Below are positions 1 through 64,000 of a DNA stretch of 64,000 bases, piece after piece. The notes below the pieces were generated by a model. That model had not been told where the DNA came from and made no database searches. It saw only the letters and a list, made by a program, of their open reading frames with translations. Within the stretch, counting starts at the first letter, position 1. The number at the start of each line of letters is the position of its first letter. Made by a program: the position numbers and the translations under genes. Source of the DNA: a virus; the IMG/VR virus record IMGVR_UViG_3300043313_001352, positions 50,035 to 114,034 of that record; one strand, given 5' to 3'.

Positions 1-315
1 ACCGTCGGCACCCTGTCCCAGGACGGCCGGGTCTCACTGTGGACGGTCTCCCCTGAAGGCGGGCTGACCCGTGCCGACAACCGGCTGTTCGGAAACGCCA
101 CTGGGTTCGACCTGGACACCCCCATCGAGCAGCTCAACCTCCAGGTGCGCACCTTCAACCTGCTCAAGCGCGAAGACGTCAACACGGTCGGCGACCTGCT
201 GACGTTTACGCACGAGAAGGGCGACGAGGAGATGCTCGCGATCCGCAACATGAGCCAGAAGAACGTCGACGAGATCAGGAACTGGGCCACCAGGCTGAGG
301 AGCGAACGACCGTGA
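1..315 (+). CDS. RNA polymerase alpha C-terminal-domain-like protein (5' end outside window)
   Basis: Open from base 1 to TGA 313-315; only the last 104 codons are visible. The C-terminal 65 residues read as an RNA polymerase alpha-CTD: PIEQLNLQVRTFNLLKRE corresponds to the bacterial IEELxLxVRSxNCLKRE segment, followed by VNTVGDLL and IRNMSQKNVDEI, the helix-hairpin-helix part that in the host binds UP elements and activators. The preceding 40 residues were not recognised. A phage alpha-CTD could capture regulators or bind promoters without assembling into core polymerase; that role is inference. It is translationally coupled to the next gene through a GTGA overlap. Confidence 0.85.
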   Translation, partial: TVGTLSQDGRVSLWTVSPEGGLTRADNRLFGNATGFDLDTPIEQLNLQVRTFNLLKREDVNTVGDLLTFTHEKGDEEMLAIRNMSQKNVDEIRNWATRLRSERP

Positions 316-533
316 GCGACGAGAAGCAGCTGCCGCCGGGAGAGAAGCGGTTCATCGCCAAGCCGCGGACCCAGGGCAAGCACACCACCTGGAACGTCTA
401 TGACCGGCAGCGGGCGAGCTTGCCAGCGAGCTTGCCAGGCTTCGGTGTGGTCGCCTCCGGGTTCACTGACGAAACCGAGTGCCAGGCTGAAGCTGACCGT
501 CTCGCCGCGTTCGTCGAAGGAGCCACCCAGTGA
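312..533 (+). CDS. hypothetical protein, 73 aa
   Basis: GTG start at 312 overlaps the stop of the alpha-CTD-like gene, and its own TGA overlaps the next GTG, so three genes are coupled. The product is small, soluble and mixed charged. A segment near residues 24-55 (TTWNVYDRQ to GFTDETECQAEADRLAAF) looks like the short beta-alpha unit common in small phage proteins. No family recognised. Confidence 0.7.
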   Translation: MSDEKQLPPGEKRFIAKPRTQGKHTTWNVYDRQRASLPASLPGFGVVASGFTDETECQAEADRLAAFVEGATQ

Positions 534-838
534 GCATGCTGCTGAAGACCGCCCTGGTGCTGTACATGCTCGCCACCGCAGCGACCGGTGCGTTGTCGGC
601 CTTCGCCATCGCGGTCGACGCCTGGCCGTTGGCGATCGCCATCATCGCGGTCTGGATGTTCGGCTGGAGCCCGCTGGTGATCGTGGGCTACGCCGAGCTG
701 GAGCGGCGCCTCGACGCAGAAGCTGGAGCTGGCCCGCCTGCGCAAACGTCAGTGGGACGTCATCGGGCCGACGGCCCAGCTGACCCAGCTGGCGACCAGG
801 TGGAGCGGTTCCATCTCCTTGAGGAGCTGGCCTCGTGA
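530..838 (+). CDS. small membrane protein, two predicted TM helices
   Basis: GTG 530 overlaps the preceding stop; ATG 536 is an alternative start. Residues about 5-30 and 31-55 are two hydrophobic helices separated by a short turn, followed by a charged tail that begins with ELERRLD and becomes low complexity. This is an inner-membrane topology. No catalytic motif is visible and it is not placed next to a lysin, so it is not called a holin. Confidence 0.65.
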   Translation: MSMLLKTALVLYMLATAATGALSAFAIAVDAWPLAIAIIAVWMFGWSPLVIVGYAELERRLDAEAGAGPPAQTSVGRHRADGPADPAGDQVERFHLLEELAS

Positions 839-1158
839 GCCCGATGCACGGCGCCGACGGTCAGGACCCGTCGGTCCCGCCGAACAGCCGGACCGATGAT
901 CAAGAGCTGCTCGACACCAAGCACCGTCGGTTGGCCCTGGTCGGTGTCCTGGAGCTGGTGCAACGTCAACACACCGACGCGGTCGACCTGGTCACCGTCG
1001 TCGACATCCTGGGCTTGAGCGATCAGCTCGACGAGCTGGCTGGAGCTGGGCGGTCAGCTCGACGAGCTGGGGAACGTCATCGACGTTTGGCCGCAGCTCG
1101 CCAGGCAGCTGGCCTGGCGGAGGCCCAGCTCGACGGGACCGTCGGGCGGGTGGAATAA
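835..1158 (+). CDS. hypothetical protein, 107 aa
   Basis: GTG 835 overlaps the preceding stop. The N-terminal 65 residues look like a real helical protein (LLDTKHRRLALVGVLEL). The last 40 residues are Arg/Ala/Gly-rich and coincide with DNA carrying repeated AGCTCGACGAGCT palindromes and an AACGTCATCGACGTT site at 1073-1087. The 3' end may therefore be regulatory DNA read through as protein, or a decayed coding end. Confidence 0.55.
   Translation: MSPMHGADGQDPSVPPNSRTDDQELLDTKHRRLALVGVLELVQRQHTDAVDLVTVVDILGLSDQLDELAGAGRSARRAGERHRRLAAARQAAGLAEAQLDGTVGRVE
1073..1087. repeat. near-palindromic 15-mer AACGTCATCGACGTT
   Basis: One copy of a dispersed AACGTCAnTGACGTT-like word. Other copies are at 1157-1171, 1540-1554, 2854-2868, 2976-2990, 15244-15258 and 15268-15282. 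It has dyad symmetry like an operator. Confidence 0.5.
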
Positions 1159-1171
1159 CGTCACTGACTTT
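1157..1171. repeat. near-palindromic 15-mer AACGTCACTGACTTT
   Basis: It begins inside the stop codon of the preceding gene and differs from the perfect palindrome at 2854-2868 by one base. It lies upstream of the promoter of the zinc-finger gene. Confidence 0.45.
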
Positions 1172-1216
1172 TCCGCTGTAGCTAGCACCGTTGCGCCAGC
1201 TGAAGCTACCCGTCGG

Positions 1217-1246
1217 TCGACATCCCGTGGACCGGTCGGTTAGAGT
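1217..1246 (+). promoter_or_regulatory. candidate sigma70-type promoter of the zinc-finger gene
   Basis: TCGACA at 1217-1222 and TAGAGT at 1241-1246 are separated by 18 nt in a 124-nt intergenic gap upstream of ATG 1298. The -35 is one base from TTGACA. Assignment is by pattern only. Confidence 0.4.
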
Positions 1247-1297
1247 AGTACAAATCAACCATCAACATGAACCATCAACGACATGAAGGACAGCACC

Positions 1298-1831
1298 ATG
1301 ACCCGATTCATCACCGTGCACGTCGGCTGCGACTGGCCGACCTGCGAGACCGTCGCCCCTGAAGGCGAAGGCATCGTCATCGAGAAGGTGCTGTCCATCG
1401 ACGGCAAGCAGGGACGGTCGTTCCTGCTCTGCAAGAAGCACGTCGACGAGTTCGAGTCGGTCGTGCTGCCGTTGATGCAGGCCGGGGTCAAGGTCGAGCA
1501 GCCCAGCTCCAGCTCGCGGTCGCGGTCGAAGTCGGCCGGAACGTCATCGACGTCCGGCAGCTCAAGCCCAGCTGCGCCGCTGAAGGCCGACGAGGATGGC
1601 ACCCATCCGTCGCTGGTCTGCAAGGTCGACGGCTGTGAGCGTCACGGTCGCCCGCTGTCCAACCGGACCGGGATGGCCCAGCACGCCATCCGTAGCCACG
1701 GCTACGCCGATCTCGCCGCCTACGAGGCGGAGTTCGGGCCGGTCGCCACCGTCCCGCGCAAGAACACCAAGAACACCTCACCGTCGGTCGAGGGCACGGT
1801 TGCCCCGGTCGACGAACCATCCATCAGCTGA
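1298..1831 (+). CDS. two-zinc-site protein with C2H2-like finger
   Basis: ATG 1298 is preferred over ATG 1283 because an AGGA lies about 8 nt before it. The N-terminal half has a Cys pair (GCDWPTC) and a later CKKH, a probable C2CH zinc site found in small actinophage proteins. A Ser/Pro-rich linker of about 30 residues follows. The C-terminal half holds CKVDGC ... HAIRSHGY, spaced C-x4-C and H-x4-H like a C2H2 zinc finger. A DNA- or nucleoprotein-binding role is plausible and it precedes another DNA-binding protein, but no partner or site is shown. Confidence 0.75.
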   Translation: MTRFITVHVGCDWPTCETVAPEGEGIVIEKVLSIDGKQGRSFLLCKKHVDEFESVVLPLMQAGVKVEQPSSSSRSRSKSAGTSSTSGSSSPAAPLKADEDGTHPSLVCKVDGCERHGRPLSNRTGMAQHAIRSHGYADLAAYEAEFGPVATVPRKNTKNTSPSVEGTVAPVDEPSIS

Positions 1832-1849
1832 AGGTCCCAGGAGGCCACC

Positions 1850-2602
1850 ATGAGTACCCCGACGCACTACGAGCGAGCTGCCGCGGTCGCGGATGAGCTG
1901 CTGGCTGCGCACGAGCGTGGTGAGTCGGTCTCCGCGATGGCCGAGGAGCACGGTCTCCGTCGCGAGGCGATCGCCAGCGAGCTGGCCAAGCACGGCATCG
2001 GTGAGCCGTCGCCCGCACGGGAGGCGGTCCTGGAGTACGTCCGGGCCAACCCCGGTCTGTCGGTCGACGACCTCTCGCTGCGCCTGGACCTGAGCAAGTC
2101 ATCGGTCTCCCGGTACCTGCGCGGGACGCCGGAGCATCGGTTGGTGGTCAGCCGCAAGGTCTCGCCGACGCAGCGGTTCACTGATCAGCAGATGGCGGAT
2201 GCTCTCAAGGCTGCGTTCCGGCAGCTCGACGATCGGTCGAAGGGCCTGTCCCGGAAGCGGTACCGCGAGATCATGGAGGGCCAGGACGTGCCCGCGGCGG
2301 CCACCTACATCCGTCGCTACGGGACCTGGTCGGAGGCGTGTCGGTTGGCCGGGGTCACCGCGGCGAAGGCCCGGCGGACCAACTACGTCCAGGACTGGAG
2401 CAACGACCAGATCGTCGACGCGGTCGCCGAGTTCGTGAACACCACCGGTCAGCTCAGCTACCACGCTTACGCAGCGTGGGCGCGCGAGCACGACAAGCCG
2501 TCGGGTCCCCTCCTCGTCCAGAGGCTCGGCGGTTGGGCCAAGGCGAAGACCCTGGCCATGTCCCAGTTCGAGACCGACGACCGGACGGTTGCGGTCGCCT
2601 AG
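1850..2602 (+). CDS. HTH protein with two homing-endonuclease-associated repeats
   Basis: ATG 1850 has a strong CCAGGAGG Shine-Dalgarno. Residues about 25-50 (SVSAMAEEHGLRREAI) and 68-90 (LSVDDLSLRLDLSKSSVSRY) are two helix-turn-helix units. Residues about 133-172 (LSRKRYREI ... YIRRYGTWSEACRLAGV) and 200-235 (LSYHAYAAW ... QRLGGWAKAKTLA) match the repeat found beside HNH homing endonucleases (R/Q-x-G-x-W-x-x-A core). No nuclease domain is present, so it should be a sequence-specific DNA binder, perhaps a regulator derived from a homing protein. A hairpin terminator follows. Confidence 0.85.
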   Translation: MSTPTHYERAAAVADELLAAHERGESVSAMAEEHGLRREAIASELAKHGIGEPSPAREAVLEYVRANPGLSVDDLSLRLDLSKSSVSRYLRGTPEHRLVVSRKVSPTQRFTDQQMADALKAAFRQLDDRSKGLSRKRYREIMEGQDVPAAATYIRRYGTWSEACRLAGVTAAKARRTNYVQDWSNDQIVDAVAEFVNTTGQLSYHAYAAWAREHDKPSGPLLVQRLGGWAKAKTLAMSQFETDDRTVAVA

Positions 2603-2621
2603 CGCCTCTCCGGTAGAGGAC

Positions 2622-2669
2622 CAGCAGCCCCGTCTCACGGTCGCCATGTCCACTGAGGCGGGGCTGCTG
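2622..2669 (+). terminator. hairpin after the HTH gene
   Basis: CAGCAGCCCCG-t-CTCA at 2622-2637 pairs with TGAG-g-CGGGGCTGCTG at 2654-2669 around a 16-nt loop. It starts 20 nt after the stop. No U-tract follows, as is usual in high-GC genomes. Confidence 0.7.
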
Positions 2670-2713
2670 TATGCCCTCTTGGCAAGCGGTTGCCGGTCTA
2701 GATAGGCTTAGGT

Positions 2714-2729
2714 CACCTTGGCCAAGGTG
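2714..2729. repeat. perfect 16-bp palindrome CACCTTGGCCAAGGTG
   Basis: Uninterrupted dyad symmetry, a shape typical of a dimeric regulator site. A TTGACA lies just downstream at 2733-2738, but no matching -10 is seen. Confidence 0.5.
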
Positions 2730-2853
2730 CCGTTGACAAAGCCGGTACCCTCACGCACGGGACGTCGTCGCGGCGGAAGGGTGCCGAACGGGACGTTCGG
2801 TCGCCTCGAATGGTCTGGTACCAGGCCGGTCGCCAGCTGGCGGTCGCCGATCG

Positions 2854-2868
2854 AACGTCACTGACGTT
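2854..2868. repeat. perfect palindromic 15-mer AACGTCACTGACGTT
   Basis: Seven-base arms around a central C; the best copy of the dispersed family. Confidence 0.55.
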
Positions 2869-3159
2869 TATGCAGGGTGGCCCAGCTCACCGTCGCCTGG
2901 CGGCCTCTGCTGAGGATCCACCGATATCGCCCGGCAGCTCGGCGAGCTGGCGGCCAGCTGGGCGCCCCGGTGCGTTTCGTCAATGACGTTGGCGTTCAAC
3001 GGGCGCCTGGCGGCCCAGCTGGCCGCGGCCCAGCGACCTGGTCGAGGAGCTACCCGTCGGTCGCGATCGCCGATAAGGGTCATTATGTAAGCCAGATACC
3101 GGATAAGTCGGACACGGTCGACCCGTTGACGACGGAATCAGTTGTACAGCGGTACAGAT

Positions 3160-3804
3160 TCAGCGGTCGGGCGGGTGCACGGACGTCCGCTTCAGCGCCT
3201 CTGAGAAGCCCATAGCGGCCTTGCCGACGGACTGGAAGGACTCCCGCAGGCTCGGGTTGCTCCAGGCCGCTGCTGCGTGCGCCAGGGCGTCCAGACGGTC
3301 GTTCACGGCCGTGCGCCCAGCGGTTGCTTCGGCACGGTCGGCCTCGTCTTCCTCGATCGCCTGGCGGATCGAGTCCCACTCACCGTCGTGGCGGGGCGCC
3401 ATCGCCACCTCCAGGCGCACCAGGTAGAGCCCGTGCGGGTCATCGGGCAGGCTCATCTCCCAGGAGATGGACTCGCTGGTGTAACCGTTGGCATCCATGT
3501 AGCGCTGCGCGGTCGCCACCAGCCGAGCGCGGGCACCGTCGACCATCGCGGGCTCGTGCGCGTGATCACGCAGCAGCTGTTCGACGCCGACCCAGCGGTG
3601 CGGCTCCGGGCGCAGCGATCGCGGGCGCCGTCGAGGGCTCCCCATCGGTCCGTAGTCGTAGTCGGAGAACCCGGCCATGACCTCAGCGTAGGGCTCACCG
3701 TCGGCCAGGCGGCGCATCGCTGCGAACAGCTCGCGAGCGGTCGGCTCAACCGGTCGGCGCTCGGGGCGGAGATCCTCCAGGCTGATCAACGGTGTGCTGC
3801 ACAC
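3160..3804 (-). CDS. hypothetical protein, about 214 aa
   Basis: The last gene of the 4412-3160 pair. The start is uncertain: GTG 3804 lies in the upstream gene, while TTG 3789 gives the TTGA stop-start overlap seen elsewhere here. The protein is mostly helical and highly charged, with an Arg-rich stretch around residues 55-70 and an Ala-rich C-terminal helix. No family recognised. Confidence 0.7.
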   Translation of the reverse strand: MCSTPLISLEDLRPERRPVEPTARELFAAMRRLADGEPYAEVMAGFSDYDYGPMGSPRRRPRSLRPEPHRWVGVEQLLRDHAHEPAMVDGARARLVATAQRYMDANGYTSESISWEMSLPDDPHGLYLVRLEVAMAPRHDGEWDSIRQAIEEDEADRAEATAGRTAVNDRLDALAHAAAAWSNPSLRESFQSVGKAAMGFSEALKRTSVHPPDR

Positions 3805-4412
3805 CTCAGCTCGGACTGCTCCTCGTCGATGAACACCGGCCACACATCAGCGGTCTCCCGGCACCGGGAGATCCCGCAGACACGGGCGCCGTCGACCCAG
3901 GCGAACCGTCGCTCCAGCTCCTGCTCGGCCCAGGCCGGGTTGCTCAGTGCGGCCCGGCGCTTGGACAAATGGGTCGAGAACGCCCTCAACCCGGTCAGGA
4001 ACGGGTGTCGTCCGTGGTCCTTGCGGTCGATCGGCAGCCGTTGGTTCCAGTAGCGGTTCGGTCGGTCGATGTCGGCGATCGGCCGGAACTCGACGCACGG
4101 ACACGTGGGGTGCACCACCGTGGTCTGCGTCTGCGCCTCCCGGTCCATCGACTTGGTCTCGGTCTGAAAGCCGCGGTCCGGCATCGCACCGACGCAGCCG
4201 TCGAGGATGGCACTCACGGTCACCTCCAGGCCGCCGATGTTCCGCGGGAACGGCGCCGGTACGTGATACGCACCGCCGATCGACTCGCCGTGATAGCGGT
4301 CGAGGTGGCCACACACGCAGATCTTGAACCAGTTGTGGTACCCAGCTCGCTCACGCTTCCTGGTGAAGAAATCCTGTCCGAAACTGTTCTTGACCTCGTC
4401 CGAGATGCCCAC
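3786..4412 (-). CDS. Cys/His-rich hypothetical protein, 208 aa
   Basis: GTG 4412 has AGGAG eight nt upstream. Residues about 31-41 (ICVCGHLDRYH) and 103-107 (CPCVE), plus later CGISRC and a terminal CAAHR, suggest one or two structural zinc sites. The middle (NRYWNQRLPIDRKDHGRHP) is basic, so nucleic-acid contact is possible. It heads a two-gene transcript from the promoter at 4460-4489. Confidence 0.75.
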   Translation of the reverse strand: MGISDEVKNSFGQDFFTRKRERAGYHNWFKICVCGHLDRYHGESIGGAYHVPAPFPRNIGGLEVTVSAILDGCVGAMPDRGFQTETKSMDREAQTQTTVVHPTCPCVEFRPIADIDRPNRYWNQRLPIDRKDHGRHPFLTGLRAFSTHLSKRRAALSNPAWAEQELERRFAWVDGARVCGISRCRETADVWPVFIDEEQSELRCAAHR

Positions 4413-4423
4413 GGTTGTGACTC

Positions 4424-4672
4424 CTATGTGCCAATCTGTTCAACGGTTGGTGTGATCTTATCATAGTCAAACCAGGGTCGTACATGCAAACCAGATTCAT
4501 ACCAGTAGATCAAGCAGGAGACGGCCCAGGAGACGGCCCAGCCTGCGCCCAGCCTGAACCATTCACGCAACTCATAGAACGGAATGCTTTTTGGGGGTGC
4601 CGCGTGACGAGCTGAGGCGACAAGGATCCGCGCCGACACCCTTTTTGGCTGGGCCACCACTGGGCCGTCCAC
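4424..4672 (-). CDS. possible small membrane protein, atypical composition
   Basis: Residues about 29-82 (YELREWFRLGAGWAVSW ... LIYWYESG) look like a membrane-associated protein with one Trp-rich helix. The DNA is clearly richer in A+T than its neighbours, especially at third positions. A second frame from GTG 4713, with GGAGG upstream, overlaps it in the -1 register, so the true gene may start there and shift, or the locus may be decaying. The promoter for the next gene lies inside its 3' end. Confidence 0.4.
   Translation of the reverse strand: MDGPVVAQPKRVSARILVASARHAAPPKSIPFYELREWFRLGAGWAVSWAVSCLIYWYESGLHVRPWFDYDKITPTVEQIGT
4460..4489 (-). promoter_or_regulatory. promoter of the 4412 gene
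   Basis: On the minus strand TTGCAT (4489-4484) and TATGAT (4465-4460) are separated by 18 nt, followed by a 48-nt leader with AGGAG before GTG 4412. It is the closest match to a consensus housekeeping promoter in the window. Confidence 0.55.
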
Positions 4673-4873
4673 TGCTTCATCACTGCTTTGATGTCCGTTT
4701 CCTCCCTAGTCACCTGTGCCTCCCGACCCCGTCCTCCCCCACCGTCGCTGACCCCTTAGAACCCGCACTCCAGATTGCTCGTCTGAACCCTTAGTCCCCA
4801 CACTTCCAAGTGGTTGTCCCCGTCCACCATCTCTAGGGATTCACCTGTCGGACGATGTGCTACTCAGATCCCC

Positions 4874-5401
4874 TCAGACCAGCCGCACCCCGACGAACAC
4901 CCTCGCCTTCCCGTCCCACGTCGCACCCGCCGCCAGCAGGTGCTCGCGCAGCACCTCGCGCTTCATCCGCAGACTTCCCGGCAGCTCCCGGAACCTCTCG
5001 CGCTCCGTGAACGCCAGCCAGGTCGCGAACGACACCTCCACGTCCCTCGGCGCCACGGTGTCCCCCTCCGGCCCCGTCCTCCCGGTCACCTCCACGCACG
5101 CCTCCCCCCACGCGCGCACCACCGGCTCCACCTCGGCCCGCCACTTCTCCTCGCGCGTCACCGCGCCGGGCACCGGCACCGTGTCGACGTGCACGTGCGT
5201 GATCCGCCACGCCCCCGGTCGCCCCAGCCAGGACTCGCGCTGGGTCTGGCTCATCAGCAGGAACCGCCCGAGTGCGGCCTGCCACTCCGCCCCGTACCGG
5301 GGCTCGGCCTTCCCCTCCGCGACCGCTGCGTCCCAGCACAGCCCCCAGCCCGCCAGCGCCTTGCTCAACCTCGCCGTCCCCACCATCTCAGCCGTCTCCA
5401 T
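4874..5401 (-). CDS. free-standing paralog of the primase-helicase C-terminal domain
   Basis: ATG 5401 is chosen over GTG 5434 because GGAGGAGAGCGACG precedes it. The last 75 residues align with the end of the SF3 primase-helicase at 12314: WGEACVEVTG against WSGACLEVTG, VEVSFATWLAF against MVVSFNTWVMF, LRMKRE against LRMTYD, and the endings VFVGVRLV and LMVGGRLV. The N-terminal 95 residues (RLSKALAGWGLCWDAAVAEG) are not shared. The helicase ATPase core is absent. This winged-helix-like domain may bind the origin or helicase; a decoy, loader or origin-specificity role is inferred. A pentanucleotide array lies immediately upstream. Confidence 0.8.
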   Translation of the reverse strand: METAEMVGTARLSKALAGWGLCWDAAVAEGKAEPRYGAEWQAALGRFLLMSQTQRESWLGRPGAWRITHVHVDTVPVPGAVTREEKWRAEVEPVVRAWGEACVEVTGRTGPEGDTVAPRDVEVSFATWLAFTERERFRELPGSLRMKREVLREHLLAAGATWDGKARVFVGVRLV

Positions 5402-5469
5402 CGTCGCTCTCCTCCACGTTGATTGGTGATTCACCTGTTGCCAACCTACCGAGCCCGCCCCGCTGGGCT

Positions 5470-5850
5470 AGGCTCTCCCCGCCCTCGGCAAGTCGGGGCA
5501 AGGCTTGGCTTGGCATGGCAGGGCAGGGCTCCCCCTAGGCCAGGCGCGGTCAGGCAGGGTTCGGCTCGGTCAGGCAGGGCAGGTTCGGCAGGGCGCGGTG
5601 TGCTGAGGTCCGGCGTGGCGAGGTGGGGCAAGGCACGGCAGGCTCGGAGCGGCTCGGCACGGCTAGGCATGGTGAGGCAGGCACACCCAGGCGGGGTCCG
5701 GCAGGGCACGTCAGCATTTGGCAGGGCATGGCAGGTGGGGCAAGGCTCGGTGTGGCCTGGCGGCGTACGGCATGGTTGGGTTCGGTTCGGCGTGGCAGGC
5801 ACGGTTAGGCATGGCAAGGTGAGGCGTGGCGAGGCGCGAGGGAACCCGCT
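5470..5850 (+). repeat. short GGCNN pentanucleotide array, inverted relative to the 21.6-25.6 kb array
   Basis: The plus strand reads as consecutive 5-nt units GGC plus two variable bases, punctuated by a 4-nt unit GGCA. The GGCA positions 5578, 5637, 5676, 5730 and 5794 are spaced 59, 39, 54 and 64 nt, all 5n+4. The array lies between divergent genes (5401 minus, 5886 plus). Long open frames here are compositional. It has the same architecture as the 4 kb array, on the opposite strand. Confidence 0.85.
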
Positions 5851-5872
5851 CGCTCGTCGTCAGGGTGGTGTG

Positions 5873-5878
5873 TACTCT
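5873..5878 (+). promoter_or_regulatory. -10 element TACTCT for a leaderless HNH transcript
   Basis: TACTCT ends 7 nt before ATG 5886, so transcription should begin at or next to the start codon. No Shine-Dalgarno is present, which agrees with a leaderless mRNA. Confidence 0.5.
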
Positions 5879-5885
5879 TCTCCCC

Positions 5886-6290
5886 ATGGGAGGGAACAAG
5901 CGCGGGTCGGTATTACGGTCACTGACCTGCCACTACTGCGGTGAGCGGGCCGAGGGCGAAGACCACATCGTGCCGCGAGCCGACCTGCCCAAGCCGCTCT
6001 CGAAGCTGCCCTACTGGTTCCGCGCCAACGACGTCGTTCCGGCCTGCCAGCCCTGCAACGGCGACAAGGCGTGGTTCAGGTCCGACTGCGTCTGCTCGCA
6101 CTGCACATGGGCTTGGTCCACCGCTCACGCGCTGTTCCTGCCCGAGGGCTACACCGAGCGCGGTTGGGTCGCCATCCAGCAGAACCCGACCATCGCGATG
6201 CCGCTCGCGGTCCCGCGCCCCGACCGGTCCGCCTACCCAGGCACCCGCGAAGGCCGGTCCGACCGCGAGTCCCAGGCCCTGTCGAACTAG
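5886..6290 (+). CDS. HNH endonuclease, 134 aa
   Basis: ATG 5886 matches the leaderless promoter; the upstream in-frame ATG 5826 lies in the repeat array. The HNH fold is clear: CHYC at residues 15-18, DHIVP from residue 26 (catalytic His 27), Asn 48 and CQPCNGDK at 54-61, with a second Cys pair (CVCSHC) near residue 69. HNH proteins nick or cut double-stranded DNA in phage homing or packaging. As a single gene among alternating-strand genes, with no terminase nearby, a free-standing mobile nuclease is the simplest reading. Confidence 0.9.
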   Translation: MGGNKRGSVLRSLTCHYCGERAEGEDHIVPRADLPKPLSKLPYWFRANDVVPACQPCNGDKAWFRSDCVCSHCTWAWSTAHALFLPEGYTERGWVAIQQNPTIAMPLAVPRPDRSAYPGTREGRSDRESQALSN

Positions 6291-6396
6291 TCTCCGCCCG
6301 CCGCTCCGACTAGCTCGGCAGGGCCGCTCGCGCTCTACCTAGACCACCCCGTCCCCCTGGCGCGAGCGTTGGTCAAATGAGAGAGTGCCAACTCAT

Positions 6397-6414
6397 TCAC
6401 CTGTCACTCACCTC
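6397..6414 (+). promoter_or_regulatory. TCACCTGTcacTCACCT double motif
   Basis: Two tandem TCACCT units 11 nt apart lie between the stop of the HNH gene and ATG 6429. The same arrangement occurs at 7400-7416 between divergent genes. Likely a regulator site, by recurrence only. Confidence 0.4.
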
Positions 6415-6428
6415 CTGGGAGTTCCTCC

Positions 6429-6908
6429 ATGCGCCGTCGACTCGCGCTCCTGCCCACCGTCCTCGCTGTCGCCTTCACCGGGCTGTTTGCCGCCGCACCA
6501 GCTCAAGCCGCACCACCGGTCGACTACACGCACCAGGGACTCAACGACGCGACGGCTCACATCGAGCTGAAGGGTCCGATCAAGGTCACCGGCAAGACTG
6601 CCACCGTCAAGCTCCAGGTCGACTGCACCAAGGGTCGTCAGGCCAGCGTGGGTGGTGGCGTGTACCTGGACCCAGACAACTCCTGGCCCCCGGTCTACTA
6701 CTACTACTCGCCCTTGACCAGTGCGTTCACCTGCACGGGTCATCCTCAGAACGTCAGCTTCACCGCGGTGGCGGGAGCAGGCCCCGCCGAGGGCAATCAG
6801 ACGCTGGCGCCGACCAAGGGCATCACGCAGTTCTACGCCTATGTCGTCTACGCCAACGAGGACGACGTGACCGATGACTTCATCGGAGGCACCGCTCGCC
6901 TGGGCTGA
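6429..6908 (+). CDS. secreted protein with signal peptide, 159 aa
   Basis: A Sec signal peptide is clear: MRRR, a hydrophobic stretch to about residue 22, then AAPAQA before the mature APPVDYTH. The mature part is beta-rich with two Cys (VDCTKG near 59 and FTCTGH near 94) that could form a disulphide outside the cell, and a Tyr run. It resembles secreted actinomycete proteins of the immunoglobulin-like type; no enzyme motif. Possible roles are superinfection exclusion or envelope modification (inferred). Confidence 0.85.
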   Translation: MRRRLALLPTVLAVAFTGLFAAAPAQAAPPVDYTHQGLNDATAHIELKGPIKVTGKTATVKLQVDCTKGRQASVGGGVYLDPDNSWPPVYYYYSPLTSAFTCTGHPQNVSFTAVAGAGPAEGNQTLAPTKGITQFYAYVVYANEDDVTDDFIGGTARLG

Positions 6909-7373
6909 CTACCGCCCACCCCAGGCCCGGTTCACCTCGTCGAGCACCGTCCACGGCGCCCGCCCGGCCTCGTTCGAGGTGAACCGGACGATCCGCCAGC
7001 CCAGCGCCTCGATCTCGCGCTGCCGCTTGTGGTGCTTGGCCCAGGCTTCCTGCGGCCCGTGGAAGGCCAGCCCGTCGATCTCGATCCCGAGCTTGCGCCC
7101 GGCCAGCCCGAAGTCCAGGTAGTAGCGCCCCACGCGCACCTGACGACGCAGCCCGGCCAGTGCAGGCCACCGGTCCGGCGATGCCGTGTACGCCGCCCAC
7201 AGCACGTCCTCGGACGGCCCCACCCACGGTCCGCCGACCTTCTTCTCCCCCGCCCCGCCAGCCGTCCCAGCCACAGTGAACCGGCCGTCCTTGCCCCGCG
7301 CCCGCCCCCGCACCGGGGTCCCCCGGACCAGGATCATCCGGGGAGTCCGCACCACCCTGCGCCGCCGCGCCAT
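6909..7373 (-). CDS. DUF559/Vsr-like PD-(D/E)XK endonuclease
   Basis: Residues about 80-150 contain the DUF559 core: RVGRYYLDFGLAGRKLGIEIDG gives the acidic (D, then E-x-D) positions of a PD-(D/E)XK site, and RQREIEALGWRIVRFTSNE is the conserved motif of very-short-patch-repair-like nucleases. The N-terminal 60 residues are basic. It converges with the secreted-protein gene and its ATG is 6 nt downstream of a TAGCGT -10 box. Free-standing phage copies are often homing-type endonucleases. Confidence 0.85.
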   Translation of the reverse strand: MARRRRVVRTPRMILVRGTPVRGRARGKDGRFTVAGTAGGAGEKKVGGPWVGPSEDVLWAAYTASPDRWPALAGLRRQVRVGRYYLDFGLAGRKLGIEIDGLAFHGPQEAWAKHHKRQREIEALGWRIVRFTSNEAGRAPWTVLDEVNRAWGGR

Positions 7374-7379
7374 GTGTCC

Positions 7380-7385
7380 ACGCTA
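7380..7385 (-). promoter_or_regulatory. -10 element TAGCGT, leaderless DUF559 transcript
   Basis: TAGCGT on the minus strand, then 6 nt, then ATG 7373. It is divergent from the -10 at 7429-7434, so both promoters share 68 bp. Confidence 0.45.
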
Positions 7386-7399
7386 CGGGACCTTCGGCG

Positions 7400-7416
7400 T
7401 CACCTGTCGCTCACCT
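7400..7416 (+). promoter_or_regulatory. TCACCTGTcgcTCACCT double motif between divergent promoters
   Basis: The tandem TCACCT pair lies between the -10 boxes of the DUF559 gene and the secreted-protein gene, placed to control both. Confidence 0.45.
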
Positions 7417-7428
7417 GCCGCAACGGTC

Positions 7429-7434
7429 TACCAT
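7429..7434 (+). promoter_or_regulatory. -10 element TACCAT, leaderless transcript
   Basis: TACCAT then 7 nt then ATG 7442, with no Shine-Dalgarno. The context GGTCTACCATC recurs on the minus strand upstream of the HTH gene that starts at 62266. Confidence 0.5.
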
Positions 7435-7441
7435 CCTCACT

Positions 7442-7822
7442 ATGCGCGCCACTCTCTCGGGCACCCTCACTGGAGTCCTCTCAGCCCTGCTCACCGTCTC
7501 CGTGTTCGCCGCCCTGTGCCTGCTTGCCGCCCCCGCTCAAGCCGCCGACCACCGCCGCTGTGTCACCGTGCGTGAGTACCGCGCCGTACACGTCGGACAG
7601 CCCGCCCGCCGTGCGGTCCGGATCCTGGACGGTTACGGCGCCGAGGGTGACCTGGGCCGGGTCTACCGGATGTGCCGAGGCGGGCACGCGGTCATCGGGT
7701 TCTCCGGTGCCCCGGCGATCGTCACGATGAAGTTCCGCCTCGCCCCCGGCTCCGACCCGTGGGGCCGGGTCTACCTGCTGCCCAGCCTCAGCCCGGCCGC
7801 TCCGCTCTCCCAGCTGCTCTAG
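7442..7822 (+). CDS. secreted protein with signal peptide, 126 aa
   Basis: The signal peptide has a hydrophobic core at residues 8-28 and a cleavage site after AAPAQA. The mature domain of about 90 residues has two Cys (RRCVTV, YRMCRGG), likely a disulphide, and a small beta-rich fold; actinobacterial secreted proteins of similar size show the pattern V-T-x-x-E-Y-x-x-V. Function unknown. It is the second of three secreted proteins in the window and ends overlapping a convergent gene. Confidence 0.85.
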   Translation: MRATLSGTLTGVLSALLTVSVFAALCLLAAPAQAADHRRCVTVREYRAVHVGQPARRAVRILDGYGAEGDLGRVYRMCRGGHAVIGFSGAPAIVTMKFRLAPGSDPWGRVYLLPSLSPAAPLSQLL

Positions 7823-8130
7823 CCGTTCTGGACGACCCGCGCCGCTGCGGCGAGCGCCCGCTGCGCGCTGGTGTTCCCCGCGGCCTGCCGGGCCATCACG
7901 CCCAGCTTGCGGACCAGCCGGGTCCGCAGCCGCGCCTCGCTGCGCAGGACGTGCTGGTCGTAGACCATCACCAGCTCGTCGGCCACGTGCGCCTTGAACT
8001 CGTTTGCCGCGTCCGACCGGGACTCCCAGGTCCCGCACGAGCAGCGTCCGTGGTAGGGCCGGACCCACTGCAGCTCGTGCGCCCGGAGCACCCGCATGAT
8101 GGCCTTGGTCACCGAGTCCGGCTCCGTCAC
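7819..8130 (-). CDS. hypothetical protein, 103 aa
   Basis: GTG 8130. Residues 28-35 (HGRCSCGTW) carry a CxC and are followed by a helical AxxEFxAHVADELV segment; small actinophage proteins with this sequence are usually called hypothetical. The remainder is an Arg/Ala-rich helix. Last gene of the 8907-7819 minus-strand cluster. Confidence 0.75.
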   Translation of the reverse strand: MTEPDSVTKAIMRVLRAHELQWVRPYHGRCSCGTWESRSDAANEFKAHVADELVMVYDQHVLRSEARLRTRLVRKLGVMARQAAGNTSAQRALAAAARVVQNG

Positions 8131-8133
8131 CGC

Positions 8134-8298
8134 TCAGTCACCTGTGCCTCGGGTCCGCCAGCCGGGCTCCCCACAGACCGTGCAGACCACCGAGTCGAAC
8201 GTCGTGATGGGGTACGCCCTGGACCCCCACACCGTCCGCCACCGGTGCGCCCGGTCGAAGCTCTGCCGCAGCACGTGCTGCCGGATCCAACACCTCAC
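8134..8298 (-). CDS. small CxxC protein, 54 aa
   Basis: GTG 8298 overlaps the stop of the preceding gene (GTGA). The product ends VVCTVCGEPGWRTRGTGD, a CxxC zinc-knuckle half, after a basic aromatic segment (RQSFDRAHRWRTVWGSRAY). Too short for family assignment, but codon composition and coupling support it. Confidence 0.65.
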   Translation of the reverse strand: MRCWIRQHVLRQSFDRAHRWRTVWGSRAYPITTFDSVVCTVCGEPGWRTRGTGD

Positions 8299-8621
8299 TC
8301 CACCACTGTCTCTTGGATCTGCTCGATGATGTGCGCCAGCGCACTGAACGCGTCGCGGTAGTTGATCTCCCGGAACGCGGGCGGCAGGTGGTTCTGGCCG
8401 GTCTTGAAGTCCTCGGGGCGCAGCGCGTCCGCTGCCGCTACCAGCTCGCGCACCCGCTGCAGCTTCGCCGCGTCCGACGCCTCCGGCTCCTTCGGTGGTG
8501 GCGGCGCCTCGCATCCGTCGCACCGGGCCAGGTGGTTGTCGATCACGTCGACCGGCATCGAGGCCAGCGCCGGGTCGTGGTTCTGCAGCTTGGCCTCGCG
8601 CCTCTTGCTCTCCCTGCTCAT
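8295..8621 (-). CDS. hypothetical protein, 108 aa
   Basis: ATG 8621, with an in-frame GTG one codon earlier. Basic N-terminus (SRESKRREAK), a HLARCDGCEAPPPP segment that may bind zinc, then a helical C-terminal half ending in DAFSALAHIIEQIQETVVE, which looks like a small helical-hairpin dimer. Part of the coupled minus-strand cluster. Confidence 0.7.
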   Translation of the reverse strand: MSRESKRREAKLQNHDPALASMPVDVIDNHLARCDGCEAPPPPKEPEASDAAKLQRVRELVAAADALRPEDFKTGQNHLPPAFREINYRDAFSALAHIIEQIQETVVE

Positions 8622-8625
8622 CACG

Positions 8626-8907
8626 TCACCGTCCTGGTTCGCTCAGCTCGTGCGGCCGGTCGCACACCGTGCGCACCCGCTGCACGGTGGCCCCGTCGTT
8701 GTCGGTGTACCAGCAGCCGTTGGCCGGGTTGTACAGGCACAGGGTCCCGTCACCGTGGGAGAACGCCCGCGACCAGGCCATCGTGGTGCCGTGCTCGTCG
8801 GTGCCGTAGTGCCCCTCGATCCCGTGCACCGGACAGTCCGGGGCCGGATTGGACGTCGACAGCGCGAAGCCAGGACCGCAGGTACACCCAGCCGCCAACG
8901 GACTCAC
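8626..8907 (-). CDS. small Cys/His protein, 93 aa
   Basis: Begins with CTCGPGF (residues 8-14) and CPVHG (25-29), the CxCG ... CPVH arrangement frequent in actinophage zinc proteins. The C-terminal part (MAWSRAFSHGDGTLCLYNPANG ... RVRTVCDRP) is beta-rich. No catalytic motif seen. Confidence 0.75.
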   Translation of the reverse strand: MSPLAAGCTCGPGFALSTSNPAPDCPVHGIEGHYGTDEHGTTMAWSRAFSHGDGTLCLYNPANGCWYTDNDGATVQRVRTVCDRPHELSEPGR

Positions 8908-8917
8908 CCCTGCCCTC

Positions 8918-9133
8918 TCACGGGTTCATCAGCTCCCTGGCCAGGTCGAGCACCTTGCCCGACAGCTCTTGACGGACCCGGACCTCGGCCATGTGCGAGC
9001 CCAGGTCAGCAACCACCCCGGTCACGTCCAGCACCCCGCGCAGGTGACCGATCGCCGCCATCAGAGACTCGGCGTCGTCCTCACGGATGTCCTTCTCCAG
9101 CACGACGGTCAGGGTGTGATACCGGTCCGTCAT
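8918..9133 (-). CDS. hypothetical protein with ferredoxin-like pattern, 71 aa
   Basis: A compact beta-alpha-beta pattern (HTLTVVLEKDI, AESLMAAIGHLRGV, AEVRVRQEL) and a C-terminal helix. ATG 9133 overlaps the stop of the upstream gene. Similar small proteins are common in actinophages; function unknown. Confidence 0.75.
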   Translation of the reverse strand: MTDRYHTLTVVLEKDIREDDAESLMAAIGHLRGVLDVTGVVADLGSHMAEVRVRQELSGKVLDLARELMNP

Positions 9134-9738
9134 CGCTCACTCCGCGGCGTCCCGATCTTGCGGGCCGGTGACGCCGGACGTCCCCAGGTCCAGCCGCAGC
9201 TGTTGCACCACGGTGAGCGCCCGTCTCGGTGCTGCACCTCGTGGTGGGTCGGGCAGTCCGGCGCCCGCTCCCGCGCCCTCGTCAGCGCCTCTGACACCTC
9301 TGACGCCTCGGGCGCCAGCTCACCCTTGCGCCGCCCCACCGCGAGCGCGTCCCCGTCGTCGGGGTTGAGGTGGTTCGCCGCGTCCCACAGCGCCGCCCCA
9401 CGGGCGTCGCCCGAGCCGTGCTCGTCGAAGCGCAGCACCGCCGTGTGCCGCAGCTCACCCGCGGCCCGGTACAGGATCTCCACCTGCGCCGCCTGCTCGG
9501 CCGCGTCCACGATCGAGGCCACCGCCGGAGCCAGCGCCGCCACCTGGTTCAGGTCGGCCGCCACCTCGGTGACCTCATCGACCTGATCGACCTGCATGCT
9601 CCCGGCCACCCCGTCCCACCCGGCGCGCCCGATCAGCAGCAGCACCGCATCCGCGGTCTCCCGCGGTGTCTCCTCGCGGGTCTTCCCGTCCGCGATCCGG
9701 CGCGCGATCAGCCGGGACATCCCCTCGACGCTCGGCAC
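9130..9738 (-). CDS. hypothetical protein with C-terminal zinc motif, 202 aa
   Basis: The helical N-terminus (VEGMSRLIARRIADGK ... ADAVLLLIGRAGW) resembles small phage proteins annotated only as hypothetical. An Ala/Val-rich middle helix follows, and the end carries DCPTHHEVQHRDGRSPWCNSC, a zinc-binding CPTH ... CNSC set. ATG overlaps the upstream stop. Confidence 0.75.
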   Translation of the reverse strand: MPSVEGMSRLIARRIADGKTREETPRETADAVLLLIGRAGWDGVAGSMQVDQVDEVTEVAADLNQVAALAPAVASIVDAAEQAAQVEILYRAAGELRHTAVLRFDEHGSGDARGAALWDAANHLNPDDGDALAVGRRKGELAPEASEVSEALTRARERAPDCPTHHEVQHRDGRSPWCNSCGWTWGRPASPARKIGTPRSER

Positions 9739-10178
9739 TACTGCTCATCCTCCGGCTCGGCCGGTGCGAGCCCGGCCACCACCGCACGGGCGTAGGAGGC
9801 CCAGCGGGCACAGTTGCCGCACTGGTCGGCGGTGTAGCCGTCGCGCTCCATCCAGGAGAACTCGCGCAGGTGCTCCTCGTGGATCGCCTCCTTGGTCAGC
9901 GCCTCGACCACCCGGCCCCGCTCGATCTCCTCGGCGCCCTCGCGGACCGCGGCCAGCCAGCCGGGCGGGTCCGGGTAGGGCATTTCGGAGCCGTCCAGCC
10001 CGCGCAGCACCAGCATCGTCGGCACCCGCGGATCCTCGCGCAGCTCACGCAGCGTCGGCCGGACCGCCTCGTCCTCGATCGGCGGCACCGAGACCCGCGG
10101 TCCGTTCGGGTCCGGGGCCACCTCGTCCACCGGCCCAGGCTCGGGCGCCACCGGCGCCTGCTCGTCCTGGGTGCTCAC
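9738..10178 (-). CDS. hypothetical protein, 146 aa
   Basis: The N-terminal 45 residues are acidic and Pro-rich (APVAPEPGPVDEVAPDP) and probably disordered. The folded part follows TLRELREDPRVPTMLVLRG and ends with ADQCGNCARWASYA, a CxxC within a helix. Coupled to both neighbours by overlapping codons. Confidence 0.75.
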   Translation of the reverse strand: MSTQDEQAPVAPEPGPVDEVAPDPNGPRVSVPPIEDEAVRPTLRELREDPRVPTMLVLRGLDGSEMPYPDPPGWLAAVREGAEEIERGRVVEALTKEAIHEEHLREFSWMERDGYTADQCGNCARWASYARAVVAGLAPAEPEDEQ

Positions 10179-10354
10179 AGCACCATCACCAGCCCGTACA
10201 CCACAGCAGCCATCCCGTTGATCATCATCGTGTTGTCGGCCTCCAGCCGTTCGGTATCCACGTCACCCGGCTCGCGCAGGTGGTGCATCCCGAGCACGTC
10301 ACCTGCTGCCATCGACCCGAAGAACACCCCGAGGATCATGGTCAGGTAGGGCAT
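10175..10354 (-). CDS. small membrane protein, 59 aa
   Basis: ATG 10354 is preferred; upstream in-frame residues have antisense composition. Two hydrophobic helices, MPYLTMILGVFFGSMAAGD and NTMMINGMAAVVYGLVMVL, flank a charged loop. Divergent from the plus-strand gene at 10393, so the 38 bp between them must hold both promoters. Confidence 0.7.
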   Translation of the reverse strand: MPYLTMILGVFFGSMAAGDVLGMHHLREPGDVDTERLEADNTMMINGMAAVVYGLVMVL

Positions 10355-10392
10355 GCGTGGACAATAGCGGTTCCCCACTGGAGAATCTGCCA

Positions 10393-10635
10393 ATGTCCGA
10401 ATCCGAGCCCGAATCCGAGTGCGAGATCTGCCAGCACCCGTTCGACCCGCACGCGATGATCGCCACCACCGGCAACCCCCTGGACGGCGGGGTGATGCTG
10501 TGCCCGGATCCGGGCTGCATGTGCTTCGCGACCTGGTCAGCACCAGGCAGCGACGGCCGGACCCAGGTGGTGCTCCCGGACGCCGAGGAGCTGGCCGCGA
10601 TGCGCGCCTTCATCCAAGGGATGCACCTGAACTAG
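10393..10635 (+). CDS. zinc-binding hypothetical protein, 80 aa
   Basis: ATG 10393 follows a GGAGAA Shine-Dalgarno. After an acidic start (SESEPESE) it has CEIC (residues 10-13) and later CPDPGCMC, a four-Cys zinc site. It is an isolated plus-strand gene within minus-strand neighbours; its TAG shares CTAG with the convergent 48-aa gene. Confidence 0.7.
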   Translation: MSESEPESECEICQHPFDPHAMIATTGNPLDGGVMLCPDPGCMCFATWSAPGSDGRTQVVLPDAEELAAMRAFIQGMHLN

Positions 10636-10778
10636 CTGCCGTCCTCAGCCAGCCCGGAGACCACCGCCACCATCTCGTGCCCGAGCCCGTAGGCCACCGC
10701 GATCACGAACCCCACCAGCACCAGCACACACCCGGCGAAGAGGGCAGCCTGAAGCAGCCCCCGTGTCGTGATCTTCAT
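10632..10778 (-). CDS. single-pass membrane protein, 48 aa
   Basis: ATG 10778 overlaps the stop of the upstream gene. Sequence MKITTRGLLQAALFAG followed by a strongly hydrophobic helix (VLVLVGFVIAVAYGL) and a short acidic tail. Third positions are almost all G or C. One of several tiny membrane proteins tucked between genes in this phage. Confidence 0.7.
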   Translation of the reverse strand: MKITTRGLLQAALFAGCVLVLVGFVIAVAYGLGHEMVAVVSGLAEDGS

Positions 10779-10996
10779 CAGGCGGCAGGATCGCCTGGTT
10801 GCCCGCGCAGCGTCTCCACCAGGCAGCGCAGCCGGGTCAGCCGGATCTGCCGCGCCCGGTTGGTCTCCAGGCGCAGCTCGGCCTGCAGTCCGGCGTCCAG
10901 CTCGACCAGCAGCATCGCGGTGTCCGGTGGTGTATGTGAGACGCGCGCGCCCGACGAGACGGACGGGACGGGTGGGATGTCCATGGTGAGGACCAT
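10778..10996 (-). CDS. hypothetical helical protein, 72 aa
   Basis: A Pro-rich start (DIPPVPSVSSG) leads into one long amphipathic helix (LLVELDAGLQAELRLETNRARQIRLTRLRC). Probably an oligomeric coiled coil; nothing else recognisable. Ends overlapping the 48-aa membrane gene. Confidence 0.65.
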   Translation of the reverse strand: MVLTMDIPPVPSVSSGARVSHTPPDTAMLLVELDAGLQAELRLETNRARQIRLTRLRCLVETLRGQPGDPAA

Positions 10997-11038
10997 GCTG
11001 CCACCCCCGCCTGAGGCAGCGCTACTGGGCCAACACCC

Positions 11039-11731
11039 CTACGGCAGCGGGGCTCCCGGCTCCACCACGACCTCGGCGTCCACCGCTGCCTCGGCCTCAG
11101 CCGCTGCATCAGCTTCGGCCGCGGCCTGCGCCTCGGAGAGGATCGAGACCGCCTCGGTGTGCGCGTCCTTGAGTGCGTCCAGCCGGTCCTTGATCACCGC
11201 GGTGATGTCCACTGTGGCGATCTGGGCGTCCACCCGGACGTCGACGCCGCGCACGTAGCCGGTCCGGTCCAGGATCTCCGAGGCAGCCTTGGCGCGCACC
11301 CCCATCGGGGAGTCCTCGTCGTCCATCGCCATCTCCAGCGTGCGGGTCGCCTTGGGCACCAGCCGGGTCAGGTTGGTCGCGGTCTCCTTGGCCACCGCCT
11401 CGGCCAGCTCCGGCGGGGCGTAGTAGTCCACCCCCATCTGCCGGGCGTGGTCCAGGCAGTAGCGGCTCTTGGTCGGGTCGGCCAGCAGCACCTCGCACTG
11501 GATCCGCTTGGCCCCGGAGTAGTAGCCGATCCCGTCCTCGGAGTTGCGGTTGAACATGCACGCCCACGGGTTGAAGGTGCGCACCTCCCACGGCAGCCCG
11601 GCGTAGTAGTCCAGCTCGCTCTGCAGGAGCGGCTTGGCGGGCAGCCACGGGCGCGGCGCACCGGCGCTCGTCGTCCCCTCCTCGGGCTCAGGAAACGGCG
11701 AGGGCTCCATCCCCAGCGGTTCGCTTGTCAT
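11039..11731 (-). CDS. hypothetical protein with small-terminase-like helical segment, 230 aa
   Basis: ATG 11731 lies 6 nt after a TATCTT -10 box, so the mRNA is probably leaderless. The N-terminal 110 residues contain three Cys (NPWACMFNR, QCEVLL, RYCLDHAR). Residues about 125-160 (TRTLEMAMDDEDSPMGVRAKAASEILDRTGYV) match the L-x-x-M-x-D-x-x-x-P-x-x-x-R-x-x-A-A-x-x-I-L-D-R-x-G pattern common in phage small-terminase-like proteins. The last 60 residues are an Ala/Glu coiled coil. No large terminase is nearby, so packaging function is unproven. Confidence 0.75.
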   Translation of the reverse strand: MTSEPLGMEPSPFPEPEEGTTSAGAPRPWLPAKPLLQSELDYYAGLPWEVRTFNPWACMFNRNSEDGIGYYSGAKRIQCEVLLADPTKSRYCLDHARQMGVDYYAPPELAEAVAKETATNLTRLVPKATRTLEMAMDDEDSPMGVRAKAASEILDRTGYVRGVDVRVDAQIATVDITAVIKDRLDALKDAHTEAVSILSEAQAAAEADAAAEAEAAVDAEVVVEPGAPLP

Positions 11732-11737
11732 AGTCGC

Positions 11738-11743
11738 AAGATA
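11738..11743 (-). promoter_or_regulatory. -10 element TATCTT, leaderless transcript
   Basis: TATCTT on the minus strand, then 6 nt, then ATG 11731. A DnaA-box-like inverted repeat lies 44 nt further upstream. Confidence 0.5.
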
Positions 11744-11786
11744 CCAACCTTGGGCTCGATTGCACCCGTCTCAGTGGTTGCAGTTT

Positions 11787-11813
11787 TCCACAGGTTGTTG
11801 ACAAACCTGTGGA
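11787..11813. repeat. inverted repeat with DnaA-box-like arms
   Basis: TCCACAGGTT (11787-11796) and AACCTGTGGA (11804-11813) are perfect 10-bp arms around 7 nt. The left arm extends to TTTTCCACA, one base from the DnaA box TTATCCACA. The loop and neighbouring bases contain TTGACA. It is the only AT-leaning spot nearby and lies about 0.5 kb from the primase-helicase gene; it could be an operator, a terminator stem or an origin element. Confidence 0.5.
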
Positions 11814-11820
11814 CTCAGGG

Positions 11821-11997
11821 TCAGCCTGCGCCGCCGCACCGGGACACCGAGTAGAACCAGGACAGCTCGTGCAGCTCGGTGACCTTGGACTGCGCCGAGG
11901 TCACCGCGGCGGTGTCGAACGTCTCGTCACGCTCGCGCGCCGCGAGCACGGCCTCCCAGATCTCGGCCCGACTCGCGGCGCCGTAACCGTAGGTCAC
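11821..11997 (-). CDS. hypothetical protein, 58 aa
   Basis: GTG 11997 overlaps the stop of the upstream gene (GTGA). A helical protein (ASRAEIWEAVLAARERDETFDT) ending in HELSWFYSVSRCGGAG. Coupling and codon composition support it; the longer upstream frame is antisense-like. Confidence 0.65.
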   Translation of the reverse strand: MTYGYGAASRAEIWEAVLAARERDETFDTAAVTSAQSKVTELHELSWFYSVSRCGGAG

Positions 11998-12317
11998 GTC
12001 TCCCCGTTGCCCTCGTGCTGGCGTGGACCGTCCTCCTCGACGCGCCGGAACGTCACCGGCGTGCCGAGCAGCTTGTAGATCTCCTGGGCCTTCTCGGCGT
12101 CGATCGCCACCCACAGCCACTTGTCCCCCCACGGCGACATCATCTCGATGTGGAAGTCCTCGCCGACGATCCCGGCCAGCACGTCGACGGCCTCACCGTC
12201 ACCGGTGGCCTCCTCCAGCTGCTCCAGCACCTCGGCGTCCAGCTCGGGTTCCTTGCCGTAGTCCTCGGCGCCCTCCTGGGTGGTCACCATCACCACCGGC
12301 TCGTTCATCTCGCTCAT
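11994..12317 (-). CDS. acidic hypothetical protein, 107 aa
   Basis: The N-terminal half is strongly acidic (PELDAEVLEQLEEATGDGEA). The C-terminal half (EDFHIEMMSPWGDKWLWVAIDAEKAQEIYKLLG) is a compact alpha/beta unit. Coupled to the helicase gene by an overlap at 12314-12317. No family recognised. Confidence 0.75.
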   Translation of the reverse strand: MSEMNEPVVMVTTQEGAEDYGKEPELDAEVLEQLEEATGDGEAVDVLAGIVGEDFHIEMMSPWGDKWLWVAIDAEKAQEIYKLLGTPVTFRRVEEDGPRQHEGNGET

Positions 12318-14599
12318 ACCAGCCTCCCGCCAACCATCAGCTTCCTCTTCTTGTCGTAGGTCATCCGCAGTGTTCGGCAGGTGTTCTCCAGCTCGTCGCG
12401 GGTCGCTGCCTTGCTGAGCTTGGGTGCATCCTCACCGGCGAACATCACCCAGGTGTTGAACGAGACCACCATGTCGGCGTGGGTGAAGGTGTCCAGCGCA
12501 CTGCCGGTGACCTCCAGGCAGGCGCCGGACCACTTCGCGAAGATGTTGTGCTTGGCCCGCTCGTCGGTGGCGGTCTCGGCCCACGCCGAGGTGTCGCCCC
12601 AGCCGTGCTCGGCCCACGCCTTGGCACCCTCCAGCATCCAGGCCAGCGCCAGTCGTAGCTCGGCCGGTTGCCGGGTGATCTGTGACCTCAGGTCGGGGAT
12701 CACCTCGCGCTCGCTCATCGAGTACTCGAAGGGGAAGAACTTCAGCCGCCGCCAGACCGCCTCGTCGGGGATCTCCAGCGCGTGGTTGGTGGAGAGCCAC
12801 AGCGAGCACTCCGGCACGAAGGAGATCTCCTCCTTGCCGTAGGGCAGCCGCCCGGACAGCGAGTCGCCCCCGGACAGGCTCTTCAGCATCGGCAGGTTGA
12901 CCTCGGCCTTCATCGGCGGCTCGGAGAAGGTCAGCACCCGCTGGCCCACGATCGCGGCCACCGAGAAGTCCGGGTTGCCCTTGTCCCCGAACAGCAGGTT
13001 GTGGCTCATCGCCTTGCCGTAGGAGCCGACCACCTTGAGCAGGATCTCGCTGAACGTCGACTTGCCCGAGCGGGTCGGGCCTTTCAGCACGAAGACCGCG
13101 TCCACGTCGCCGTCCACACCGCGGCGTCCGTACAGCGAGGCTCCGGCCGCGCGTTGCAGCAGCCGGAGGTTGTCGGGTCCCATCTGGTGTTCCAGGTCGG
13201 TGACGAACTTGTGGAACCAGCGTCCTTGCCCACCCTCGGAGGCCACGTCCCACAGGTGCTTGAACTCCCCACCTGGCCCGTCGTCGTACGGCGCCCCCAA
13301 CGCCTTCGAGACCCGCCTGGTCCGGGCGTCCAGCTCGCATTCACCTGTCCGCAGATTCACCAGCCGCCCGATCCCGGCCGTCACCGGCAGCCCGGCGATC
13401 CAGCCCTCGGCGTCCCAGTTCAAGGCCGAGGGCACCAGCACCCGCTCGTCGGACTGCAGGTCGCCCAGGATCGAGGCGGTGGGTCGCTGCTGGGCCTTGC
13501 CCGCCCACTTGAACGCGTCCTTGCTCAGAGTGTCCTTGCCGTCCAGCTTGGACTGCCTGCCCTCGGCCAGGTGGATGTCGGGCATGTCCATGCAGTAGGA
13601 CTTCAGCATCGTCTCGCTGCGCTCCGGCCCACCCCAGCCGGACTCGGTCCAGACCCGCCAGGACAACCCTGGTGTGTAGAGCATCTTGTCGCCGTGGGTG
13701 TCGATCAGCCGCCGTACATCGCCGCGTCGGGTGTAGGTCCGCGGATCCCCGCCCACCAGCGGAGTCCCAGGACGTGTCCGCCACGGGTCGTCCCGGTCGA
13801 TCCGGGCGACGTCGTCGACCAGCCCGGCCGCGGTCAGACGCATCATCAGCGCCGAGGTGGCATTGGTCAGTCCGGCGATCGGGTCGACCAGCACCTTCGA
13901 GCCGCCGGACCACTCATAGCCTGCCCTGGGCGCCAGTACCGCGAACGCGCCGTCACCGAGCACCCAGACCCCGGTGACCAGCTCGATCTGGGTGCGGCCA
14001 CCCATCACCGCCTCGGACTCCCCGATCCGGAAGAACCAGTGCTGGCCCCCCGACGGAGTGGTCTGGGTGAGCACGTGCCCGGTCATCTTGAACCGCGCCC
14101 TGGTCATCTCGGCGTGCTCGCCGACGTCGAGGACCACGATCTTGGACTCCGAGCCGGTCAGCACCGCCAGCCCGATCCACCCGGCCTTGACCCTCAAGTC
14201 CGAGGCGGGGAAGACCCGCTCGACGTCTTCTTCGACGCGGGCCACGCCCAGTCCGGAGACCAGGTGCTTGCCCCAGGTGGTGCAGGCTTCGCCGTCCTTG
14301 CAGCAGCAGCCGACCAGCCCGGAGGCTGCGGCGCCCGGCACCGCGTCCACCGGCATCCAGACCGGCGCGATCGCCCAGCCGAACTGGGTGATGTAGCCGC
14401 GTGCCCAGCGCCACAGGTTCTTGACCGCGTCCGGGATCGGTGGCTCGGCGCCCGCCGGTGGCACCCCCGGAGGAGTCGGCGGACGTGGCGGGGTCGGCGG
14501 GCCACCCACCACACCACTCTCACCAGGCGCCGGTGGCGGTCCTGGTGTTGAGGGCATCCCCACGCCGGGCGGGGGCGGTGCGGCGCTGTCCACGCTCAC
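12314..14599 (-). CDS. primase-helicase: prim-pol-like N-terminus fused to D5/SF3 helicase
   Basis: GTG 14599 overlaps the stop of the primase gene and gives 761 aa; ATG 14701 would create a 105-nt overlap. Residues about 76-200 are a prim-pol-like fold: WAIAPVW, a Cys cluster (GCCCKDGEAC ... GKHL), LDVGEH near 155 and TPSGGQHWFF near 183. A Walker A GPTRSGKST lies near residue 506, a sensor LSTNH near 602 and RRLKFFPFEY downstream, as in P4/D5-type SF3 helicases that unwind the origin and fork. The expected D-x-D of an active prim-pol is replaced by D-V-G-E-H, so polymerase activity may be lost and supplied by the adjacent primase. The final 75 residues have a paralog at 4874-5401. Confidence 0.93.
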   Translation of the reverse strand: MSVDSAAPPPPGVGMPSTPGPPPAPGESGVVGGPPTPPRPPTPPGVPPAGAEPPIPDAVKNLWRWARGYITQFGWAIAPVWMPVDAVPGAAASGLVGCCCKDGEACTTWGKHLVSGLGVARVEEDVERVFPASDLRVKAGWIGLAVLTGSESKIVVLDVGEHAEMTRARFKMTGHVLTQTTPSGGQHWFFRIGESEAVMGGRTQIELVTGVWVLGDGAFAVLAPRAGYEWSGGSKVLVDPIAGLTNATSALMMRLTAAGLVDDVARIDRDDPWRTRPGTPLVGGDPRTYTRRGDVRRLIDTHGDKMLYTPGLSWRVWTESGWGGPERSETMLKSYCMDMPDIHLAEGRQSKLDGKDTLSKDAFKWAGKAQQRPTASILGDLQSDERVLVPSALNWDAEGWIAGLPVTAGIGRLVNLRTGECELDARTRRVSKALGAPYDDGPGGEFKHLWDVASEGGQGRWFHKFVTDLEHQMGPDNLRLLQRAAGASLYGRRGVDGDVDAVFVLKGPTRSGKSTFSEILLKVVGSYGKAMSHNLLFGDKGNPDFSVAAIVGQRVLTFSEPPMKAEVNLPMLKSLSGGDSLSGRLPYGKEEISFVPECSLWLSTNHALEIPDEAVWRRLKFFPFEYSMSEREVIPDLRSQITRQPAELRLALAWMLEGAKAWAEHGWGDTSAWAETATDERAKHNIFAKWSGACLEVTGSALDTFTHADMVVSFNTWVMFAGEDAPKLSKAATRDELENTCRTLRMTYDKKRKLMVGGRLV

Positions 14600-15978
14600 G
14601 GGTCCGGGGTCCCGTGCATCGTCGTGGTGAACGGGCTCTCCAGGGCCTCCAGCTCCCGCTCCCGGCCCCACTGCTCCATCCAGCTTGTCTCGTCCCGCCA
14701 TGGTCCCGAGAGCCTCCCCACCACCACGTCACTCCCGTCTTCACCTGCGCTGATACGACGACGTGCCTCGTCCACATCACCTGCGCAGGCGAGGTCGACC
14801 CAGGCACGCCACTTGCTGATCACCCCGACGCCAGCAGCCGTGCCCCGACGCCCAGAGCCCCGTAGTCCGGACGCGAACCCGGTCGCGGGGGAGTCCGAGT
14901 AGACCACCAATAGGTTCGGCATGTCGGCGTAGACCACGGCGGATCGCTCACCGGCGTCGAACCCGCTGCTTGAGCCCGCGTCGTCGAGCTTCCCCGGACG
15001 CTCCCAGATCTGTTCACGTCCGGCGGGGTCCGGGCCGGACACGCACCGCCACCCGAAGGGGACCAGCACGTCCTCCCAGCCCAGCACTTCATCCGCGATC
15101 CTGTCCAGGTCCCCGAGCACTGGGCCAACGCTGGTCCACTCCCCACCAGCCTCATCCGCGCCACCGGCCCCGTCGGTGTAACCAGGGGAGTAGCGCTCCA
15201 GCAGCCAGTCCAGGAAGTCGCCCTCGCCGGGCCAGTCGTCGGTAACGTCAGTGACCTGCGCGGCCAGAGCGTCAGTGACGTTTGCCAGGCTGAGACGCCC
15301 GTCCCAGCTCTTGGACGACCCTGGCCAGCGGATCACACCCGAGGGGCGGGCGGCATCCTCGTCGGGTCCGGCGCGCCAGTTCAGGGTGCCCGGCATCCGC
15401 ATCACCCGCGTGGTGTCCCAGACCCGGTCGATCTTCTTGGTCGAGGTCTCCCCGACCCAGCCGACGAGTGCCCGGACCAGGCGCGAAGCCTCCACCCCTG
15501 GCACCGGTTCCCTCAAGGGAACCCAGTACTGCAGCCCCCAGCCGGAGCCGATCACGAGACTCGCCTCCGCGAGCACGGGTCCCAGGCACATGTCCACGAT
15601 GTCCACGGCCTCACCGAGGTGGCTGAAGTAGTCGTCGCCCTCGCGTCCGGGCGCCTGGCAGTCGACGTCGAGCCACAGCGCTCCGGCGTGTCCACGCAGC
15701 GCTGCGCCGCCGCGCGGGTAGGGACGGCTCTTCGAGCCGTGCGGCTTCTCGGTGAGCCCGACGCAGCCCATGTAGATCTCGCGGCCCTGCTCGGACCACC
15801 AGGCCAGCTGCTTGATCGTGTCCGGGGCCAGCAGGGTGGCCACGTCCCAGTGCTGGGCGTGCCACTTCCCGCGTGGGCTCTTGATCGAGACCTCGACCAG
15901 CTCACGTCCAGCCGCCCATCCGTAGAGCCCCATGAGCACCCTGCGGGCGCTCTCAGGCGTGTGGTCCACCTCGGTCAT
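14596..15978 (-). CDS. AEP-family DNA primase, 460 aa
   Basis: ATG 15978 follows GGACGGAGCGACG; an upstream GTG is possible. Residues about 99-106 (LWLDVDC) give the catalytic D-x-D, about 144-152 (GSGWGLQYW) the nucleotide-binding strand, and about 187-201 (DTTRVMRMPGTLNWR) the conserved R-x-P-G-T-x-N motif of RepB/prim-pol-type phage and plasmid primases. The C-terminal 220 residues carry no helicase motifs and end in acidic, helical sequence. It should make primers for the helicase encoded by the overlapping next gene. Two AACGTCAGTGAC-type words (15244-15258, 15268-15282) lie inside it. Confidence 0.88.
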   Translation of the reverse strand: MTEVDHTPESARRVLMGLYGWAAGRELVEVSIKSPRGKWHAQHWDVATLLAPDTIKQLAWWSEQGREIYMGCVGLTEKPHGSKSRPYPRGGAALRGHAGALWLDVDCQAPGREGDDYFSHLGEAVDIVDMCLGPVLAEASLVIGSGWGLQYWVPLREPVPGVEASRLVRALVGWVGETSTKKIDRVWDTTRVMRMPGTLNWRAGPDEDAARPSGVIRWPGSSKSWDGRLSLANVTDALAAQVTDVTDDWPGEGDFLDWLLERYSPGYTDGAGGADEAGGEWTSVGPVLGDLDRIADEVLGWEDVLVPFGWRCVSGPDPAGREQIWERPGKLDDAGSSSGFDAGERSAVVYADMPNLLVVYSDSPATGFASGLRGSGRRGTAAGVGVISKWRAWVDLACAGDVDEARRRISAGEDGSDVVVGRLSGPWRDETSWMEQWGRERELEALESPFTTTMHGTPDP

Positions 15979-16078
15979 CGTCGCTCCGTCCTTAGCCCCG
16001 GCGCGTGCGGAGCACTGGTCAACGCTCACGGCTTGGGCGAGACAACACTACAGCGGATGGTCAGCCTGCTCCATCTGG

Positions 16079-16282
16079 CTACAGCGCTGTTTCATCACCG
16101 GATACTCGCTTGCGCCCGCGCTCCTTGTACAGCCAGGTGTACTCGGTTCGGCGCTGCTCGGGGCTCATCGCGAGGTACCGCTGGACCCGCACCGAGCGGA
16201 TCGTCATCACTCGCGACCAGGCCGTCAGCCAGTCGCTGGGATAGCGGTTGTGCATCGAGCGGACGTCCGAGACCAGGCCCAT
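16079..16282 (-). CDS. small basic protein, 67 aa
   Basis: ATG 16282 is 6 nt downstream of a TAGGGT -10 box. The product is a basic helical protein (WLTAWSRVMTIRSVRVQRYLAMSPEQRRTEYTWLYKERGRKR). Such short Arg-rich phage proteins may bind nucleic acid, but no motif is recognised. Confidence 0.7.
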   Translation of the reverse strand: MGLVSDVRSMHNRYPSDWLTAWSRVMTIRSVRVQRYLAMSPEQRRTEYTWLYKERGRKRVSGDETAL

Positions 16283-16288
16283 CGCTCG

Positions 16289-16294
16289 ACCCTA
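16289..16294 (-). promoter_or_regulatory. -10 element TAGGGT, leaderless transcript
   Basis: TAGGGT, then CGAGCG, then ATG 16282 on the minus strand, the same geometry as at 11731, 7373 and 58632. Confidence 0.45.
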
Positions 16295-16297
16295 GAC

Positions 16298-16885
16298 CTA
16301 GAGGTTTCGGTTCAGCTGGATGGTCAGGTCGGCACCCGGCGCGTCGGTGGAGCCGACCTTCTCCACGTAGGCCGCGACGTAGGTGTTCATCGGGTGGTTG
16401 GCGACGAAGTCACTCTCGCCCAGCGTGGCCGAGACGTTCTGCCCGGCCGGGATCACCAGCTTCCCGGCCGCCAGGATGCTGGTCTGGGTGGTCTCGTCGT
16501 AGGTCGGGCCACTCAGCGTCCCGGCCACCACCAGGTCCACCTCGACATCGGCATCGGCCGGGGTGAGCAGGCTGGCCTTGGCCGACTTGAAGGTGGCCGC
16601 GCGCTCGGTGACGTTCCAGACCAGCGGCATCAGGATCGTCTGGGTCACGTTCAGCGCCCCGGTCAGGTACCAGGTGTTGGCCACCAGCCGAGCCTGCTCG
16701 ATGCTGCCGTCCGCCGCGGTCAGCCCGGCCAGCGTCAGCTCGACCTGGCTCATCCGGGCGGTCAGGTCCAGCACGGCCCGGTTCACGTCGTTGTGCAGCT
16801 CGGAGTGCGAGGGGTTCGTCAGCAGCGCGGTGTTGTCGATGTTGGTCGGCAGGCTGTACTCGACCCCTGCGGGGGTGACCGTCAT
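16298..16885 (-). CDS. virion-associated protein, probably tail or head fibre, 195 aa
   Basis: The N-terminal 55 residues (VEYSLPTNIDNTALLTNPSHSELHNDVNRAVLDL) are a pattern seen at the attachment end of phage tail or head-fibre proteins: a helix that trimerises. The rest is a beta-rich domain (ADVEVDLVVAGTLSG ... AGQNVSATLG) like a small jelly-roll. Its promoter carries the shared GTGTTTGACTAACCT element abutting the ATG. Confidence 0.7.
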   Translation of the reverse strand: MTVTPAGVEYSLPTNIDNTALLTNPSHSELHNDVNRAVLDLTARMSQVELTLAGLTAADGSIEQARLVANTWYLTGALNVTQTILMPLVWNVTERAATFKSAKASLLTPADADVEVDLVVAGTLSGPTYDETTQTSILAAGKLVIPAGQNVSATLGESDFVANHPMNTYVAAYVEKVGSTDAPGADLTIQLNRNL

Positions 16886-16888
16886 TCA

Positions 16889-16906
16889 GCCAGGTTAGTC
16901 AAACAC
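16889..16906 (-). promoter_or_regulatory. GTGTTTGACTAACCTGGC promoter-like element
   Basis: On the minus strand TAACCT lies 6 nt before ATG 16885. The word is nearly identical to GTGTTCATATAACCTGGC upstream of the fibre gene at 19105 on the plus strand, so it is a candidate shared late-promoter element. Confidence 0.45.
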
Positions 16907-16917
16907 CGGGCGCCGGT

Positions 16918-17877
16918 CTATGCGCCGTCGAGCACCCGGACCAGCTGCTCGTCGTCCCAGGTGTGCGCCCCGGTCATGTAGTCCCCTGGCCGGACCTTGA
17001 CCGCCAGTGCCCGCGCTGCCATCCCGCGCGCCTCGACCCACCGCTCCTGGCCCACGTACAGGTCGACCAGGTCCACCACCGCGTCGCGCCGATCGGGAGC
17101 CTCGGCCAGCGCCTTGAGCAGCCACCGCTCCGGGTAGTGGTCCATCTTGGCCAGGTACCGGTACGCCTCGGCACGCTCGGCGGTCCAGGTCGCCTGCGGC
17201 ATCTCCAGGTAGGACACGAAGGTGTCCCGCGCGATCTCCCAGCGACCCACGAAGAAGTACTCGCGCGCCAGGTAGAACCGCTGCCGCGGGTTGCGCGGCT
17301 CCTCGCGTACCGCCAGCTCCAGCAGTTCCAGGTAGTTCCGGCGCGACTTCGTCGCGTCGGCGTGGTGCTCGATGGCGAACCCACCCGGAGCCGGGGGTGC
17401 GTCCAGGTCACCGCGCGAGGCCGAGGGCACCAGCACCTCGTGCACCGCACCGTGCCACTTCCAGCCCTCACGCGAGTAGCACCGGTCCGCGGTGAACTGC
17501 ACGTCGGGCACACCGGGCTCGATCCAGGACCAGACGTAGGTGTAGGACCACCGGCGCGGGTAGGGGTCCTCGACGATCGCTACCTCCAGTGCGGCGCGCC
17601 AGCCGGGCACCAGCACCTCGTCAGCGTCCAGGGTGATCACCACGTCGACCTCGGGTGGCAGCAGCGCCAGCCCGGCGTTGCGAGCCAGGTCGAAGCGCCA
17701 CGGCGCGACGTGGATCGGGGTCACGTCGATGTCCAGGTCACTGGCCAGCTCGACGGTGCCGTCAGTGCTGCCGGTGTCCGCGATCTGCAGCAGGTCTGCC
17801 TCCTCGGCCGACTCGGCCCAACGGGGCAGGTTCTTCTCCTCGTTCAAGGTGATCGTGTGCACGGCGATCACGCTCAT
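16918..17877 (-). CDS. GT-A family 2 glycosyltransferase with C-terminal helical repeats
   Basis: The N-terminus (VIAVHTITLNEEKNLPRW ... ADTGSTDGT) is the classical GT2 nucleotide-sugar fold and LDADEVL near residue 80 supplies the metal-binding D-x-D. HGAVHEV near residue 145 is the W-x-G-x-x-H-E motif of this subfamily. Residues about 185-305 are TPR-like helices (RFYLAREYFFVGRWEIA, AYRYLAKMDHYPE). Phage GT2 enzymes glycosylate virion proteins, DNA or host surface; here it sits among fibre genes, which favours virion decoration (inferred). Confidence 0.9.
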   Translation of the reverse strand: MSVIAVHTITLNEEKNLPRWAESAEEADLLQIADTGSTDGTVELASDLDIDVTPIHVAPWRFDLARNAGLALLPPEVDVVITLDADEVLVPGWRAALEVAIVEDPYPRRWSYTYVWSWIEPGVPDVQFTADRCYSREGWKWHGAVHEVLVPSASRGDLDAPPAPGGFAIEHHADATKSRRNYLELLELAVREEPRNPRQRFYLAREYFFVGRWEIARDTFVSYLEMPQATWTAERAEAYRYLAKMDHYPERWLLKALAEAPDRRDAVVDLVDLYVGQERWVEARGMAARALAVKVRPGDYMTGAHTWDDEQLVRVLDGA

Positions 17878-18059
17878 GCTGGCCTCGGTCCTGGGTTCTT
17901 GTTGCCCATCTTGAGGTTCATCGCCCGCCAGCAGGCGTCGCCCTCGGCGCCCTTCTGGTCGTGCGCGGGGTAGTCGTCACCGAACCAGCGTCGCCACCAC
18001 GGGCGCGATGGCAGCGGCTCCCCGCAGATCAGGCAGGTCCGCACCTCAGCCTCAGGCAT
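17874..18059 (-). CDS. small zinc-binding protein, 61 aa
   Basis: ATG 18059, with GTG 18062 one codon earlier. CLICGEPLP near residues 8-16 and a later Cys (GDACWRAM) with a DYPAHDQK segment suggest a zinc-knuckle protein. The stop overlaps the ATG of the glycosyltransferase, so the two are co-translated. Confidence 0.7.
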   Translation of the reverse strand: MPEAEVRTCLICGEPLPSRPWWRRWFGDDYPAHDQKGAEGDACWRAMNLKMGNKNPGPRPA

Positions 18060-18073
18060 CACGGCACCCGCGC

Positions 18074-18301
18074 CTATCCACGTCGGGCGATCAGCATGTT
18101 CACGTAGTCGACCACCTGCTCCAGATCGGTGGCGTTCTCGATCACCTGGACCAGCTCGGTGCTCTCCTCATCCGAGAGCGGCGGCAGTGGCGCGGGCTTC
18201 TTCGGGGGACGTTCCTGCACCGTGGTGCTCGGGTTGGCGGCGGCCTCGTCGGCCGTGACGTACTGCCCGGACTCAGAGGAACGACTACGGCTTCTGGACA
18301 T
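18074..18301 (-). CDS. hypothetical protein, 75 aa
   Basis: ATG 18301. A Ser/Arg-rich start (MSRSRSRSSESG), a Pro/Lys-rich middle (KKPAPLPPLSDEES) and a C-terminal amphipathic helix (ELVQVIENATDLEQVVDYVNMLIARRG). The last segment looks like a dimerisation or partner-binding helix. Divergent from the collagen-like gene at 18395; the 93-bp spacer must hold both promoters. Confidence 0.65.
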   Translation of the reverse strand: MSRSRSRSSESGQYVTADEAAANPSTTVQERPPKKPAPLPPLSDEESTELVQVIENATDLEQVVDYVNMLIARRG

Positions 18302-18333
18302 GGGATTCTCACTTTCTGGCAACCTGAGTGGTG

Positions 18334-18361
18334 TTCACACAACCTCTCAGACCACTACAGT
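18334..18361 (+). promoter_or_regulatory. promoter of the collagen-like gene
   Basis: TTCACA (18334-18339), 16-nt spacer, TACAGT (18356-18361). It overlaps a GTGTTCACACAACCT copy (18331-18345) of the element seen at 16889 and 19074, flanked by AGTGGT ... ACCACT dyad arms. Confidence 0.45.
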
Positions 18362-18394
18362 GTTGGACAACCGCCGCCGTGTGAAGGGGCTCCC

Positions 18395-18979
18395 ATGTCG
18401 CTGTCCATGCACGAAGATCTGCTCTGGCCACAGACCCTGGAGACCGCCTCCGAACGGCACATCCTGGTTGCCCTCTACAAGAAGACAGAAAGGCTGGAGA
18501 TCGCAGTGACCGAACTCAGTCAGGCAGTGGAACAGCTCAAGACGTCGGTGGCCGATCTGGCCGACACCGTCAACTCTCAGGTCGAGCCGCTCCAGGAGGC
18601 CCTGGCTGCAGCGCAGCAGGCACTGGACGACTTCACCGTGGCCGACCTCGCCGAGGACGCCGACTTCCAGGCCGAGATCGACAGCCTCAAGTCCGACGTG
18701 CAGTCCAAGGTCCAGGAGGCCCAGGACGCGGCCAACCAGATCCAGGCGTCGGTCCAGCAGATCCAGACGGTGCGCGACGACATCGAGAACCAGACCGGCG
18801 AGGAGGCCGGTGCGACCGGTCCCGACGGCGGCGGTGAGGAGACCGGAGCCACCGGCCCGACCGGTCCCGAGGGTGGTGACGAGACCGGCGCCACGGGTCC
18901 CACCGGAGACGACGCCGGTGACACCGACACCGGAGCGACCGGCCCGACCGGGCCGGAGGAGCCCCCGGTAAACCCCTAG
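18395..18979 (+). CDS. coiled-coil and collagen-like virion protein, 194 aa (0-frame product)
   Basis: ATG 18395. Residues about 25-135 form a long coiled coil (LEIAVTELSQAVEQLKTSVADLADTV onwards), followed by about 55 residues of acidic GATGPTG collagen-like repeats broken by DDAGDTDT. Such coil-plus-collagen architecture makes trimeric fibres or virion spikes. The 0-frame ends GTA AAC CCC TAG, where A-AAC-CCC is a -1 slippery heptamer directly before the stop; see the extension at 18976-19068. Confidence 0.8.
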   Translation: MSLSMHEDLLWPQTLETASERHILVALYKKTERLEIAVTELSQAVEQLKTSVADLADTVNSQVEPLQEALAAAQQALDDFTVADLAEDADFQAEIDSLKSDVQSKVQEAQDAANQIQASVQQIQTVRDDIENQTGEEAGATGPDGGGEETGATGPTGPEGGDETGATGPTGDDAGDTDTGATGPTGPEEPPVNP

Positions 18980-19068
18980 AGCCCCATCGGGAGTGGCCCA
19001 GCTCCTGGTGGGAGATCATCCGGGGCTGGGTCCGCTACTGCTTCAACGTGATGCGCGGGCGCGTCTGA
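18976..19068 (+). CDS. -1 frameshift extension of the collagen-like protein, 30 codons
   Basis: After -1 slippage on A-AAC-CCC the frame continues CTA GAG CCC to TGA 19066-19068 and adds a Trp-rich tail (EWPSSWWEIIRGWVRYCF). In 28 of 30 codons the third base is G or C, as in real genes here. There is no ATG, GTG or TTG between the preceding in-frame stop and this segment, so it cannot be an independent gene with a usual start. The tail is amphipathic and could anchor a minority of trimers to a membrane or the virion. Confidence 0.55.
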   Translation, partial: LEPHREWPSSWWEIIRGWVRYCFNVMRGRV

Positions 19069-19073
19069 GGGCA

Positions 19074-19091
19074 GTGTTCATATAACCTGGC
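19074..19091 (+). promoter_or_regulatory. GTGTTCATATAACCTGGC promoter-like element
   Basis: It begins 5 nt after the frameshift-extension stop and ends 13 nt before ATG 19105. TATAAC is a good -10. It matches the minus-strand element at 16889-16906 in 14 of 18 positions. Confidence 0.5.
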
Positions 19092-19104
19092 TCCAGGTGA
19101 TTCC

Positions 19105-20886
19105 ATGAGCCAAGTCGGCGTGACCCCTCTCGTTGATGCACCAGCTGTCGTGACCTACGGACAGGTCAAGGGACGGTTCGTGCAGTACGTCGCCGACACC
19201 ACCGACGTCGGCAACATCCCCGACGAGATCCCGCTCGAAGGCCGGGTCACCCTGACCCCGCTGACCTCGATCGTGCAGTTCCCGAGCACGGTGCCACCCC
19301 GGATGGCGGTGGCCTCCACGGTCCAGGCCGTGATCACCGCTGGTGACCTGAAGTCCGCCCAGGGCCAGGCGCTGTACGTGATCGCCACCGACCAGCCCGC
19401 TGGCATCCCCAACAAGGTGCAGTGGCGCGCGGCGTTCCAGCTCGCCGGGATCACCACCCAGCCCGCCCCGGTGGTCTTCGACGTGCCCGCCAACGGCGTG
19501 GTCGACCTGTCCTTGGTCGTCTCGGTGCCCGCCGCACCACCCGTGGTCACCGTGGTCAGCCACGTCGACGCCACCGCGGCTGCTGCCTCGGCTGCTGCTG
19601 CAGCCGCTTCCAAGACCGCCGCCGCCGCCTCCCAGACGGCCGCTGCTGGGTCGCAGACCGCTGCGGCTACCTCGGCCACCAACGCTGCCGCCTCAGAGAC
19701 TGCCGCTGCCGGGAGCGCTGCGTCGGCGGCTGCATCCACGATGAACAACGGCTTCCCGGTGATCGCCACCAACATCACCCCGAACCCGGACTTCGGTGTG
19801 GACGGCTCGCAGTGGAGCGTCAGTAGCCTGGTGCTCGGCCGCAGCACTGTGTGGTCTGAGACTGGCGGCGCATCCGGCAAGGTCACCACCAATGCATCGC
19901 CGTCCACGGCCAGCATCTGGCCGTTCCCTACCGCGACACCCCGGTTCCTCGCCAACCCCGGTCAGTACGTGCGGGTCATGTACCGCATCCGTTGCATCAC
20001 CGCTGGCCGAGTCAGCGTCAAGAGCGTCAACTACGACACCGGGGGCAGCACCGGACCCGGCACCATCAGTGGTGGCACCTACACGATGAACCCCGGTGAC
20101 ACGTTCACCACCGACGACATCCTCGGTCCGCTGCCCGCCAACACCGTGTCCTTCCAGCCGCGTCTCTACCTCTACGACCCGGCGATGGCCCCGCCGCTGG
20201 GTTCCACCGACTACCTCTACATCGACCGGCAGATGACCCTGCTCGGGGACAGCCCGCAAGCCGTCGCGCAGGCCGACTACTTCGACGGCACCGGACCGGC
20301 GACCAAGTGGACCGGCACCGTGCGCAAGTCCCCCTCGCAGCTGCTCAGCGAACGCGCCACAGACGGGGCCTTGGCGAACGCTGCCATCGTCGGCAACGGC
20401 TCCCCCGAAGCCAGGGTCGCCGCCCTGGTCGGCATGGAGTACATCGACCGGCTTGCCACCAACGGCGCGGTCAAGTGGATCAAGGCCACCGGCACCGGCG
20501 CGACAGGGTGGAAGGTGCTCTACGGCGATACTGGCGAGCGCATCGTGGACGCCTCCATGTTCCTGAACGGATGGACCAGCAACGGCAACATCGCTGCGCT
20601 TCGGCTGCGGCGCATCGGCACCATGGTCACGCTGAACGGGACCGTTGACTCGACCGCAGCCACTGCAACCACCTTGTTCCAGTTGCCGGTCGGCTTCCGT
20701 CCCATCTCCTACAAGTACGGCCATCTGTGGGACACCGCAAAGGGACCGCTGGCTCGCCTGGAGATGCGGGAGACAGGTTCAGTCGTCCAGGCCGGACTGG
20801 TGACACCTGGACCGTCATCCCTCGTCTTCGACTTTCCGCCCTTCGCCACGAACGACGTCTGGCCCGCGACCTTGCCGGGAGTCTGA
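19105..20886 (+). CDS. tail fibre / minor tail protein, 593 aa
   Basis: Residues 1-150 are an attachment domain of Ig-like strands similar to baseplate upper proteins. Residues about 153-215 are an Ala/Ser/Thr coiled stalk of A-A-A-S-x-T-A repeats. Residues about 220-390 form a beta-sandwich with a sugar-binding-module look (NPDFGVDGSQWSVSS ... VRVMYRIRC). The C-terminal 90 residues (LRLRRIGTMVTLNGTV ... LFQLPVGFRP) match the terminal tip of the proteins at 31340 and 32350, a likely receptor-binding head. Confidence 0.85.
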   Translation: MSQVGVTPLVDAPAVVTYGQVKGRFVQYVADTTDVGNIPDEIPLEGRVTLTPLTSIVQFPSTVPPRMAVASTVQAVITAGDLKSAQGQALYVIATDQPAGIPNKVQWRAAFQLAGITTQPAPVVFDVPANGVVDLSLVVSVPAAPPVVTVVSHVDATAAAASAAAAAASKTAAAASQTAAAGSQTAAATSATNAAASETAAAGSAASAAASTMNNGFPVIATNITPNPDFGVDGSQWSVSSLVLGRSTVWSETGGASGKVTTNASPSTASIWPFPTATPRFLANPGQYVRVMYRIRCITAGRVSVKSVNYDTGGSTGPGTISGGTYTMNPGDTFTTDDILGPLPANTVSFQPRLYLYDPAMAPPLGSTDYLYIDRQMTLLGDSPQAVAQADYFDGTGPATKWTGTVRKSPSQLLSERATDGALANAAIVGNGSPEARVAALVGMEYIDRLATNGAVKWIKATGTGATGWKVLYGDTGERIVDASMFLNGWTSNGNIAALRLRRIGTMVTLNGTVDSTAATATTLFQLPVGFRPISYKYGHLWDTAKGPLARLEMRETGSVVQAGLVTPGPSSLVFDFPPFATNDVWPATLPGV

Positions 20887-21087
20887 TCACACCGCCCGCA
20901 TCGGGCAGTCCTTCGCGTGCCAGCCGTACTCACCGCAGTGCGTGCCGTCGGGGAACCTCGTCCCCGGACATGCCCGGACCTTGCGCAGATCCTCGCGCTC
21001 CTGTTCCTCCACGTACGCGGTCTCCGCTTCCTCGTCGCGGCGCCGGTACTCCTCGGCGAAGTCTGGGTCGTCGTAGTAGGAACTCAG
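20887..21087 (-). CDS. small acidic Cys/His protein, 66 aa, probable CTG start
   Basis: The frame opens right after an in-frame TGA; its first plausible start is CTG 21087 in a CTGA overlap with the upstream stop, a start-stop geometry used throughout this genome. The sequence SSYYDDPDFAEEYRRRDEE, then CPGTRFPDGTHCGEYGWHAKDC with a probable C-C-H-C zinc site, is convincingly protein-like and third positions are G/C. A GTG lies 25 codons later if CTG is not used. Convergent with the fibre gene, one base after its stop. Confidence 0.6.
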   Translation of the reverse strand: MSSYYDDPDFAEEYRRRDEEAETAYVEEQEREDLRKVRACPGTRFPDGTHCGEYGWHAKDCPMRAV

Positions 21088-21554
21088 CTGGCTTCACCCG
21101 CGCTGGCACTGAGGTCGGTGAGCACCTCGTTGGCGAACTCCGCCATGTGCTCGTAGCGCTTCTTGAAGGATCGCCAGTCACGGCGCATCTGGCGCAGCAT
21201 CAGCTCGCGCTGGATCGGGTCCGTGATGACCTCCTCGATCGGCTCGTACGCCGAGGTCGGGCTGCCGTCTTCTCCACGGGTGACCCAGAACGCCCGGAGG
21301 TCGGCGCGCTTGTTGCCGACGTCGGCCTTGTACTTCACGCGCAGCAGGTTCCCGGCCTGGTGCAGCCGCCACTTGTGCGCGGCCACGTCGTCACGCCAGT
21401 CGAACCGGTGGTGCAGTGGGTGGTCAGGATTCGAGGCTTCCTCGACCACGACCTCTGGGGTCAGCAGCCCGCGCTTGTCTCGGATCGCCAGCAGCACGTC
21501 ACGCAGGTTCTCACCAGCGCTGGGCACTGGGGTCTCGTCGGTTCCGTTCGTCAT
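21084..21554 (-). CDS. conserved actinophage hypothetical protein, 156 aa
   Basis: ATG 21554 follows GGGAGGGACGCA. Residues about 28-75 (RGLLTPEVVVEEASNPDHPLHHRFDWRD and following helices) match a family repeatedly found in actinophages near DNA-processing genes, without an assigned function. The C-terminal third is a long charged helix (RELMLRQMRRDWRSFKKRYEHMAEF). Its promoter marks one edge of the 4 kb pentanucleotide array. Confidence 0.8.
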   Translation of the reverse strand: MTNGTDETPVPSAGENLRDVLLAIRDKRGLLTPEVVVEEASNPDHPLHHRFDWRDDVAAHKWRLHQAGNLLRVKYKADVGNKRADLRAFWVTRGEDGSPTSAYEPIEEVITDPIQRELMLRQMRRDWRSFKKRYEHMAEFANEVLTDLSASAGEAS

Positions 21555-21581
21555 TGCGTCCCTCCCGTTTCAGGTTGGTGA

Positions 21582-21610
21582 ATCGTACCTCACCACACCC
21601 GTCTCGTCAG
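21582..21610 (-). promoter_or_regulatory. promoter at the edge of the pentanucleotide array
   Basis: On the minus strand CTGACG (21610-21605), 17-nt spacer, TACGAT (21587-21582), then a 27-nt leader with GGGAGG before ATG 21554. The array begins immediately upstream of the -35. Confidence 0.5.
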
Positions 21611-21611
21611 T

Positions 21612-24600
21612 AGCCGCGCCGGGCCACGCCGAGCCGTGCCCAACCATGCCTTGCCAATCCGCGCCTGCCGCACCTTGCCGCACCCACCTATCCATGCCGG
21701 TCCCAGCCTCACCACGCCTGCCTGGCCGCGCCACGGCGCGCCTTGCCCGGCCATGCCTTGCCAACCCCGCCTGCCTTGCCCGGCCGCGCCTAGCCTTTCC
21801 ACACCGCGCCTGCCCCGCCATGCCGAACCTGGTCACGCCTCGCCCAGACGGGCCTGCCAAGCCCAGCCCAGCCAAACCTTGCCTTGCCGCACCTGGCTGT
21901 GCCACGCCTGCCTGGCCGCGCCACACCCAGTCGTGCCAGGTCCCGCCTAGCCATTCCCTGCCTGCCTCGCCGTGCCTGACCGCACCCCACCATGCCTAGC
22001 CCCACCGCGCCTGCCATGCCGTACCAGACCTTGCCGAGCCAACCGGGGCTGCCTTGCCAAGCCCACCGCACCTAGCCCTCCGCGCTGCGCCTGTCCATGC
22101 CTAGCCCTGCCTGCCTCGCCATGCCGTACCGGACCCTGCCGGACCGGACCACTTCGGAACACACCTAGCCATGCCCTGCCGAGCCTGCCAAGCCACGCCC
22201 CACCGGACCCGACCACGCCTAACGCCACCTGGCCCCGTCAGTCCGTACCTAGCCACGCCTGCCTTGCCGTGCCGTGCCGGGCCTAACCCCACCCGACCAT
22301 GCCTTGCCTGCCGCGCCGCGCCCACCCGGCCATGCCTAGCCCCAGGTCACCTCGCCCAGCCTGCCTCGCCCAACCCGGCCATGCCTAGCCCTGTACGCCG
22401 CGCCACGCCTGCCGGACCAAGCCGCGCCTGACCGAACCAAGCCCCGCCGAGCCCACCTCGCCTGCCGGACCTGGCCGTGCCTGGCCTAGCCGCGCCCATC
22501 CATGCCCCGCCTGCCAAGACCCGCCGTGCCGTGCCATCGGTACCGAGCCCTACCAAACCACGCCTGCCGCGCCGTGCCAGACCGCTGCCGTGCCGACCAC
22601 GCCTAACCTTGCCCCGCCTGCCGTGCCATGCCCAGTCGCACCCTGCCGCGATCGCCATGCCCAGCCGTGCCGTTCCTGCCATGCCGGACCTCGCCCTCCC
22701 GGCCATGTCGTGCCCTGCCCCGCCTGCCCTGCCGAGACTGGCCGAGCCGTGCCATGCCTTGCTCACCTGGCCGTGCCGAGCCCGGACCCGCCTGCCTTGC
22801 CATGCCGGGCCGAGCCGTGCCTACCTGACCTAGCCCTGCCTGCCCAGCCACAGCTTGCCGTGCCTTGCCATCCGCGCCTCGCCTGCCGCACCCCACCTAG
22901 CCTGACCGAGTCATGCCCCGCCTGCCTCGCCTTGCCAGGACATGCCTTGCCACACCGCGGTGCACCAACGCCTCGCCTGCCAAGCCTTGCCTTGCCGTGT
23001 GCTGCCAAGCCGGGCCTGGACATGCCCACACGTGCCCTGCCGACCCGAACCACACCGAGCCATGCCTGCCGCGCCACGCCTTGCCTTGCCATGTCAACCG
23101 GGCCTGGCCCTGCCGCCCGCGCCTTGCCACGCCTGCCCGACCACACCACGCCTTGACCTACCCACGATGCCCCGCCTGCCGGGCCTAGCCCTGCCTTGCC
23201 AGACGATCCTGGCCGCGCCTGCCCTGCCTTGAGCGCCTTGCCTCGACCCGCCGTGCCAGGACTGCCGGACCGTACCGTGCCCAGCCTCGCCACGCCGTAC
23301 CTAGCCGCACCTGCCGGACCGTGCCTTGCCCAGCCACTCCATCCGTACCTAGCCTGCCGAGCCGTGCCTTGTCACGCCACGTCCCGCCCGGACTCGCCCC
23401 ACCGAGCCATGCCTGCCCAGCCGAACCACTCCTAGCCTGGCCATACCCTGCGCTGCCTGCCGTACCGAGCCACGCCGTACCGCGGAAGCCACGCCGATGC
23501 CTTGCCCCGCCTGCCGAGCCGTTCCTGGCCATGTCCCGCCGCGCCGTGTGCTGCCCCGCCTAGCCCCGCCTGCCGCGCCATGCCTTGCCGACCTTGCCTC
23601 GCCCAACCGTGCCAGACCTGCCCCGCCGCACCTAGCTGCACCGCACCAAGACCCGCCTGCCGCGCCTGGCCGAACCTTGCCATCCTTGCCCTCCGCGCCG
23701 CACCGAGACACGCCTGCCCAGCCCCGTCGTGCCATGCCTGGCCGCGCCCCACCTGACCAAGCCTGCCGAGCCGGGCCGCACCATCCTCGCCATCCGGTGC
23801 CGTGCCCCGCCTTGCCTGCCGCGCCGCGCCCTGCCAAACCTAGCCAAGTCGTGCCCTGCCATGACGAGCCGTGCCGGACCTGCCGTACCTCGCCACGCCC
23901 AGCTCCGCCGAACCTCCCGAGCCCAGCCATGCCTGCCGAGCCGAGCCGCGCCCCGCTTCGCCCTGCCAGGCCCGACCTTGCCATGCCTGCCACACCCGGC
24001 CTTGCCACATACTGCCGCGCCCACCGATCCTGGCCGCGCCCAGCCATGCCTGCCCGGCCCCGCCGCACCTCGCCATGCGCTGCGATACCACGCCACGCCC
24101 TCCGCGCCTGCCTGGCTCAGCCACACCGTCCCGTGCCACGTATCCCAGACCACGCCATGCCTGCCTCACCTAGCCCTGCCAAGCCCGGCCAATCCTGGAC
24201 GTGCCGGACCGAGCCAAGCCTGCCGGACCACGACGTCCATGCCCTGCCGCTGCCATGTGATGCCCTCCGCACCGAGCCACGCCTGCCTGACCGCACCAGA
24301 CCCGGCCGCACCCTGCCTAGACCACCGCGCCATGCCTGCCGTGCCGAGCCAGCCCTTGCCTCGTGAAGCCCAGCCCCGCCTCGCCGTGCCCAGCCAATCC
24401 GCGCCTGCCCCACCGATCCAAGCCCTGCCTTGCCTAGGCAAACCACGCCTGCCTGGCCTAGCCGGACCAAGCCGAACCCCGCCTATCCCCGACCCGCCTG
24501 CCGGACCGCACCTTGCCGTCCGCGCCGCGCCCAACGATGCCCAGCCACGCCTGCCGAACCGTGCCACGCCGTACGCCCCAAGCCGGACCCAACCTGCCCC

Positions 24601-25598
24601 GCCTCGCCTAGCCCAGTCTCGCCATGCCCAGCCTGGCCGTGCCCCGTTCACCGCGCCTGCCGAGCCTCGCCCCACCGACCTAGCCAACCCAGACCTAGCC
24701 TGCCGCGCCTCGCCCAGACAAACCATCCTCGCCGGACCGCCCGCACCTCGCTGCGCCAAGCCTGCCGCGCCACGTCATGCCACAGCTCGCCGCCCGTACC
24801 AAGCCTCGCCTGCCCCACCTCACCTAGCCAGGACGCGCCGGACAGCACCACGCCTCGCCACACCTTGCCTGCCGGGCCGCACCGAACGATGCCGAAAGCC
24901 ACCAAGCCCAATCATCCGAGCCGCACCACGCCTGCCTTGCCCGGCCGGACCGGACCGCGCCGTACCCGCCCCTGACAAACCCTGCCTAGCCCTGCCAGCT
25001 CCCTGCCATGCCTGGCCTGCCAGACCACGCCCCTCCGAACCTGGCCACACCATGCCCTGCCTCGCCTGCCGTGCCCGACCCTGCCAACGACGCCTAGCCC
25101 TGACACACCATGCCCTGCCTGCCACGCCGTGCCCAACCAAGCCCGGCCGGTCCCTGCGATGCCTTGCCATGCCAAGCCTGCCGTGACCCGCCTTGCCACG
25201 CCCCGCTTGCCCCGACGCACCTGGCCTTGCCTAGCCTGCCGAACCTAGCCGAGCCACACCATGCGTAGCCCCGCCGGACCAACCCGAGCCCCGCCCTGCC
25301 TGCCGCGCCTGGCCGTTCCCAGCCCACCAAGCCACACCGTCCCGGCCAAGCCTGGCCGTGCCAAGCCTGCCCAACCGCGCCTGGCCAGACCAAGCCAAGC
25401 CGTGCCATCCGCGCCTTGCCGACCACTCCGTGCCGCGCCCCGCCTGCCGGGCCTGGACTCGCCGTGCCATGCCTAGACCTGCCTGCCATGCCGCGACGAC
25501 CGGGCCAAGAATCCCATGCCCCGCCCCGCCTAGCCTGCCCCGCCGAGCGATGCCCTGCCGCGCCTAGCGTTGCCATCCCGTGCCTGCCGTGTCCGGAC
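21612..25598 (-). repeat. 4 kb degenerate GCCNN / NNGGC pentanucleotide array
   Basis: Nearly 4 kb in which the plus strand is GCC followed by two free bases, repeated about 800 times, e.g. GCCGT GCCTT GCCAT GCCAA. The phase is broken by a 4-nt unit GCCT, producing GCCTGCC words; consecutive GCCTGCC distances are mostly 39, 44, 49, 54, 59 or 64 nt, all 5n+4. There are no ribosome-binding sites, and open frames occur on both strands in all frames because the period is not a multiple of 3. On the minus strand the units give GG tracts spaced by 3 nt, able in principle to form two-tetrad G-quadruplexes. Bounded by a promoter (21610) and a terminator (25602). Confidence 0.9.
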
Positions 25599-25601
25599 GT
25601 G

Positions 25602-25644
25602 GGACGAGGCAGGACGCACCCCCCAGTGGCGCCCTGCCTCGTCC
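25602..25644 (-). terminator. terminator of the RAMP-like gene
   Basis: GGACGAGGCAGG (25602-25613) and CCTGCCTCGTCC (25633-25644) form a perfect 12-bp stem with a 19-nt loop, starting 16 nt after the stop at 25660. It separates that gene's transcription from the pentanucleotide array. Confidence 0.75.
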
Positions 25645-25659
25645 GGCTCTGAGCTGAGG

Positions 25660-26343
25660 TTACTTGACCTCGACCGAGCGCGTCGGGTCGATCATGAAGG
25701 TGCCCATGTCGCCCTTCTTCTCCGGGCGCCACTCACCGACGCCGACACCCAGGCCACCGGCCTCGATCAGCGAGAGCACGCTCTCGCGGGTCAGCATCGA
25801 CTTCACGTACGTCACCTCCAGCACCGTCGACCACTCGGTGAACTGCGGCCGGTAGCGCAGGTCGGTGCCGCCGTTGCCGACGCGCACGACGTCCTCGCGC
25901 ATGATCGGCTCGCCCTCGATCCGGACCATCATCTGGCCCTCGGTCTTGGACATCTCGCCGGAGAAGAACAACGTCTGCCGGAGGCTGACCATGGTCACGC
26001 TCTTGTCGAAGAACCTCGCAGCGCTGACGGTCGCGGCCTTGAACGCGATCGAGGGGAACCCGTAGCCGCCGTCGTCCATCTTGTAGGCCGCGGCCTCGTA
26101 GTCGCCCTCGGGGTCCTTGGGCGCCTTCGGGCTCTTGCGGCCCTGCATCGCATCCAACATCTGCCTCTTCGCCTTCTCGCTGAACTTGTGCATGATCAAC
26201 GGCGCGGAGCCGACGATCGGGATCAGCAGCGTCTCGGTGCCGATCCGGGAGATCTCGATCGCCGGTGCGCTCTCGTCCTCGGCGGGAGGAGGAGTCGCTG
26301 CGGTCTTCTTGGCTGCGGTCTTCTTGGCAGGCTTCGTGGCCAT
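25660..26343 (-). CDS. conserved phage protein with RAMP-like glycine loop, 227 aa
   Basis: ATG 26343 has AAGGACGGA upstream; GTG/ATG further up lies in the leader. After a Lys/Ala/Pro tail (residues 2-28) the domain begins IGTETLLIPIVGSAPLIMHKFSEKAK. It contains YGFPSIAFKAA, MREDVVRVG-GGTDLRYRPQF and ends with GLGVGVGEWRPEKKGDMGTF. This family is widespread in phages and usually unannotated. The glycine-rich loop near the C-terminus resembles the G-loop of RAMP proteins such as Cas7; this is structural inference, not demonstrated homology. An RNA- or ssDNA-binding role would fit. It stands between the array and the fibre genes with its own terminator. Confidence 0.85.
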   Translation of the reverse strand: MATKPAKKTAAKKTAATPPPAEDESAPAIEISRIGTETLLIPIVGSAPLIMHKFSEKAKRQMLDAMQGRKSPKAPKDPEGDYEAAAYKMDDGGYGFPSIAFKAATVSAARFFDKSVTMVSLRQTLFFSGEMSKTEGQMMVRIEGEPIMREDVVRVGNGGTDLRYRPQFTEWSTVLEVTYVKSMLTRESVLSLIEAGGLGVGVGEWRPEKKGDMGTFMIDPTRSVEVK

Positions 26344-26368
26344 GTGTCGTTCCGTCCTTGAGGTTGTG

Positions 26369-26385
26369 TTCCCCACCTTGGGGAA
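26369..26385 (-). promoter_or_regulatory. leader hairpin TTCCCC-loop-GGGGAA
   Basis: A perfect 6-bp stem with a 5-nt loop in the untranslated leader, about 26 nt before the ATG of the RAMP-like gene. It could protect the mRNA or be a protein-binding site. Confidence 0.4.
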
Positions 26386-26437
26386 TCAGGTGACGGCAAC
26401 GTAGCACAGGGACCTAGACCATGGTGTGGAGACTCGC

Positions 26438-27364
26438 TCAAGACCAATACGAGTACGTGACTCTCAAAAGGAAGTTCCCAGCCGGTGAGTCCACCGAGTA
26501 GCCGAAGTAGCCGGGGTTGGTGCTCGGCCCCGGCCCGAGAGTGATCCCGCAGAACGAGCTGTACGTGATGACGGTGGCCGCCCAGCTGGTGATGTCGACC
26601 TCGAAGTAGGAGGAGTAGGTCAGATCCTTGCGGGTGCGGTTGGGCACGGTGTCCGCGGTGTTCCAGCTGCTGGGCTTGGTGGTCTGGTTGTAGAAGTCGC
26701 CGACCACCGCGACCCCACCGGCCTTGTCCGACCAGTACGCCCAGCCCGCGTTGCAGTCGAAGATCACCTTGGAGACCACCGCACCGGCAGGGAAGGAGGG
26801 GTTGAAGTACAGCAGCGACTTCCGGTTGCCGTGCGTACCGGAGTAGTAGCCCTGGTGCACGGCACCGTCGTGCCCGGTGCCGCTGATCTTGTTGCCCGCA
26901 CCGTTGTACGCCTGCGTCCAACCGACCGGAAAGTTCACGGTCGTGGTCTTCTGGGTCTGCACCGTGACCATCGCAGTCTCCGCGGACGAGGAGGATGCGT
27001 GCGTGGTCGAGCCGGTGAACTTGGCGTAGAACTTGGTGGAGGCGACCGGTGACGTGCTGATGGTGGCAGTGCCGCCACCCGGCGGTGCTGCCGCGGTGGC
27101 GAACTTCACCCAGGTGCTGGAGGAGCTGAAGTAGTAGAACTCGATGTTGCCGCCGTTGCGCCCAGTGGTGCTGGCCGTCAGCGTGAACGAGGAACCCTTG
27201 TGTATCGAGGTGGCTGACTTGGTGCACGTGGTCGTCGTCGAGATCAGGCCGCTGCTCCCACCGTCCTTGATCGACTCGTAGGTCGGTGCCTGCCAGTCAC
27301 CCGGTGCGAACCGCCACACCGCCCCGTCCCAGACCCGGATCGTGCCGGGTGCATAGCTGGTCAT
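26438..27364 (-). CDS. minor tail protein with Ig-like and C-terminal beta domain, 308 aa
   Basis: N-terminal 30 residues (APGTIRVWDGAVWRFAPGDWQ) are a short attachment motif seen in actinophage minor tail proteins. Residues about 40-135 form a bacterial Ig-like repeat (SSFTLTASTTGRNGGNIEFYY ... TATISTSPVASTKFYAKFTG). The C-terminal 160 residues are a jelly-roll-like domain (KSLLYFNPSFPAGAVVSKVIF ... FEVDITSWAATVI) of the DNRLRE type. Probable host-surface adhesion. Overlaps the stop-start of the next gene upstream. Confidence 0.8.
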   Translation of the reverse strand: MTSYAPGTIRVWDGAVWRFAPGDWQAPTYESIKDGGSSGLISTTTTCTKSATSIHKGSSFTLTASTTGRNGGNIEFYYFSSSSTWVKFATAAAPPGGGTATISTSPVASTKFYAKFTGSTTHASSSSAETAMVTVQTQKTTTVNFPVGWTQAYNGAGNKISGTGHDGAVHQGYYSGTHGNRKSLLYFNPSFPAGAVVSKVIFDCNAGWAYWSDKAGGVAVVGDFYNQTTKPSSWNTADTVPNRTRKDLTYSSYFEVDITSWAATVITYSSFCGITLGPGPSTNPGYFGYSVDSPAGNFLLRVTYSYWS

Positions 27365-29694
27365 GCTGCTCCCATCCTTGCGGCACCGGGCAGGTAGATC
27401 ACGATCACCCGGTCCCGGTAGACAGTGGCGTTAGGGCCTCCGTGGCCGTACTCGGTGCGGATCATGTACTTGGTCCCTGCGGTCACCGCCACGATCGAGA
27501 ACGTGGTGTAGGGGGTCCGGCTGGGCACGGTGTCGGAGGAAGAGATCGCCACGTCTCCAGCGAACCCGACGTAGCTGCCACCCAACCCGTCGCTGTTCAC
27601 ATCGCTGTAGGCCCCGCACCGCATCAACAGGTAGTCGTCATAGTCCGCACGCCCCGCCCCGGTGGAGATGGCGATCATCACGCCGTCGGCCGGTGGTGTG
27701 GTCACCACCCGGTAGGCGTTCGGCACAGCGGCGTACCCCGAGGCCAGCAGCGGCACGTTGTTCGCGGTCACACCCATGTAGCCGCCGGTCATCACCGTGA
27801 TCTTGGACTGCACCGTGGTGGCGTCCAGCCACTGGCTGAACATCGGCCAGGCAGCGAACGGGAAGCCCAGGTCCGCAGGCTGAGGTGTGGCACCAGGATC
27901 ACCGGACCACAAGAACCGCGGCGAGACCACGGTCTCATCCGGCAGCAGTCCCAGCGCCCGGTCCACGTAGCTGCGCGGTGTCACGTCACCGGCCTGCTCA
28001 GGCGGGTCGACCACCGGCCCGATCCGCATCGGCACCACCGGATCGGTGTCGGGCGGACTGATGTCCGAGGTGGTGATGTCGGGTGCCGTGATCGTGCCCT
28101 CGGACGTCACCCATCCAGGCTCCAGTCCATCGGCCATCCGCAGCTCACGTGGTGAGCGGATCACCTCGTGGGTATCGACCAGCACTTGTCCGGCCGTGCA
28201 GGTGATGAACGGACGGAAGAACACCGAGCCGGGCAGCGGGGTGACCGCTGCCTCCACCGCAGCAGTGGCGCCAGGAGCAGGTTCCTCTCCATCACCGACC
28301 GCGAGGTACCCGGCCACGTTCTCCCAGGACGGTTCGACGGTGTAGTAGCTCGACGTGGACATGCGCGGCTCGCCGTCCCACACGAAGGTCTCGTCCTCCA
28401 GCGAGACGGTGTCGCCGTCGAAGTAGGTGCGCCCGTTCGGCAGTGGGTTCTGGCCGAGCCGGAGCAGCACGTTGTCGAGGTAGGCCACCTTGCCTGCGGC
28501 GGGCGCCGCGCAGTCGAGGCCGACGAAGTAGTGGTGGCTTTGACCATCGTTCGGGACGGTCATCTTCACCTCGCTGTGGACCCACTGGTTCTTGGCGGTG
28601 ATCGTGGGGCTCTCACCGGCGAAGACGTAGTGCAGCTTGACGTCCGGGTTCCCGGCAGGGACGTAGATCTCGGCCGACAGCGTCAACAGCGAGCCCGGTG
28701 GGATCGCCTGGGTGTCGATCACGCAGTTGCTGTGCGTGGTCCCTGAGCCCAGGTTGGGCCAGGTCACCTTCACCGCCTGGCTCCCGGAGTAGTACCGCTC
28801 GGTGGCGTACTCCACCGTGCCGACCGCGCCGGATCCGAAGGTGGGGTTGGAGTGCCACTCGGGTCCTTCGCCCGCGGTGGGGGAGGCGTCCTCAGCGCCG
28901 GGCTTGGTGACCAGGTTCTGGGCGACCAGGATCCCGGTCTCCTTGGTCGGAACGATCGCCACCTGGTTGCTGCACATCACCGGCCCGAGCAGTTCGTGGT
29001 CGGCGTCGTAGCACAGCCAGCCCATCGACAGCGCGGCCGAGCTACCCAGCGCGGAGACTCGTGCGTTGCTGCGGTAGAGGTTGACCTCCGAGATCGGGAT
29101 CGGGTCGCCGTCCCAGTAGACCGAGCCACCGGTGCCGATCTGCCAGCCACCACCGACGGTCTGGCCGGGCAGCTCGGCGATGAAGGTGGACGGAGCATCC
29201 AGCTGCTCCCACAGTTCGCGGCTGTACTGCCACCACGAGGTGAGCGCGACGTCGGCGCCGCCCGAGCTGGGTGTCCCGTGGATGTGATCGGAGCGGGCCA
29301 GCGTGGCTGCGGTCCCGTCGGCTGCAGCAGCACCAGCGACCACCGACTCTGCGACCGGTCCGAACTTCGCATCCAGGCTCACTGCACTGGTGTCGTGGGA
29401 CCCGTCGTCGGTCACCGTGGCGCCCACCGATGCGGTGGAGCGGAAGTCGAGCGTGCTGCGCTGAGCACGGGCAACCCCGTCGTCGGTCACCGTGTCGTAG
29501 TAGGACCGACTGCTGATCCAGGCGGTCCCGTCCCAGTACTTCAGCACCTGAGGTGTGCTGGAGGTGTCGAACCAGAGCTGGCCCTTGGCCGGGTTGGCCG
29601 GTGCCGTGCCTCGGTTCTCGGCCCGTGCGCTGATCAGCTGGTTGTGCCGCAGGTCGATGTCGGTGGCGAACCATTCTGCAGCGGGCGTCGTCAT
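27361..29694 (-). CDS. minor tail / fibre protein, 777 aa
   Basis: The start (WFATDIDLRHNQLISARAEN ... KGQLWFDTSSTPQVLKYWDGTAW) is a typical phage fibre attachment segment. Residues about 60-160 repeat the VTDDGSHD motif and end with SDHIHGT, a fibre knot motif. Residues about 270-415 are a carbohydrate-binding-module-like sandwich (NLVTKPGAEDAS ... AYLDNVLLRLG). The C-terminal 200 residues form a further beta domain that likely contacts the receptor. One of five fibre proteins encoded between 26.4 and 46.3 kb. Confidence 0.85.
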   Translation of the reverse strand: MTTPAAEWFATDIDLRHNQLISARAENRGTAPANPAKGQLWFDTSSTPQVLKYWDGTAWISSRSYYDTVTDDGVARAQRSTLDFRSTASVGATVTDDGSHDTSAVSLDAKFGPVAESVVAGAAAADGTAATLARSDHIHGTPSSGGADVALTSWWQYSRELWEQLDAPSTFIAELPGQTVGGGWQIGTGGSVYWDGDPIPISEVNLYRSNARVSALGSSAALSMGWLCYDADHELLGPVMCSNQVAIVPTKETGILVAQNLVTKPGAEDASPTAGEGPEWHSNPTFGSGAVGTVEYATERYYSGSQAVKVTWPNLGSGTTHSNCVIDTQAIPPGSLLTLSAEIYVPAGNPDVKLHYVFAGESPTITAKNQWVHSEVKMTVPNDGQSHHYFVGLDCAAPAAGKVAYLDNVLLRLGQNPLPNGRTYFDGDTVSLEDETFVWDGEPRMSTSSYYTVEPSWENVAGYLAVGDGEEPAPGATAAVEAAVTPLPGSVFFRPFITCTAGQVLVDTHEVIRSPRELRMADGLEPGWVTSEGTITAPDITTSDISPPDTDPVVPMRIGPVVDPPEQAGDVTPRSYVDRALGLLPDETVVSPRFLWSGDPGATPQPADLGFPFAAWPMFSQWLDATTVQSKITVMTGGYMGVTANNVPLLASGYAAVPNAYRVVTTPPADGVMIAISTGAGRADYDDYLLMRCGAYSDVNSDGLGGSYVGFAGDVAISSSDTVPSRTPYTTFSIVAVTAGTKYMIRTEYGHGGPNATVYRDRVIVIYLPGAARMGAA

Positions 29695-29891
29695 GCAACC
29701 ACCCGCTGCAGCCGATCACAGATGCAAACCTCGTCGTCACAGAAGCCGTACTGCGGGGCCATCGTCGTCACCCGGTGCTCGCGCACCAGCTGACGTCCGT
29801 GGTGGGTGTGCCCACACTTGCAGGGGTAGCCCGGTGTCACTGCGATCCAGTGCTCCTGGACCGTCCGGACGATGTCGTTGACGTTGCTCAT
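29691..29891 (-). CDS. small Cys/His protein, 66 aa
   Basis: KCGHTHHGRQLVREH (near residues 25-40) and FCDDEVCICDRLQ carry five Cys and several His, enough for one or two zinc sites. ATG 29891 overlaps the stop of the 38-aa membrane gene, and its stop overlaps the fibre gene start. Confidence 0.7.
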   Translation of the reverse strand: MSNVNDIVRTVQEHWIAVTPGYPCKCGHTHHGRQLVREHRVTTMAPQYGFCDDEVCICDRLQRVVA

Positions 29892-30004
29892 CGCTGCTCA
29901 CGCTTCTCCCTGGTCTTGTCCGCTGCTCGGATGGTTGCCCAGACCACGCCGATGACGATCACGATGATCACCAGCAGCAGTGCACCGAGCACCCAGTTGG
30001 TCAT
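29888..30004 (-). CDS. single-pass membrane protein, 38 aa
   Basis: ATG 30004 in an ATGA overlap with the preceding stop. MTNWVLGALLLVIIVIVIG continues as one helix, followed by a basic tail (TIRAADKTREKREQR). Size, topology and position near the holin and lysin suggest a lysis accessory or second holin-like protein; unproven. Confidence 0.7.
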   Translation of the reverse strand: MTNWVLGALLLVIIVIVIGVVWATIRAADKTREKREQR

Positions 30005-30495
30005 GACAGGTAGGCCGTTCCGGCAATCGGCTCGGAGAAGTCGATCGTCAGGTTGTCGTTGTTGGTGTAGGTGACCGCGCCGCGCACGGTGTTACCGGCG
30101 GTGTTGACCACGCGCACCTGCGGCTTGTAGTGCATCAGGTGCACGATCGACCAGTGCGTCGCCGCGGTGGTCTGCGTGTGTTCATAGCGCGAGGGCGCCC
30201 CGGCCTCACCGTAGATCGGCACCCAGCTGGAGCCGTCGGAGACGAACGTCGGCTGTGGCACCAGCACCGGCGGGCTCTTGATCCAGACGTCACCAGCCAC
30301 CACGCCGGTGGTGGGCATACCCGCCTGGATGAACACATGCGTCGAGCGTCCTGGTGGTCCTGTGGGGCCGACCGGGCCGACCCCTTCAGCGATCACCAGC
30401 ATCTCGAAGTCGGTGGTGGCCAGCTGCACGTCGAGTGCGTCGACGCGCGGCTGCACCTCGACGTTCTGCTCGCCAGCACCACCGATGTCGACCAC
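30001..30495 (-). CDS. short collagen-like virion protein, 164 aa
   Basis: GTG 30495 with GAGGAAGGA upstream. Residues 1-40 resemble the attachment end of the other fibres; GPVGPTGPPG near residue 40 is a minimal collagen-like linker. The domain that follows (STHVFIQAGMPTTGVVAGDVWI ... TYTNNDNLTIDFSEPIAGTAYLS) is beta-rich, and VWIKSPP is a common phage fibre signature. Confidence 0.75.
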   Translation of the reverse strand: MVDIGGAGEQNVEVQPRVDALDVQLATTDFEMLVIAEGVGPVGPTGPPGRSTHVFIQAGMPTTGVVAGDVWIKSPPVLVPQPTFVSDGSSWVPIYGEAGAPSRYEHTQTTAATHWSIVHLMHYKPQVRVVNTAGNTVRGAVTYTNNDNLTIDFSEPIAGTAYLS

Positions 30496-30509
30496 TGCTC
30501 AGTCCTTCC

Positions 30510-30776
30510 TCACGCCTCGGGCGGGTTCACGCCTGAGGCTGGTCCGGCAACGACGTTGCCGTCTTGGATCTTGGAGACCACCGTGTTCCACGGTGTCACC
30601 TGGGACTCGACCCAGAACGCCGCAGCAGCCGTGATCGCACCGATGATCAGCGAGATGATCGCGACCACGTCCTTGTCCAGGCCGTCGATCAGTCCGAGCC
30701 CACCGTTGATCACCCCGAGCGCGGCCAGGATCGAGTAGACGATCACCACCGGGCGGTTGGTCGTGGCGTTGTTCAT
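30510..30776 (-). CDS. holin, 88 aa
   Basis: ATG 30776 with GGGAG upstream. Two membrane helices (VVIVYSILAALGVINGGLGLI and VVAIISLIIGAITAAAAFWV) followed by a polar tail (VTPWNTVVSKIQDGNVVAGPAS) that matches the tail of many actinophage holins. It would oligomerise in the cytoplasmic membrane to let the lysin act. It is adjacent to the endolysin gene. Confidence 0.85.
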   Translation of the reverse strand: MNNATTNRPVVIVYSILAALGVINGGLGLIDGLDKDVVAIISLIIGAITAAAAFWVESQVTPWNTVVSKIQDGNVVAGPASGVNPPEA

Positions 30777-30795
30777 CGTGTGCTCCCTGTTGTCT

Positions 30796-31203
30796 TCATG
30801 CCGCGGCCTTCTTGGTCGGCGGCTTGCGGTGCGGGATGGTGACCTCGTTGATGTCCCAGGCCCAGCCCGCGTACTTCAGCTTCGGCCAGTGCCGTGCAAA
30901 CCAGCCGATCGGCCGGGTCGCCACCCGCCCCCAACCTGCTGCGTCGGTGGAGCGCACCCGTCCTGCGCCCATCGAGATGGCGATGTGCCCGAAGCCGCGC
31001 GAGCCACCGGTCCAGTAGACCGCCGCGCCGCGCGGTGGCCGCTTGTCCCGGTGCTTGTCGTTGGTGTTGCGCCAGGCGGTGGCAGCGTCGGGGTAGCGCG
31101 CCGGGATCCCGGCCCACTGCCGGGACTGCTGCAGGCACATCCCCGGCGCGTTGCGGGTGGACGCGTTCGCGTTGCGGGCGGTCTTGGCCGCGTTGTTGGC
31201 CAT
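30796..31203 (-). CDS. cysteine-peptidase-type endolysin (NlpC/P60 or CHAP-like), 135 aa
   Basis: Candidate catalytic Cys 23 (PGMCLQQSR) and His 73 (GFGHIAIS) have the spacing of a small papain-fold peptidoglycan hydrolase, with PRGAAVYW and RVRSTD between and after them as in CHAP/NlpC domains. No separate cell-wall-binding domain is present; the Lys-rich end (RKPPTKKAAA) could bind the wall electrostatically. Next to the holin. Could instead be a virion-associated lysin. Confidence 0.8.
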   Translation of the reverse strand: MANNAAKTARNANASTRNAPGMCLQQSRQWAGIPARYPDAATAWRNTNDKHRDKRPPRGAAVYWTGGSRGFGHIAISMGAGRVRSTDAAGWGRVATRPIGWFARHWPKLKYAGWAWDINEVTIPHRKPPTKKAAA

Positions 31204-31205
31204 CC

Positions 31206-31328
31206 TCAGCGCCTCTTCTCGTCGTCGTCCTCGGTGGCCGGGTCGTGGGGCTCGGTGGCCTCGCGGTCCTGCCGGTCCGGCTCGGGTGGTTCGTCGACCG
31301 GCTCTTCCTTCTGCCAGGGCGTGGGCAT
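31206..31328 (-). CDS. acidic peptide, 40 aa
   Basis: ATG 31328 with GAGAGGACC upstream and TGA 31206-31208, two bases before the lysin ATG. The product is almost entirely Asp/Glu/Pro (EEPVDEPPEPDRQDRE), so disordered. Its spacing suggests translational coupling with the lysin. Confidence 0.55.
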   Translation of the reverse strand: MPTPWQKEEPVDEPPEPDRQDREATEPHDPATEDDDEKRR

Positions 31329-31339
31329 GGGTGGTCCTC

Positions 31340-31879
31340 TCAGTTGTCCGCGGGGTAGCTGATGTTGGCGATCGAGCACCAGGTCGCGCCGGTCATCGCG
31401 ACGTTGACCAGCACGTCGCCGTTGGTCATCAGGTTGATCCGGCTCGCTGGGTCAGCCGACGTGGGCACGCTGATCACCTGGTTGCCGCCGGGTCGGTAGC
31501 CCGTGGGCAGGGTGAAGAGGGTGCTGCCCACCGTGGTGGCGCCGGGCTTGAGCATGCCGCGGAGGTAGACGACGCTGCCGATCTTGCGGTAACCCGCAGG
31601 CTCCCAGGTCGGGGCGTTGTAGTTGGCCCAGCTGCTGAGCAGGATCGGAGTGGTCCATCCGGTGTCGGCGATCGCCCCCATCGGGCCACTCGGCCCTTCC
31701 GGACCTGGCAGGCCGGGAGGACCGATCGGACCGTCGCCGCCCAGGAGCATGTTCAGCGACTCTTGAGCAGCCAGGGACAGATCCAGGGTGGGCGGCACCG
31801 TCGGGACCAGGTCGATCTCGACGGTGACGTCGTTGGGCGGGATGACGACGTCGACATCCCATCCTGGAGGCTCTGGCAT
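31340..31879 (-). CDS. collagen-linked fibre protein, 179 aa
   Basis: Residues 1-48 are an attachment segment (VEIDLVPTVPPTLDLSLAAQ). Residues about 49-67 are a collagen-like linker (GPIGPPGLPGPEGPSGPMG). The C-terminal 100 residues (YRKIGSVVYLRGMLKP ... LFTLPTGYRPGG) form the same small tip domain as the ends of the proteins at 19105 and 32350, suggesting interchangeable receptor-binding heads. Confidence 0.82.
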   Translation of the reverse strand: MPEPPGWDVDVVIPPNDVTVEIDLVPTVPPTLDLSLAAQESLNMLLGGDGPIGPPGLPGPEGPSGPMGAIADTGWTTPILLSSWANYNAPTWEPAGYRKIGSVVYLRGMLKPGATTVGSTLFTLPTGYRPGGNQVISVPTSADPASRINLMTNGDVLVNVAMTGATWCSIANISYPADN

Positions 31880-31882
31880 CGC

Positions 31883-32170
31883 TCATGCTCCTGCCGGGGG
31901 GTCCGGGATGTTCAGGGCCTGCACGGCGGTGAGGATCTTGGTGTCGTTGATCACGTCGTCGCGAGCCCCGAGGTCCGGGTTCTTGTTGATCGTCAGGGTG
32001 TCCTTGGCGTAGGCCCAGTCATCGGACCAGCCCGGCTGAGATGCGAACTCCCACTTCCTGTTGAACGCCCAGGTCTGCGGGTCGGGGATCCCTTCGCTTG
32101 CGGCACAGGCGGCGATCCTCATGGACAAGCTGCTGCTGTTCGCGATGTCAAGAACGGCTTGGTAGCTCAC
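31883..32170 (-). CDS. hypothetical protein in the fibre region, 95 aa
   Basis: SYQAVLDIANSSSLSMRIAACAASEG and later DDWAYAKDTLTINKNPDLGARDDVINDTKIL make a compact helical protein of a family common in actinophages, sometimes near tail genes; function not assigned. Its start overlaps the preceding coiled-coil gene by 23 nt, with GAGGAG as ribosome-binding site. Confidence 0.75.
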   Translation of the reverse strand: MSYQAVLDIANSSSLSMRIAACAASEGIPDPQTWAFNRKWEFASQPGWSDDWAYAKDTLTINKNPDLGARDDVINDTKILTAVQALNIPDPPAGA

Positions 32171-32339
32171 TGGCTTCTCCTCGGATGGTGTGTTGAAGGT
32201 CTTCGATCTGGAGCTTGAGCGTGGTGATCTCCATCTTCAGATCACTGTTCTCAACGGTCAGGTGAGCTGCACGACGTTCGCCCCCAGCAGTGATCTCGGC
32301 GATCCGTTGGAGGTAGAAGCTCTCTAGTTCTTCGTTCAC
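32148..32339 (-). CDS. short coiled-coil protein, 63 aa
   Basis: MNEELESFYLQRIAEITAGG followed by heptads (LTVENSDLKMEITTLKLQIEDLQ), predicting one continuous coiled coil. It sits between the giant fibre and the 95-aa gene; a fibre-assembly chaperone or trimerisation factor is possible. Confidence 0.65.
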   Translation of the reverse strand: MNEELESFYLQRIAEITAGGERRAAHLTVENSDLKMEITTLKLQIEDLQHTIRGEASELPSRS

Positions 32340-32349
32340 ACGACGCTCG

Positions 32350-35300
32350 CTAGGTGTTGAGGAAGGAGGTCGTCAGGTAGATGACGTCACCGTTGGCCAC
32401 GGTGCCGATCGTGACTCCACCGCCAGAAGAGATCTGACAGTTGACTACCGTGTTGGTGCCGTTGCGGGCGAGGAGGTTGACGGAGATTACTGGGCGTCCA
32501 GCAGTCAGCGGGATCGTCGCCATGGTCGTACCCGAGCCTGAGGCGCGCGAGAAGGTTCCTCGGAAGTAGACCTGCTCTCCGATGATCTTGTACGCAGGCA
32601 CGATGTTTCCAGCACCCCACCCCGCTCCGTACGCGAAGGAGTTCCAGCCACCACCTTGCGCGGAGTCGGCAGGCATGGACTCATCAGTGGCCCACTCGAT
32701 CCTTCCGGCGTCGATGTTGAAGTACGCGACCAGCACCCAGTTGTTCGGCACCGTGAAGTCGCTGAGGTAGTTCGTGTACCGGAAGTTTGCGGCCAGTGAG
32801 GTCGCAGCAGACCCGAAGGGGATCTCGTACCAGAGAACGTCCCATGAACTCATAGGGACGCCTGCCGAGGTGACCGTCTTTTGAGTGGCCCCGCCGAAGT
32901 TCGGGATCACCGTGCCAACAGGCGGCATGGTGATCTCGAAGTAGCCAGAAGGGGCAAGGTTGACGCTTCTACCGATACTCATCGGCATGAACCGCGCAGA
33001 CCACGAGATGTTGTAGTTGATGTCAACGACCTTGACACCGCCACCAGAGAGTTGTGACTGGGCACGGATGGAGTAGTACAGCTGCTCAAACGCCTTGCCA
33101 GTGAAGGAAGTCGCGCCAGCGCCTCCGACGTCCAGGGTCTCGAAGTGAGCGACACCGTCACCAGTGAGCTTGATCTTGGGGAACCCGCCAGTGCCTGGTG
33201 CGTTGGACTCCCATGAGGCTGGAGACGCAGCGATGAAGCTGGTGAGCAGCGGCGGCGCATCGGTGTCACCTACGGCACCGACGAAGTTCGGGGTGCTGAC
33301 GGTCGAGTACGTCGCTCCGACTCCAGACGGCAGGAACGCAGGCTGCTCAGGCTGCAGGATGAAGTCAGTCCGGATCGGCGTGATGTTGAGCGCCGCCCGA
33401 GTCAGGTAGAACCGGAACGAGTTCACATCGTTGACAGTCCGTGCCGTGCCCTTACCTGCAGCCGGGTCTGGCAGGTCCGGCACCGTGACGGTCAGCCGAG
33501 CCCGCTTCTTCATCGTGATCGAGGCGTACGCCGAGGCGTTCGACTCCTGGATGGCCCCTTGGGAGTCGTACCAGGTGAACGCTCCCCACCAGATCGAGGG
33601 ATCCGTGGCTGCCCAGGTGATCCCGGTGTAGTTGTAGAACTGCGGGCCGTCAGTGGCCGGAGCGGCCGTGAACCTCGTGAACGCACCAGTCAGCACATCT
33701 CCACACGCGCTGACACTCCGGGTCGCTGGGACCGCTGGGAACTCCAGGTCGACCAGACGCGCGGGCGAGGCAGCGTCAGTGAAGACGTAGTTGTTCACCG
33801 TCCCGTGGATCACCCAGATGTCCCGGTCGGTCGTCTCGAAGCCCATCCGCTGCGAGGAGCCGTAGGTGACACCGCACAGATCCTCGTCCTGGGCGAAGAA
33901 GGATGAGTTGATGGTCTTCGTGGCGCTCGGGGTGATCGTGGTGTCGGTGAAGGCCAAGGTGGCGAGTTCAATGGTGCCACCGGGCCATGGTGCGAACATG
34001 TTCCGCTTGGCTTGCGCGACCATGTGTGCGCGGGTAGCACCGGTCGCTGAGAAGCACCGTCCCAGCCGCCATTGCCAGAACCAGGAGAAGGTACCGTCCT
34101 GACGCTCGGCCTTCTTGATCGGGGCGAGAGTGCCCGAGGTGTTCATCGCTGAGTCGTCCCAGCTGGTGATCATGTACTTCTCGTCGCGGGCTCCAACGTA
34201 CCCAGCGGTGCGGAAAAATCCGTTGGTGACCTGTCGCTCAAGCCCACCAACAGCGATGACTGAGTTGCCATGGAAGGTGTAGTACGCAGCTGTCTCCCCG
34301 TTGCTGTTCGCGACGCGGGGGACCTGCCACCAGGTGGTCCCCTTCTTCATCGTCGCGTCGTCGAAGAATGTGTTCGCACAACGGAACGAGCCAGTGGACT
34401 CAGCACTGTCCAGGTGGAAGCCCCAGAACGGGTCACACCACTGTCCCCGTGCGAACGCGGACTGGGGGTAGTCCGTGCCCAGCGAGGGACCTGAGGTGGC
34501 ACCCACGGTCTGGGTCTGCAGGATGGTCTTGGAGCCCATCGCGAAGGTCGACTGGCCGCGGACATCCATCCCCTGGCCGACCGTGAGCCCGCGTGCCATG
34601 ATCTGCGCGTCGATCACCGAAGGCTTCTGTGGATCGTTGGGCAGGTCGACCCGGATCGAGACACCATCGGAGCCGTACTGCCTCAAACCCTCGCTGGACA
34701 GCTCCATCCGCTGCCCGGACTCAGCCGTCTTGATCTTCCCGATGATGGCGAGGTCAGCGTCCAGCTTCGCGCCCTTGATCTGAATCGCGTCCACCAGGTT
34801 GGTGTAGATGTAGCCGTCGGAGATGTCGGCCTCGGTGATCTGACGCAGGGTGGCCGAGCCAGCAGTACCGGGAGCAGCGGAGTTGAACCCGCCACCGATC
34901 TTGGCGTCCTTGGCGACGATCCGCACGTAGTAGGTGACCGAGCCGTCCTTGACCAGGAAGGTGCCGTCCGCCAGCTGCTCACGGATCGTGTAGGAGGTCG
35001 CCGTGGTCTCGATCTGCAACGTCGCTGCCGATGGCGTGAACGTGGCACCGGTGGTAGCGCAGTGCACCTCGTAGGTCACCGTGTCGTGGTTGAGGATCGC
35101 AGGCCACTTGATCCCCAGCGAGGAGACCGAGCCCGTCACCGTAGCTGCGGGTGAGGACGCAGGCGCAAGAGCATCGGGCGTGGCGGCGTTGTACGCCGAG
35201 TCAGCCGTGGCCGGGACGTTCGAGCTGGCCACAGTGAGCAACAGGTCGAAGATGCCAGAAGCAGCCGGGATGTCTGTCTCAGGCACCAGCGTGGTGTTCC

Positions 35301-38300
35301 AGCCTGTCTGCCAGGTGTCAGGTGGCAGGGTGTGTGAGATCTCGGCATCCACTGCTGTGATCTTCGGGTACTGCCAGTAGTTGCTGGCTGCCTGCGAGGT
35401 CAGGATGATGACCAACGTCCCGGTGGAGATGCGTCGAGCTACCCGAACCCCAATCGGCAAGTTGCCGGTGTTCACTCCCGTCGCGTTCGCGACTGAGGGC
35501 GGTGGACCTGCGTAGGAGTAACCGGATGTCTCCAGGTTGAAGGTCCCCTGGGTGGAGGCGTAGTTGAACCCCGAGAGCTTGATCTTGTACATCCGGTTGG
35601 TGAACGTGATCGGGGTGTCGATCACGATGTTGCCCGTCAGGTTCCCAGCCGCGTTCGCGTAGCTGGTCACGTCTCGGAACAGCTTCCCGTTGGCCCCGAT
35701 CAGCGAGATCTTGGGCAGCGCCTGAGAGGCAGCCGTGTAGGAGGAACTCTTGGAGACCCCGGTGTAGGTGAAGGTGAGGTTCGAGTAGGTGATCTTGTTG
35801 GTGGTGTACAGCTCGGTGTTGGTCAGGTAGCCAGGCTCGGTCGGGACCCAGGGAGCCACTGGAGTTGCCACCACCGGTACGGCAGGTGCTGCTGCTCCAA
35901 CAGGAGTCACCGTGGCGTAGTACGGAGTGACCGCCGTGATGCTGACACCCTGGGCACCAGCACCACCGGTCGAGCCCTGTGCTCCCGTGTAGGAGACAGA
36001 CCAGGCGAAGGTCTTGGTGAAGCTGACACCTCCGACCGTGATCGGAACCGTCAGAGTGCCGCTCTGGGTCACCAGAGCCGTCGTGACCGTGGCTGTGAAC
36101 TGCGCCGTCAGACCGGGGTTGTTCTGGTACGTGATCGTCATGCCGGTCGGCGCACCAGTGATCGTGCCGATCGTGGCGGACTGCTGGACGGCGCCCTTGT
36201 ACGCCAGCACCTGACTGGTTGTGAACCCGGCCACTGCAGCAGAGACGGTGCCGGGGAACACCTGAGCTTCGTTGGTCAGGACGACCGTGACTGCGTCCGC
36301 GCCTACGAAGCCAGAAGAGCCGTCGGAGATCTTGGAGATCGTCATGGTGTCGGTGACACCCGACGCGCCCGTTGCCTTGATGGCCAGAGTCTTCGCAGTC
36401 ATGATCGCGCCGGTGACGGTCACGACATTGCCCGCCACCGAAGCGTAGATCGGAGCAGCACCAAAGGTGCCGCCGTCTGCACTGAACGTCCACGTCGAAA
36501 TCGTGGTGCCGGTGGGAGTTCCGGTGATCACTGCCGTTGCAGGAGTTGTCGTAGCAGGTGCGACTGTGAAGTTGTCCAGCCTGCCAGCGTTGACGCCGAA
36601 GTTGTAGAGACCGTGTCGGGTGCCTGTGTAGGTGGCATCGGTGGCGGTCACTACCGTCACGTCGTTGATCTTGCCTTGCAGTGTTGAGCCAGACGCGGTG
36701 ATGGAGACCTTGTCGCCGAGCACGGCCAATGCCGTGGACTGGCCAATGGTCGTGTACGTCTCGGCACCGTACGCCCCTGCTGACCGATAGATCTGCAAGG
36801 ACCCGTTGTTGTTGATGACCAGCACGTAGCCGTTCAGGTTGGTCAAGTTGTGCCGGAACGCTATCCCTCCAGAGAGTAGGCCGGTGATGACAAAGGAGAC
36901 GGTGACGTCCGCGGTGCCACACTCCACGTCCGCGTAGGACTGACCACCCGTAGCGCCAGCCGTCGCGATGTACGCCTTGCCGCCGCTGACACCCCACACC
37001 GAACTGTTGTCGTTGCGCCACGCCTGACCCGTCTCAGTGGTACCGAGCGAGGTGGTTGAGTCTCCACGGTTGAACGAGTCGAGGATCGTGGGAGCAGGAG
37101 CAGACAGTGCCTGTGTGGTGGCGGTCAGGTCAACGATCGTGGCCGCCGCGCCAGTCGCTCCACCCGCACCTGTGAAACTCAGCGCCCACGTGAAGACCTG
37201 GTTGAACGTCATTCCGCCCACGGTCACTGGGATGGTGAACGTTCCAGTCGCTGTTGCCAGAGCAGTCGTCACCGTGAAGGTGATCAGAGGTGCTGTAGTC
37301 CCGTTGTTGGTCACCGCTGCTGTGATGCCGGTAGCGCCACCAGTGATCGTTCCGACCGTGGCTACCTGAGCCACCGTGCCCTTGTACGCGATGACCGTCG
37401 TGGTCGCTGTCGTAGCCAGCGCGTTGGTGAGACCAGCAGGGAAGCTCTGTGACTCGTTGGACAGCAACACGGTATAGGCGTCTGCTCCTGCGGGACCTGA
37501 TGGTCCCGTGCCTCCGGTGGCGCCAGTTGCACCGGTGAGCACCTTCGCCACCGTGAGCGAGTCCGCGACACCCGCGTTGTTGCCTGCCCGCACCGCGATC
37601 GTGCTGGCCGTCATCGTCGCCCCGGTGATGGTCACCACGTTCCCGGCGATCGACACGCCAGGTGGTGCTGTCCCGGACCAGGCACCGCTGTTGACGCTGT
37701 AGTCCCACACCGTGATCGTGGTGTTGACCGGGGTGCCCGTGATGGTTGCCGTGGCCGGGGCGGTAGCACCGGTCCCACTTGCAGGAGAGACCAGAACCTG
37801 AGCCGTCGAGGTCAGCGTGATCGTGGCAGCGTTAGATCCAGGAAGACCCTGTGGACCTTGGGTCTGGGTCCACTCGTACAGGTTCGCATCGGTACTCTCG
37901 ACGGCGGTCGTCTGGTTGTACGCGAGGCCCATGTGAGTGCCCACAGCGCTGTCGGTGACGTTCTTGACAGCGTGGTAGACCTCCTTGATGAAGACCTTGA
38001 TTCCGACAGCCTTGTTGTACGACAGGAGAGCGAGACGGACAGCAGTGGGAGCGCCCGCTGGAACGGTTGCCACACCGCTGTAGTCCGCGTAACTCGTGGT
38101 GATTCCACTGGGCTGCAAGCTAGTGAAGCGAACGACTTCTGTAGTACCGGCAGCGTTCAGCAGGATCGCGTAGATCCCCGACCCATCCCCTATGACGGTG
38201 CTTCTCATCCTGATGCGGAGGTAGATCACGTCGCCCGGAACCACGTCAAGCGTCTGCATGGCCGTGGCGCCATTCGTTGCGAGAAGGCCAGAAGTGAGGG

Positions 38301-41300
38301 CGAGAGCACCTTCGGTTGCATCCCACGCGACCGTGTGAGCAGCGTTGTACCACTGCATCCCGTTAACGCTGCGCTGCCAGTCAGCGGGCAGCGTCGGGTC
38401 AACCGTGTCCAGCTTGGCGAAGTCACCGTTACGGATGATGTCGTTGCCGTACTTGATCCAGGTGTAGGTGGGCTGTCCGTTAGGACCAATGGGACCTTGC
38501 ACGCCCTGGTTTCCCTGGGGACCTTGGATCAGTGACCAGTCATAGTCGGTGTAGATGGACGACTCAGTGGCAGAGGACTTGTTGTAGGCCAAGCCCATGT
38601 AGATCTTGCCTGCAGGTAGGTCACTCATCCCCGTCGAAGGCGTGTCCGCGTACTTCAGCCACGTGTAGGTGGGCAGACCGTTCGCGCCGGTCGGACCTTG
38701 GATCCCTTGAGACCCGGTGGCACCGGTGAAGGCCAGCGACCAAGAGAAGATCTGGTTGAAGGTCAGCCCGCCTACGGTCACCGGGATGGTAAAGGTCCCC
38801 GTGGCCGTGCTCAGTGCTGTCGTCACGGTGAAGGTGATCAGTGGCGCGGTGGTGCCGTTGTTGGTCACCGCTGCGGTGATGCCGGTAGCGCCACCGGTGA
38901 TCGTCCCGACCGTAGCGGTTTGTGCCACCGTGCCCTTGTAGGCGATGACGGTGGAAGTGGCAGACCCCGCTAGAGCGTTGGTGAGCCCAGCAGCAAAGCC
39001 CTGAGACTCGTTGCTGAGGAGGACCGTGTAGGCGTCAGCACCTGCAGGTCCAGTGCTGCCAGTAGAGCCGGTAGCACCGTCGGAGACCTTCGCTACGGTC
39101 AGCGTGTCACTGTTGCCGGAAGCCCCGATCGCCTTCACCGCGATGGTCTTGGCCGTCATGGTCGAGCCAGTGATCGTGACCACGTTCGATGCAGCGGGCC
39201 TGGAGACACCAGGTGGAACGGTCCCGGAGAAGGCAGCTCCGTCCACGCTGTACTGCCAGCCTGCCGTGGAGTCCGGGATCGTGGTGTTCGTCGCTACAGC
39301 CGTCACTGTCGCAGTCGCGGGTGTGATCGTTCCGCCTACACCAACTGCCAGCACCTGCGTGCTCGCTGTCAGGTCGACAGTCGAGGCAGGAGCACCAGCC
39401 ACACCCTGGGAGCCTTGTGGACCCTGAGGGCCTTGGATGAGCGACCACTCATAGTCGGTAGGAACGGTCGTCTCGGTAGCAGTGGTCTTGTTGTAGGCAA
39501 TACCGATGTAGGTCTTGCCTGCGGGCAGGTCGGAGATGTCAGCGACGATCGGGGTAGCGCTGGTGGCGTACTTGATCCAGGTGTAGGTGGGCTGTCCGTT
39601 CGGACCAGTCGGACCTTGCAGACCGGTGTTGCCCTGTGGGCCAGTAGTCAGGTTCCACTCATAGTCGGTGTAGATGCTGGACTCGGTAGCAGTGGTCTTG
39701 TTGTAGGCGATACCCAGGTACGGCTTGCCAGCAGGCAGGTCGCTCATCCCGGTGGTAGGCGTGTCGGCGTACTTGACCCAGGTGTAGAGCTGCTGCCCGT
39801 TCGGCCCGATCGGACCTTGCACACCTTGAGACCCGGTCAGACCCAGCGACCAGGAGAAGGTCTTGGTGAAGGTGATCCCACCGACGGTGATCGGCACCGT
39901 CAACGAACCTGAGGTGGTCACCAGCGCGGTGGTCACCGTGACGGTGAAGCCAGCCGCCGTCGTGCCGTTGTTGGTCAGTGCCGTAGTCAGACCAGTGACC
40001 TGCCCGGTGATCGTGCCGATCGTGGCCGTCTGCTGAACAGTCCCCTTGTACGCCAGCACCTGGCTGGTGGTTGATCCAGCGACAGCTGCGGTGGTGGAGC
40101 CAGGGAACACCTGGGCTTCGTTGGTCAGCTGCACGGTGTAGGCATCAGCGCCCGCACTGCCGTCCATGGACTTGGCCACGGTCAAGGTGTCAGCGACCCC
40201 GTTGGCGTCGGACATGCGCACCGCGATCGTGCGCGCGGTCACGGTGCCGCCGGTGACGGTGACCACGTTGCCGCTGCGCGAGACGCCCGTGGGGACCGAG
40301 GTCGAGAACACCCCACCGTCGACGCTGTAGTCCCACACCGTGATCGTGGTGTTGATCGGGGTGCCGGTCACCACGGCCGTCGTGGGCGTGGTGGCCCCTC
40401 CGGTCGCCGGGGAGGTCAGAACCTGGCTGGTCGAGGTCAGGCTGATGGTCGCAGCGGGAGTGCCAGGCACGCCGTTGGCACCGATCGGCCCGGCGAACGA
40501 CAACGACCAGCTGAACACCTGGTTGAACGTGATGCCGCCTACCGTGACCGGGACGGTGAAGGTCCCGTTGGCAGTGACCAGCGCGGTAGTGACCGTGAAC
40601 GTGATCAGGGGTGCCACAGTGCCGTTGCTGGTCACCGCGGCGGTGATGCCCGTGGCTCCGCCGGTGATCGTCCCGACGGTCGCGGTCTGCTGCACCGTCC
40701 CCTTGTAGGCGATCACCGTCGTCGTCGCCGTTGCGGCCTGAGCGTTCGTGGTACCAGCGGTGAAGGTCTGCGACTCGTTCGAGAGCACGACGGTGTACGC
40801 GTCGGCTCCTGCCGCACCGGTCGCACCGGTCGAGCCGTGCGCGGAGACCGAGTAGGCAGTCGACGTCGTGGTGTCGGAGTAGGTGGTGATCGTGCGCGTC
40901 CACAGGAACTGTCCAGGGATGGTCGCCTGCGGCGTCGATTGCCACGTCCCGACTGGTGCCGTCGTGCCGGTCGAGCCGACCTGGTAGGTGACCGCAGTGC
41001 CGGTGACACCGACACCTGGTGCCCCGGTGGAGCCCGAGGTGCCGTGTGCGGAGACTGAGTACGCCGTCGAGCTGGTGGTGTCGGAGAAGGTCGTGACCGT
41101 CCTGGTCCACAGGAACTGCCCAGGGGAGGTGGCCTGCGGACTGGACACCCAGGTGCCTGTCGGCGCAGTGGTGCCGGTTGAACCCACCTGGTAGGTGACG
41201 GTGGTGCCGGTGACGCCAACGCCCGGCGCTCCGGTACCGCCAGTGCTGCCGGTGGCGCCGTCGGAGACCTTGACCACGGTGAACGTGTCGGCCAGCCCAG

Positions 41301-44300
41301 CAGCATCGGCCATCTTGATCGTGATGGCCCTCGCCGTCATGGTCGTGCCGGTGATCGTCACGACGTTGCCGGTGCGACTCACACCCGCAGGAAGCGCGGG
41401 CAAGAAAGTGGCGCTACCGTCCACGCTGTAGGTCCAGGCCGTGATGGTGGTGTTCGTGGCGACACCTGTCACGGTGGTCGTTGCGGGAGTGGTGGCTCCC
41501 CCGGCTGCAGGGACCGCCAACACCTGCGAGGTAGCAGTCAGCGAGATGGTCGGAGCAGCGGCACCAGGCACACCCTGGGAGCCTTGTGGACCTTGCGGTC
41601 CTTGGATCAGCGACCAGGTGTAGTCGGTAGGAACCGTGGTCTCCACGGCAGTGGTCTTGTTGAACGCGAACCCGATGTAGGGCTTGCCTGCCGGGGTATC
41701 GACCAGCCCGCCGCCATTGATGTCATCGGCGTACTTCACCCAGGTATAGGTGGGCTGACCGTTAGCCCCAGCAGGCCCCTGGATGCCCATGTTCCCCTGA
41801 GGCCCCTGGATCAGGCTCCAGTCATAGTCCGTGTAGATGCTGGACTCGGTAGAGCTGGTCTTGTTGTATGCCACACCCATGTAGGTCTTACCGGCAGGCA
41901 GATCGCTCATCCCAGTAGTCGGCGTATCGGCGTACTTCAACCACGTGTAGAGGCTTGCTCCGTTAGCACCAGTCGGACCCTGGATGCCTTGTGATCCTGT
42001 TGGACCTGGTGGTCCTTGGATGAGCGACCACTCATAGTCCGTGGTGATCGTGCTCTCTGCAGCCGTGGTCTTGTTGTACGCGATGCCCATGTAGGTCATG
42101 CCGACCGGAGAGTCACTGATCTGTGGAGTGGTGGGCGCTCCGTTGGGCGCGTACTTGATCCAGGTGTAGGTCGGTTGCCCGTTGGGACCGATCGGCCCCT
42201 GGATCCCCGTGTTCCCCTGGGGTCCCTGAATCAACGACCATTCGTAGACGTTGTAGTTGACGCTGTCCTCGGTCTGGGTCGTCTTGTTGTAGGCGATGCC
42301 CATGTACTTCTTGCCCGTGGGGTCATCGTTCATCCCCGTGGTGGGGGTGTCCGCGTACTTGATCCAGGTGTAGGTCGGCAAGCCATTCGCACCGACAGGC
42401 CCCTGGATGCCCTGTGAACCCTGAGGGCCTTGCGGACCCTGGATGAGTGACCACTGGTAGTCGGTGGGGATCGTCGTCTCGGTGGGCGTGGTCTTGTTGA
42501 ACGCGAGACCGATGTAGGTCATCCCAGCCGGTACATCCACGATCTGGCCAGCGGTGGGGTTGCCGTTCGGTGCGTACTTGACCCACGTGTACGTGGTGAC
42601 ACCATCAGCCCCAGGAGTACCTGGGATGCCCTGGTTTCCTTGTGGACCCTGGATCAAGCTCCAGGTGTAGTCGGTGTACACCGTGGTCTCAATCGCTGAG
42701 GTCTGCCCAACCGCGATCCCCATCCAGGTCTTGCCCGTAGGAGAGTCAGACATGTCAGCAGGGATCGGAGTAGCGCTGGATGCGTACTTCAACCAGGTGT
42801 AGTAGGTGATCCCCGGAGAGCCTTGGATGCCCTGAGAGCCAGCGGGTCCTGGTGGGCCTTGGATCAAGGCCCACTCATAGTCGGTCGTGACCGTGGACTC
42901 TGTGGCCGTCGTCTTGTTGTACGCGATGCCGATGTAGCTCATCCCGACCGGCGAGTCGCTGATCTGGCCGGTGGTGGGTGCTCCGTTGGGCGCGTACTTG
43001 ATCCAGGTGTAGGTCGGTTGCCCGTTGGGGCCAGTGGGTCCTTGCACACCGGTGTTGCCCTGGGGGCCTTGAATCAACGACCAGCCATAGTCGGTGTAGA
43101 TGCTGGACTCGGTGGAGCTGGTCTTGTTGTACGCCAGACCCATGTAGGTCTTCCCGGCTGGGAGATCGCTCATCCCAGTCGTCGGTGTGTCGGCGTACTT
43201 CAGCCAGGTGTACATCGGCTGGCCGTTGGGACCGGTCGGTCCTTGGATTCCTTGTGACCCGACCGCGCCAGCGAGGCTCAGCGACCAGGCGAACGCCTTG
43301 GTGAACGACTTGCCGTCTGCCGTGATAGGCACCGTCAAGGTGCCGTTGACGGCCGTCAGCGCCGACGTGACATCAATCGTGAAGCCCGCCGTGGTGGTGC
43401 CGTTGTTGGTCAACGCGGTGGAGATACCTGCCACCTGGCCGGTGATCGCACCGATCGTGGCCGGGATCTGGGTGACGCCCTTGTAGGCGATCACCTGGCT
43501 GGTGGCGCTCGCGCTCACCGCAGCTGTGGCCGTTCCCGCGAAGCTCTGCGCCTCGTTGGTGAGCAGGATCGTGTACGCATCGGCGCCAGCCGGTCCGGTG
43601 CCACCTGCTGCGCCGTCGGAGATCTTCGCGATGGTCATGGTGTCTGCGTTGCCAGCAGCGTCAGCTGCCTTCACCGAGATCGTCTTGGCCGTCATCGTGG
43701 CACCAGTGATGGTCACGCTGTTGCCGGTGCGGCTCACTCCGGCAGGGACCGTTCCGGAGTAGGTGGCTCCGTCCACCCCGTAGGTCCAGTTGATGATCGT
43801 GGTGTTGATCGCTGCCCCGGTCACCGTGGTCGTGGCTGGGGTCGTCGTACTACCGCTCGCAGGCACGGCCAGCACCTGCGAAGTAGCCGTCAAGGTGATG
43901 ATGGCTGCGTCGGATCCAGGTGGGCCTTGGAACAAGCTCCACTCATAGTCGGTGGCGACGGCGCTCTCGACGTCGGTGCTCTTGTTGTAGGCGATACCGA
44001 TGTAGGTCTTGCCTGTCGGGGAGTCGCTCAGCCCAGCTCCGGTGGCGCTGTCGCCGTACTTGATCCAGGTGTAGGTGGGCTGACCGTCGGGACCCGCCGG
44101 GCCGGGTATGCCGGGCTCGCCGGGCTCTCCGGGCGTACCGGCGGGACCAGGCGTGCCACGGATCGGACCGATGTTCGACCACCCGGTGCCGGTCCACTTC
44201 ACACCATCGCCGACCGCAGCAGCGGTGCCGTCCATGGCCGGAGGGACCCAGCCAGGCACCGGCGTACCGACGATCCAGATCTGGCCCGGTAGGGGAGCGG

Positions 44301-44700
44301 TGGGTGCCGTCTGGGGTGTGGTGCCGATGATGCTGACGCTGGCGCCGCTGTTGCCCGTCAGACCGGACGGACCAACCGGTCCCGTGGGTCCGGTGGCTCC
44401 GCGCGGCCCGGTCGCACCGATCTGGCCTTGCGCACCCTGGGATCCTGTCGGCCCCAGCGGACCAGGGACGCCGACCGGGCCAGTCGGTCCGGTCGGACCC
44501 AGAGCACCCGGTGTGCCGACCGGCCCGGTAGGGCCAGGAACACCCTGTGGCCCCTCGGTGCCGGGGATGACCAGGTCGATCTCATTGGGATCGCTGGAGA
44601 CCAGGTTGACGCTGACCCGCGGCTCTCCGGAGATGATGTCCAGCTCGATCTCCCCCAGGACGCTGGACAGCGTCACATTGTCCGTATTGTCAACGGTCAT
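32350..44700 (-). CDS. giant modular tail fibre, 4116 aa
   Basis: ATG 44700 overlaps the upstream stop. Residues 1-50 are an attachment segment and 50-120 collagen-like (GPTGPVG). Thirteen copies of a roughly 60-residue module (YTW-I/L/V-KYA ... [12 protein letters not shown]) linked by collagen-like [10 protein letters not shown] follow, interspersed with about six Ig-like units ([12 protein letters not shown] ... [10 protein letters not shown]) and several [10 protein letters not shown] domains. Near residues 2090-2245 a sugar-binding-like domain is inserted in module 13; near 2540-2715 a LamG-like domain is inserted in the last Ig unit. Residues about 2920-3270 are beta/FN3-like, and about 3320-4116 a unique head ending in the shared tip. 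The YTW module is best known from tail-tip proteins of Firmicutes phages. Likely the main host-range fibre. Confidence 0.92.
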
Positions 44701-45083
44701 GGCGCACCCGAGTTCGTGACGTCGATGACGCAGAGCACGTCACCCTTGGCCACGGTGCGGATGTCACCGTTGGGGAACGTCACCTCCAGGTCCCAGATCC
44801 CCTTGAACTCCGAGCCGTCGCCCTGGGCTGGCAGCGTGGCGGTCTCGGTCGGTGACAGGCTGAGAATCACCGCTTCGTTGGGGAAGTCAGGATCAGGGGT
44901 GGTGACGAAGTCAGCCACCGCCACACGGTCGGAGAGCTTGGCGACCTGGGCTTGGAACTCGTACTCGGTCAGCGGCAGTGCGTTGGCGGTGTCCGGGTCG
45001 ACCACTCGGATCCGGATCCGGAAGGTGTCTCCCGCCACGAAGGACAGGTCGACCACATCGGGAAGCTGACTCAGCGAAGCCAT
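44697..45083 (-). CDS. baseplate/fibre attachment protein, 128 aa
   Basis: A single beta-sandwich: [71 protein letters not shown]. This is the conserved Ig-like N-terminal domain of phage baseplate-upper and fibre proteins, here as a separate polypeptide. It immediately precedes the giant fibre and probably joins it to the tail tip. Confidence 0.82.
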
Positions 45084-45098
45084 CTCGTCACGTCCTTG

Positions 45099-46307
45099 TC
45101 AGTGCCACGTCGGGGGGAGTTCGGGGGAGGTGTACTTCCACTTGACGAGCACCTTCAGCTGCCAGTCCGCGTCGACACTGGTCGTGGGCGCCGACGCCCT
45201 GGCCGAGCGAAAGACGGCGTAGCCGTTGTAGCCCGTGGTCGAGCTGCCCGAGGCGGTGCCGTTGTAGATCAACATGCCGTTGTGCAGCGGAGCTGGCTTG
45301 ATCCACTCGGTGGCCCAGGCAGTCAGCTTGGAGATGGCCGTGTCGAGCCGGGCCTTGTTGACGGCCGGGGAGACGAACGTGGTTCCGTCCGTGGTGCCGC
45401 CGTAACCAGCAGGCCGCGCGGTGACGCTGCGGTTGATCTTGGAGGGGTAGACCTTGATGGTCGGGGTGCCACTACCACCCGGCTTGCGGTAGATCTGAGC
45501 GATCTTGGCGTCGCTCAGCACGACAGTGTTGAGCACGTTGGTGAGTTCGTCCGCGGAGATGCCAGGGTGCTTGCCGACGATCCAGTTGCTCAGCTGAGTG
45601 CGCGCTGTGCTGTACTCAACGGCGCCGCGGGCGTTGCGGGTGGCTGCAGTGCCCGAGATGTACCCCTGTTGGACGTCGTAGCGGGTGCCCCAGTTGTAGC
45701 TGGTCGTCCAGGAACCCGTCCCGGCAGCGTTGATAGTCATCGGGTCAGGCTTGCCCGCCGGGAATCCAGTCGGGTCGGCGCCGTAGCTGGGGTTCTGGAA
45801 CACCCGCGCGTCGTGCCCGGTGAGCAGGACCGGCACCGTGGTGGAGTAGGAACTGGTGGCGTAGGTGCCGTCGGCCATCGTCCGCCTGGCGTGGATCTTG
45901 AACTGGTACTCGTAGTTCTGCTGCAGGACGCTCACCGACATGGAGTTCTGCGGGGTCCACTCGTTCGGGTTGGGGAGGATGGTCTCTTGTGACCACGCAG
46001 CGTTGGCCACTGTGGTCGGTCTGCCCTTGTAGCTCACCTGGTACTCGATCGAGGGAGCAGCGCCGGGCGGCGGCGTCCAGGCCAGCTTGCAGGAGAGGTG
46101 CGTGGCCTCGGTGATCCGCAGGTTGCTCGGCGGTATCTGGTAGCGATCGTGGACGATCTTGAGGCTCACTCCGGCCTGACCGGGGACCTTCACCGCGACT
46201 AGCACCATCAGCACCTCGGGGGGTGCTGCGCTGATCCTGTTCTCCATGGCGCGGTAGATCCGATTGACCAGCTTGGGCTGCCCGCCGCGGATCGCGTAGA
46301 TCGGCAT
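45099..46307 (-). CDS. minor tail protein with FN3 domain, 402 aa
   Basis: Residues about 1-60 form an attachment region. Residues about 58-165 are a fibronectin type III domain (PPSNLRITEATHLSCKLAWTPPP ... YEYQFKIHARR). The C-terminal 230 residues are a jelly-roll like those of phage fibre heads (YDVQQGYISGTAATRNARGAVEY ... NGMLIYNGTASGSSTTGYNGYAVF). Predicted structural, host-contacting protein. Confidence 0.82.
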   Translation of the reverse strand: MPIYAIRGGQPKLVNRIYRAMENRISAAPPEVLMVLVAVKVPGQAGVSLKIVHDRYQIPPSNLRITEATHLSCKLAWTPPPGAAPSIEYQVSYKGRPTTVANAAWSQETILPNPNEWTPQNSMSVSVLQQNYEYQFKIHARRTMADGTYATSSYSTTVPVLLTGHDARVFQNPSYGADPTGFPAGKPDPMTINAAGTGSWTTSYNWGTRYDVQQGYISGTAATRNARGAVEYSTARTQLSNWIVGKHPGISADELTNVLNTVVLSDAKIAQIYRKPGGSGTPTIKVYPSKINRSVTARPAGYGGTTDGTTFVSPAVNKARLDTAISKLTAWATEWIKPAPLHNGMLIYNGTASGSSTTGYNGYAVFRSARASAPTTSVDADWQLKVLVKWKYTSPELPPTWH

Positions 46308-46313
46308 GGCGAC

Positions 46314-46559
46314 CTAGGTGGAGACCACGAAGATGATGTCGCCTTCGACGTAGGTAGCGCCGGACGTCGGGATGACCGTTTCGTACTTGATCTTCTTCTG
46401 GTAGTTGGCCGTGGTGTCGTTGACGACACTGACGTCCTTGTCCAGCTTCTTGTTGAGCGCAGCGTCGATGCTGGCGTTCTGCCTGGTGAAGTCCCCAGGA
46501 ACGTCAGCCAGGTCGTTGGGACCGGGCGCGTACAAGCTGTAGGGGCCTGCTGTGGCCAT
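46314..46559 (-). CDS. small tail-associated protein, 81 aa
   Basis: MATAGPYSLYAPGPNDLADVPGDFTRQNASIDAALNKK is an attachment-like helix, followed by a small beta domain ending in EGDIIFVVST. ATG 46559 has GGAGGTG upstream. It heads the fibre operon that runs from 46559 to 26438. Confidence 0.72.
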   Translation of the reverse strand: MATAGPYSLYAPGPNDLADVPGDFTRQNASIDAALNKKLDKDVSVVNDTTANYQKKIKYETVIPTSGATYVEGDIIFVVST

Positions 46560-46586
46560 GCGGGCACCTCCGTGCGGGTGCAGAGT

Positions 46587-46610
46587 GTGGGTTTACTCAA
46601 ACACAGAGTA
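46587..46610 (-). promoter_or_regulatory. promoter region of the fibre operon
   Basis: On the minus strand TACTCT (46610-46605) is followed by GTGTTTGAGTAAACCCAC (46604-46587), a looser copy of the GTGTTY-n4-AACCT element, then a 27-nt leader with GGAGGTG before ATG 46559. Which of the two is the true -10 is undecided. Confidence 0.45.
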
Positions 46611-46616
46611 GCCGCA

Positions 46617-46850
46617 TTACCGGTCGAGCACGCACTCCAGGACGTCTTGGGTGGAGGTGTTCGAGCAGTCCCCCAGCGCACGGCACAACGCCGTGGTGAG
46701 GGCCGCCAAATCCAGCACGGTCTGGTCGAGTTCTCGCTTCGTTGACGAGCTGAGCATCTTGGTCATCGCGTCGTTGATCAGCGGGTCGTCGACCTCGGTC
46801 ATGCCGGTGAGGATTCCGTAGCCGAGGGGTGTCATTAGAAACAGTGTCAA
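46617..46850 (-). CDS. hypothetical helical protein, 77 aa
   Basis: TTG 46850 overlaps the upstream stop (TTGA); ATG 46835 is the alternative. The helical C-terminal half has three Cys (ALCRALGDCSNTSTQDVLECVLDR). No family recognised. Last gene of the 50976-46617 series. Confidence 0.6.
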   Translation of the reverse strand: MTLFLMTPLGYGILTGMTEVDDPLINDAMTKMLSSSTKRELDQTVLDLAALTTALCRALGDCSNTSTQDVLECVLDR

Positions 46851-47155
46851 GCACCGTTCCTCATCCTGGCAAGCGTGACCTGGAGAACGTCGTCGACTTC
46901 TGTACCAGTCGCGGCGCCGATTCCAGTCGCGTCACAGATCACCACTGTGCGGTCCTCGGTGACCCCAACCCAGCCCCACTTCAGCTCGGCGTCCTCCGCG
47001 GCCCCGAACGCGTCCCGGCTGGTGGAGAACCAGCCGGTCTCTCGGACCGCCAGCGCCAGGGTCTCCCGGTCGTTGGTCCAACCGGGGTGCGCCAGGATCA
47101 GCGCAGTGGGCTCGTCAGCCAGGTCGATCTCGTCCCACTCGCCACGCCGCAGCAT
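46847..47155 (-). CDS. hypothetical protein, 102 aa
   Basis: ATG 47155 (LRRGEWDEID...) with GATGGAG before it; GTG 47182 is possible. Pattern ALILAHPGWTNDRETLALAVRETGWFSTSRDA then TVVICDATGIGAATG suggests a small alpha/beta protein. No recognised motif. Confidence 0.7.
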   Translation of the reverse strand: MLRRGEWDEIDLADEPTALILAHPGWTNDRETLALAVRETGWFSTSRDAFGAAEDAELKWGWVGVTEDRTVVICDATGIGAATGTEVDDVLQVTLARMRNGA

Positions 47156-47162
47156 GGCTCCA

Positions 47163-47369
47163 TCATGGGGCCTCGAACTCACCGGGCCAGCGGGCTACCA
47201 TCCGGACGTCCTCGAAGTCGCGGGTGCTCAGGTGCTGCAGGGTCTCGTGCTGCCAGCGCTTCAGCTGGCAGTGCAGGTCCACGGCCGCCATCGCGCCCAT
47301 CTGCACGGTGCGCCGCGACGCGCACTGCTGGTTGGCCGGATCGTCGGGGTCAGGGGGTCTGGTGCTCAC
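47163..47369 (-). CDS. hypothetical protein, 68 aa
   Basis: GTG 47369 in a GTGA overlap with the upstream stop. PDDPANQQCASRRTVQMGAMAAVDLHCQLKRWQHETLQHL is helical with two Cys. No family recognised. Confidence 0.65.
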   Translation of the reverse strand: MSTRPPDPDDPANQQCASRRTVQMGAMAAVDLHCQLKRWQHETLQHLSTRDFEDVRMVARWPGEFEAP

Positions 47370-47590
47370 GTCTCCACCTTCCGCACGCTGACCTCGACCT
47401 CGAACTGGGCCTCCTCGACGTCGAGGTGCTGGGTGCCCTGGACCTCGATCACCATGATGTGCTCGCCGTGCTCGACCTGGACCAGCCGGTACTGGCGCCC
47501 GTCGCTGACGTTCATGTAGCCCTTGAACCACTCCTCCAGGGTGGCCATCGCGTCGTAGGCGATGTCCTCCTCACTGATCTGGTGGACCAT
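47366..47590 (-). CDS. hypothetical protein, 74 aa
   Basis: ATG 47590 follows GGAGGTCGTCG. HQISEEDIAYDAMATLEEWFKGYM is helical and leads into a beta part (YRLVQVEHGEHIMVIEVQGTQ). It overlaps the preceding gene by 20 nt. Confidence 0.7.
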   Translation of the reverse strand: MVHQISEEDIAYDAMATLEEWFKGYMNVSDGRQYRLVQVEHGEHIMVIEVQGTQHLDVEEAQFEVEVSVRKVET

Positions 47591-47897
47591 CGACGACCTC
47601 CCCCTGGACCGTGTCCGGGCTCTGGGAGTGCGCCAGCCGGGACATGTACTCCCGGACACCGGTCACCTGCTCGATCGGAACCTGCGCGCGCCACTTCACG
47701 GTGACCTCGGGCCGGGTCTTGTGGAAGGAGTAGCGCAGCTCGTCGGTGGTGATCTCGATGCCCATGGTGGCGTTCAGGTCGCTGACGATGTTGGCGATGA
47801 ACTCCTCGGCCTTGACGCGGGCGACCTTGATCGCCTGCTGACCGGAGGCACGGAGCCGGATCTCGATCCGACCTTCGTCCGAGACCTGCCAGATCAT
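47571..47897 (-). CDS. hypothetical protein, 108 aa
   Basis: ATG 47897 in an ATGA overlap. MIWQVSDEGRIEIRLRASGQQ, a helix, and RPEVTVKWRAQVPIEQV give a beta-helix-beta fold. Part of the coupled minus-strand series; not recognised. Confidence 0.7.
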   Translation of the reverse strand: MIWQVSDEGRIEIRLRASGQQAIKVARVKAEEFIANIVSDLNATMGIEITTDELRYSFHKTRPEVTVKWRAQVPIEQVTGVREYMSRLAHSQSPDTVQGEVVDGPPDQ

Positions 47898-48337
47898 GAC
47901 GCCTGCGGTGCCTGGGAAGCCTTCTTGGCGGCGTTCAGCTTGCGGGTGCCCAGCGCCCGGCGCAGCTGCTCGTGGCGCAGGATCTCGCGCGGATGCTCGG
48001 CCAGACCCATCTCGCTCATCAGGTAGCCCTCGGGGTACTTGTACTGCGCGCCGAGCACTTCGAGCCGGTAGACGCTCCATCGGTCCACCCGCATCAGGAA
48101 CCGGTCCCGGCGCTCGGTCTCGCAGTTCTCGCACTCGAAGTGCCGCTCGACCAGGTCTCCGCCTTCGAGCTTCTCGGTGATGTGCAGGTCGATCGTGACC
48201 CGCCATCGGTGCTGGATCCCTCGACACTGCAAATAGGTGTCGGAGTAGCTCTGCAAAGCAGAGACCAGGGAGTGGGCGGGGTCTGCGTTTCTCGTGGCAG
48301 CGGGCATGTATCCGTCGCTTCCGTCATTAGTGGTCAT
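47894..48337 (-). CDS. hypothetical zinc-type protein, 147 aa
   Basis: ATG 48337. CRGIQHRW near residue 38 and CENCETERRDRF near residue 69 suggest a zinc site joining beta strands. The part from YKYPEGYLMSEMGLAEHPREIL is found in other actinophage proteins of unknown role. The C-terminus is basic (ALGTRKLNAAKKAS). Confidence 0.75.
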   Translation of the reverse strand: MTTNDGSDGYMPAATRNADPAHSLVSALQSYSDTYLQCRGIQHRWRVTIDLHITEKLEGGDLVERHFECENCETERRDRFLMRVDRWSVYRLEVLGAQYKYPEGYLMSEMGLAEHPREILRHEQLRRALGTRKLNAAKKASQAPQAS

Positions 48338-48370
48338 TGTGACTTTGCCACCTTACACACCAACCTTGGT

Positions 48371-48523
48371 TTAAGTCCGGTCCTTCAAGGAAAGGATGGC
48401 CCAGGTCACGGCGCTCAGTCCAAAAGCCAGGACCAAAGCCTGCTCGCGCAGCACCGCAGCAGCGATCGACAGGATGGTCAACAGCCCCGCCAGCACCGCA
48501 GCCCAGGACACCCGCTGGATCAC
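48371..48523 (-). CDS. small membrane protein, two helices, 50 aa
   Basis: GTG 48523 to TAA 48371-48373. VSWAAVLAGLLTILSIAAAV and ALVLAFGLSAVTWAILSL are two hydrophobic helices joined by a short charged turn. It starts 10 nt after the upstream stop. Holin-sized, but located away from the lysin. Confidence 0.65.
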   Translation of the reverse strand: MIQRVSWAAVLAGLLTILSIAAAVLREQALVLAFGLSAVTWAILSLKDRT

Positions 48524-48532
48524 CTGCGTGGC

Positions 48533-48772
48533 CTAGGCCGTGCTCGTTGCGCCGGTCAGCTCGTCGGCGAGTTTGCGGTCGAACTCGATCCGCGCGATGC
48601 ACATGGTCTGGGACCCGTCGTCGGCGCGCGGCTCCTCGTAGAACTCGATGTGCGTGGACCACGGCAACGTTGCCTCCGGGTCCTCCACCAGGATCCGCCA
48701 CCGTTCGGTGGCGGTCATGATTGCCTCGTTGATCGTCAGTGCCGAGAACTCCAGCTTCACTCCACCGGTCAT
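48533..48772 (-). CDS. hypothetical protein, 79 aa
   Basis: ATG 48772 starts 4 nt after the upstream stop. VKLEFSALTINEAIMTATERWR ... THIEFYEEPRADDG ... CIARIEFDRKLADELTG gives a beta-alpha-beta-beta pattern of a ferredoxin-like fold. Confidence 0.7.
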   Translation of the reverse strand: MTGGVKLEFSALTINEAIMTATERWRILVEDPEATLPWSTHIEFYEEPRADDGSQTMCIARIEFDRKLADELTGATSTA

Positions 48773-48776
48773 TGCG

Positions 48777-49265
48777 TCACTTCCTTGTCGTCGTTCGGAT
48801 TGGTACCTGTCGTTCGAGCTTGCTTGCTTCGTGCCGCGTGCCCAGCCCGGTCCCGTGGCCACCCTCGTCGGTGTAGACCACGATGACGCCGCCGCGCAAC
48901 GCCGAAACGTACCCGAGCTTGCCGTTGTGCACCGCAGCGGTGCCGGTGTAGGCATCATGCCGCACTCGGACCACATCACCGGGCGTCAGCGAGTTCGGCA
49001 GGATCCGTGCCCAGGTGTGGGTGCGTGTGGTCAGCTTCTCCTCGCTCCAGAACTCCTCGGTCAGCGGCTTGCCGAGCAGCAGCTGGGCGATCACCGGCAT
49101 CGCCGCCGCGGTGCGCTCGTAGTCGGCCTCGCCGTAGGGGATCAGCGTCTCGTAGACCTTGCGGGTCAGGTGCGCGACGGTGCTGTCTTCGTAGCCCGCT
49201 TCTTTGAGCTGCGCACGCGCCCAAGCGAGTCCGCCAGGACCGAAGAGAGGGTGTCGTGATTCCAC
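48777..49265 (-). CDS. hypothetical protein, 162 aa
   Basis: GTG 49265 has AAGGAG five nt upstream, outweighing the 100-nt overlap with the preceding gene. HPLFGPGGLAWARAQLKEAGYEDSTVA is helical. The second half (LTPGDVVRVRHDAYTGTAAVHNGKLGYV ... GGVIVVYTDE) resembles a KOW/SH3-like beta barrel, so RNA or protein binding is possible. Confidence 0.72.
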   Translation of the reverse strand: MESRHPLFGPGGLAWARAQLKEAGYEDSTVAHLTRKVYETLIPYGEADYERTAAAMPVIAQLLLGKPLTEEFWSEEKLTTRTHTWARILPNSLTPGDVVRVRHDAYTGTAAVHNGKLGYVSALRGGVIVVYTDEGGHGTGLGTRHEASKLERQVPIRTTTRK

Positions 49266-50188
49266 ATGGTCTCCTTGAGGTGAGCGGCCTGAGCTGCTGC
49301 CAGGTCGTGGTGCACGAGATCGCCGAGCCACTCCACGTCATCGGGAGTCAGATAGTAGGGGCTGGTGACACCCATCGCCCGGCCTTCGTCGGTGTCGCAG
49401 AGGTACACAGTGCCCGCGTGAGCGACGTACAGGGGTGTGGGGGTCCACCAGCCCGGCATCCGCTCGATCGCGCCCTGGTGGACGCCCCTGGCCACGCTGT
49501 AGACCTTCGCCGGGTTGGCCATGGTGGTGGAGTCGATCGGGATCACCGGCCAGTTCACCCGCTCCGGCTCCAGCACCTGCGGGGAGTAGTGCCGGTCGGT
49601 CAGCCACAGCATCGCTGGCTGGGGCGGGTACACCAGCCGCGGCAGCTCGATGGCGGAGGAGACGTCCACCGGCACCACCTCGCTGACGATGCTGATCCGC
49701 TTGGCGGCGATCGCCGGGCTGGCCCAGGGGTGCAGCGGCATCAGCACCGGCGGCCAGACTTCTTCGGCGAGCACGGTGAGGGCGGCGGTGATGTGGGTGC
49801 GCTGCTTCTTGGTGAGGTTGCGGGACTGCTTGACCCGCTTGCTCATCAGGTACGGCGAGTACAGCCGGTCCAGCTCGCGGATCGCGCTCTGTGCCGCGGC
49901 TCGGGTCTTGTTCAGGTCGGGATCGTCGACGAAGAGCAGCAGCGGCGTGTCGTCGAGCAGCGCCTGGCCGATCACCTCCAGTCCGACCAGGGCGTAGGTC
50001 GCGCCCGGAGACAGGGCGGAGGTCACACCACCGATGATGAGGTCGGCGTTGTCAGGCGCCTCGGGACCGCGGTAAACCGCGTGGTCCATCGTGGTCAGCG
50101 CCCGCTCCAGCGTGCGCGCGAACGTGACTAGCTCGCGCGCACGCTGGGACACCATCCGAGGACTCATCCCGGTGATGTGGATCCTCAC
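49166..50188 (-). CDS. conserved phage protein, possible GT-B-like fold, 340 aa
   Basis: GTG 50188 follows AGGAGAGAT. The protein alternates beta strands and helices (ADLIIGGVTSALSPGATYALVG, TPLLLFVDDPDLNK, SVVPVDVSSAIELPRL), with WLTDRHYSPQVL and later YVAHAGTVYLCDTDEGRAMG. The arrangement recalls GT-B glycosyltransferase-like proteins of large actinophages, but no donor-binding motif is certain. It lies directly downstream of the SSB gene. Confidence 0.75.
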   Translation of the reverse strand: MRIHITGMSPRMVSQRARELVTFARTLERALTTMDHAVYRGPEAPDNADLIIGGVTSALSPGATYALVGLEVIGQALLDDTPLLLFVDDPDLNKTRAAAQSAIRELDRLYSPYLMSKRVKQSRNLTKKQRTHITAALTVLAEEVWPPVLMPLHPWASPAIAAKRISIVSEVVPVDVSSAIELPRLVYPPQPAMLWLTDRHYSPQVLEPERVNWPVIPIDSTTMANPAKVYSVARGVHQGAIERMPGWWTPTPLYVAHAGTVYLCDTDEGRAMGVTSPYYLTPDDVEWLGDLVHHDLAAAQAAHLKETMWNHDTLSSVLADSLGRVRSSKKRATKTAPSRT

Positions 50189-50211
50189 ATCTCTCCTAAT
50201 CGAACACTTGT

Positions 50212-50976
50212 TCAGAAGGGCGGAGGCTCCGTGGAGCCGGTCTTGCGCTCCTCGACCACCCACTGGTCCGCGCCACCACCGGCAGGAGCCGCAGCAGGCT
50301 GCAGCTCCTGGGCCGGTGGCGGTGCCCCGTTGCCCTGCGCAGGCTGCGGGGGTGCCTGCGCAGGAGCTTGTGCTGCCGGGGCCGCGGGAGCCTCCTGCTG
50401 CGCCGGAGGCTGCGGGGGCGCTGCCGGTGCTGCGGGAGGAGGTGGTGCTGAGGCGGACGGCGGTCCAGGCGGTGGCGGCGTCGAGGTTGCCGTGGCCTGC
50501 GGCGGAGGCGGCGGACCACCCGGCGCCGAGGCACCCATCCCAGGAGGCGGACCACCGGGGGCACCACCACCCGCACCGAGCGGGTTCCACTGCTTGATGT
50601 TGTTCCGCGGCACGCCCTGCCACTCGCGGATCGTGACCTTGGCCCGGAACTGACGGCCCAGCAGGGCATCGGCGATCTGCTGGTTGGTGGGCTTGGTCTT
50701 GAAGAACTCACCGGTCAGGCCCGCTGCGGCCATCTGCCGGAAGAACACGTTCAGCGCGTCGGGGTTGTCCATCGTCAGCGTCTGCTGCGTCCAGACCTTG
50801 CGCCCCGCGTGCGGACCGTTGAGCACCTCGGTCGTGATCTTCCACATCGGCTTGTCCGTGCTGGACTTGGTCGCCTCCGTCTCGATGATCTTGACGTCGT
50901 AGTCACTCTGCGGGATCGGAGCGAAGTCGCTGTTGTCAGCAGCGTCCATCAGCTCATCCCACGGGATGTCAGCCAT
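50212..50976 (-). CDS. single-stranded DNA-binding protein (DUF669-like), 254 aa
   Basis: ATG 50976. Residues about 1-135 (SDYDVKIIETEATKSSTDKPMWKITTEVLNG ... RQFRAKVTIREWQG) form the OB-fold-type domain of phage SSBs usually paired with a Sak4 ATPase, which is the adjacent upstream gene. The remaining 120 residues are a disordered Gly/Pro/Ala tail ending STEPPPF, which resembles the acidic -Pro-Phe tip used by SSBs to recruit partners but with only one acidic residue. It should coat ssDNA during replication and annealing. Confidence 0.85.
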   Translation of the reverse strand: MADIPWDELMDAADNSDFAPIPQSDYDVKIIETEATKSSTDKPMWKITTEVLNGPHAGRKVWTQQTLTMDNPDALNVFFRQMAAAGLTGEFFKTKPTNQQIADALLGRQFRAKVTIREWQGVPRNNIKQWNPLGAGGGAPGGPPPGMGASAPGGPPPPPQATATSTPPPPGPPSASAPPPPAAPAAPPQPPAQQEAPAAPAAQAPAQAPPQPAQGNGAPPPAQELQPAAAPAGGGADQWVVEERKTGSTEPPPF

Positions 50977-51002
50977 GCAGTCTCACCTTCCTTTCGTGGG
51001 GC

Positions 51003-51743
51003 TCAGGTGGCCCCGTAGACCTTCTCGATCATGTGTGTGATGTTCAGATCGTCTGACTCGACGACCGTTCCCAGACGTCCACCGACGCGCTCTCCGGCGA
51101 TGAACTTGCTGCTGGACTTGATGTGCATCCGCCGGTAGGACACCGGGGGTGCGGATGGATCCGTGCTCGGCCACTCCTCGATGGCCAGGTAGCCGGTGAT
51201 GTCGTACAGGTACGGCGCGGTGACCGCCGACTGGCCCTGCAGGTAGGGACGACGTACGCCGTTCTGCTCGCGCGTCATCGCGGTCAGCACGACCGCCTGC
51301 AACGGGTTGCTCGGGTGCATGGTCAGGTCGCGCAGGTCCCGCATCAGTCCGGTGATCGCCCGCAGCAGCTCGCCCCAGGTCTGGAGCTGCAACTGCTCAC
51401 GTCCGGCGATCGACTCGATCGCCTTCACCTGCAGCTCGGAGATCGAGTCCACGATCACCGACCTGAACGGGTGCTTGCCGGACTGCAGCCACGCGTACGA
51501 CCTCAGCATCTGGTCGTACGACGTGGTCACCACCACGCAGGTGTCCCAGGAGCCGTCGTACTCCGGCGGCTCCGAGGTCATCGGGTCCCAGTACTTCACC
51601 TTGATCGGCAGGAACTTGTGCCCACCTTCGACGTCGTGCATCAGCCGTGGCTCTGGTGCACTCACCGCGAGCGTCGACTTTCCGGTCTTCGACTCGCCGT
51701 GGATCATCAGGGTCAACGACTTGTTGATCCCATCAGCTGGCAT
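51003..51743 (-). CDS. Sak4-like RecA-fold ATPase, 246 aa
   Basis: Walker A GESKTGKST at residues 16-24, Walker B IVDS at 97-100, and a downstream AVVLTAMTREQNG that fits the Sak4 sensor region. Length and gene order (next to a DUF669-type SSB) match the Sak4 single-strand annealing recombinases of phages. It would promote annealing and recombination with the SSB and the RecB-like nuclease. Confidence 0.88.
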   Translation of the reverse strand: MPADGINKSLTLMIHGESKTGKSTLAVSAPEPRLMHDVEGGHKFLPIKVKYWDPMTSEPPEYDGSWDTCVVVTTSYDQMLRSYAWLQSGKHPFRSVIVDSISELQVKAIESIAGREQLQLQTWGELLRAITGLMRDLRDLTMHPSNPLQAVVLTAMTREQNGVRRPYLQGQSAVTAPYLYDITGYLAIEEWPSTDPSAPPVSYRRMHIKSSSKFIAGERVGGRLGTVVESDDLNITHMIEKVYGAT

Positions 51744-51762
51744 GGCGTCACCTCCTCTTCCT

Positions 51763-52113
51763 TCACTCGTTGTCCTTCCAGGGGTACTGGTCCTTGGCGT
51801 TCACGTGCGCGGCCACCAGCCGCGCGCCGGTGATCTCCATCCCGCCGCCGAGGTGCTCGAACATCTGCCCGAGGTGGTCGACGTCGCAGGTGAGCAGCTG
51901 GTCCTCGTCCAGCTCGACGCTGGTGTTGCCGACGATCCGATTGCCGACCCGGCGGATGCTGCTGACGATCCCGACGATCTCGCTGCCGTCCTGACCGATC
52001 TCGTCGGCCCGGCGCATCAGCGGGATCGGGTCCTTCCAGGTGATCGTGTCGGGCGTGAGCATCCGGCCGTCGATGGTCCACTCGCCCTCACGCAGCAGCT
52101 CGTAGGTGGGCAT
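51763..52113 (-). CDS. hypothetical protein with protease-fold-like N-terminal motif, 116 aa
   Basis: ATG 52113 in a TGATG overlap. GEWTIDGRMLTPDTITWKD, then PIPLMRR, EIVGIVSSIRRVGNRIVG resembles the first strands of actinophage capsid-maturation proteases (G-x-I-x-W-x-x-x-P-x-x-L ... VG-x-I). The catalytic His and Ser of such proteases are not visible, so it may be a related non-enzymatic domain. It sits in the recombination region rather than beside capsid genes. Confidence 0.7.
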   Translation of the reverse strand: MPTYELLREGEWTIDGRMLTPDTITWKDPIPLMRRADEIGQDGSEIVGIVSSIRRVGNRIVGNTSVELDEDQLLTCDVDHLGQMFEHLGGGMEITGARLVAAHVNAKDQYPWKDNE

Positions 52114-52835
52114 CAGCGGTTCTCCCCGCGCCGTCGGTAGCGGTCCCAGGGCTTCATGTTGGGTGGCGCCGAGGGTCGGTTGGGCCGGGGAGCCCGAGCA
52201 GGCGGGAGTTCCTTCTTCACCCACGGCGGGCGCAGCATGGTGGCGCTCTGCCGGACCGCGGCGCGGTAGTAGCCCTGCTCGATCAGGTCGACCTCGGCCA
52301 GCGCCTTGAGCAGCTTGCGGTACTGGTGCCAGCTCATCAGGTGGTCGATGTAGAGGTGGTGGTGCCCGGTCCGGGTGGACTGCACCAGCGTGGCCGGGAA
52401 GTCCAGGTCGAGCATCACCGTGTGCTTGCCGGTGTACTTGCCGTTCTCGATCACCGCCGAGGAGACCATCTCGGCGTTCGCGCCGTTGGACTCCACCAGC
52501 GCCTCGACCGACCAGGTGCCGTAGCCGTCGTCACGCGTCTGGGTCTCCTTGCGGAAGAACGGGTGCGCGTACTTCGAGGGGATCGTGCCCTGCAACAGCG
52601 GGCCAGGGCCGCAGATCGCGCAGTTGACGTGCTCGAAGGTCGCGTCCGGCCAGATCTGGTGCTCCTGGTCCTGGATGAACCGATCGTTCTCGTCGAGGGT
52701 GATCGCCGCCTTGATCGGCGCGCGGTTCTGGATCTTGTGCCGCAGCGGCGTCGACCTCACGTAGACGAGCCGGACCAGCACCGCCAGCAGGGTGCACCAG
52801 GCGATGATCGTGCCGATGCCGAACAGCGCGTTCAC
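52113..52835 (-). CDS. membrane-anchored primase-like (AEP-type motif) protein, 240 aa
   Basis: Residues about 5-27 are one membrane helix (GIGTIIAWCTLLAVLVRLVYV). A CAIC follows near residue 71. Residues about 145-170 read VMLDLDFPATLVQSTRTGHH then HLYID: D-x-D followed by a GHHHLYI strand, the motif pair of archaeo-eukaryotic primase-type catalytic cores. The tail is basic and Pro-rich. The family is common in actinophages and unannotated; primase or nucleotidyltransferase activity is an inference from these motifs. Confidence 0.75.
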   Translation of the reverse strand: MNALFGIGTIIAWCTLLAVLVRLVYVRSTPLRHKIQNRAPIKAAITLDENDRFIQDQEHQIWPDATFEHVNCAICGPGPLLQGTIPSKYAHPFFRKETQTRDDGYGTWSVEALVESNGANAEMVSSAVIENGKYTGKHTVMLDLDFPATLVQSTRTGHHHLYIDHLMSWHQYRKLLKALAEVDLIEQGYYRAAVRQSATMLRPPWVKKELPPARAPRPNRPSAPPNMKPWDRYRRRGENR

Positions 52836-53371
52836 AGCTTGTCCATGTCGTGCAGCTGCCAGCGAGGGATCACCCAGAGGGGAGGCCCACCCCAGGCAGG
52901 TCGTGGCTCCCAGCTGAACTCGTCGCAGTGCTCGCGCCCGTCCGACCAGCCGACCAGCACCACGTGCACACCGTCGCTGAGCACCTGGCCCAGCACGTAG
53001 ATACGGTCTTCTGGCTCATGGGGCCGGATCAGCAGTTGGCGGTCGTCTGCGTCGACGGTGTGCACCACGTAGCGACCCTCGATGCCGAACCGAGGATCAC
53101 CTGGCTTGATCCCGATCTGCCCATCTTCAGGGAAGGGAATCTCCGTCGCAGCACAGAACGCCATCCGTCCCAGGAAGTTCTGCTGCTCGTCGTTGTACTG
53201 ATCGCGGGGTGTGCGTTTCGGATCACGCCTGCTGTAGTCCTCGCCGTGCTCGCGTGCATCGTCATGTCGACGCGTGCTCAGATGCTGGGCCTGTGCCCAC
53301 TCCTCGTCGGTCATGGCGACGTACCAGACGTTCTCGCGCCACCCGAGATTGCTCACCACGTAGCGCCTCAT
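52832..53371 (-). CDS. hypothetical protein, 179 aa
   Basis: ATG 53371 in an ATGA overlap. RYVVSNLGWRENVWYVAMTDEEW opens the protein; the middle is charged (RRDPKRTPRDQYNDEQQNFLGR). RYVVHTVDADDRQLLIRPHEPEDRIYVLG gives a beta-rich end. No family recognised. Confidence 0.7.
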   Translation of the reverse strand: MRRYVVSNLGWRENVWYVAMTDEEWAQAQHLSTRRHDDAREHGEDYSRRDPKRTPRDQYNDEQQNFLGRMAFCAATEIPFPEDGQIGIKPGDPRFGIEGRYVVHTVDADDRQLLIRPHEPEDRIYVLGQVLSDGVHVVLVGWSDGREHCDEFSWEPRPAWGGPPLWVIPRWQLHDMDKL

Positions 53372-53784
53372 GACGGCACCTCGTCGTAGTCGACGATCCA
53401 CCGCCGGGCCAGCTCGCACAGCGCCACGAACACCGCGTCCTTGTCCTGCTCGTGCGGTTCGAGCTGGTCGAAGGGCACCATGTCCGGATGCTCCTTGAGG
53501 ATCACGCTGCGCTTCGGGCCTTGCTTCCAGCCCATCTCCTCGTACGCCTTGACCCAGTCGTCGTGCAGCTCCTCGGGGCTGGACTTGCGGTCCGCGCTCA
53601 TCATCATCTTGATGACGTTGAGGAACTGGGTGCGGAACTTCTGGTCGCGCTGGGGCCACGGTTCCGGCACGACGGGCGCGTTCGCGGCCACGGCCTGCAG
53701 CCGAGCGCCCTCGTAGACGAAGATCGCCTGGCGCTCCAGCAGGGTGCCTTCGGGCCAGTGCACGGGCTCGTTGTCGTTCGTCAT
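53368..53784 (-). CDS. RyR-domain protein, 138 aa
   Basis: Residues about 72-125 (LHDDWVKAYEEMGWKQG ... KEHPDMVPFDQLEPHEQDKD) match the RyR domain: the W, G-W, H-P-x-x-V-P-F and L-x-x-x-E-x-x-K/D positions are all present. RyR domains occur in eukaryotic ryanodine receptors and in bacterial and phage proteins of unknown role, where they probably bind nucleotides or partners. The N-terminal 70 residues are helical. Overlaps its neighbours by 4 nt. Confidence 0.85.
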   Translation of the reverse strand: MTNDNEPVHWPEGTLLERQAIFVYEGARLQAVAANAPVVPEPWPQRDQKFRTQFLNVIKMMMSADRKSSPEELHDDWVKAYEEMGWKQGPKRSVILKEHPDMVPFDQLEPHEQDKDAVFVALCELARRWIVDYDEVPS

Positions 53785-54731
53785 GTGTCGTCCTTCTCGT
53801 CCTTGTAGTAGGCGTACGGATCGGCCCGCACGTAGAGGTCGTTGAGCATCGACTCCACGTCGGAGCCGTCATCCATCAGCGGGCACACCTGGAAGAACGG
53901 GCAGTACCACGAGCAGTCCCGCGTCGGTGTCGGGTAGGCCAGCGAGCGGTGATCCTCCCCGGAGTCGAGGCCGTCGCGCACCCAGAGCAGGTCGGTCAGG
54001 ATGCCCTGGGTGCGGGTCCAGAACGAGCGCAGCGTGAACACGTTGTGCCGGATCTCGTGCTGGCGGTAGAACGGCGGCTTGGCCCGGACGCCGCGCTTGA
54101 CCTTCTTGATCAGCCTGAAGACGCCACCGGCGAGGCGCTGGTCCTCATCCGGCCCCTTGCGATTGACGAAGTCCAGGGTCTGGTAGGTCATCAGCTGGGG
54201 GTTCATGTGCCCCCACTTCGGGAAGTCCTCCAGCGACGCGGTGGTCTTGTGGTCGAGCACCAGGTTGGCGCCGTCGCGCAGATCTTGGACCCGCAGGTCG
54301 ATCTTGCCGATCAGCTCGACCCGGCCGCCGAGCATCGGGGTGGCCAGCACCTCCTCGACGCCGATGATCTTGTAGATCGAGTCGATGCCTTCCTCGGCCA
54401 CCCAGTCCTGGTAGCCCTCCAGCATCAGCCGCCCGAGTTCACCCTCCTGCTCCAGGGTGGTCAGATCTTGGCCGATCGAGGCGGCCAGCATCTTGTCCTC
54501 GGTCATCAGCAGGTCGTACTGCTCCAGCAGCGGGCCGGTTCCCTTGTAGTAGACCTCCAGCGCGGCGTGCACCCGACTGCCGAGCGCGAGCGCACCGGTG
54601 ACCACCGGCTCGCGGGTGTGCCAGCGCTCGTAGTACTGCAGGTACCAGCGACGGCGGCATCGCAGGAAGGTCTGGATCTCCGAGTTCGAGACCCGGATCG
54701 GCTCTGCTGTGGCGGTGTCCATGACGCTCAC
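53781..54731 (-). CDS. RecB/Cas4-family PD-(D/E)XK exonuclease with Fe-S cysteines
   Basis: GTG 54731 (GTGA overlap) or ATG 54722. Counting from the ATG, Cys 22 (FLRCRRRW) and the C-terminal set CSWYCPFFQVC make the four-Cys iron-sulphur cluster of Cas4/AddB-type nucleases. The active site reads IGKIDLRVQ and LVLDHKTT (D ... D-x-K). Such phage enzymes resect dsDNA ends for Sak4-type annealing; the Sak4 gene is 2 kb downstream. Homology to Cas4 does not imply CRISPR function here. Confidence 0.9.
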   Translation of the reverse strand: MSVMDTATAEPIRVSNSEIQTFLRCRRRWYLQYYERWHTREPVVTGALALGSRVHAALEVYYKGTGPLLEQYDLLMTEDKMLAASIGQDLTTLEQEGELGRLMLEGYQDWVAEEGIDSIYKIIGVEEVLATPMLGGRVELIGKIDLRVQDLRDGANLVLDHKTTASLEDFPKWGHMNPQLMTYQTLDFVNRKGPDEDQRLAGGVFRLIKKVKRGVRAKPPFYRQHEIRHNVFTLRSFWTRTQGILTDLLWVRDGLDSGEDHRSLAYPTPTRDCSWYCPFFQVCPLMDDGSDVESMLNDLYVRADPYAYYKDEKDDT

Positions 54732-54916
54732 TGCTCCGTCTCGTGCTGGTTCATCAGCAGCACCGAGTGACCGGTGCCCTCCATGTGGGCCTCGACCCAC
54801 GACGTGCGGATGTCCTTGTTGTCGAAGGGCATCGGCATGAAGTCCTCCGGGTGGTCGATGATGGTGCGGAGGTCGCCGTTGCACTGGACGCAGATCGCCA
54901 GGTACCAGATCTTCAC
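54728..54916 (-). CDS. small CxxC protein, 62 aa
   Basis: GTG 54916 in a GTGA overlap. Starts VKIWYLAICVQCNGD and continues with MPFDNKDIRTSWVEAHMEGTGH; similar short zinc-type proteins are common in actinophages. Co-translated with the RecB-like nuclease. Confidence 0.7.
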   Translation of the reverse strand: MKIWYLAICVQCNGDLRTIIDHPEDFMPMPFDNKDIRTSWVEAHMEGTGHSVLLMNQHETEQ

Positions 54917-55209
54917 GGCGGGGTCAGCCCCTCGGGTGAGTCCGGGATGCCGATGAAGTCGATGTCCTTGCCGATCGAGTTGAAGACCGCCTTCATGTGC
55001 ACGAACAGCTCGGCCATCGCCTCGACCTCGTCGTCGTAGCCGTGCAGCACGATGCCGCCGCGCTCGGTGTCGTGCAGGAAGATGCTCGCCTTGACGTCGG
55101 CGTTCTCCGGCCGCTCCAGTGGCACCGTCATCTCGGCGCACAGGTCGGTCAGTCGGTCCACCGGGTGGTCGTGGCTGGTCACGTCGTCGTCGCTGATCTC
55201 GTCGCTCAT
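54913..55209 (-). CDS. acidic hypothetical protein, 98 aa
   Basis: DEISDDDVTSHDHP is an acidic lead; ASIFLHDTERGGIVLHGYDDEVEAMAELFVHMKAVF is an alpha/beta core. Not recognised. Coupled to the next gene by an overlap. Confidence 0.7.
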   Translation of the reverse strand: MSDEISDDDVTSHDHPVDRLTDLCAEMTVPLERPENADVKASIFLHDTERGGIVLHGYDDEVEAMAELFVHMKAVFNSIGKDIDFIGIPDSPEGLTPP

Positions 55210-55216
55210 GTCGCTC

Positions 55217-56026
55217 CTACTGCCTCGGGAAGTCGGTGACGGCCACCAACGTGCGTTCCACGAACTGGATCTTGTGATCGCTGTTGGCGGCCAGTGACCA
55301 GCGCCGCTTGATCGTCACGTCCGAACCGTGGCTGTGCTGGAGGTGGTCGATGCCCTTGGGCTGCCGGTCGGCCACGAACAACGCGGGCAGCAGCGAGCCT
55401 GGGTAGTACCAACGGGCCTTCTGGGTCAGCTCGGCGTTGTAGTCCCCGCCGATGCTGACCACGTCCCACAGGTTGGCTCTGGTCTTCGGGCCTGGGTCCT
55501 GCACGCTCATCATCCGAGCCGCGAACGAGACCACGTCCAGCCAGTACTGCCCGATCGCCCAGTCCTTCCACTGCGCCAGCGCGGCCGAGTCCTTGTTGCG
55601 GGGGTTGGCCTCCGGCAGCACCCCGTGAGAGGCGGTGTGCACGTTGATCCGGAGCACCTTGTACCCGCTGGCCTTGTGAATCAGGCCGACCCAGGTGAAG
55701 TCCCGCTCAGGGTTCACGTTCGAGGGCACGCCCATTGCCTTGGCGCTCGCGTGCGCGTTGACCACGCCCTCGCTCACTTTGCCCCCGATGTTGGCCTGGT
55801 CGAAGGTGGCGCGCCTCCACGAGATCGGGTTGCCGCAGCTCGGCGGATGGTAGAGCGCCCGGTGCGCGTCGGCGCAGTGCTTCTTCACCGCGGCACGTGC
55901 CGCGGCACTGGCGCACTCCTGGTAGCCGGTGATGTCACCGCGGGCGGACTTGGCCAGATCCTGCTGCCACTTCGCGGCGGGGAGCGTGCGCAGGATGTTG
56001 TGCGTGCTGTCGATGTAGGTCGCCAT
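55217..56026 (-). CDS. endonuclease/exonuclease/phosphatase-family protein, 269 aa
   Basis: The EEP signature residues are in order: GYQE at 34-37, NVH at 128-130, GGDYNAEL at 193-200 (the GDxN motif), and NSDHKIQF near 248 (the SDH motif). These position the metal and catalytic His for phosphodiester hydrolysis. Family members include DNase I-like and AP endonucleases. No signal peptide, so it should act in the cytoplasm in DNA degradation or repair. Confidence 0.87.
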   Translation of the reverse strand: MATYIDSTHNILRTLPAAKWQQDLAKSARGDITGYQECASAAARAAVKKHCADAHRALYHPPSCGNPISWRRATFDQANIGGKVSEGVVNAHASAKAMGVPSNVNPERDFTWVGLIHKASGYKVLRINVHTASHGVLPEANPRNKDSAALAQWKDWAIGQYWLDVVSFAARMMSVQDPGPKTRANLWDVVSIGGDYNAELTQKARWYYPGSLLPALFVADRQPKGIDHLQHSHGSDVTIKRRWSLAANSDHKIQFVERTLVAVTDFPRQ

Positions 56027-56238
56027 CAGGTCTCCTCAACCAGAGGTGCGGTCACTTCACGAACCAGGTCGCGCAGCAGGTCGGCCGGGTACAGCTCGCA
56101 GCCCACGCAGTCGCCCGCGTCGTAGGTGGCGACGTTGCCGTCCCGTGCCACGCACGGGGTCATGTCGGACTTGGCCCGCGGGCAGCCGACGTGCTCGGGA
56201 TCGTCGTTGTAGCGGCCGTAGCCGAGGAGGCCCTTCAC
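56026..56238 (-). CDS. small Cys-rich protein, 70 aa
   Basis: GTG 56238 overlaps the upstream stop. Four Cys: VGCPRAK, TPCVARDG and DCVGCELYPADLL, a likely zinc or cluster site; the pattern DAGDCVGCELYPA is widespread in actinophage proteins of unknown role. Confidence 0.72.
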   Translation of the reverse strand: MKGLLGYGRYNDDPEHVGCPRAKSDMTPCVARDGNVATYDAGDCVGCELYPADLLRDLVREVTAPLVEET

Positions 56239-56546
56239 GGCGCCGACCCCGTGTCGGCCGCGTCGGCCGGGTCGTTCTTGACCATCGTCAGCAGGTGGTT
56301 GGTCGCCTCGTTGAGCATGTCGTAGGTGGCCTCGGCTGTCGGCACCTGCCACGAGTGCGCGCTCCAGACCAACTTCACTGCCGAGAGGGCCATCTCGCGC
56401 GTCGTGCCGGTGATGTAGGCCAGGTAGTGCGCCTGCATGCCCTGGGCCAGCGCACCGATCGCGGTGTTCGGGATGTAGATCGCAGGCGGCGTCGGCGGCA
56501 CCACCGGCGGCGGTGTCGGGGACGGGATGCTCTCGCCGAGGTTCAT
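56235..56546 (-). CDS. hypothetical protein, 103 aa
   Basis: A Pro-rich start (PSPTPPPVVPPTPP) is followed by a helical domain (NTAIGALAQGMQAHYLAYITG ... YDMLNEATNHLLTMV). No family recognised. ATG overlaps the stop of the 40-aa membrane gene. Confidence 0.7.
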   Translation of the reverse strand: MNLGESIPSPTPPPVVPPTPPAIYIPNTAIGALAQGMQAHYLAYITGTTREMALSAVKLVWSAHSWQVPTAEATYDMLNEATNHLLTMVKNDPADAADTGSAP

Positions 56547-56665
56547 GAGTGCGCCCCCAGCATCGCCAGCAGCCCGGCACAGAAGAGGATCACGCTGATC
56601 GCGGCACCGAGCACGAAGATCCGCAGCGCGGGGGAGTGCACGGGTCGGAGGTGAGGCTTGGTCAC
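56543..56665 (-). CDS. single-pass membrane protein, 40 aa
   Basis: GTG 56665 overlaps the helicase stop. RIFVLGAAISVILFCAGLL forms one helix after a short basic segment. Third positions are nearly all G/C. Confidence 0.68.
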   Translation of the reverse strand: MTKPHLRPVHSPALRIFVLGAAISVILFCAGLLAMLGAHS

Positions 56666-58632
56666 AGTGGTGCTCCCGTCAGGAACTTTCGCATCAGGTC
56701 GGCGTCGTGCACGATCTCCTCCAACATGTCCCGCTTGCGGTCCAGCGAGACCAGCTGGGCCATCTCCACGGTGCCGGGTGTGACGTAGTCGATCTTGGTG
56801 ATCGACTCGTGGTCCTCCGAGCCGATCCGGTGTGCGCGGGCGATCGCCTGGTCCATCTCCACCGGGCTCCAGTTGCGCTGGATGAACACCTCGACACTCG
56901 CCTTGGTCAGGGTGATTCCGGTGCCACCGGCCTTGATCGTGGACAGCACGTACTGGAAGTCGCCGCGCTGGAAGTCGTCGATCGCCCGGTTGCGGGCCTC
57001 CTCGTCGATCGCGCCGGTGATCATCCCGTGCCGGATCGGACCGCCCTTGTTGGCCGGGTTCTTGTGCAGCCGCTCGGAGAGCATCTCGATCAGCTGCCGG
57101 GACTCGGCGAAGACCAGCACCGACTGACCCTCGAAGTCACCCAGGTCGCCCATGAGCGCGTCCAGCTTGGACGAGGGGTTCTGCAGGAACAGGTGCTCCT
57201 CGTCGCGGTACAGCGGCTCGCCGGTGTAGGCGTCGACCAGCTTCTCGCGGGCGGTCACCATCGGCATCCCGGTCTCCGGGTCGGTGCTGTGCTTGGCGCC
57301 CCAGTACTTCCACTTGCCGGTCTCTGGATCGACCGGCACCAGGTGGGTGGTGCTGGCCGTCATCTGGACCTTGACGATCCGCAGGTCGCCGTGGGAGGAG
57401 GCCAGCTGCATCAGCCTCGCCACCTGCACCATCGGATTCGCGGCCAGCAGCACCCCGGCGTCGAGCTTGGCGATCATCAGGTCGCGCATCTGCTCGTAGC
57501 TCTTCTTCTGGGTGGGGTTCATCTCGACGTCGCGCTGCTCGGGCACGATCGGCGGCAGGAACGGGAGCACCAGCTCCTTGGTCATCCGGCGCAGGTGCGG
57601 GTCGACGCCAGCGTGGAACTCCACCTCGTGGGTGGGCTTGATCCCGTTGACCTCCATCCCGCCCCAGATGTTGAAGGTGAAGTTGATCAGCCGCTCCACC
57701 CAGGCGCTCTTCGCGGGCCACTCCAGGGAGTCGATCCAGTGCAGCACCGGCCACAGCTCGGTGGGGTCGTTGGCGATCGGGGTGCCGGTCATCGCGAACC
57801 GGATCGGGGAGTCGCCGGACGCGGCCCACAGTGCGCGGGTCTGCATCGAGTGCGGGTCCTTGGCCCGGTGCGCCTCGTCGGCGACCACCGCGGCGAAGTC
57901 GATCTCATTCAGCTCGCGCTGGTGGACCTCGCACTGGGCCTGCTTGACGGTGCCGGAGCCGCCGCACTCCACGCACTTCTTCAGCGCGTGCGAGCCGAAG
58001 GCCAGCAGCCGGGAGTGGGTGCGCAGCGCCTCCCAGTTCAGGATCACGAACTTGGCCCCGGAGCGGATCTTCTTGCGGCGCTGCTCGGCCGAGCCGGAGA
58101 CCACCGCGATCTGCACCTCGGGGTCGCCCCACCAGATCCCCAGCTCCCGCTCCCAGGTCCGCTTCATCGTGTTGGGGCACACGACCAGCACCTGGCCGTC
58201 GAGCTGACCGGTGTCCTGGAGCTTGCGCAGCGCGAGGATCGCCTGGATGGTCTTGCCGGTGCCCATCTCGTCGGCCAGCAGCGCGCGCCGGACCAGCGCC
58301 AGGAACTCCACACCAGCCCGCTGGTAGGGGTAGAGCCGCTCGTCGCCCTCCAGCCCGGCCCCCATCGACTCACGCAGGTGCATCGCCGGGTCGATCACGT
58401 CGCGCTTGCGCGCCCAGGCCCACTTGGAGAGGTCGTCACCGACCTCCAGGTCGTCGCCGAAGACGTCGCGCATCGCCAGGCACGAGGTCCAGGCCAACGG
58501 CACCGACCACTTGCTGTCGTCTTTGGACCAGCGCGCTCCGGGCAGGGTGCGGACCAGATCCTTGGCCGTGTACGGGGATGCGATGGTGATTCGGTCACCC
58601 CGGCGGGGGTGGACGTCGGCCTCGATCCGCAT
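56662..58632 (-). CDS. SNF2-type DNA helicase/translocase, 656 aa
   Basis: ATG 58632, 6 nt after a TACGGT -10 box. An N-terminal HARP-like segment (residues 20-50, LVRTLPGARWSKDDSKW) precedes the ATPase: DEMGTGKT at 121-128, DEAH at 252-255, and a second RecA lobe ending in QRNWSPVEMDQAIARAHRIG, the SNF2 motif VI. A zinc-ribbon-like insert (C220, C223, C234, H237) lies between the lobe-1 motifs. HARP-SNF2 proteins such as SMARCAL1 anneal and remodel forks; phage versions are common near replication genes. Confidence 0.93.
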   Translation of the reverse strand: MRIEADVHPRRGDRITIASPYTAKDLVRTLPGARWSKDDSKWSVPLAWTSCLAMRDVFGDDLEVGDDLSKWAWARKRDVIDPAMHLRESMGAGLEGDERLYPYQRAGVEFLALVRRALLADEMGTGKTIQAILALRKLQDTGQLDGQVLVVCPNTMKRTWERELGIWWGDPEVQIAVVSGSAEQRRKKIRSGAKFVILNWEALRTHSRLLAFGSHALKKCVECGGSGTVKQAQCEVHQRELNEIDFAAVVADEAHRAKDPHSMQTRALWAASGDSPIRFAMTGTPIANDPTELWPVLHWIDSLEWPAKSAWVERLINFTFNIWGGMEVNGIKPTHEVEFHAGVDPHLRRMTKELVLPFLPPIVPEQRDVEMNPTQKKSYEQMRDLMIAKLDAGVLLAANPMVQVARLMQLASSHGDLRIVKVQMTASTTHLVPVDPETGKWKYWGAKHSTDPETGMPMVTAREKLVDAYTGEPLYRDEEHLFLQNPSSKLDALMGDLGDFEGQSVLVFAESRQLIEMLSERLHKNPANKGGPIRHGMITGAIDEEARNRAIDDFQRGDFQYVLSTIKAGGTGITLTKASVEVFIQRNWSPVEMDQAIARAHRIGSEDHESITKIDYVTPGTVEMAQLVSLDRKRDMLEEIVHDADLMRKFLTGAPL

Positions 58633-58638
58633 CGTGCG

Positions 58639-58644
58639 ACCGTA
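58639..58644 (-). promoter_or_regulatory. -10 element TACGGT, leaderless helicase transcript
   Basis: TACGGT, CGCACG, then ATG 58632. A perfect 12-bp palindrome GTGTCGCGACAC (58682-58693) lies about 40 nt further upstream and may be an operator. Confidence 0.5.
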
Positions 58645-58739
58645 CCCTTAGACACGGAGGTCTGATAGCCCCTCACCCGGCGTGTCGCGACACCAATCTG
58701 GCGAGAATCCTCAACCCAGTATGGGGAATCTCAAAACTA

Positions 58740-59252
58740 TCAAGGTGTGACGGGCGGTGCGCAGGCAGTGACCAGGTCCGAGATGGTTCGGTGTCCAGAG
58801 CGCTTGACCAGGGCCTGGATCGCCTGGACGTGGGCGCTGGCGCGCTTGACCGACGCGGTAGCGCGGGCGCGCTGCCCGTCGATCAGGCGGTCGGTGGCGG
58901 TGTCGTAGTTGGTCATGCCCCAGAGCAGGTGGTCGTTGACCCGGACCAGGTAGCGGCAGTTCTGACTCTGGCGCTGCAGCGCGCTGCGCTGGCTACTGGT
59001 CCGCGACAGCACCTGGGAGGTGTGGGCCAGTCGGTCCTGGGTGGTGTGCAGGGCGGTGCCGGTCTCGCCCAGGGCCTCACGGGTCAGGGCCAGACTGGTC
59101 CGGGTCTCGGCCAGCTTGTGCTCGGCGGCGTCAGCGCGGGCAGCCTCGTGCCGGGCGTGCAGCGCCATGGTCACGCCGAACACGATCCCGACTGCGATCA
59201 GCACGGCGAGGATGAATCCGAAGGCGATGCGGCGCAGCGTGGGGTAGTCCAT
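58740..59252 (-). CDS. membrane-anchored coiled-coil protein, 170 aa
   Basis: ATG 59252 follows CAGGAGCGACAG. Residues about 12-32 are one membrane helix (FGFILAVLIAVGIVFGVTMAL). Residues about 38-105 form a coiled coil with heptads (HKLAETRTSLALTREALGET ... SQRSALQRQ). A C-terminal helical part follows, with one Cys in NCRYLV. Spanin-like topology is superficially similar, but no lysis genes are near. Confidence 0.75.
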   Translation of the reverse strand: MDYPTLRRIAFGFILAVLIAVGIVFGVTMALHARHEAARADAAEHKLAETRTSLALTREALGETGTALHTTQDRLAHTSQVLSRTSSQRSALQRQSQNCRYLVRVNDHLLWGMTNYDTATDRLIDGQRARATASVKRASAHVQAIQALVKRSGHRTISDLVTACAPPVTP

Positions 59253-59312
59253 CTGTCGCTCCTGTCGTTGTGTCTTGGTGTCCGGGCGTCGTTCTGCCTG
59301 CAGCAGGTGCCC

Positions 59313-59318
59313 AGAGTA
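59313..59318 (-). promoter_or_regulatory. -10 element TACTCT of the coiled-coil gene
   Basis: The context GGGCTACTCTGGGC recalls GGCTACTCTGTG at 46610. It leaves a leader of about 55 nt containing a CTGCTGCAGGCAG dyad before ATG 59252. Confidence 0.35.
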
Positions 59319-59425
59319 GCCCAGCACACCGGGCCGACAGGCCGTTCTGGTCTAGTCCGTCGCAGAAAGTTGCCGCAGATTCAGGGGGATGATCGGCCGC
59401 GTGCACCTATAAGGGAGCAGGCGAC

Positions 59426-60382
59426 CTACAACTGCCGGACGAGGAACTGCTCCAGCTCCTCCAACTGAGCCCGCGTCGTGGCCCACACCTCCTCGGCGCG
59501 GAGGCCCGCCAACGCGGCGTACGCCGAGTAGACGCCTGGGTCCGAGAGCGCCGTGATCGCCTCGGCCCAGTGCGCCGGACGCTCCGGGTCGCGGAAGAGG
59601 CCCGCGTAGCTGAGCGACTCCTGGAGTCCAGGGGTGGGGCTGGCGATGACCGGGATGTTCGAGGAGGCAGCCTCCATCCCCACCCGTCCCCAGGACTCGT
59701 AGAGGCTGGGCACCAGCAGGATCCGGGTGCGGGCGTAGATCTCTCCGGCTGGGTCGGTGGTGGGCGCGATCACCTCGACGTTGCTCGGGACCACCTTGGG
59801 GATGCCCTGGTCCCCGTAGCCGCCTTGCACGGCCAGGAAGCGGGTGTCGGGCAGCAGCCGGGCCACCTCCCAGAGCAGTTTCCCGTTCTTGAACAGGTTG
59901 ATCTGGGTCACCAACGAATCTCGCCGGTGGACGGCGTAGTGGACCGGGTGCACCGGCGGGTAGACCACCTGGCGGGGCAGCTCGGGCCTGATCGTGGCGC
60001 ACTCCTCACCCAGCCACTGGGAGTTGAAGATGAGCCCGGTGAGGGTCCTGGCCCGCCGCACCACGGTCTTGGTCGTCCGTGCGTTGTTGTGCAGCACGGA
60101 CACGATCGGCAGGTCCATCTTCCGCGCCGCGATCATCGCCACCGAGGTGACGTCGTGATGGGTCAGCAGCACGTCGGCACCCTTCGCCACGCCCACGATG
60201 TCAGTGCTGTAGATGTGCGGGATCGAGCTGAGCGGGGAGTCCCCGTCGGTTTCGTCCAGGTGTGGAATGACCACCGCGACGGTGTGCCCGCACTGGTCGA
60301 AGTGGGTGAGCATCGCCTTGAGCATCTGCTCCGAGCCCGCAAGATCGGTCACCGGGCGGTGCAGGACCGCGGTGATGTTCAT
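59426..60382 (-). CDS. GT-B family 4 glycosyltransferase, 318 aa
   Basis: N-terminal Rossmann-like part (VLHRPVTDLAGSEQMLKAMLTHFDQCGHTVAVV) with a GSE-type loop. C-terminal donor site LLVPSLYESWGRVGMEAASSNIPVIASPTPGLQE is the E-x7-E-like motif of GT4 enzymes (P-S-x-x-E-x-x-G/W ... E-A). A phage enzyme of this type probably glycosylates DNA, virion or wall polymers; the acceptor is not evident. Coupled by overlap to the membrane protein at 60379. Confidence 0.88.
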   Translation of the reverse strand: MNITAVLHRPVTDLAGSEQMLKAMLTHFDQCGHTVAVVIPHLDETDGDSPLSSIPHIYSTDIVGVAKGADVLLTHHDVTSVAMIAARKMDLPIVSVLHNNARTTKTVVRRARTLTGLIFNSQWLGEECATIRPELPRQVVYPPVHPVHYAVHRRDSLVTQINLFKNGKLLWEVARLLPDTRFLAVQGGYGDQGIPKVVPSNVEVIAPTTDPAGEIYARTRILLVPSLYESWGRVGMEAASSNIPVIASPTPGLQESLSYAGLFRDPERPAHWAEAITALSDPGVYSAYAALAGLRAEEVWATTRAQLEELEQFLVRQL

Positions 60383-60666
60383 GACGAGGTGTCGCCGACG
60401 TCCGAGCCGGGCTCGGCAGTGCCGGTCTGCTCGTCAGTGCGCTCGGACTCCTCGGCCGAGACCAGCATGTCGCCGAGCGTGGTCACGCTCGCGGTGAACG
60501 CCCCGAAGAGCACGAAGATCGAGACCCACAGGTTGGAGACGTCGGGGAAGACGAAGACCACCAGCCCGATCGCCAGCGCGTTCGCAGCCAGCGTGATCAC
60601 CGCCCAGGCGATCCGATAGCGCTTGATGAACGCGACCAGCTTGGACGGCCGCGGTCGGTGGGCCAT
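60379..60666 (-). CDS. two-helix membrane protein, 95 aa
   Basis: Basic N-terminus (AHRPRPSKLVAFIKRYR), then two hydrophobic helices (IAWAVITLAANALAIGLVVFVF and LWVSIFVLFGAFTASVTTLG) and an acidic tail. The DNA upstream has GTGTTTAGCTAACATG. Holin-like topology, but here it precedes a glycosyltransferase, so a partner or membrane anchor is also possible. Confidence 0.75.
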   Translation of the reverse strand: MAHRPRPSKLVAFIKRYRIAWAVITLAANALAIGLVVFVFPDVSNLWVSIFVLFGAFTASVTTLGDMLVSAEESERTDEQTGTAEPGSDVGDTSS

Positions 60667-60670
60667 GCCT

Positions 60671-60686
60671 CATGTTAGCTAAACAC
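60671..60686 (-). promoter_or_regulatory. GTGTTTAGCTAACATG element
   Basis: On the minus strand TAACAT lies 5 nt before ATG 60666. Resembles the element at 16889-16906 (GTGTTT-n2-CTAAC). Confidence 0.4.
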
Positions 60687-60699
60687 GCCGGGTAGCAGT

Positions 60700-60732
60700 C
60701 CGGCCCGCCCCCGAGCGGTGGGGACGGGCCGG
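60700..60732 (-). terminator. terminator of the secreted-protein gene
   Basis: CCGGCCCG-c-CCCC (60700-60712) pairs with GGGG-a-CGGGCCGG (60720-60732); outer AGCAGT/ACTGCT arms extend the stem. It begins 16 nt after the stop. Confidence 0.7.
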
Positions 60733-60747
60733 TGGGCTACTGCTGGA

Positions 60748-61671
60748 TCAGGCAGCGGGTGCGCACTTGGCGCCCTCGTCCGACCAGTAGAACCAGTCGC
60801 CGTTGCCGTTGGCCTTGCCAGGGCGGTACGGCTTGTTCACGCCGCGCGTGGCGAAGTCGTGCTCACCACCTGGCGTGTTGGAGTGGACCTTCCACAGCGG
60901 GTCGTTCAGGTCCGGGATACCGTCGTGGTTGGCGTCCAGGCCGTTCTTGGTGAAGTTCCCGGTGTAGTTGTGCCAGACGCCCTTGATCTCGTCCTTGCAG
61001 GGCGGGATGCACTCGCCGGACTGCGTCAGCGTGATGTCGTCGATCGCGAAGTCGTTGCCGGAGTAGGCGGTGCCGTCGTTCACGATCTTGACCGTCATGT
61101 TGGCGGCGGGCACGACCGAACCGCTGATCGCAATCTGGTTGGCCGGGTCGTTCGAGAGGACGGTCTGCGAGCCGATGAGCTGGTTGTTGACGAACACGCT
61201 GATCGCAGCGCCGCCGTCCGAGGCGGCCGACAGCGGCAGGATGTTCGTCATGTTCGCACCGAAGGTGTAGCGCACCTGCGAGAGCGGGTTGTCACACACC
61301 GTGCCGGTGGCGCTGGCCTCCAGCACCTTCTGGTCCAGGCTCAGGTTGCCGTTGACGATCAGCATGTTGTCGCCGCCGTCGTAGTTGGCCCAGAACTCGT
61401 GGAAGGCGTTCGGGTTGGACCCGATGACGTACGTGCCGGGGTCCCACATCGAACCGGCGGGCCGGTTGCCGTCGGTGGCCTGGCCGAGGAACGTGGTGTG
61501 GGAGAAGTCGGTCGTCTCGCCGAGATCGGTCAGCAGCGTGGACGGCGTGGCGGTGTCGAAGTTGATGTTGAGGATCTGGTCGCCGTCAGCGGCATCAGCC
61601 GGTGAGGTGACGAGGGCGAGCGGAGCGGCGACCACAACGGCCGCGGCCAAGCCCGTGAGTATCTTGCGCAT
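60748..61671 (-). CDS. secreted protein with signal peptide, 307 aa
   Basis: ATG 61671. Signal peptide MRKILTGLAAAVVVAAPLAL with cleavage after SPADA. The mature protein has a beta-sandwich of about 180 residues (ILNINFDTATPSTLL ... FAIDDITLTQSG) like a carbohydrate-binding or DUF642-type domain. A Cys pair (CIPPCKDE) follows. The last 70 residues contain DANHDGIPDLNDPLW, a Ca-binding dockerin/thrombospondin-3-like loop. It may bind the host surface or polysaccharide outside the cell. Has its own terminator. Confidence 0.88.
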   Translation of the reverse strand: MRKILTGLAAAVVVAAPLALVTSPADAADGDQILNINFDTATPSTLLTDLGETTDFSHTTFLGQATDGNRPAGSMWDPGTYVIGSNPNAFHEFWANYDGGDNMLIVNGNLSLDQKVLEASATGTVCDNPLSQVRYTFGANMTNILPLSAASDGGAAISVFVNNQLIGSQTVLSNDPANQIAISGSVVPAANMTVKIVNDGTAYSGNDFAIDDITLTQSGECIPPCKDEIKGVWHNYTGNFTKNGLDANHDGIPDLNDPLWKVHSNTPGGEHDFATRGVNKPYRPGKANGNGDWFYWSDEGAKCAPAA

Positions 61672-61795
61672 GTCTTGCTTCTCTCTGTCGTTTGAACGGG
61701 ACATCCCGAGCTGCGAGACAAGTTAGCGCAAGATCCATACAGATGTGTGGAGTTGTTGAAAACTCCAACGTAGAGGTGCTGGAGGTCTAGACCAG

Positions 61796-62266
61796 CTAGG
61801 AGGCGAGGCCCTTGGGACGCTCGCGCGGGTTGTCGATGTCGTTCCAGGCCGCGCTGGGCACCCAGCCCTGGCGCTGCGCCGCCTCGATGCTGCGGCGGCG
61901 CAGCCCGGTCTCGGTCTGCCCGCGCAGCTCCCCGCGCAGCCACCGCCCCCACAGCACCTCGTGGGCCTGCTCGATGCGCTCCGCGGTGGTGCGCAGCACC
62001 AGGTCGCGCCGCAGCACCACGCTGACCGCGGCCGGGGTCACCCAGCCGCACACCGCGGCGATCTCGTCGAGCTTCCAGCCCATCAGCTTCAGCGCCTGGA
62101 TCCGCCGCTGGGAGCCGGTGGCATCGACCCGACGTCGGCCGTCGTTGCCGTGAATGGCGACGTCGGACTTCCACTTCTGGTTGTAGGCGTAGATCGCTGC
62201 CCGGCAGCAGTGCTCGCGGCACCCGGCCACCCAGCCACTGGTCTGCCCGTGCTGGATCTCGGTCAT
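61796..62266 (-). CDS. HTH-type DNA-binding protein, 156 aa
   Basis: Residues about 10-45 (SGWVAGCREHCCRAAIYAYNQKW) contain three Cys and one His, a likely zinc site. Residues about 55-90 (RIQALKLMGWKLDEIAAVCGWVTPAAVSVVL) are a helix-turn-helix. This combination is common in actinophage proteins annotated as HTH DNA-binding. The upstream DNA has GGTCTACCATC (about 62311-62321), the -10 context of the gene at 7442. Confidence 0.85.
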   Translation of the reverse strand: MTEIQHGQTSGWVAGCREHCCRAAIYAYNQKWKSDVAIHGNDGRRRVDATGSQRRIQALKLMGWKLDEIAAVCGWVTPAAVSVVLRRDLVLRTTAERIEQAHEVLWGRWLRGELRGQTETGLRRRSIEAAQRQGWVPSAAWNDIDNPRERPKGLAS

Positions 62267-62387
62267 CCGCGCCCCTCGTCATCCGTCGTTCGTCCTGCGT
62301 CGTTGGCGAGATGGTAGACCAATCCGCGTCACGTTCTGCTCCGAACCTCGTTACGCATGTAGGGGTAGGAGCAGTGGGGGCACCCCA

Positions 62388-62419
62388 GAGGCCCCGGACC
62401 CTTGCGGGTCCGGGGCCTC
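62388..62419 (-). terminator. terminator of the Ro60-like gene
   Basis: GAGGCCCCGGACCC (62388-62401) and GGGTCCGGGGCCTC (62406-62419) form a perfect 14-bp stem with a 4-nt TTGC loop, the strongest hairpin in the window. It starts 14 nt after the stop at 62433. Confidence 0.85.
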
Positions 62420-62432
62420 GTCGTGGAGCGAG

Positions 62433-64000
62433 TCAGCTCTCCCAGGGCCAGTTCTGGTCCACGCCGACCTCGATCTGGGGGATCAGCCCCCAGCTCTGGT
62501 CGGTCAGACCACCGAAGCTGTGCCGGGTCGGACCCGACTCACCGTGGGCCGCACGGTAGCCCGCGACGTTCCAGGTGTAGCAGAACACGTCGTCCGGCAG
62601 CAGCGTGTCGAGCCCACCGCCGAGCGAGTCGTAGTGCGCCTGCTCGTCGGTGACGATGATGACCCGCTTGTGCACGTCCGGCTGGAAGTGCTCGCGCACC
62701 GCCTGCATCGTGGCCGTGCCACCCATCGAGGTGAACTTGGCCATGTGCTCCAGCACACCCTTCGACCGGTCGACCTTGACCACTGCCGAGCCCGTGCCGT
62801 ACTGCACCAGCGTCGGACGCTCGGCCCGCAGCGCCAGCGCCGAGCTGAACAGCGCCGCCTGCTCGTAGGGGAACGTCTTGCCCCGCTCCGAGCCGCCCCA
62901 GGGCCACATCGACCCGGACATGTCGGCCAGGATCAGCGTGCCCCCGTCCAGGCTCGGCACGTTCGCCAGCGAGTACTGCAGCCCCGCGCTGAGCGACGTC
63001 GCCCAGTGGTTGCCCTCGGTGGCCTTGAACGCGGAGTAGAACCGGAACGGGAACTGCCGCGACCGCTTCACCTCGTCCTGGTCAGCCAGGATCGCCTTGA
63101 CGTGCTTGACCACGTCGGAGGAGATCTTGGCCTCGTCGAAGTTGCGCAGGTTGCGGAGCAGGGCCATGTAGCCCATCCCGTGCTGGATGAACAGCTTCCA
63201 CTGGTCGGCCTCGGACACGCGCTCGAAGGTGCGGTCCTCGGTGCTCTCACCCAGCCAGGACTTGCCCCACTCCCACTGCCCGGCCAACGCCTGCAGCCAG
63301 CGGAACTCCGGATCCGGCTCACCGGCGAGCACCTGCCGCACGAACGCGTGCCGCTCAGCGATCGCCAGCTCGTTCAGCGCCTGCCGGTTGGTGATGGCCT
63401 TGAGCATCGCCAGGTCCGCCTCGGGAGTCTCCCGGCGTGCGTGACGCCGGTCGAGCAGCCAGCCGAACAGCGCCGACTGCTCCGGCCCCTTGGGGGTCGG
63501 GTGAGTCAGCTCGACCACGTCACCCAGACGCATCGCGCCACGGTTGCCGTCGTAGCGCAGCGCCGCACGCTGGTTGAAGACCTTGCGCGCCGCATCAGCG
63601 ACGCCTCGCTTCACCGGCATCGGCAGGTTGCGCCCGTACCGGGTCTGCCAGTAGGCGATGAACTCGCCGGGCTCGTCGGCACGCAGGCACGCAGCCGCGA
63701 TCACCTGCCGGTTGAGCCCAGGCGCGAGCGGGGCCGTGAGGCGCTCGCCCTTCTCAGGTGCCTCGGAGACACCGGCGTCCAGGCGGGCCTTGACGAACTC
63801 GGCCGCGACCAGGATCGAGACCGAGCGCATGTTGGCCTTGGCCCGCAGCCACTCGACGAAGTTGCGCACCCACTGCGGGTCTTCGAGCGTGACCCGCTTG
63901 ACCAGCTCGCGGAGTCGATTCTCGCGATCGCTGGGAGACTCGTAGAACGTCGGCTCCAGCGTGGTGGACACGGCGCTCAGGTACAGCTCCGCCTTGGGCT
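62433..64000 (-). CDS. Ro60/TROVE-domain RNA-binding protein with vWA domain (5' end outside window)
   Basis: The frame is open to the window edge: codons before GTG 63971 read PKAELYLSA, matching the N-terminal part of Ro proteins, so the true start lies further right. A TROVE-type HEAT ring (TFYESPSDRENRLRELV ... RYGRNLPMPVKRGVADAARKV) leads to a vWA domain with the MIDAS motif ADMSGSMW, a later SMGGTATMQAV and VTDEQ. Ro60 binds the ends of misfolded RNAs and Y RNAs; bacterial Rsr acts in RNA decay and stress. A phage copy may guard or remodel RNA; no Y-RNA-like gene was recognised nearby. Confidence 0.92.
   Translation of the reverse strand, partial: PKAELYLSAVSTTLEPTFYESPSDRENRLRELVKRVTLEDPQWVRNFVEWLRAKANMRSVSILVAAEFVKARLDAGVSEAPEKGERLTAPLAPGLNRQVIAAACLRADEPGEFIAYWQTRYGRNLPMPVKRGVADAARKVFNQRAALRYDGNRGAMRLGDVVELTHPTPKGPEQSALFGWLLDRRHARRETPEADLAMLKAITNRQALNELAIAERHAFVRQVLAGEPDPEFRWLQALAGQWEWGKSWLGESTEDRTFERVSEADQWKLFIQHGMGYMALLRNLRNFDEAKISSDVVKHVKAILADQDEVKRSRQFPFRFYSAFKATEGNHWATSLSAGLQYSLANVPSLDGGTLILADMSGSMWPWGGSERGKTFPYEQAALFSSALALRAERPTLVQYGTGSAVVKVDRSKGVLEHMAKFTSMGGTATMQAVREHFQPDVHKRVIIVTDEQAHYDSLGGGLDTLLPDDVFCYTWNVAGYRAAHGESGPTRHSFGGLTDQSWGLIPQIEVGVDQNWPWES

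Follow-up and report, generated by a model that had tools for sequence, protein, structure and literature searches.

The closest described counterpart of the locus analyzed here is VIPR (Viral Interference Programmable Repeat), a phage-encoded system for RNA-guided DNA binding that was reported in a preprint of April 2026 (PMC13142463) and, as a kind, has been known since then. According to that preprint, a Vipr protein acts with vrRNAs of 9-16 YNNGG repeats, the NN pairs of which bind double-stranded DNA with one target base skipped per unit and no PAM (PMC13142463). The system is directed mostly at competing phages; the targets decoded there were satellites, prophages, and other VIPRs, and its accessory genes are designated vap1-6. 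SUSP1 encodes four vrRNAs of ~100 nt, and the vrRNAs of its clade carry an invariant structured 3' tail; the same source reports that other vrRNA architectures exist and proposes that VIPR predates CRISPR (PMC13142463).

The window (the whole 64,000-nucleotide stretch analyzed here) makes up the right-hand 64 kb of a virus record 114,034 bp long, and the nearest relatives of its helicase were found in Actinomycetia phage DSL-LC01 and in large Microbacterium and Arthrobacter phages. We consider it about 90% probable that a minus-strand array at 21613..25591 is the vrRNA guide store of a phage VIPR system that represses its targets through NN pairing; a RAMP gene of the Vipr family flanks it on one side and a putative accessory gene on the other.

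The array was first noticed as a plus-strand pattern in which GCC recurs every 5 nt and the next two bases vary freely. A five-state HMM called it as a GCCNN-type array of 3,979 bp with a log-odds of 1205, and the same HMM made no array call on 3-mer- or Markov-shuffled sequence. Identity at lag 5 was 0.523, versus 0.333±0.009 under a first-order Markov null (z=22), so that the array is real, its GCC and their spacing are conserved, and the predicted autocorrelation peak is present; the period, however, is not exactly 5 nt, as the Fourier peak fell at 4.858 nt and the mean period was 4.86. The shortfall arises because a 4-nt step recurs regularly, about every 10 units (CCTGCC on the plus strand, AGGC in the RNA sense). 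The plus-strand pattern holds as described, but it is the minus strand that is informative, being the strand of both flanking genes; in the RNA sense the unit therefore reads NNGGY. Stops were found in every one of the six frames across the array (13-22 per frame) with no frame open throughout; the array is noncoding, as the sequence-only reading had held.

Parsing by HMM resolved 819 units, of which 727 (~89%) had an intact GG, and Y was a pyrimidine in 745 of 781 (C in 599, T in 146), while NN took all 16 dinucleotides. In 73 units there was a single N, and in every case it was A; with these AGGC units as boundaries, about 74 guides result, averaging 10.2±2.1 units (range, 7 to 17) and consisting of alternating GGY and hypervariable NN, as in the 9-16-repeat guides by which VIPR is recognized. 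The guides abut, with AGGC as the sole separator (GGC-A-GGC). Imperfect GG occurred in roughly one unit per guide but never in the last unit preceding AGGC, an element that could mark where the RNA is processed, reset the register, or end a guide. A tandem-repeat scan found no long repeat unit spanning the array, the array and its flanks had no match in Rfam (hammerhead included), and no tRNA genes were found. Across positions 1-64000, GC skew passes from negative to positive at the array, with a cumulative minimum at ~25-26 kb to which the array itself partly contributes.

Tandem 5-nt units would also result from a pentanucleotide microsatellite that arose by replication slippage and then decayed, and some guides are indeed near duplicates (W41/W42 and W36/W43 among them). 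Against such an origin, GG has been kept while NN ranges over every dinucleotide, and guide lengths are far tighter (SD of 2.1 units) than expected if AGGC were placed randomly (9.7). The explanation, to which we give almost no credence, is refuted by the conservation of ordered NN strings between phages (see below), in agreement with the original statement that the array is not a microsatellite. Among guide overlaps that could rebuild a contiguous target, three near-duplicate pairs sharing a register were the only ones to stand out; the others were at the shuffled level.

The gene upstream of the array in transcription order, vipr (25660..26376, minus strand), encodes a 238-amino-acid Cas7/Csm3-like RAMP protein of phrog_4652, and the array begins 69 nt past its stop codon on the same strand. 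A profile of the window Vipr matched PDB 36pp_D, “SUSP1 Vipr protein,” at E=2.2e-8 (hmmsearch), and a Gordonia homolog matched the same chain alone at 3.8e-6. The AlphaFold model (pLDDT of 82) was assigned by Foldseek to Csm3/Cas7 RAMP subunits (E=1.8e-6; probability, 1.00; TM about 0.5). The window Vipr is thus a RAMP homolog with the G-loop; an invariant GxGxWRP motif lies close to the C-terminus. Directly downstream of the array, a 156-amino-acid protein of phrog_15946 (21084..21554, minus strand) is a putative vipr-accessory protein (vap), its family co-occurring with the array. Its AlphaFold model was confident and gave no significant PDB fold match. Neither PADLOC (2023) nor Pfam has a model for either the Vipr or the accessory protein.

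The association between array and genes extends well beyond the window. With the array as a blastn query against 50,697 phage records (INPHARED), 33 records were recovered at E<=1e-5 (27 Mycobacterium, 5 Gordonia, and 1 cyanophage), and tblastn with the phrog_15946 protein returned 33 records with an identical set of accessions. These arrays map to the early region, with cro/antirepressor genes close by (a putative excisionase adjoins the array in the cyanophage), and are accompanied by the same two gene families with the GGC strand as the sense strand. In the cyanophage (Cy-LDV1; locus L132), small arrays at 4006-4163 and 4764-4951 flank the accessory-protein homolog, with vipr upstream. Arrays were found at 78 of 80 viral Vipr-homolog loci (77 in one scan and L100 in another) and were co-oriented with vipr, the lone opposite call being a separate 80-bp segment in L182. 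Among bacterial genomes (Actinobacteria, Proteobacteria, Firmicutes, and others; GC of 40-70%), 54 of 63 Vipr loci had an array, and all 61 arrays at these loci were co-oriented with vipr. In total, 132 of the 143 Vipr loci examined had an array, nearly always in the direction of vipr, and the window array likewise lies beside vipr in its sense direction. An effect of GC composition is ruled out, as the signal was also present in AT-richer genomes. The search in related phages that had been called for thus recovered the same pattern both in phage records and at most Vipr loci, and the remark that no known phage element has this form no longer holds: arrays of this type occur widely among phages and prophages and were described in the 2026 preprint (PMC13142463). 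The AGGC delimiter was also found in the Mycobacterium F1, Gordonia, and cyanophage arrays and in most of the IMG/VR arrays that were checked, L042 being an exception. Among about 200 arrays surveyed, the window array was the longest, followed by that of a relative (3,482 bp) and by an independent one of 2,867 bp. The GC content of NN tracked that of the carrier (rho=0.51, p=1.6e-14; 195 arrays), which is consistent with targets of host-like composition, with mutational explanations also possible.

That relative, G001 (177 kb), encodes a Vipr 97% identical to that of the window next to its 3,482-bp array of 66 guides. Counterparts of 61 of the 74 window guides were found there, collinear except for a few local swaps, and the guides without a counterpart were scattered rather than clustered at one end. 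Since G001 was assembled independently and its array is collinear yet diverged, an assembly artifact is excluded. For estimates of rates, orthologous guides were restricted to pairs in which both neighbors matched, so that pairs were not picked by their NN similarity. In these pairs, NN differed at 16 of 622 positions (2.6%) and Y at 25 of 295 (8.5%, mostly C/T; Fisher p=1.2e-4), while fourfold sites differed at 14.5% in vipr and at 20-25% in the next genes. Purifying selection therefore acts on NN, contrary to the proposal that selection leaves NN free, and Y can change almost freely, a pattern that would be expected were NN the message. A whole-array MAFFT alignment gave the same direction more weakly (NN, 8.2%; Y, 12.0%; p=0.02) and was excluded from the rate estimates because nonorthologous guides become paired in it.

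The same observations bear on a role at the DNA level. A conserved trinucleotide spaced regularly over 4 kb might be coated cooperatively by protein or serve in looping, partition, or packaging, as was initially suggested. A period of 4.86 nt with regular 4-nt resets is not helical, however, and neither an orientation tied to vipr transcription, nor NN kept between orthologs, nor a size ranging from about 100 to 3,979 bp among relatives would be expected of such a site. We therefore regard a DNA-binding array as very improbable and set aside looping, packaging, and partition; coating itself is plausible, as a RAMP protein is expected to coat the array, but on RNA, not on DNA.

Under the VIPR reading, the array would be transcribed leftward together with vipr into an RNA carrying about 74 tandem guides. 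Vipr subunits, RAMP proteins comparable to the Cas7 that forms the backbone of CRISPR complexes, would hold the GGY of each unit and expose its NN. The NN of one guide would pair with double-stranded DNA as NNxNNxNNx, specifying ~20 bases in ~30 bp, and binding would repress the target, most likely a gene of a competing phage, prophage, or satellite.

The skip rule was examined with 1,426 guides pooled from fetched arrays, searched against 5.7 Mb of array-masked fetched DNA. With a 1-nt skip, 13 guides scored >=18 (9 after dropping loci that had been fetched by guide patterns). In each of the controls, which used a 0- or 2-nt skip, shuffled or reversed the order of units, or swapped N1N2, the count was 0-2 guides. 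Guides pooled from the clade thus follow the 1-nt skip rule when matched to other phages. Matches included an L175 guide to L212 (22/22), two L276 guides to L444 (21/22 and 18/18), and an L231 guide to an F1 integrase gene (23/26), and guides of L166, L177, L198, L149, L159, and L291 matched the vipr genes of other phages. The vipr gene is over-represented among these targets because the searched database centers on vipr loci. In one such case, an L177 guide matched the L166 vipr gene at 18/20; the vipr homologs of these two loci (G003 and G002, respectively), from one metagenome, each have a single TAG within the matched stretch, possibly just 5' of the true start. In an exact scan, an F1-phage guide had one match in an 8-kb contig, which was treated as chance.

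Searches of about 6 Mb of phage and prophage sequence that had been fetched yielded no convincing target for the 74 guides that the window itself encodes. One guide had no match in an exact 10-unit scan of IMG/VR, and exact 8-unit scans with three guides gave 18 matches each, with flanking units at chance level. This absence of a phage target would be expected if the same VIPR machinery carried a large fixed library aimed mainly at host chromosomal or host defense genes, i.e., at host takeover rather than at mobile elements. Such a library would also account for the 61 guides kept in a relative whose vipr and neighboring genes differ at 15-25% of fourfold sites, as most targets must then be stable. 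On the other hand, the targets decoded in the preprint were satellites, prophages, and other VIPRs (PMC13142463), those decoded here for the clade were phage genes, and one window guide searched against 395 actinomycete genomes had no match; we consider aim at the host unlikely and favor VIPR interference with mobile elements.

A second vrRNA array (5484..5835; 352 bp, HMM score of 109, about 6 guides) has the plus strand as its RNA sense. It sits 16 kb from the main array, on the opposite strand, with no vipr gene adjoining, and the whole 114-kb record has only one vipr copy. G001 has a small array that matches it, located at 54.8 kb, with which guides are shared. It is possible, though we hold this only tentatively, that the locus represents a distinct VIPR architecture: a large actinophage with a hard-wired, vertically inherited set of ~74 tail-less, AGGC-punctuated guides, whose Vipr would also serve the remote array in trans; dozens of genes, of the host or of rivals, would be silenced simultaneously instead of a few recent competitors.

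Several other features of the window were recorded. An ORF starting at the end of the second array (5826-6290, plus strand) has an HNH-like motif by eye (CHYCGE..DHIVP..CNGDKA) and no Pfam match, and an MTES_1575/DUF559 restriction-endonuclease-like protein is encoded nearby (6909-7373, minus strand). A single open reading frame of 4,116 amino acids occupies 32350-44700 (minus strand) and contains, at 40834-41235, two tandem 207-bp copies with 78% matches; a 3,289-amino-acid hypothetical protein between the portal and capsid genes of DSL-LC01 may correspond to it. At 62433-63971 (minus strand), a phage TROVE-domain protein (Ro60-like, RNA binding) matched Pfam PF05731 (E=1e-13) and phrog_850, an RNA-binding protein.

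The locus provides independent evolutionary support for the VIPR code, in that NN is conserved, Y drifts, and the pooled guides follow the skip rule. It also indicates that about 74 guides can be kept by one phage, raising the question of whether such a store is stable, hard-wired interference or an adapting library. Function hypotheses now follow for hypothetical genes and blank regions of Mycobacterium and Gordonia phages, for which standard laboratory hosts exist and in which the system is directly testable.

Compared with known systems, the guide-RNA-binding RAMP fold is held in common with class 1 CRISPR-Cas (Cas7/Csm3 backbone). Unlike in those systems, the window array lacks long identical repeats interspersed with unique contiguous spacers, its guide code is broken every 2 bases, and it shows no polarized turnover of guides. 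The arrays of Mycobacterium Cheoctovirus (cluster F1 type), Gordonia phages, and cyanophage Cy-LDV1, at loci annotated merely as hypothetical proteins or left blank, share its form, AGGC delimiters, two gene families, and sense direction, but have few guides and measure about 160-345 bp each, versus 3,979 bp; the link to the named Mycobacterium and Gordonia phages is new, being absent from the preprint's main text (PMC13142463). With the VIPRs of SUSP1 and P. fulva (type II), as described there, the locus shares a Vipr RAMP protein in both sequence and fold, alternating GGY/NN guides of about 9-16 units, an accessory gene (putative here), a phage-encoded setting, and the 1-nt skip (for the pooled guides of the clade). 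Whereas SUSP1 has four vrRNAs of ~100 nt, the window has about 74 guides in one 4-kb array; the invariant 3' tail of the SUSP1 clade was not seen between the window guides, only AGGC; and the oppositely oriented second array at a distance of 16 kb and a putative vap without a named family are further differences from these two VIPRs. Relative to the main text of that preprint, the new points here are an array larger than any other in the survey, its punctuation by AGGC with no tail, a second array at a distance that the relative also retains, and the conservation of the guide library.
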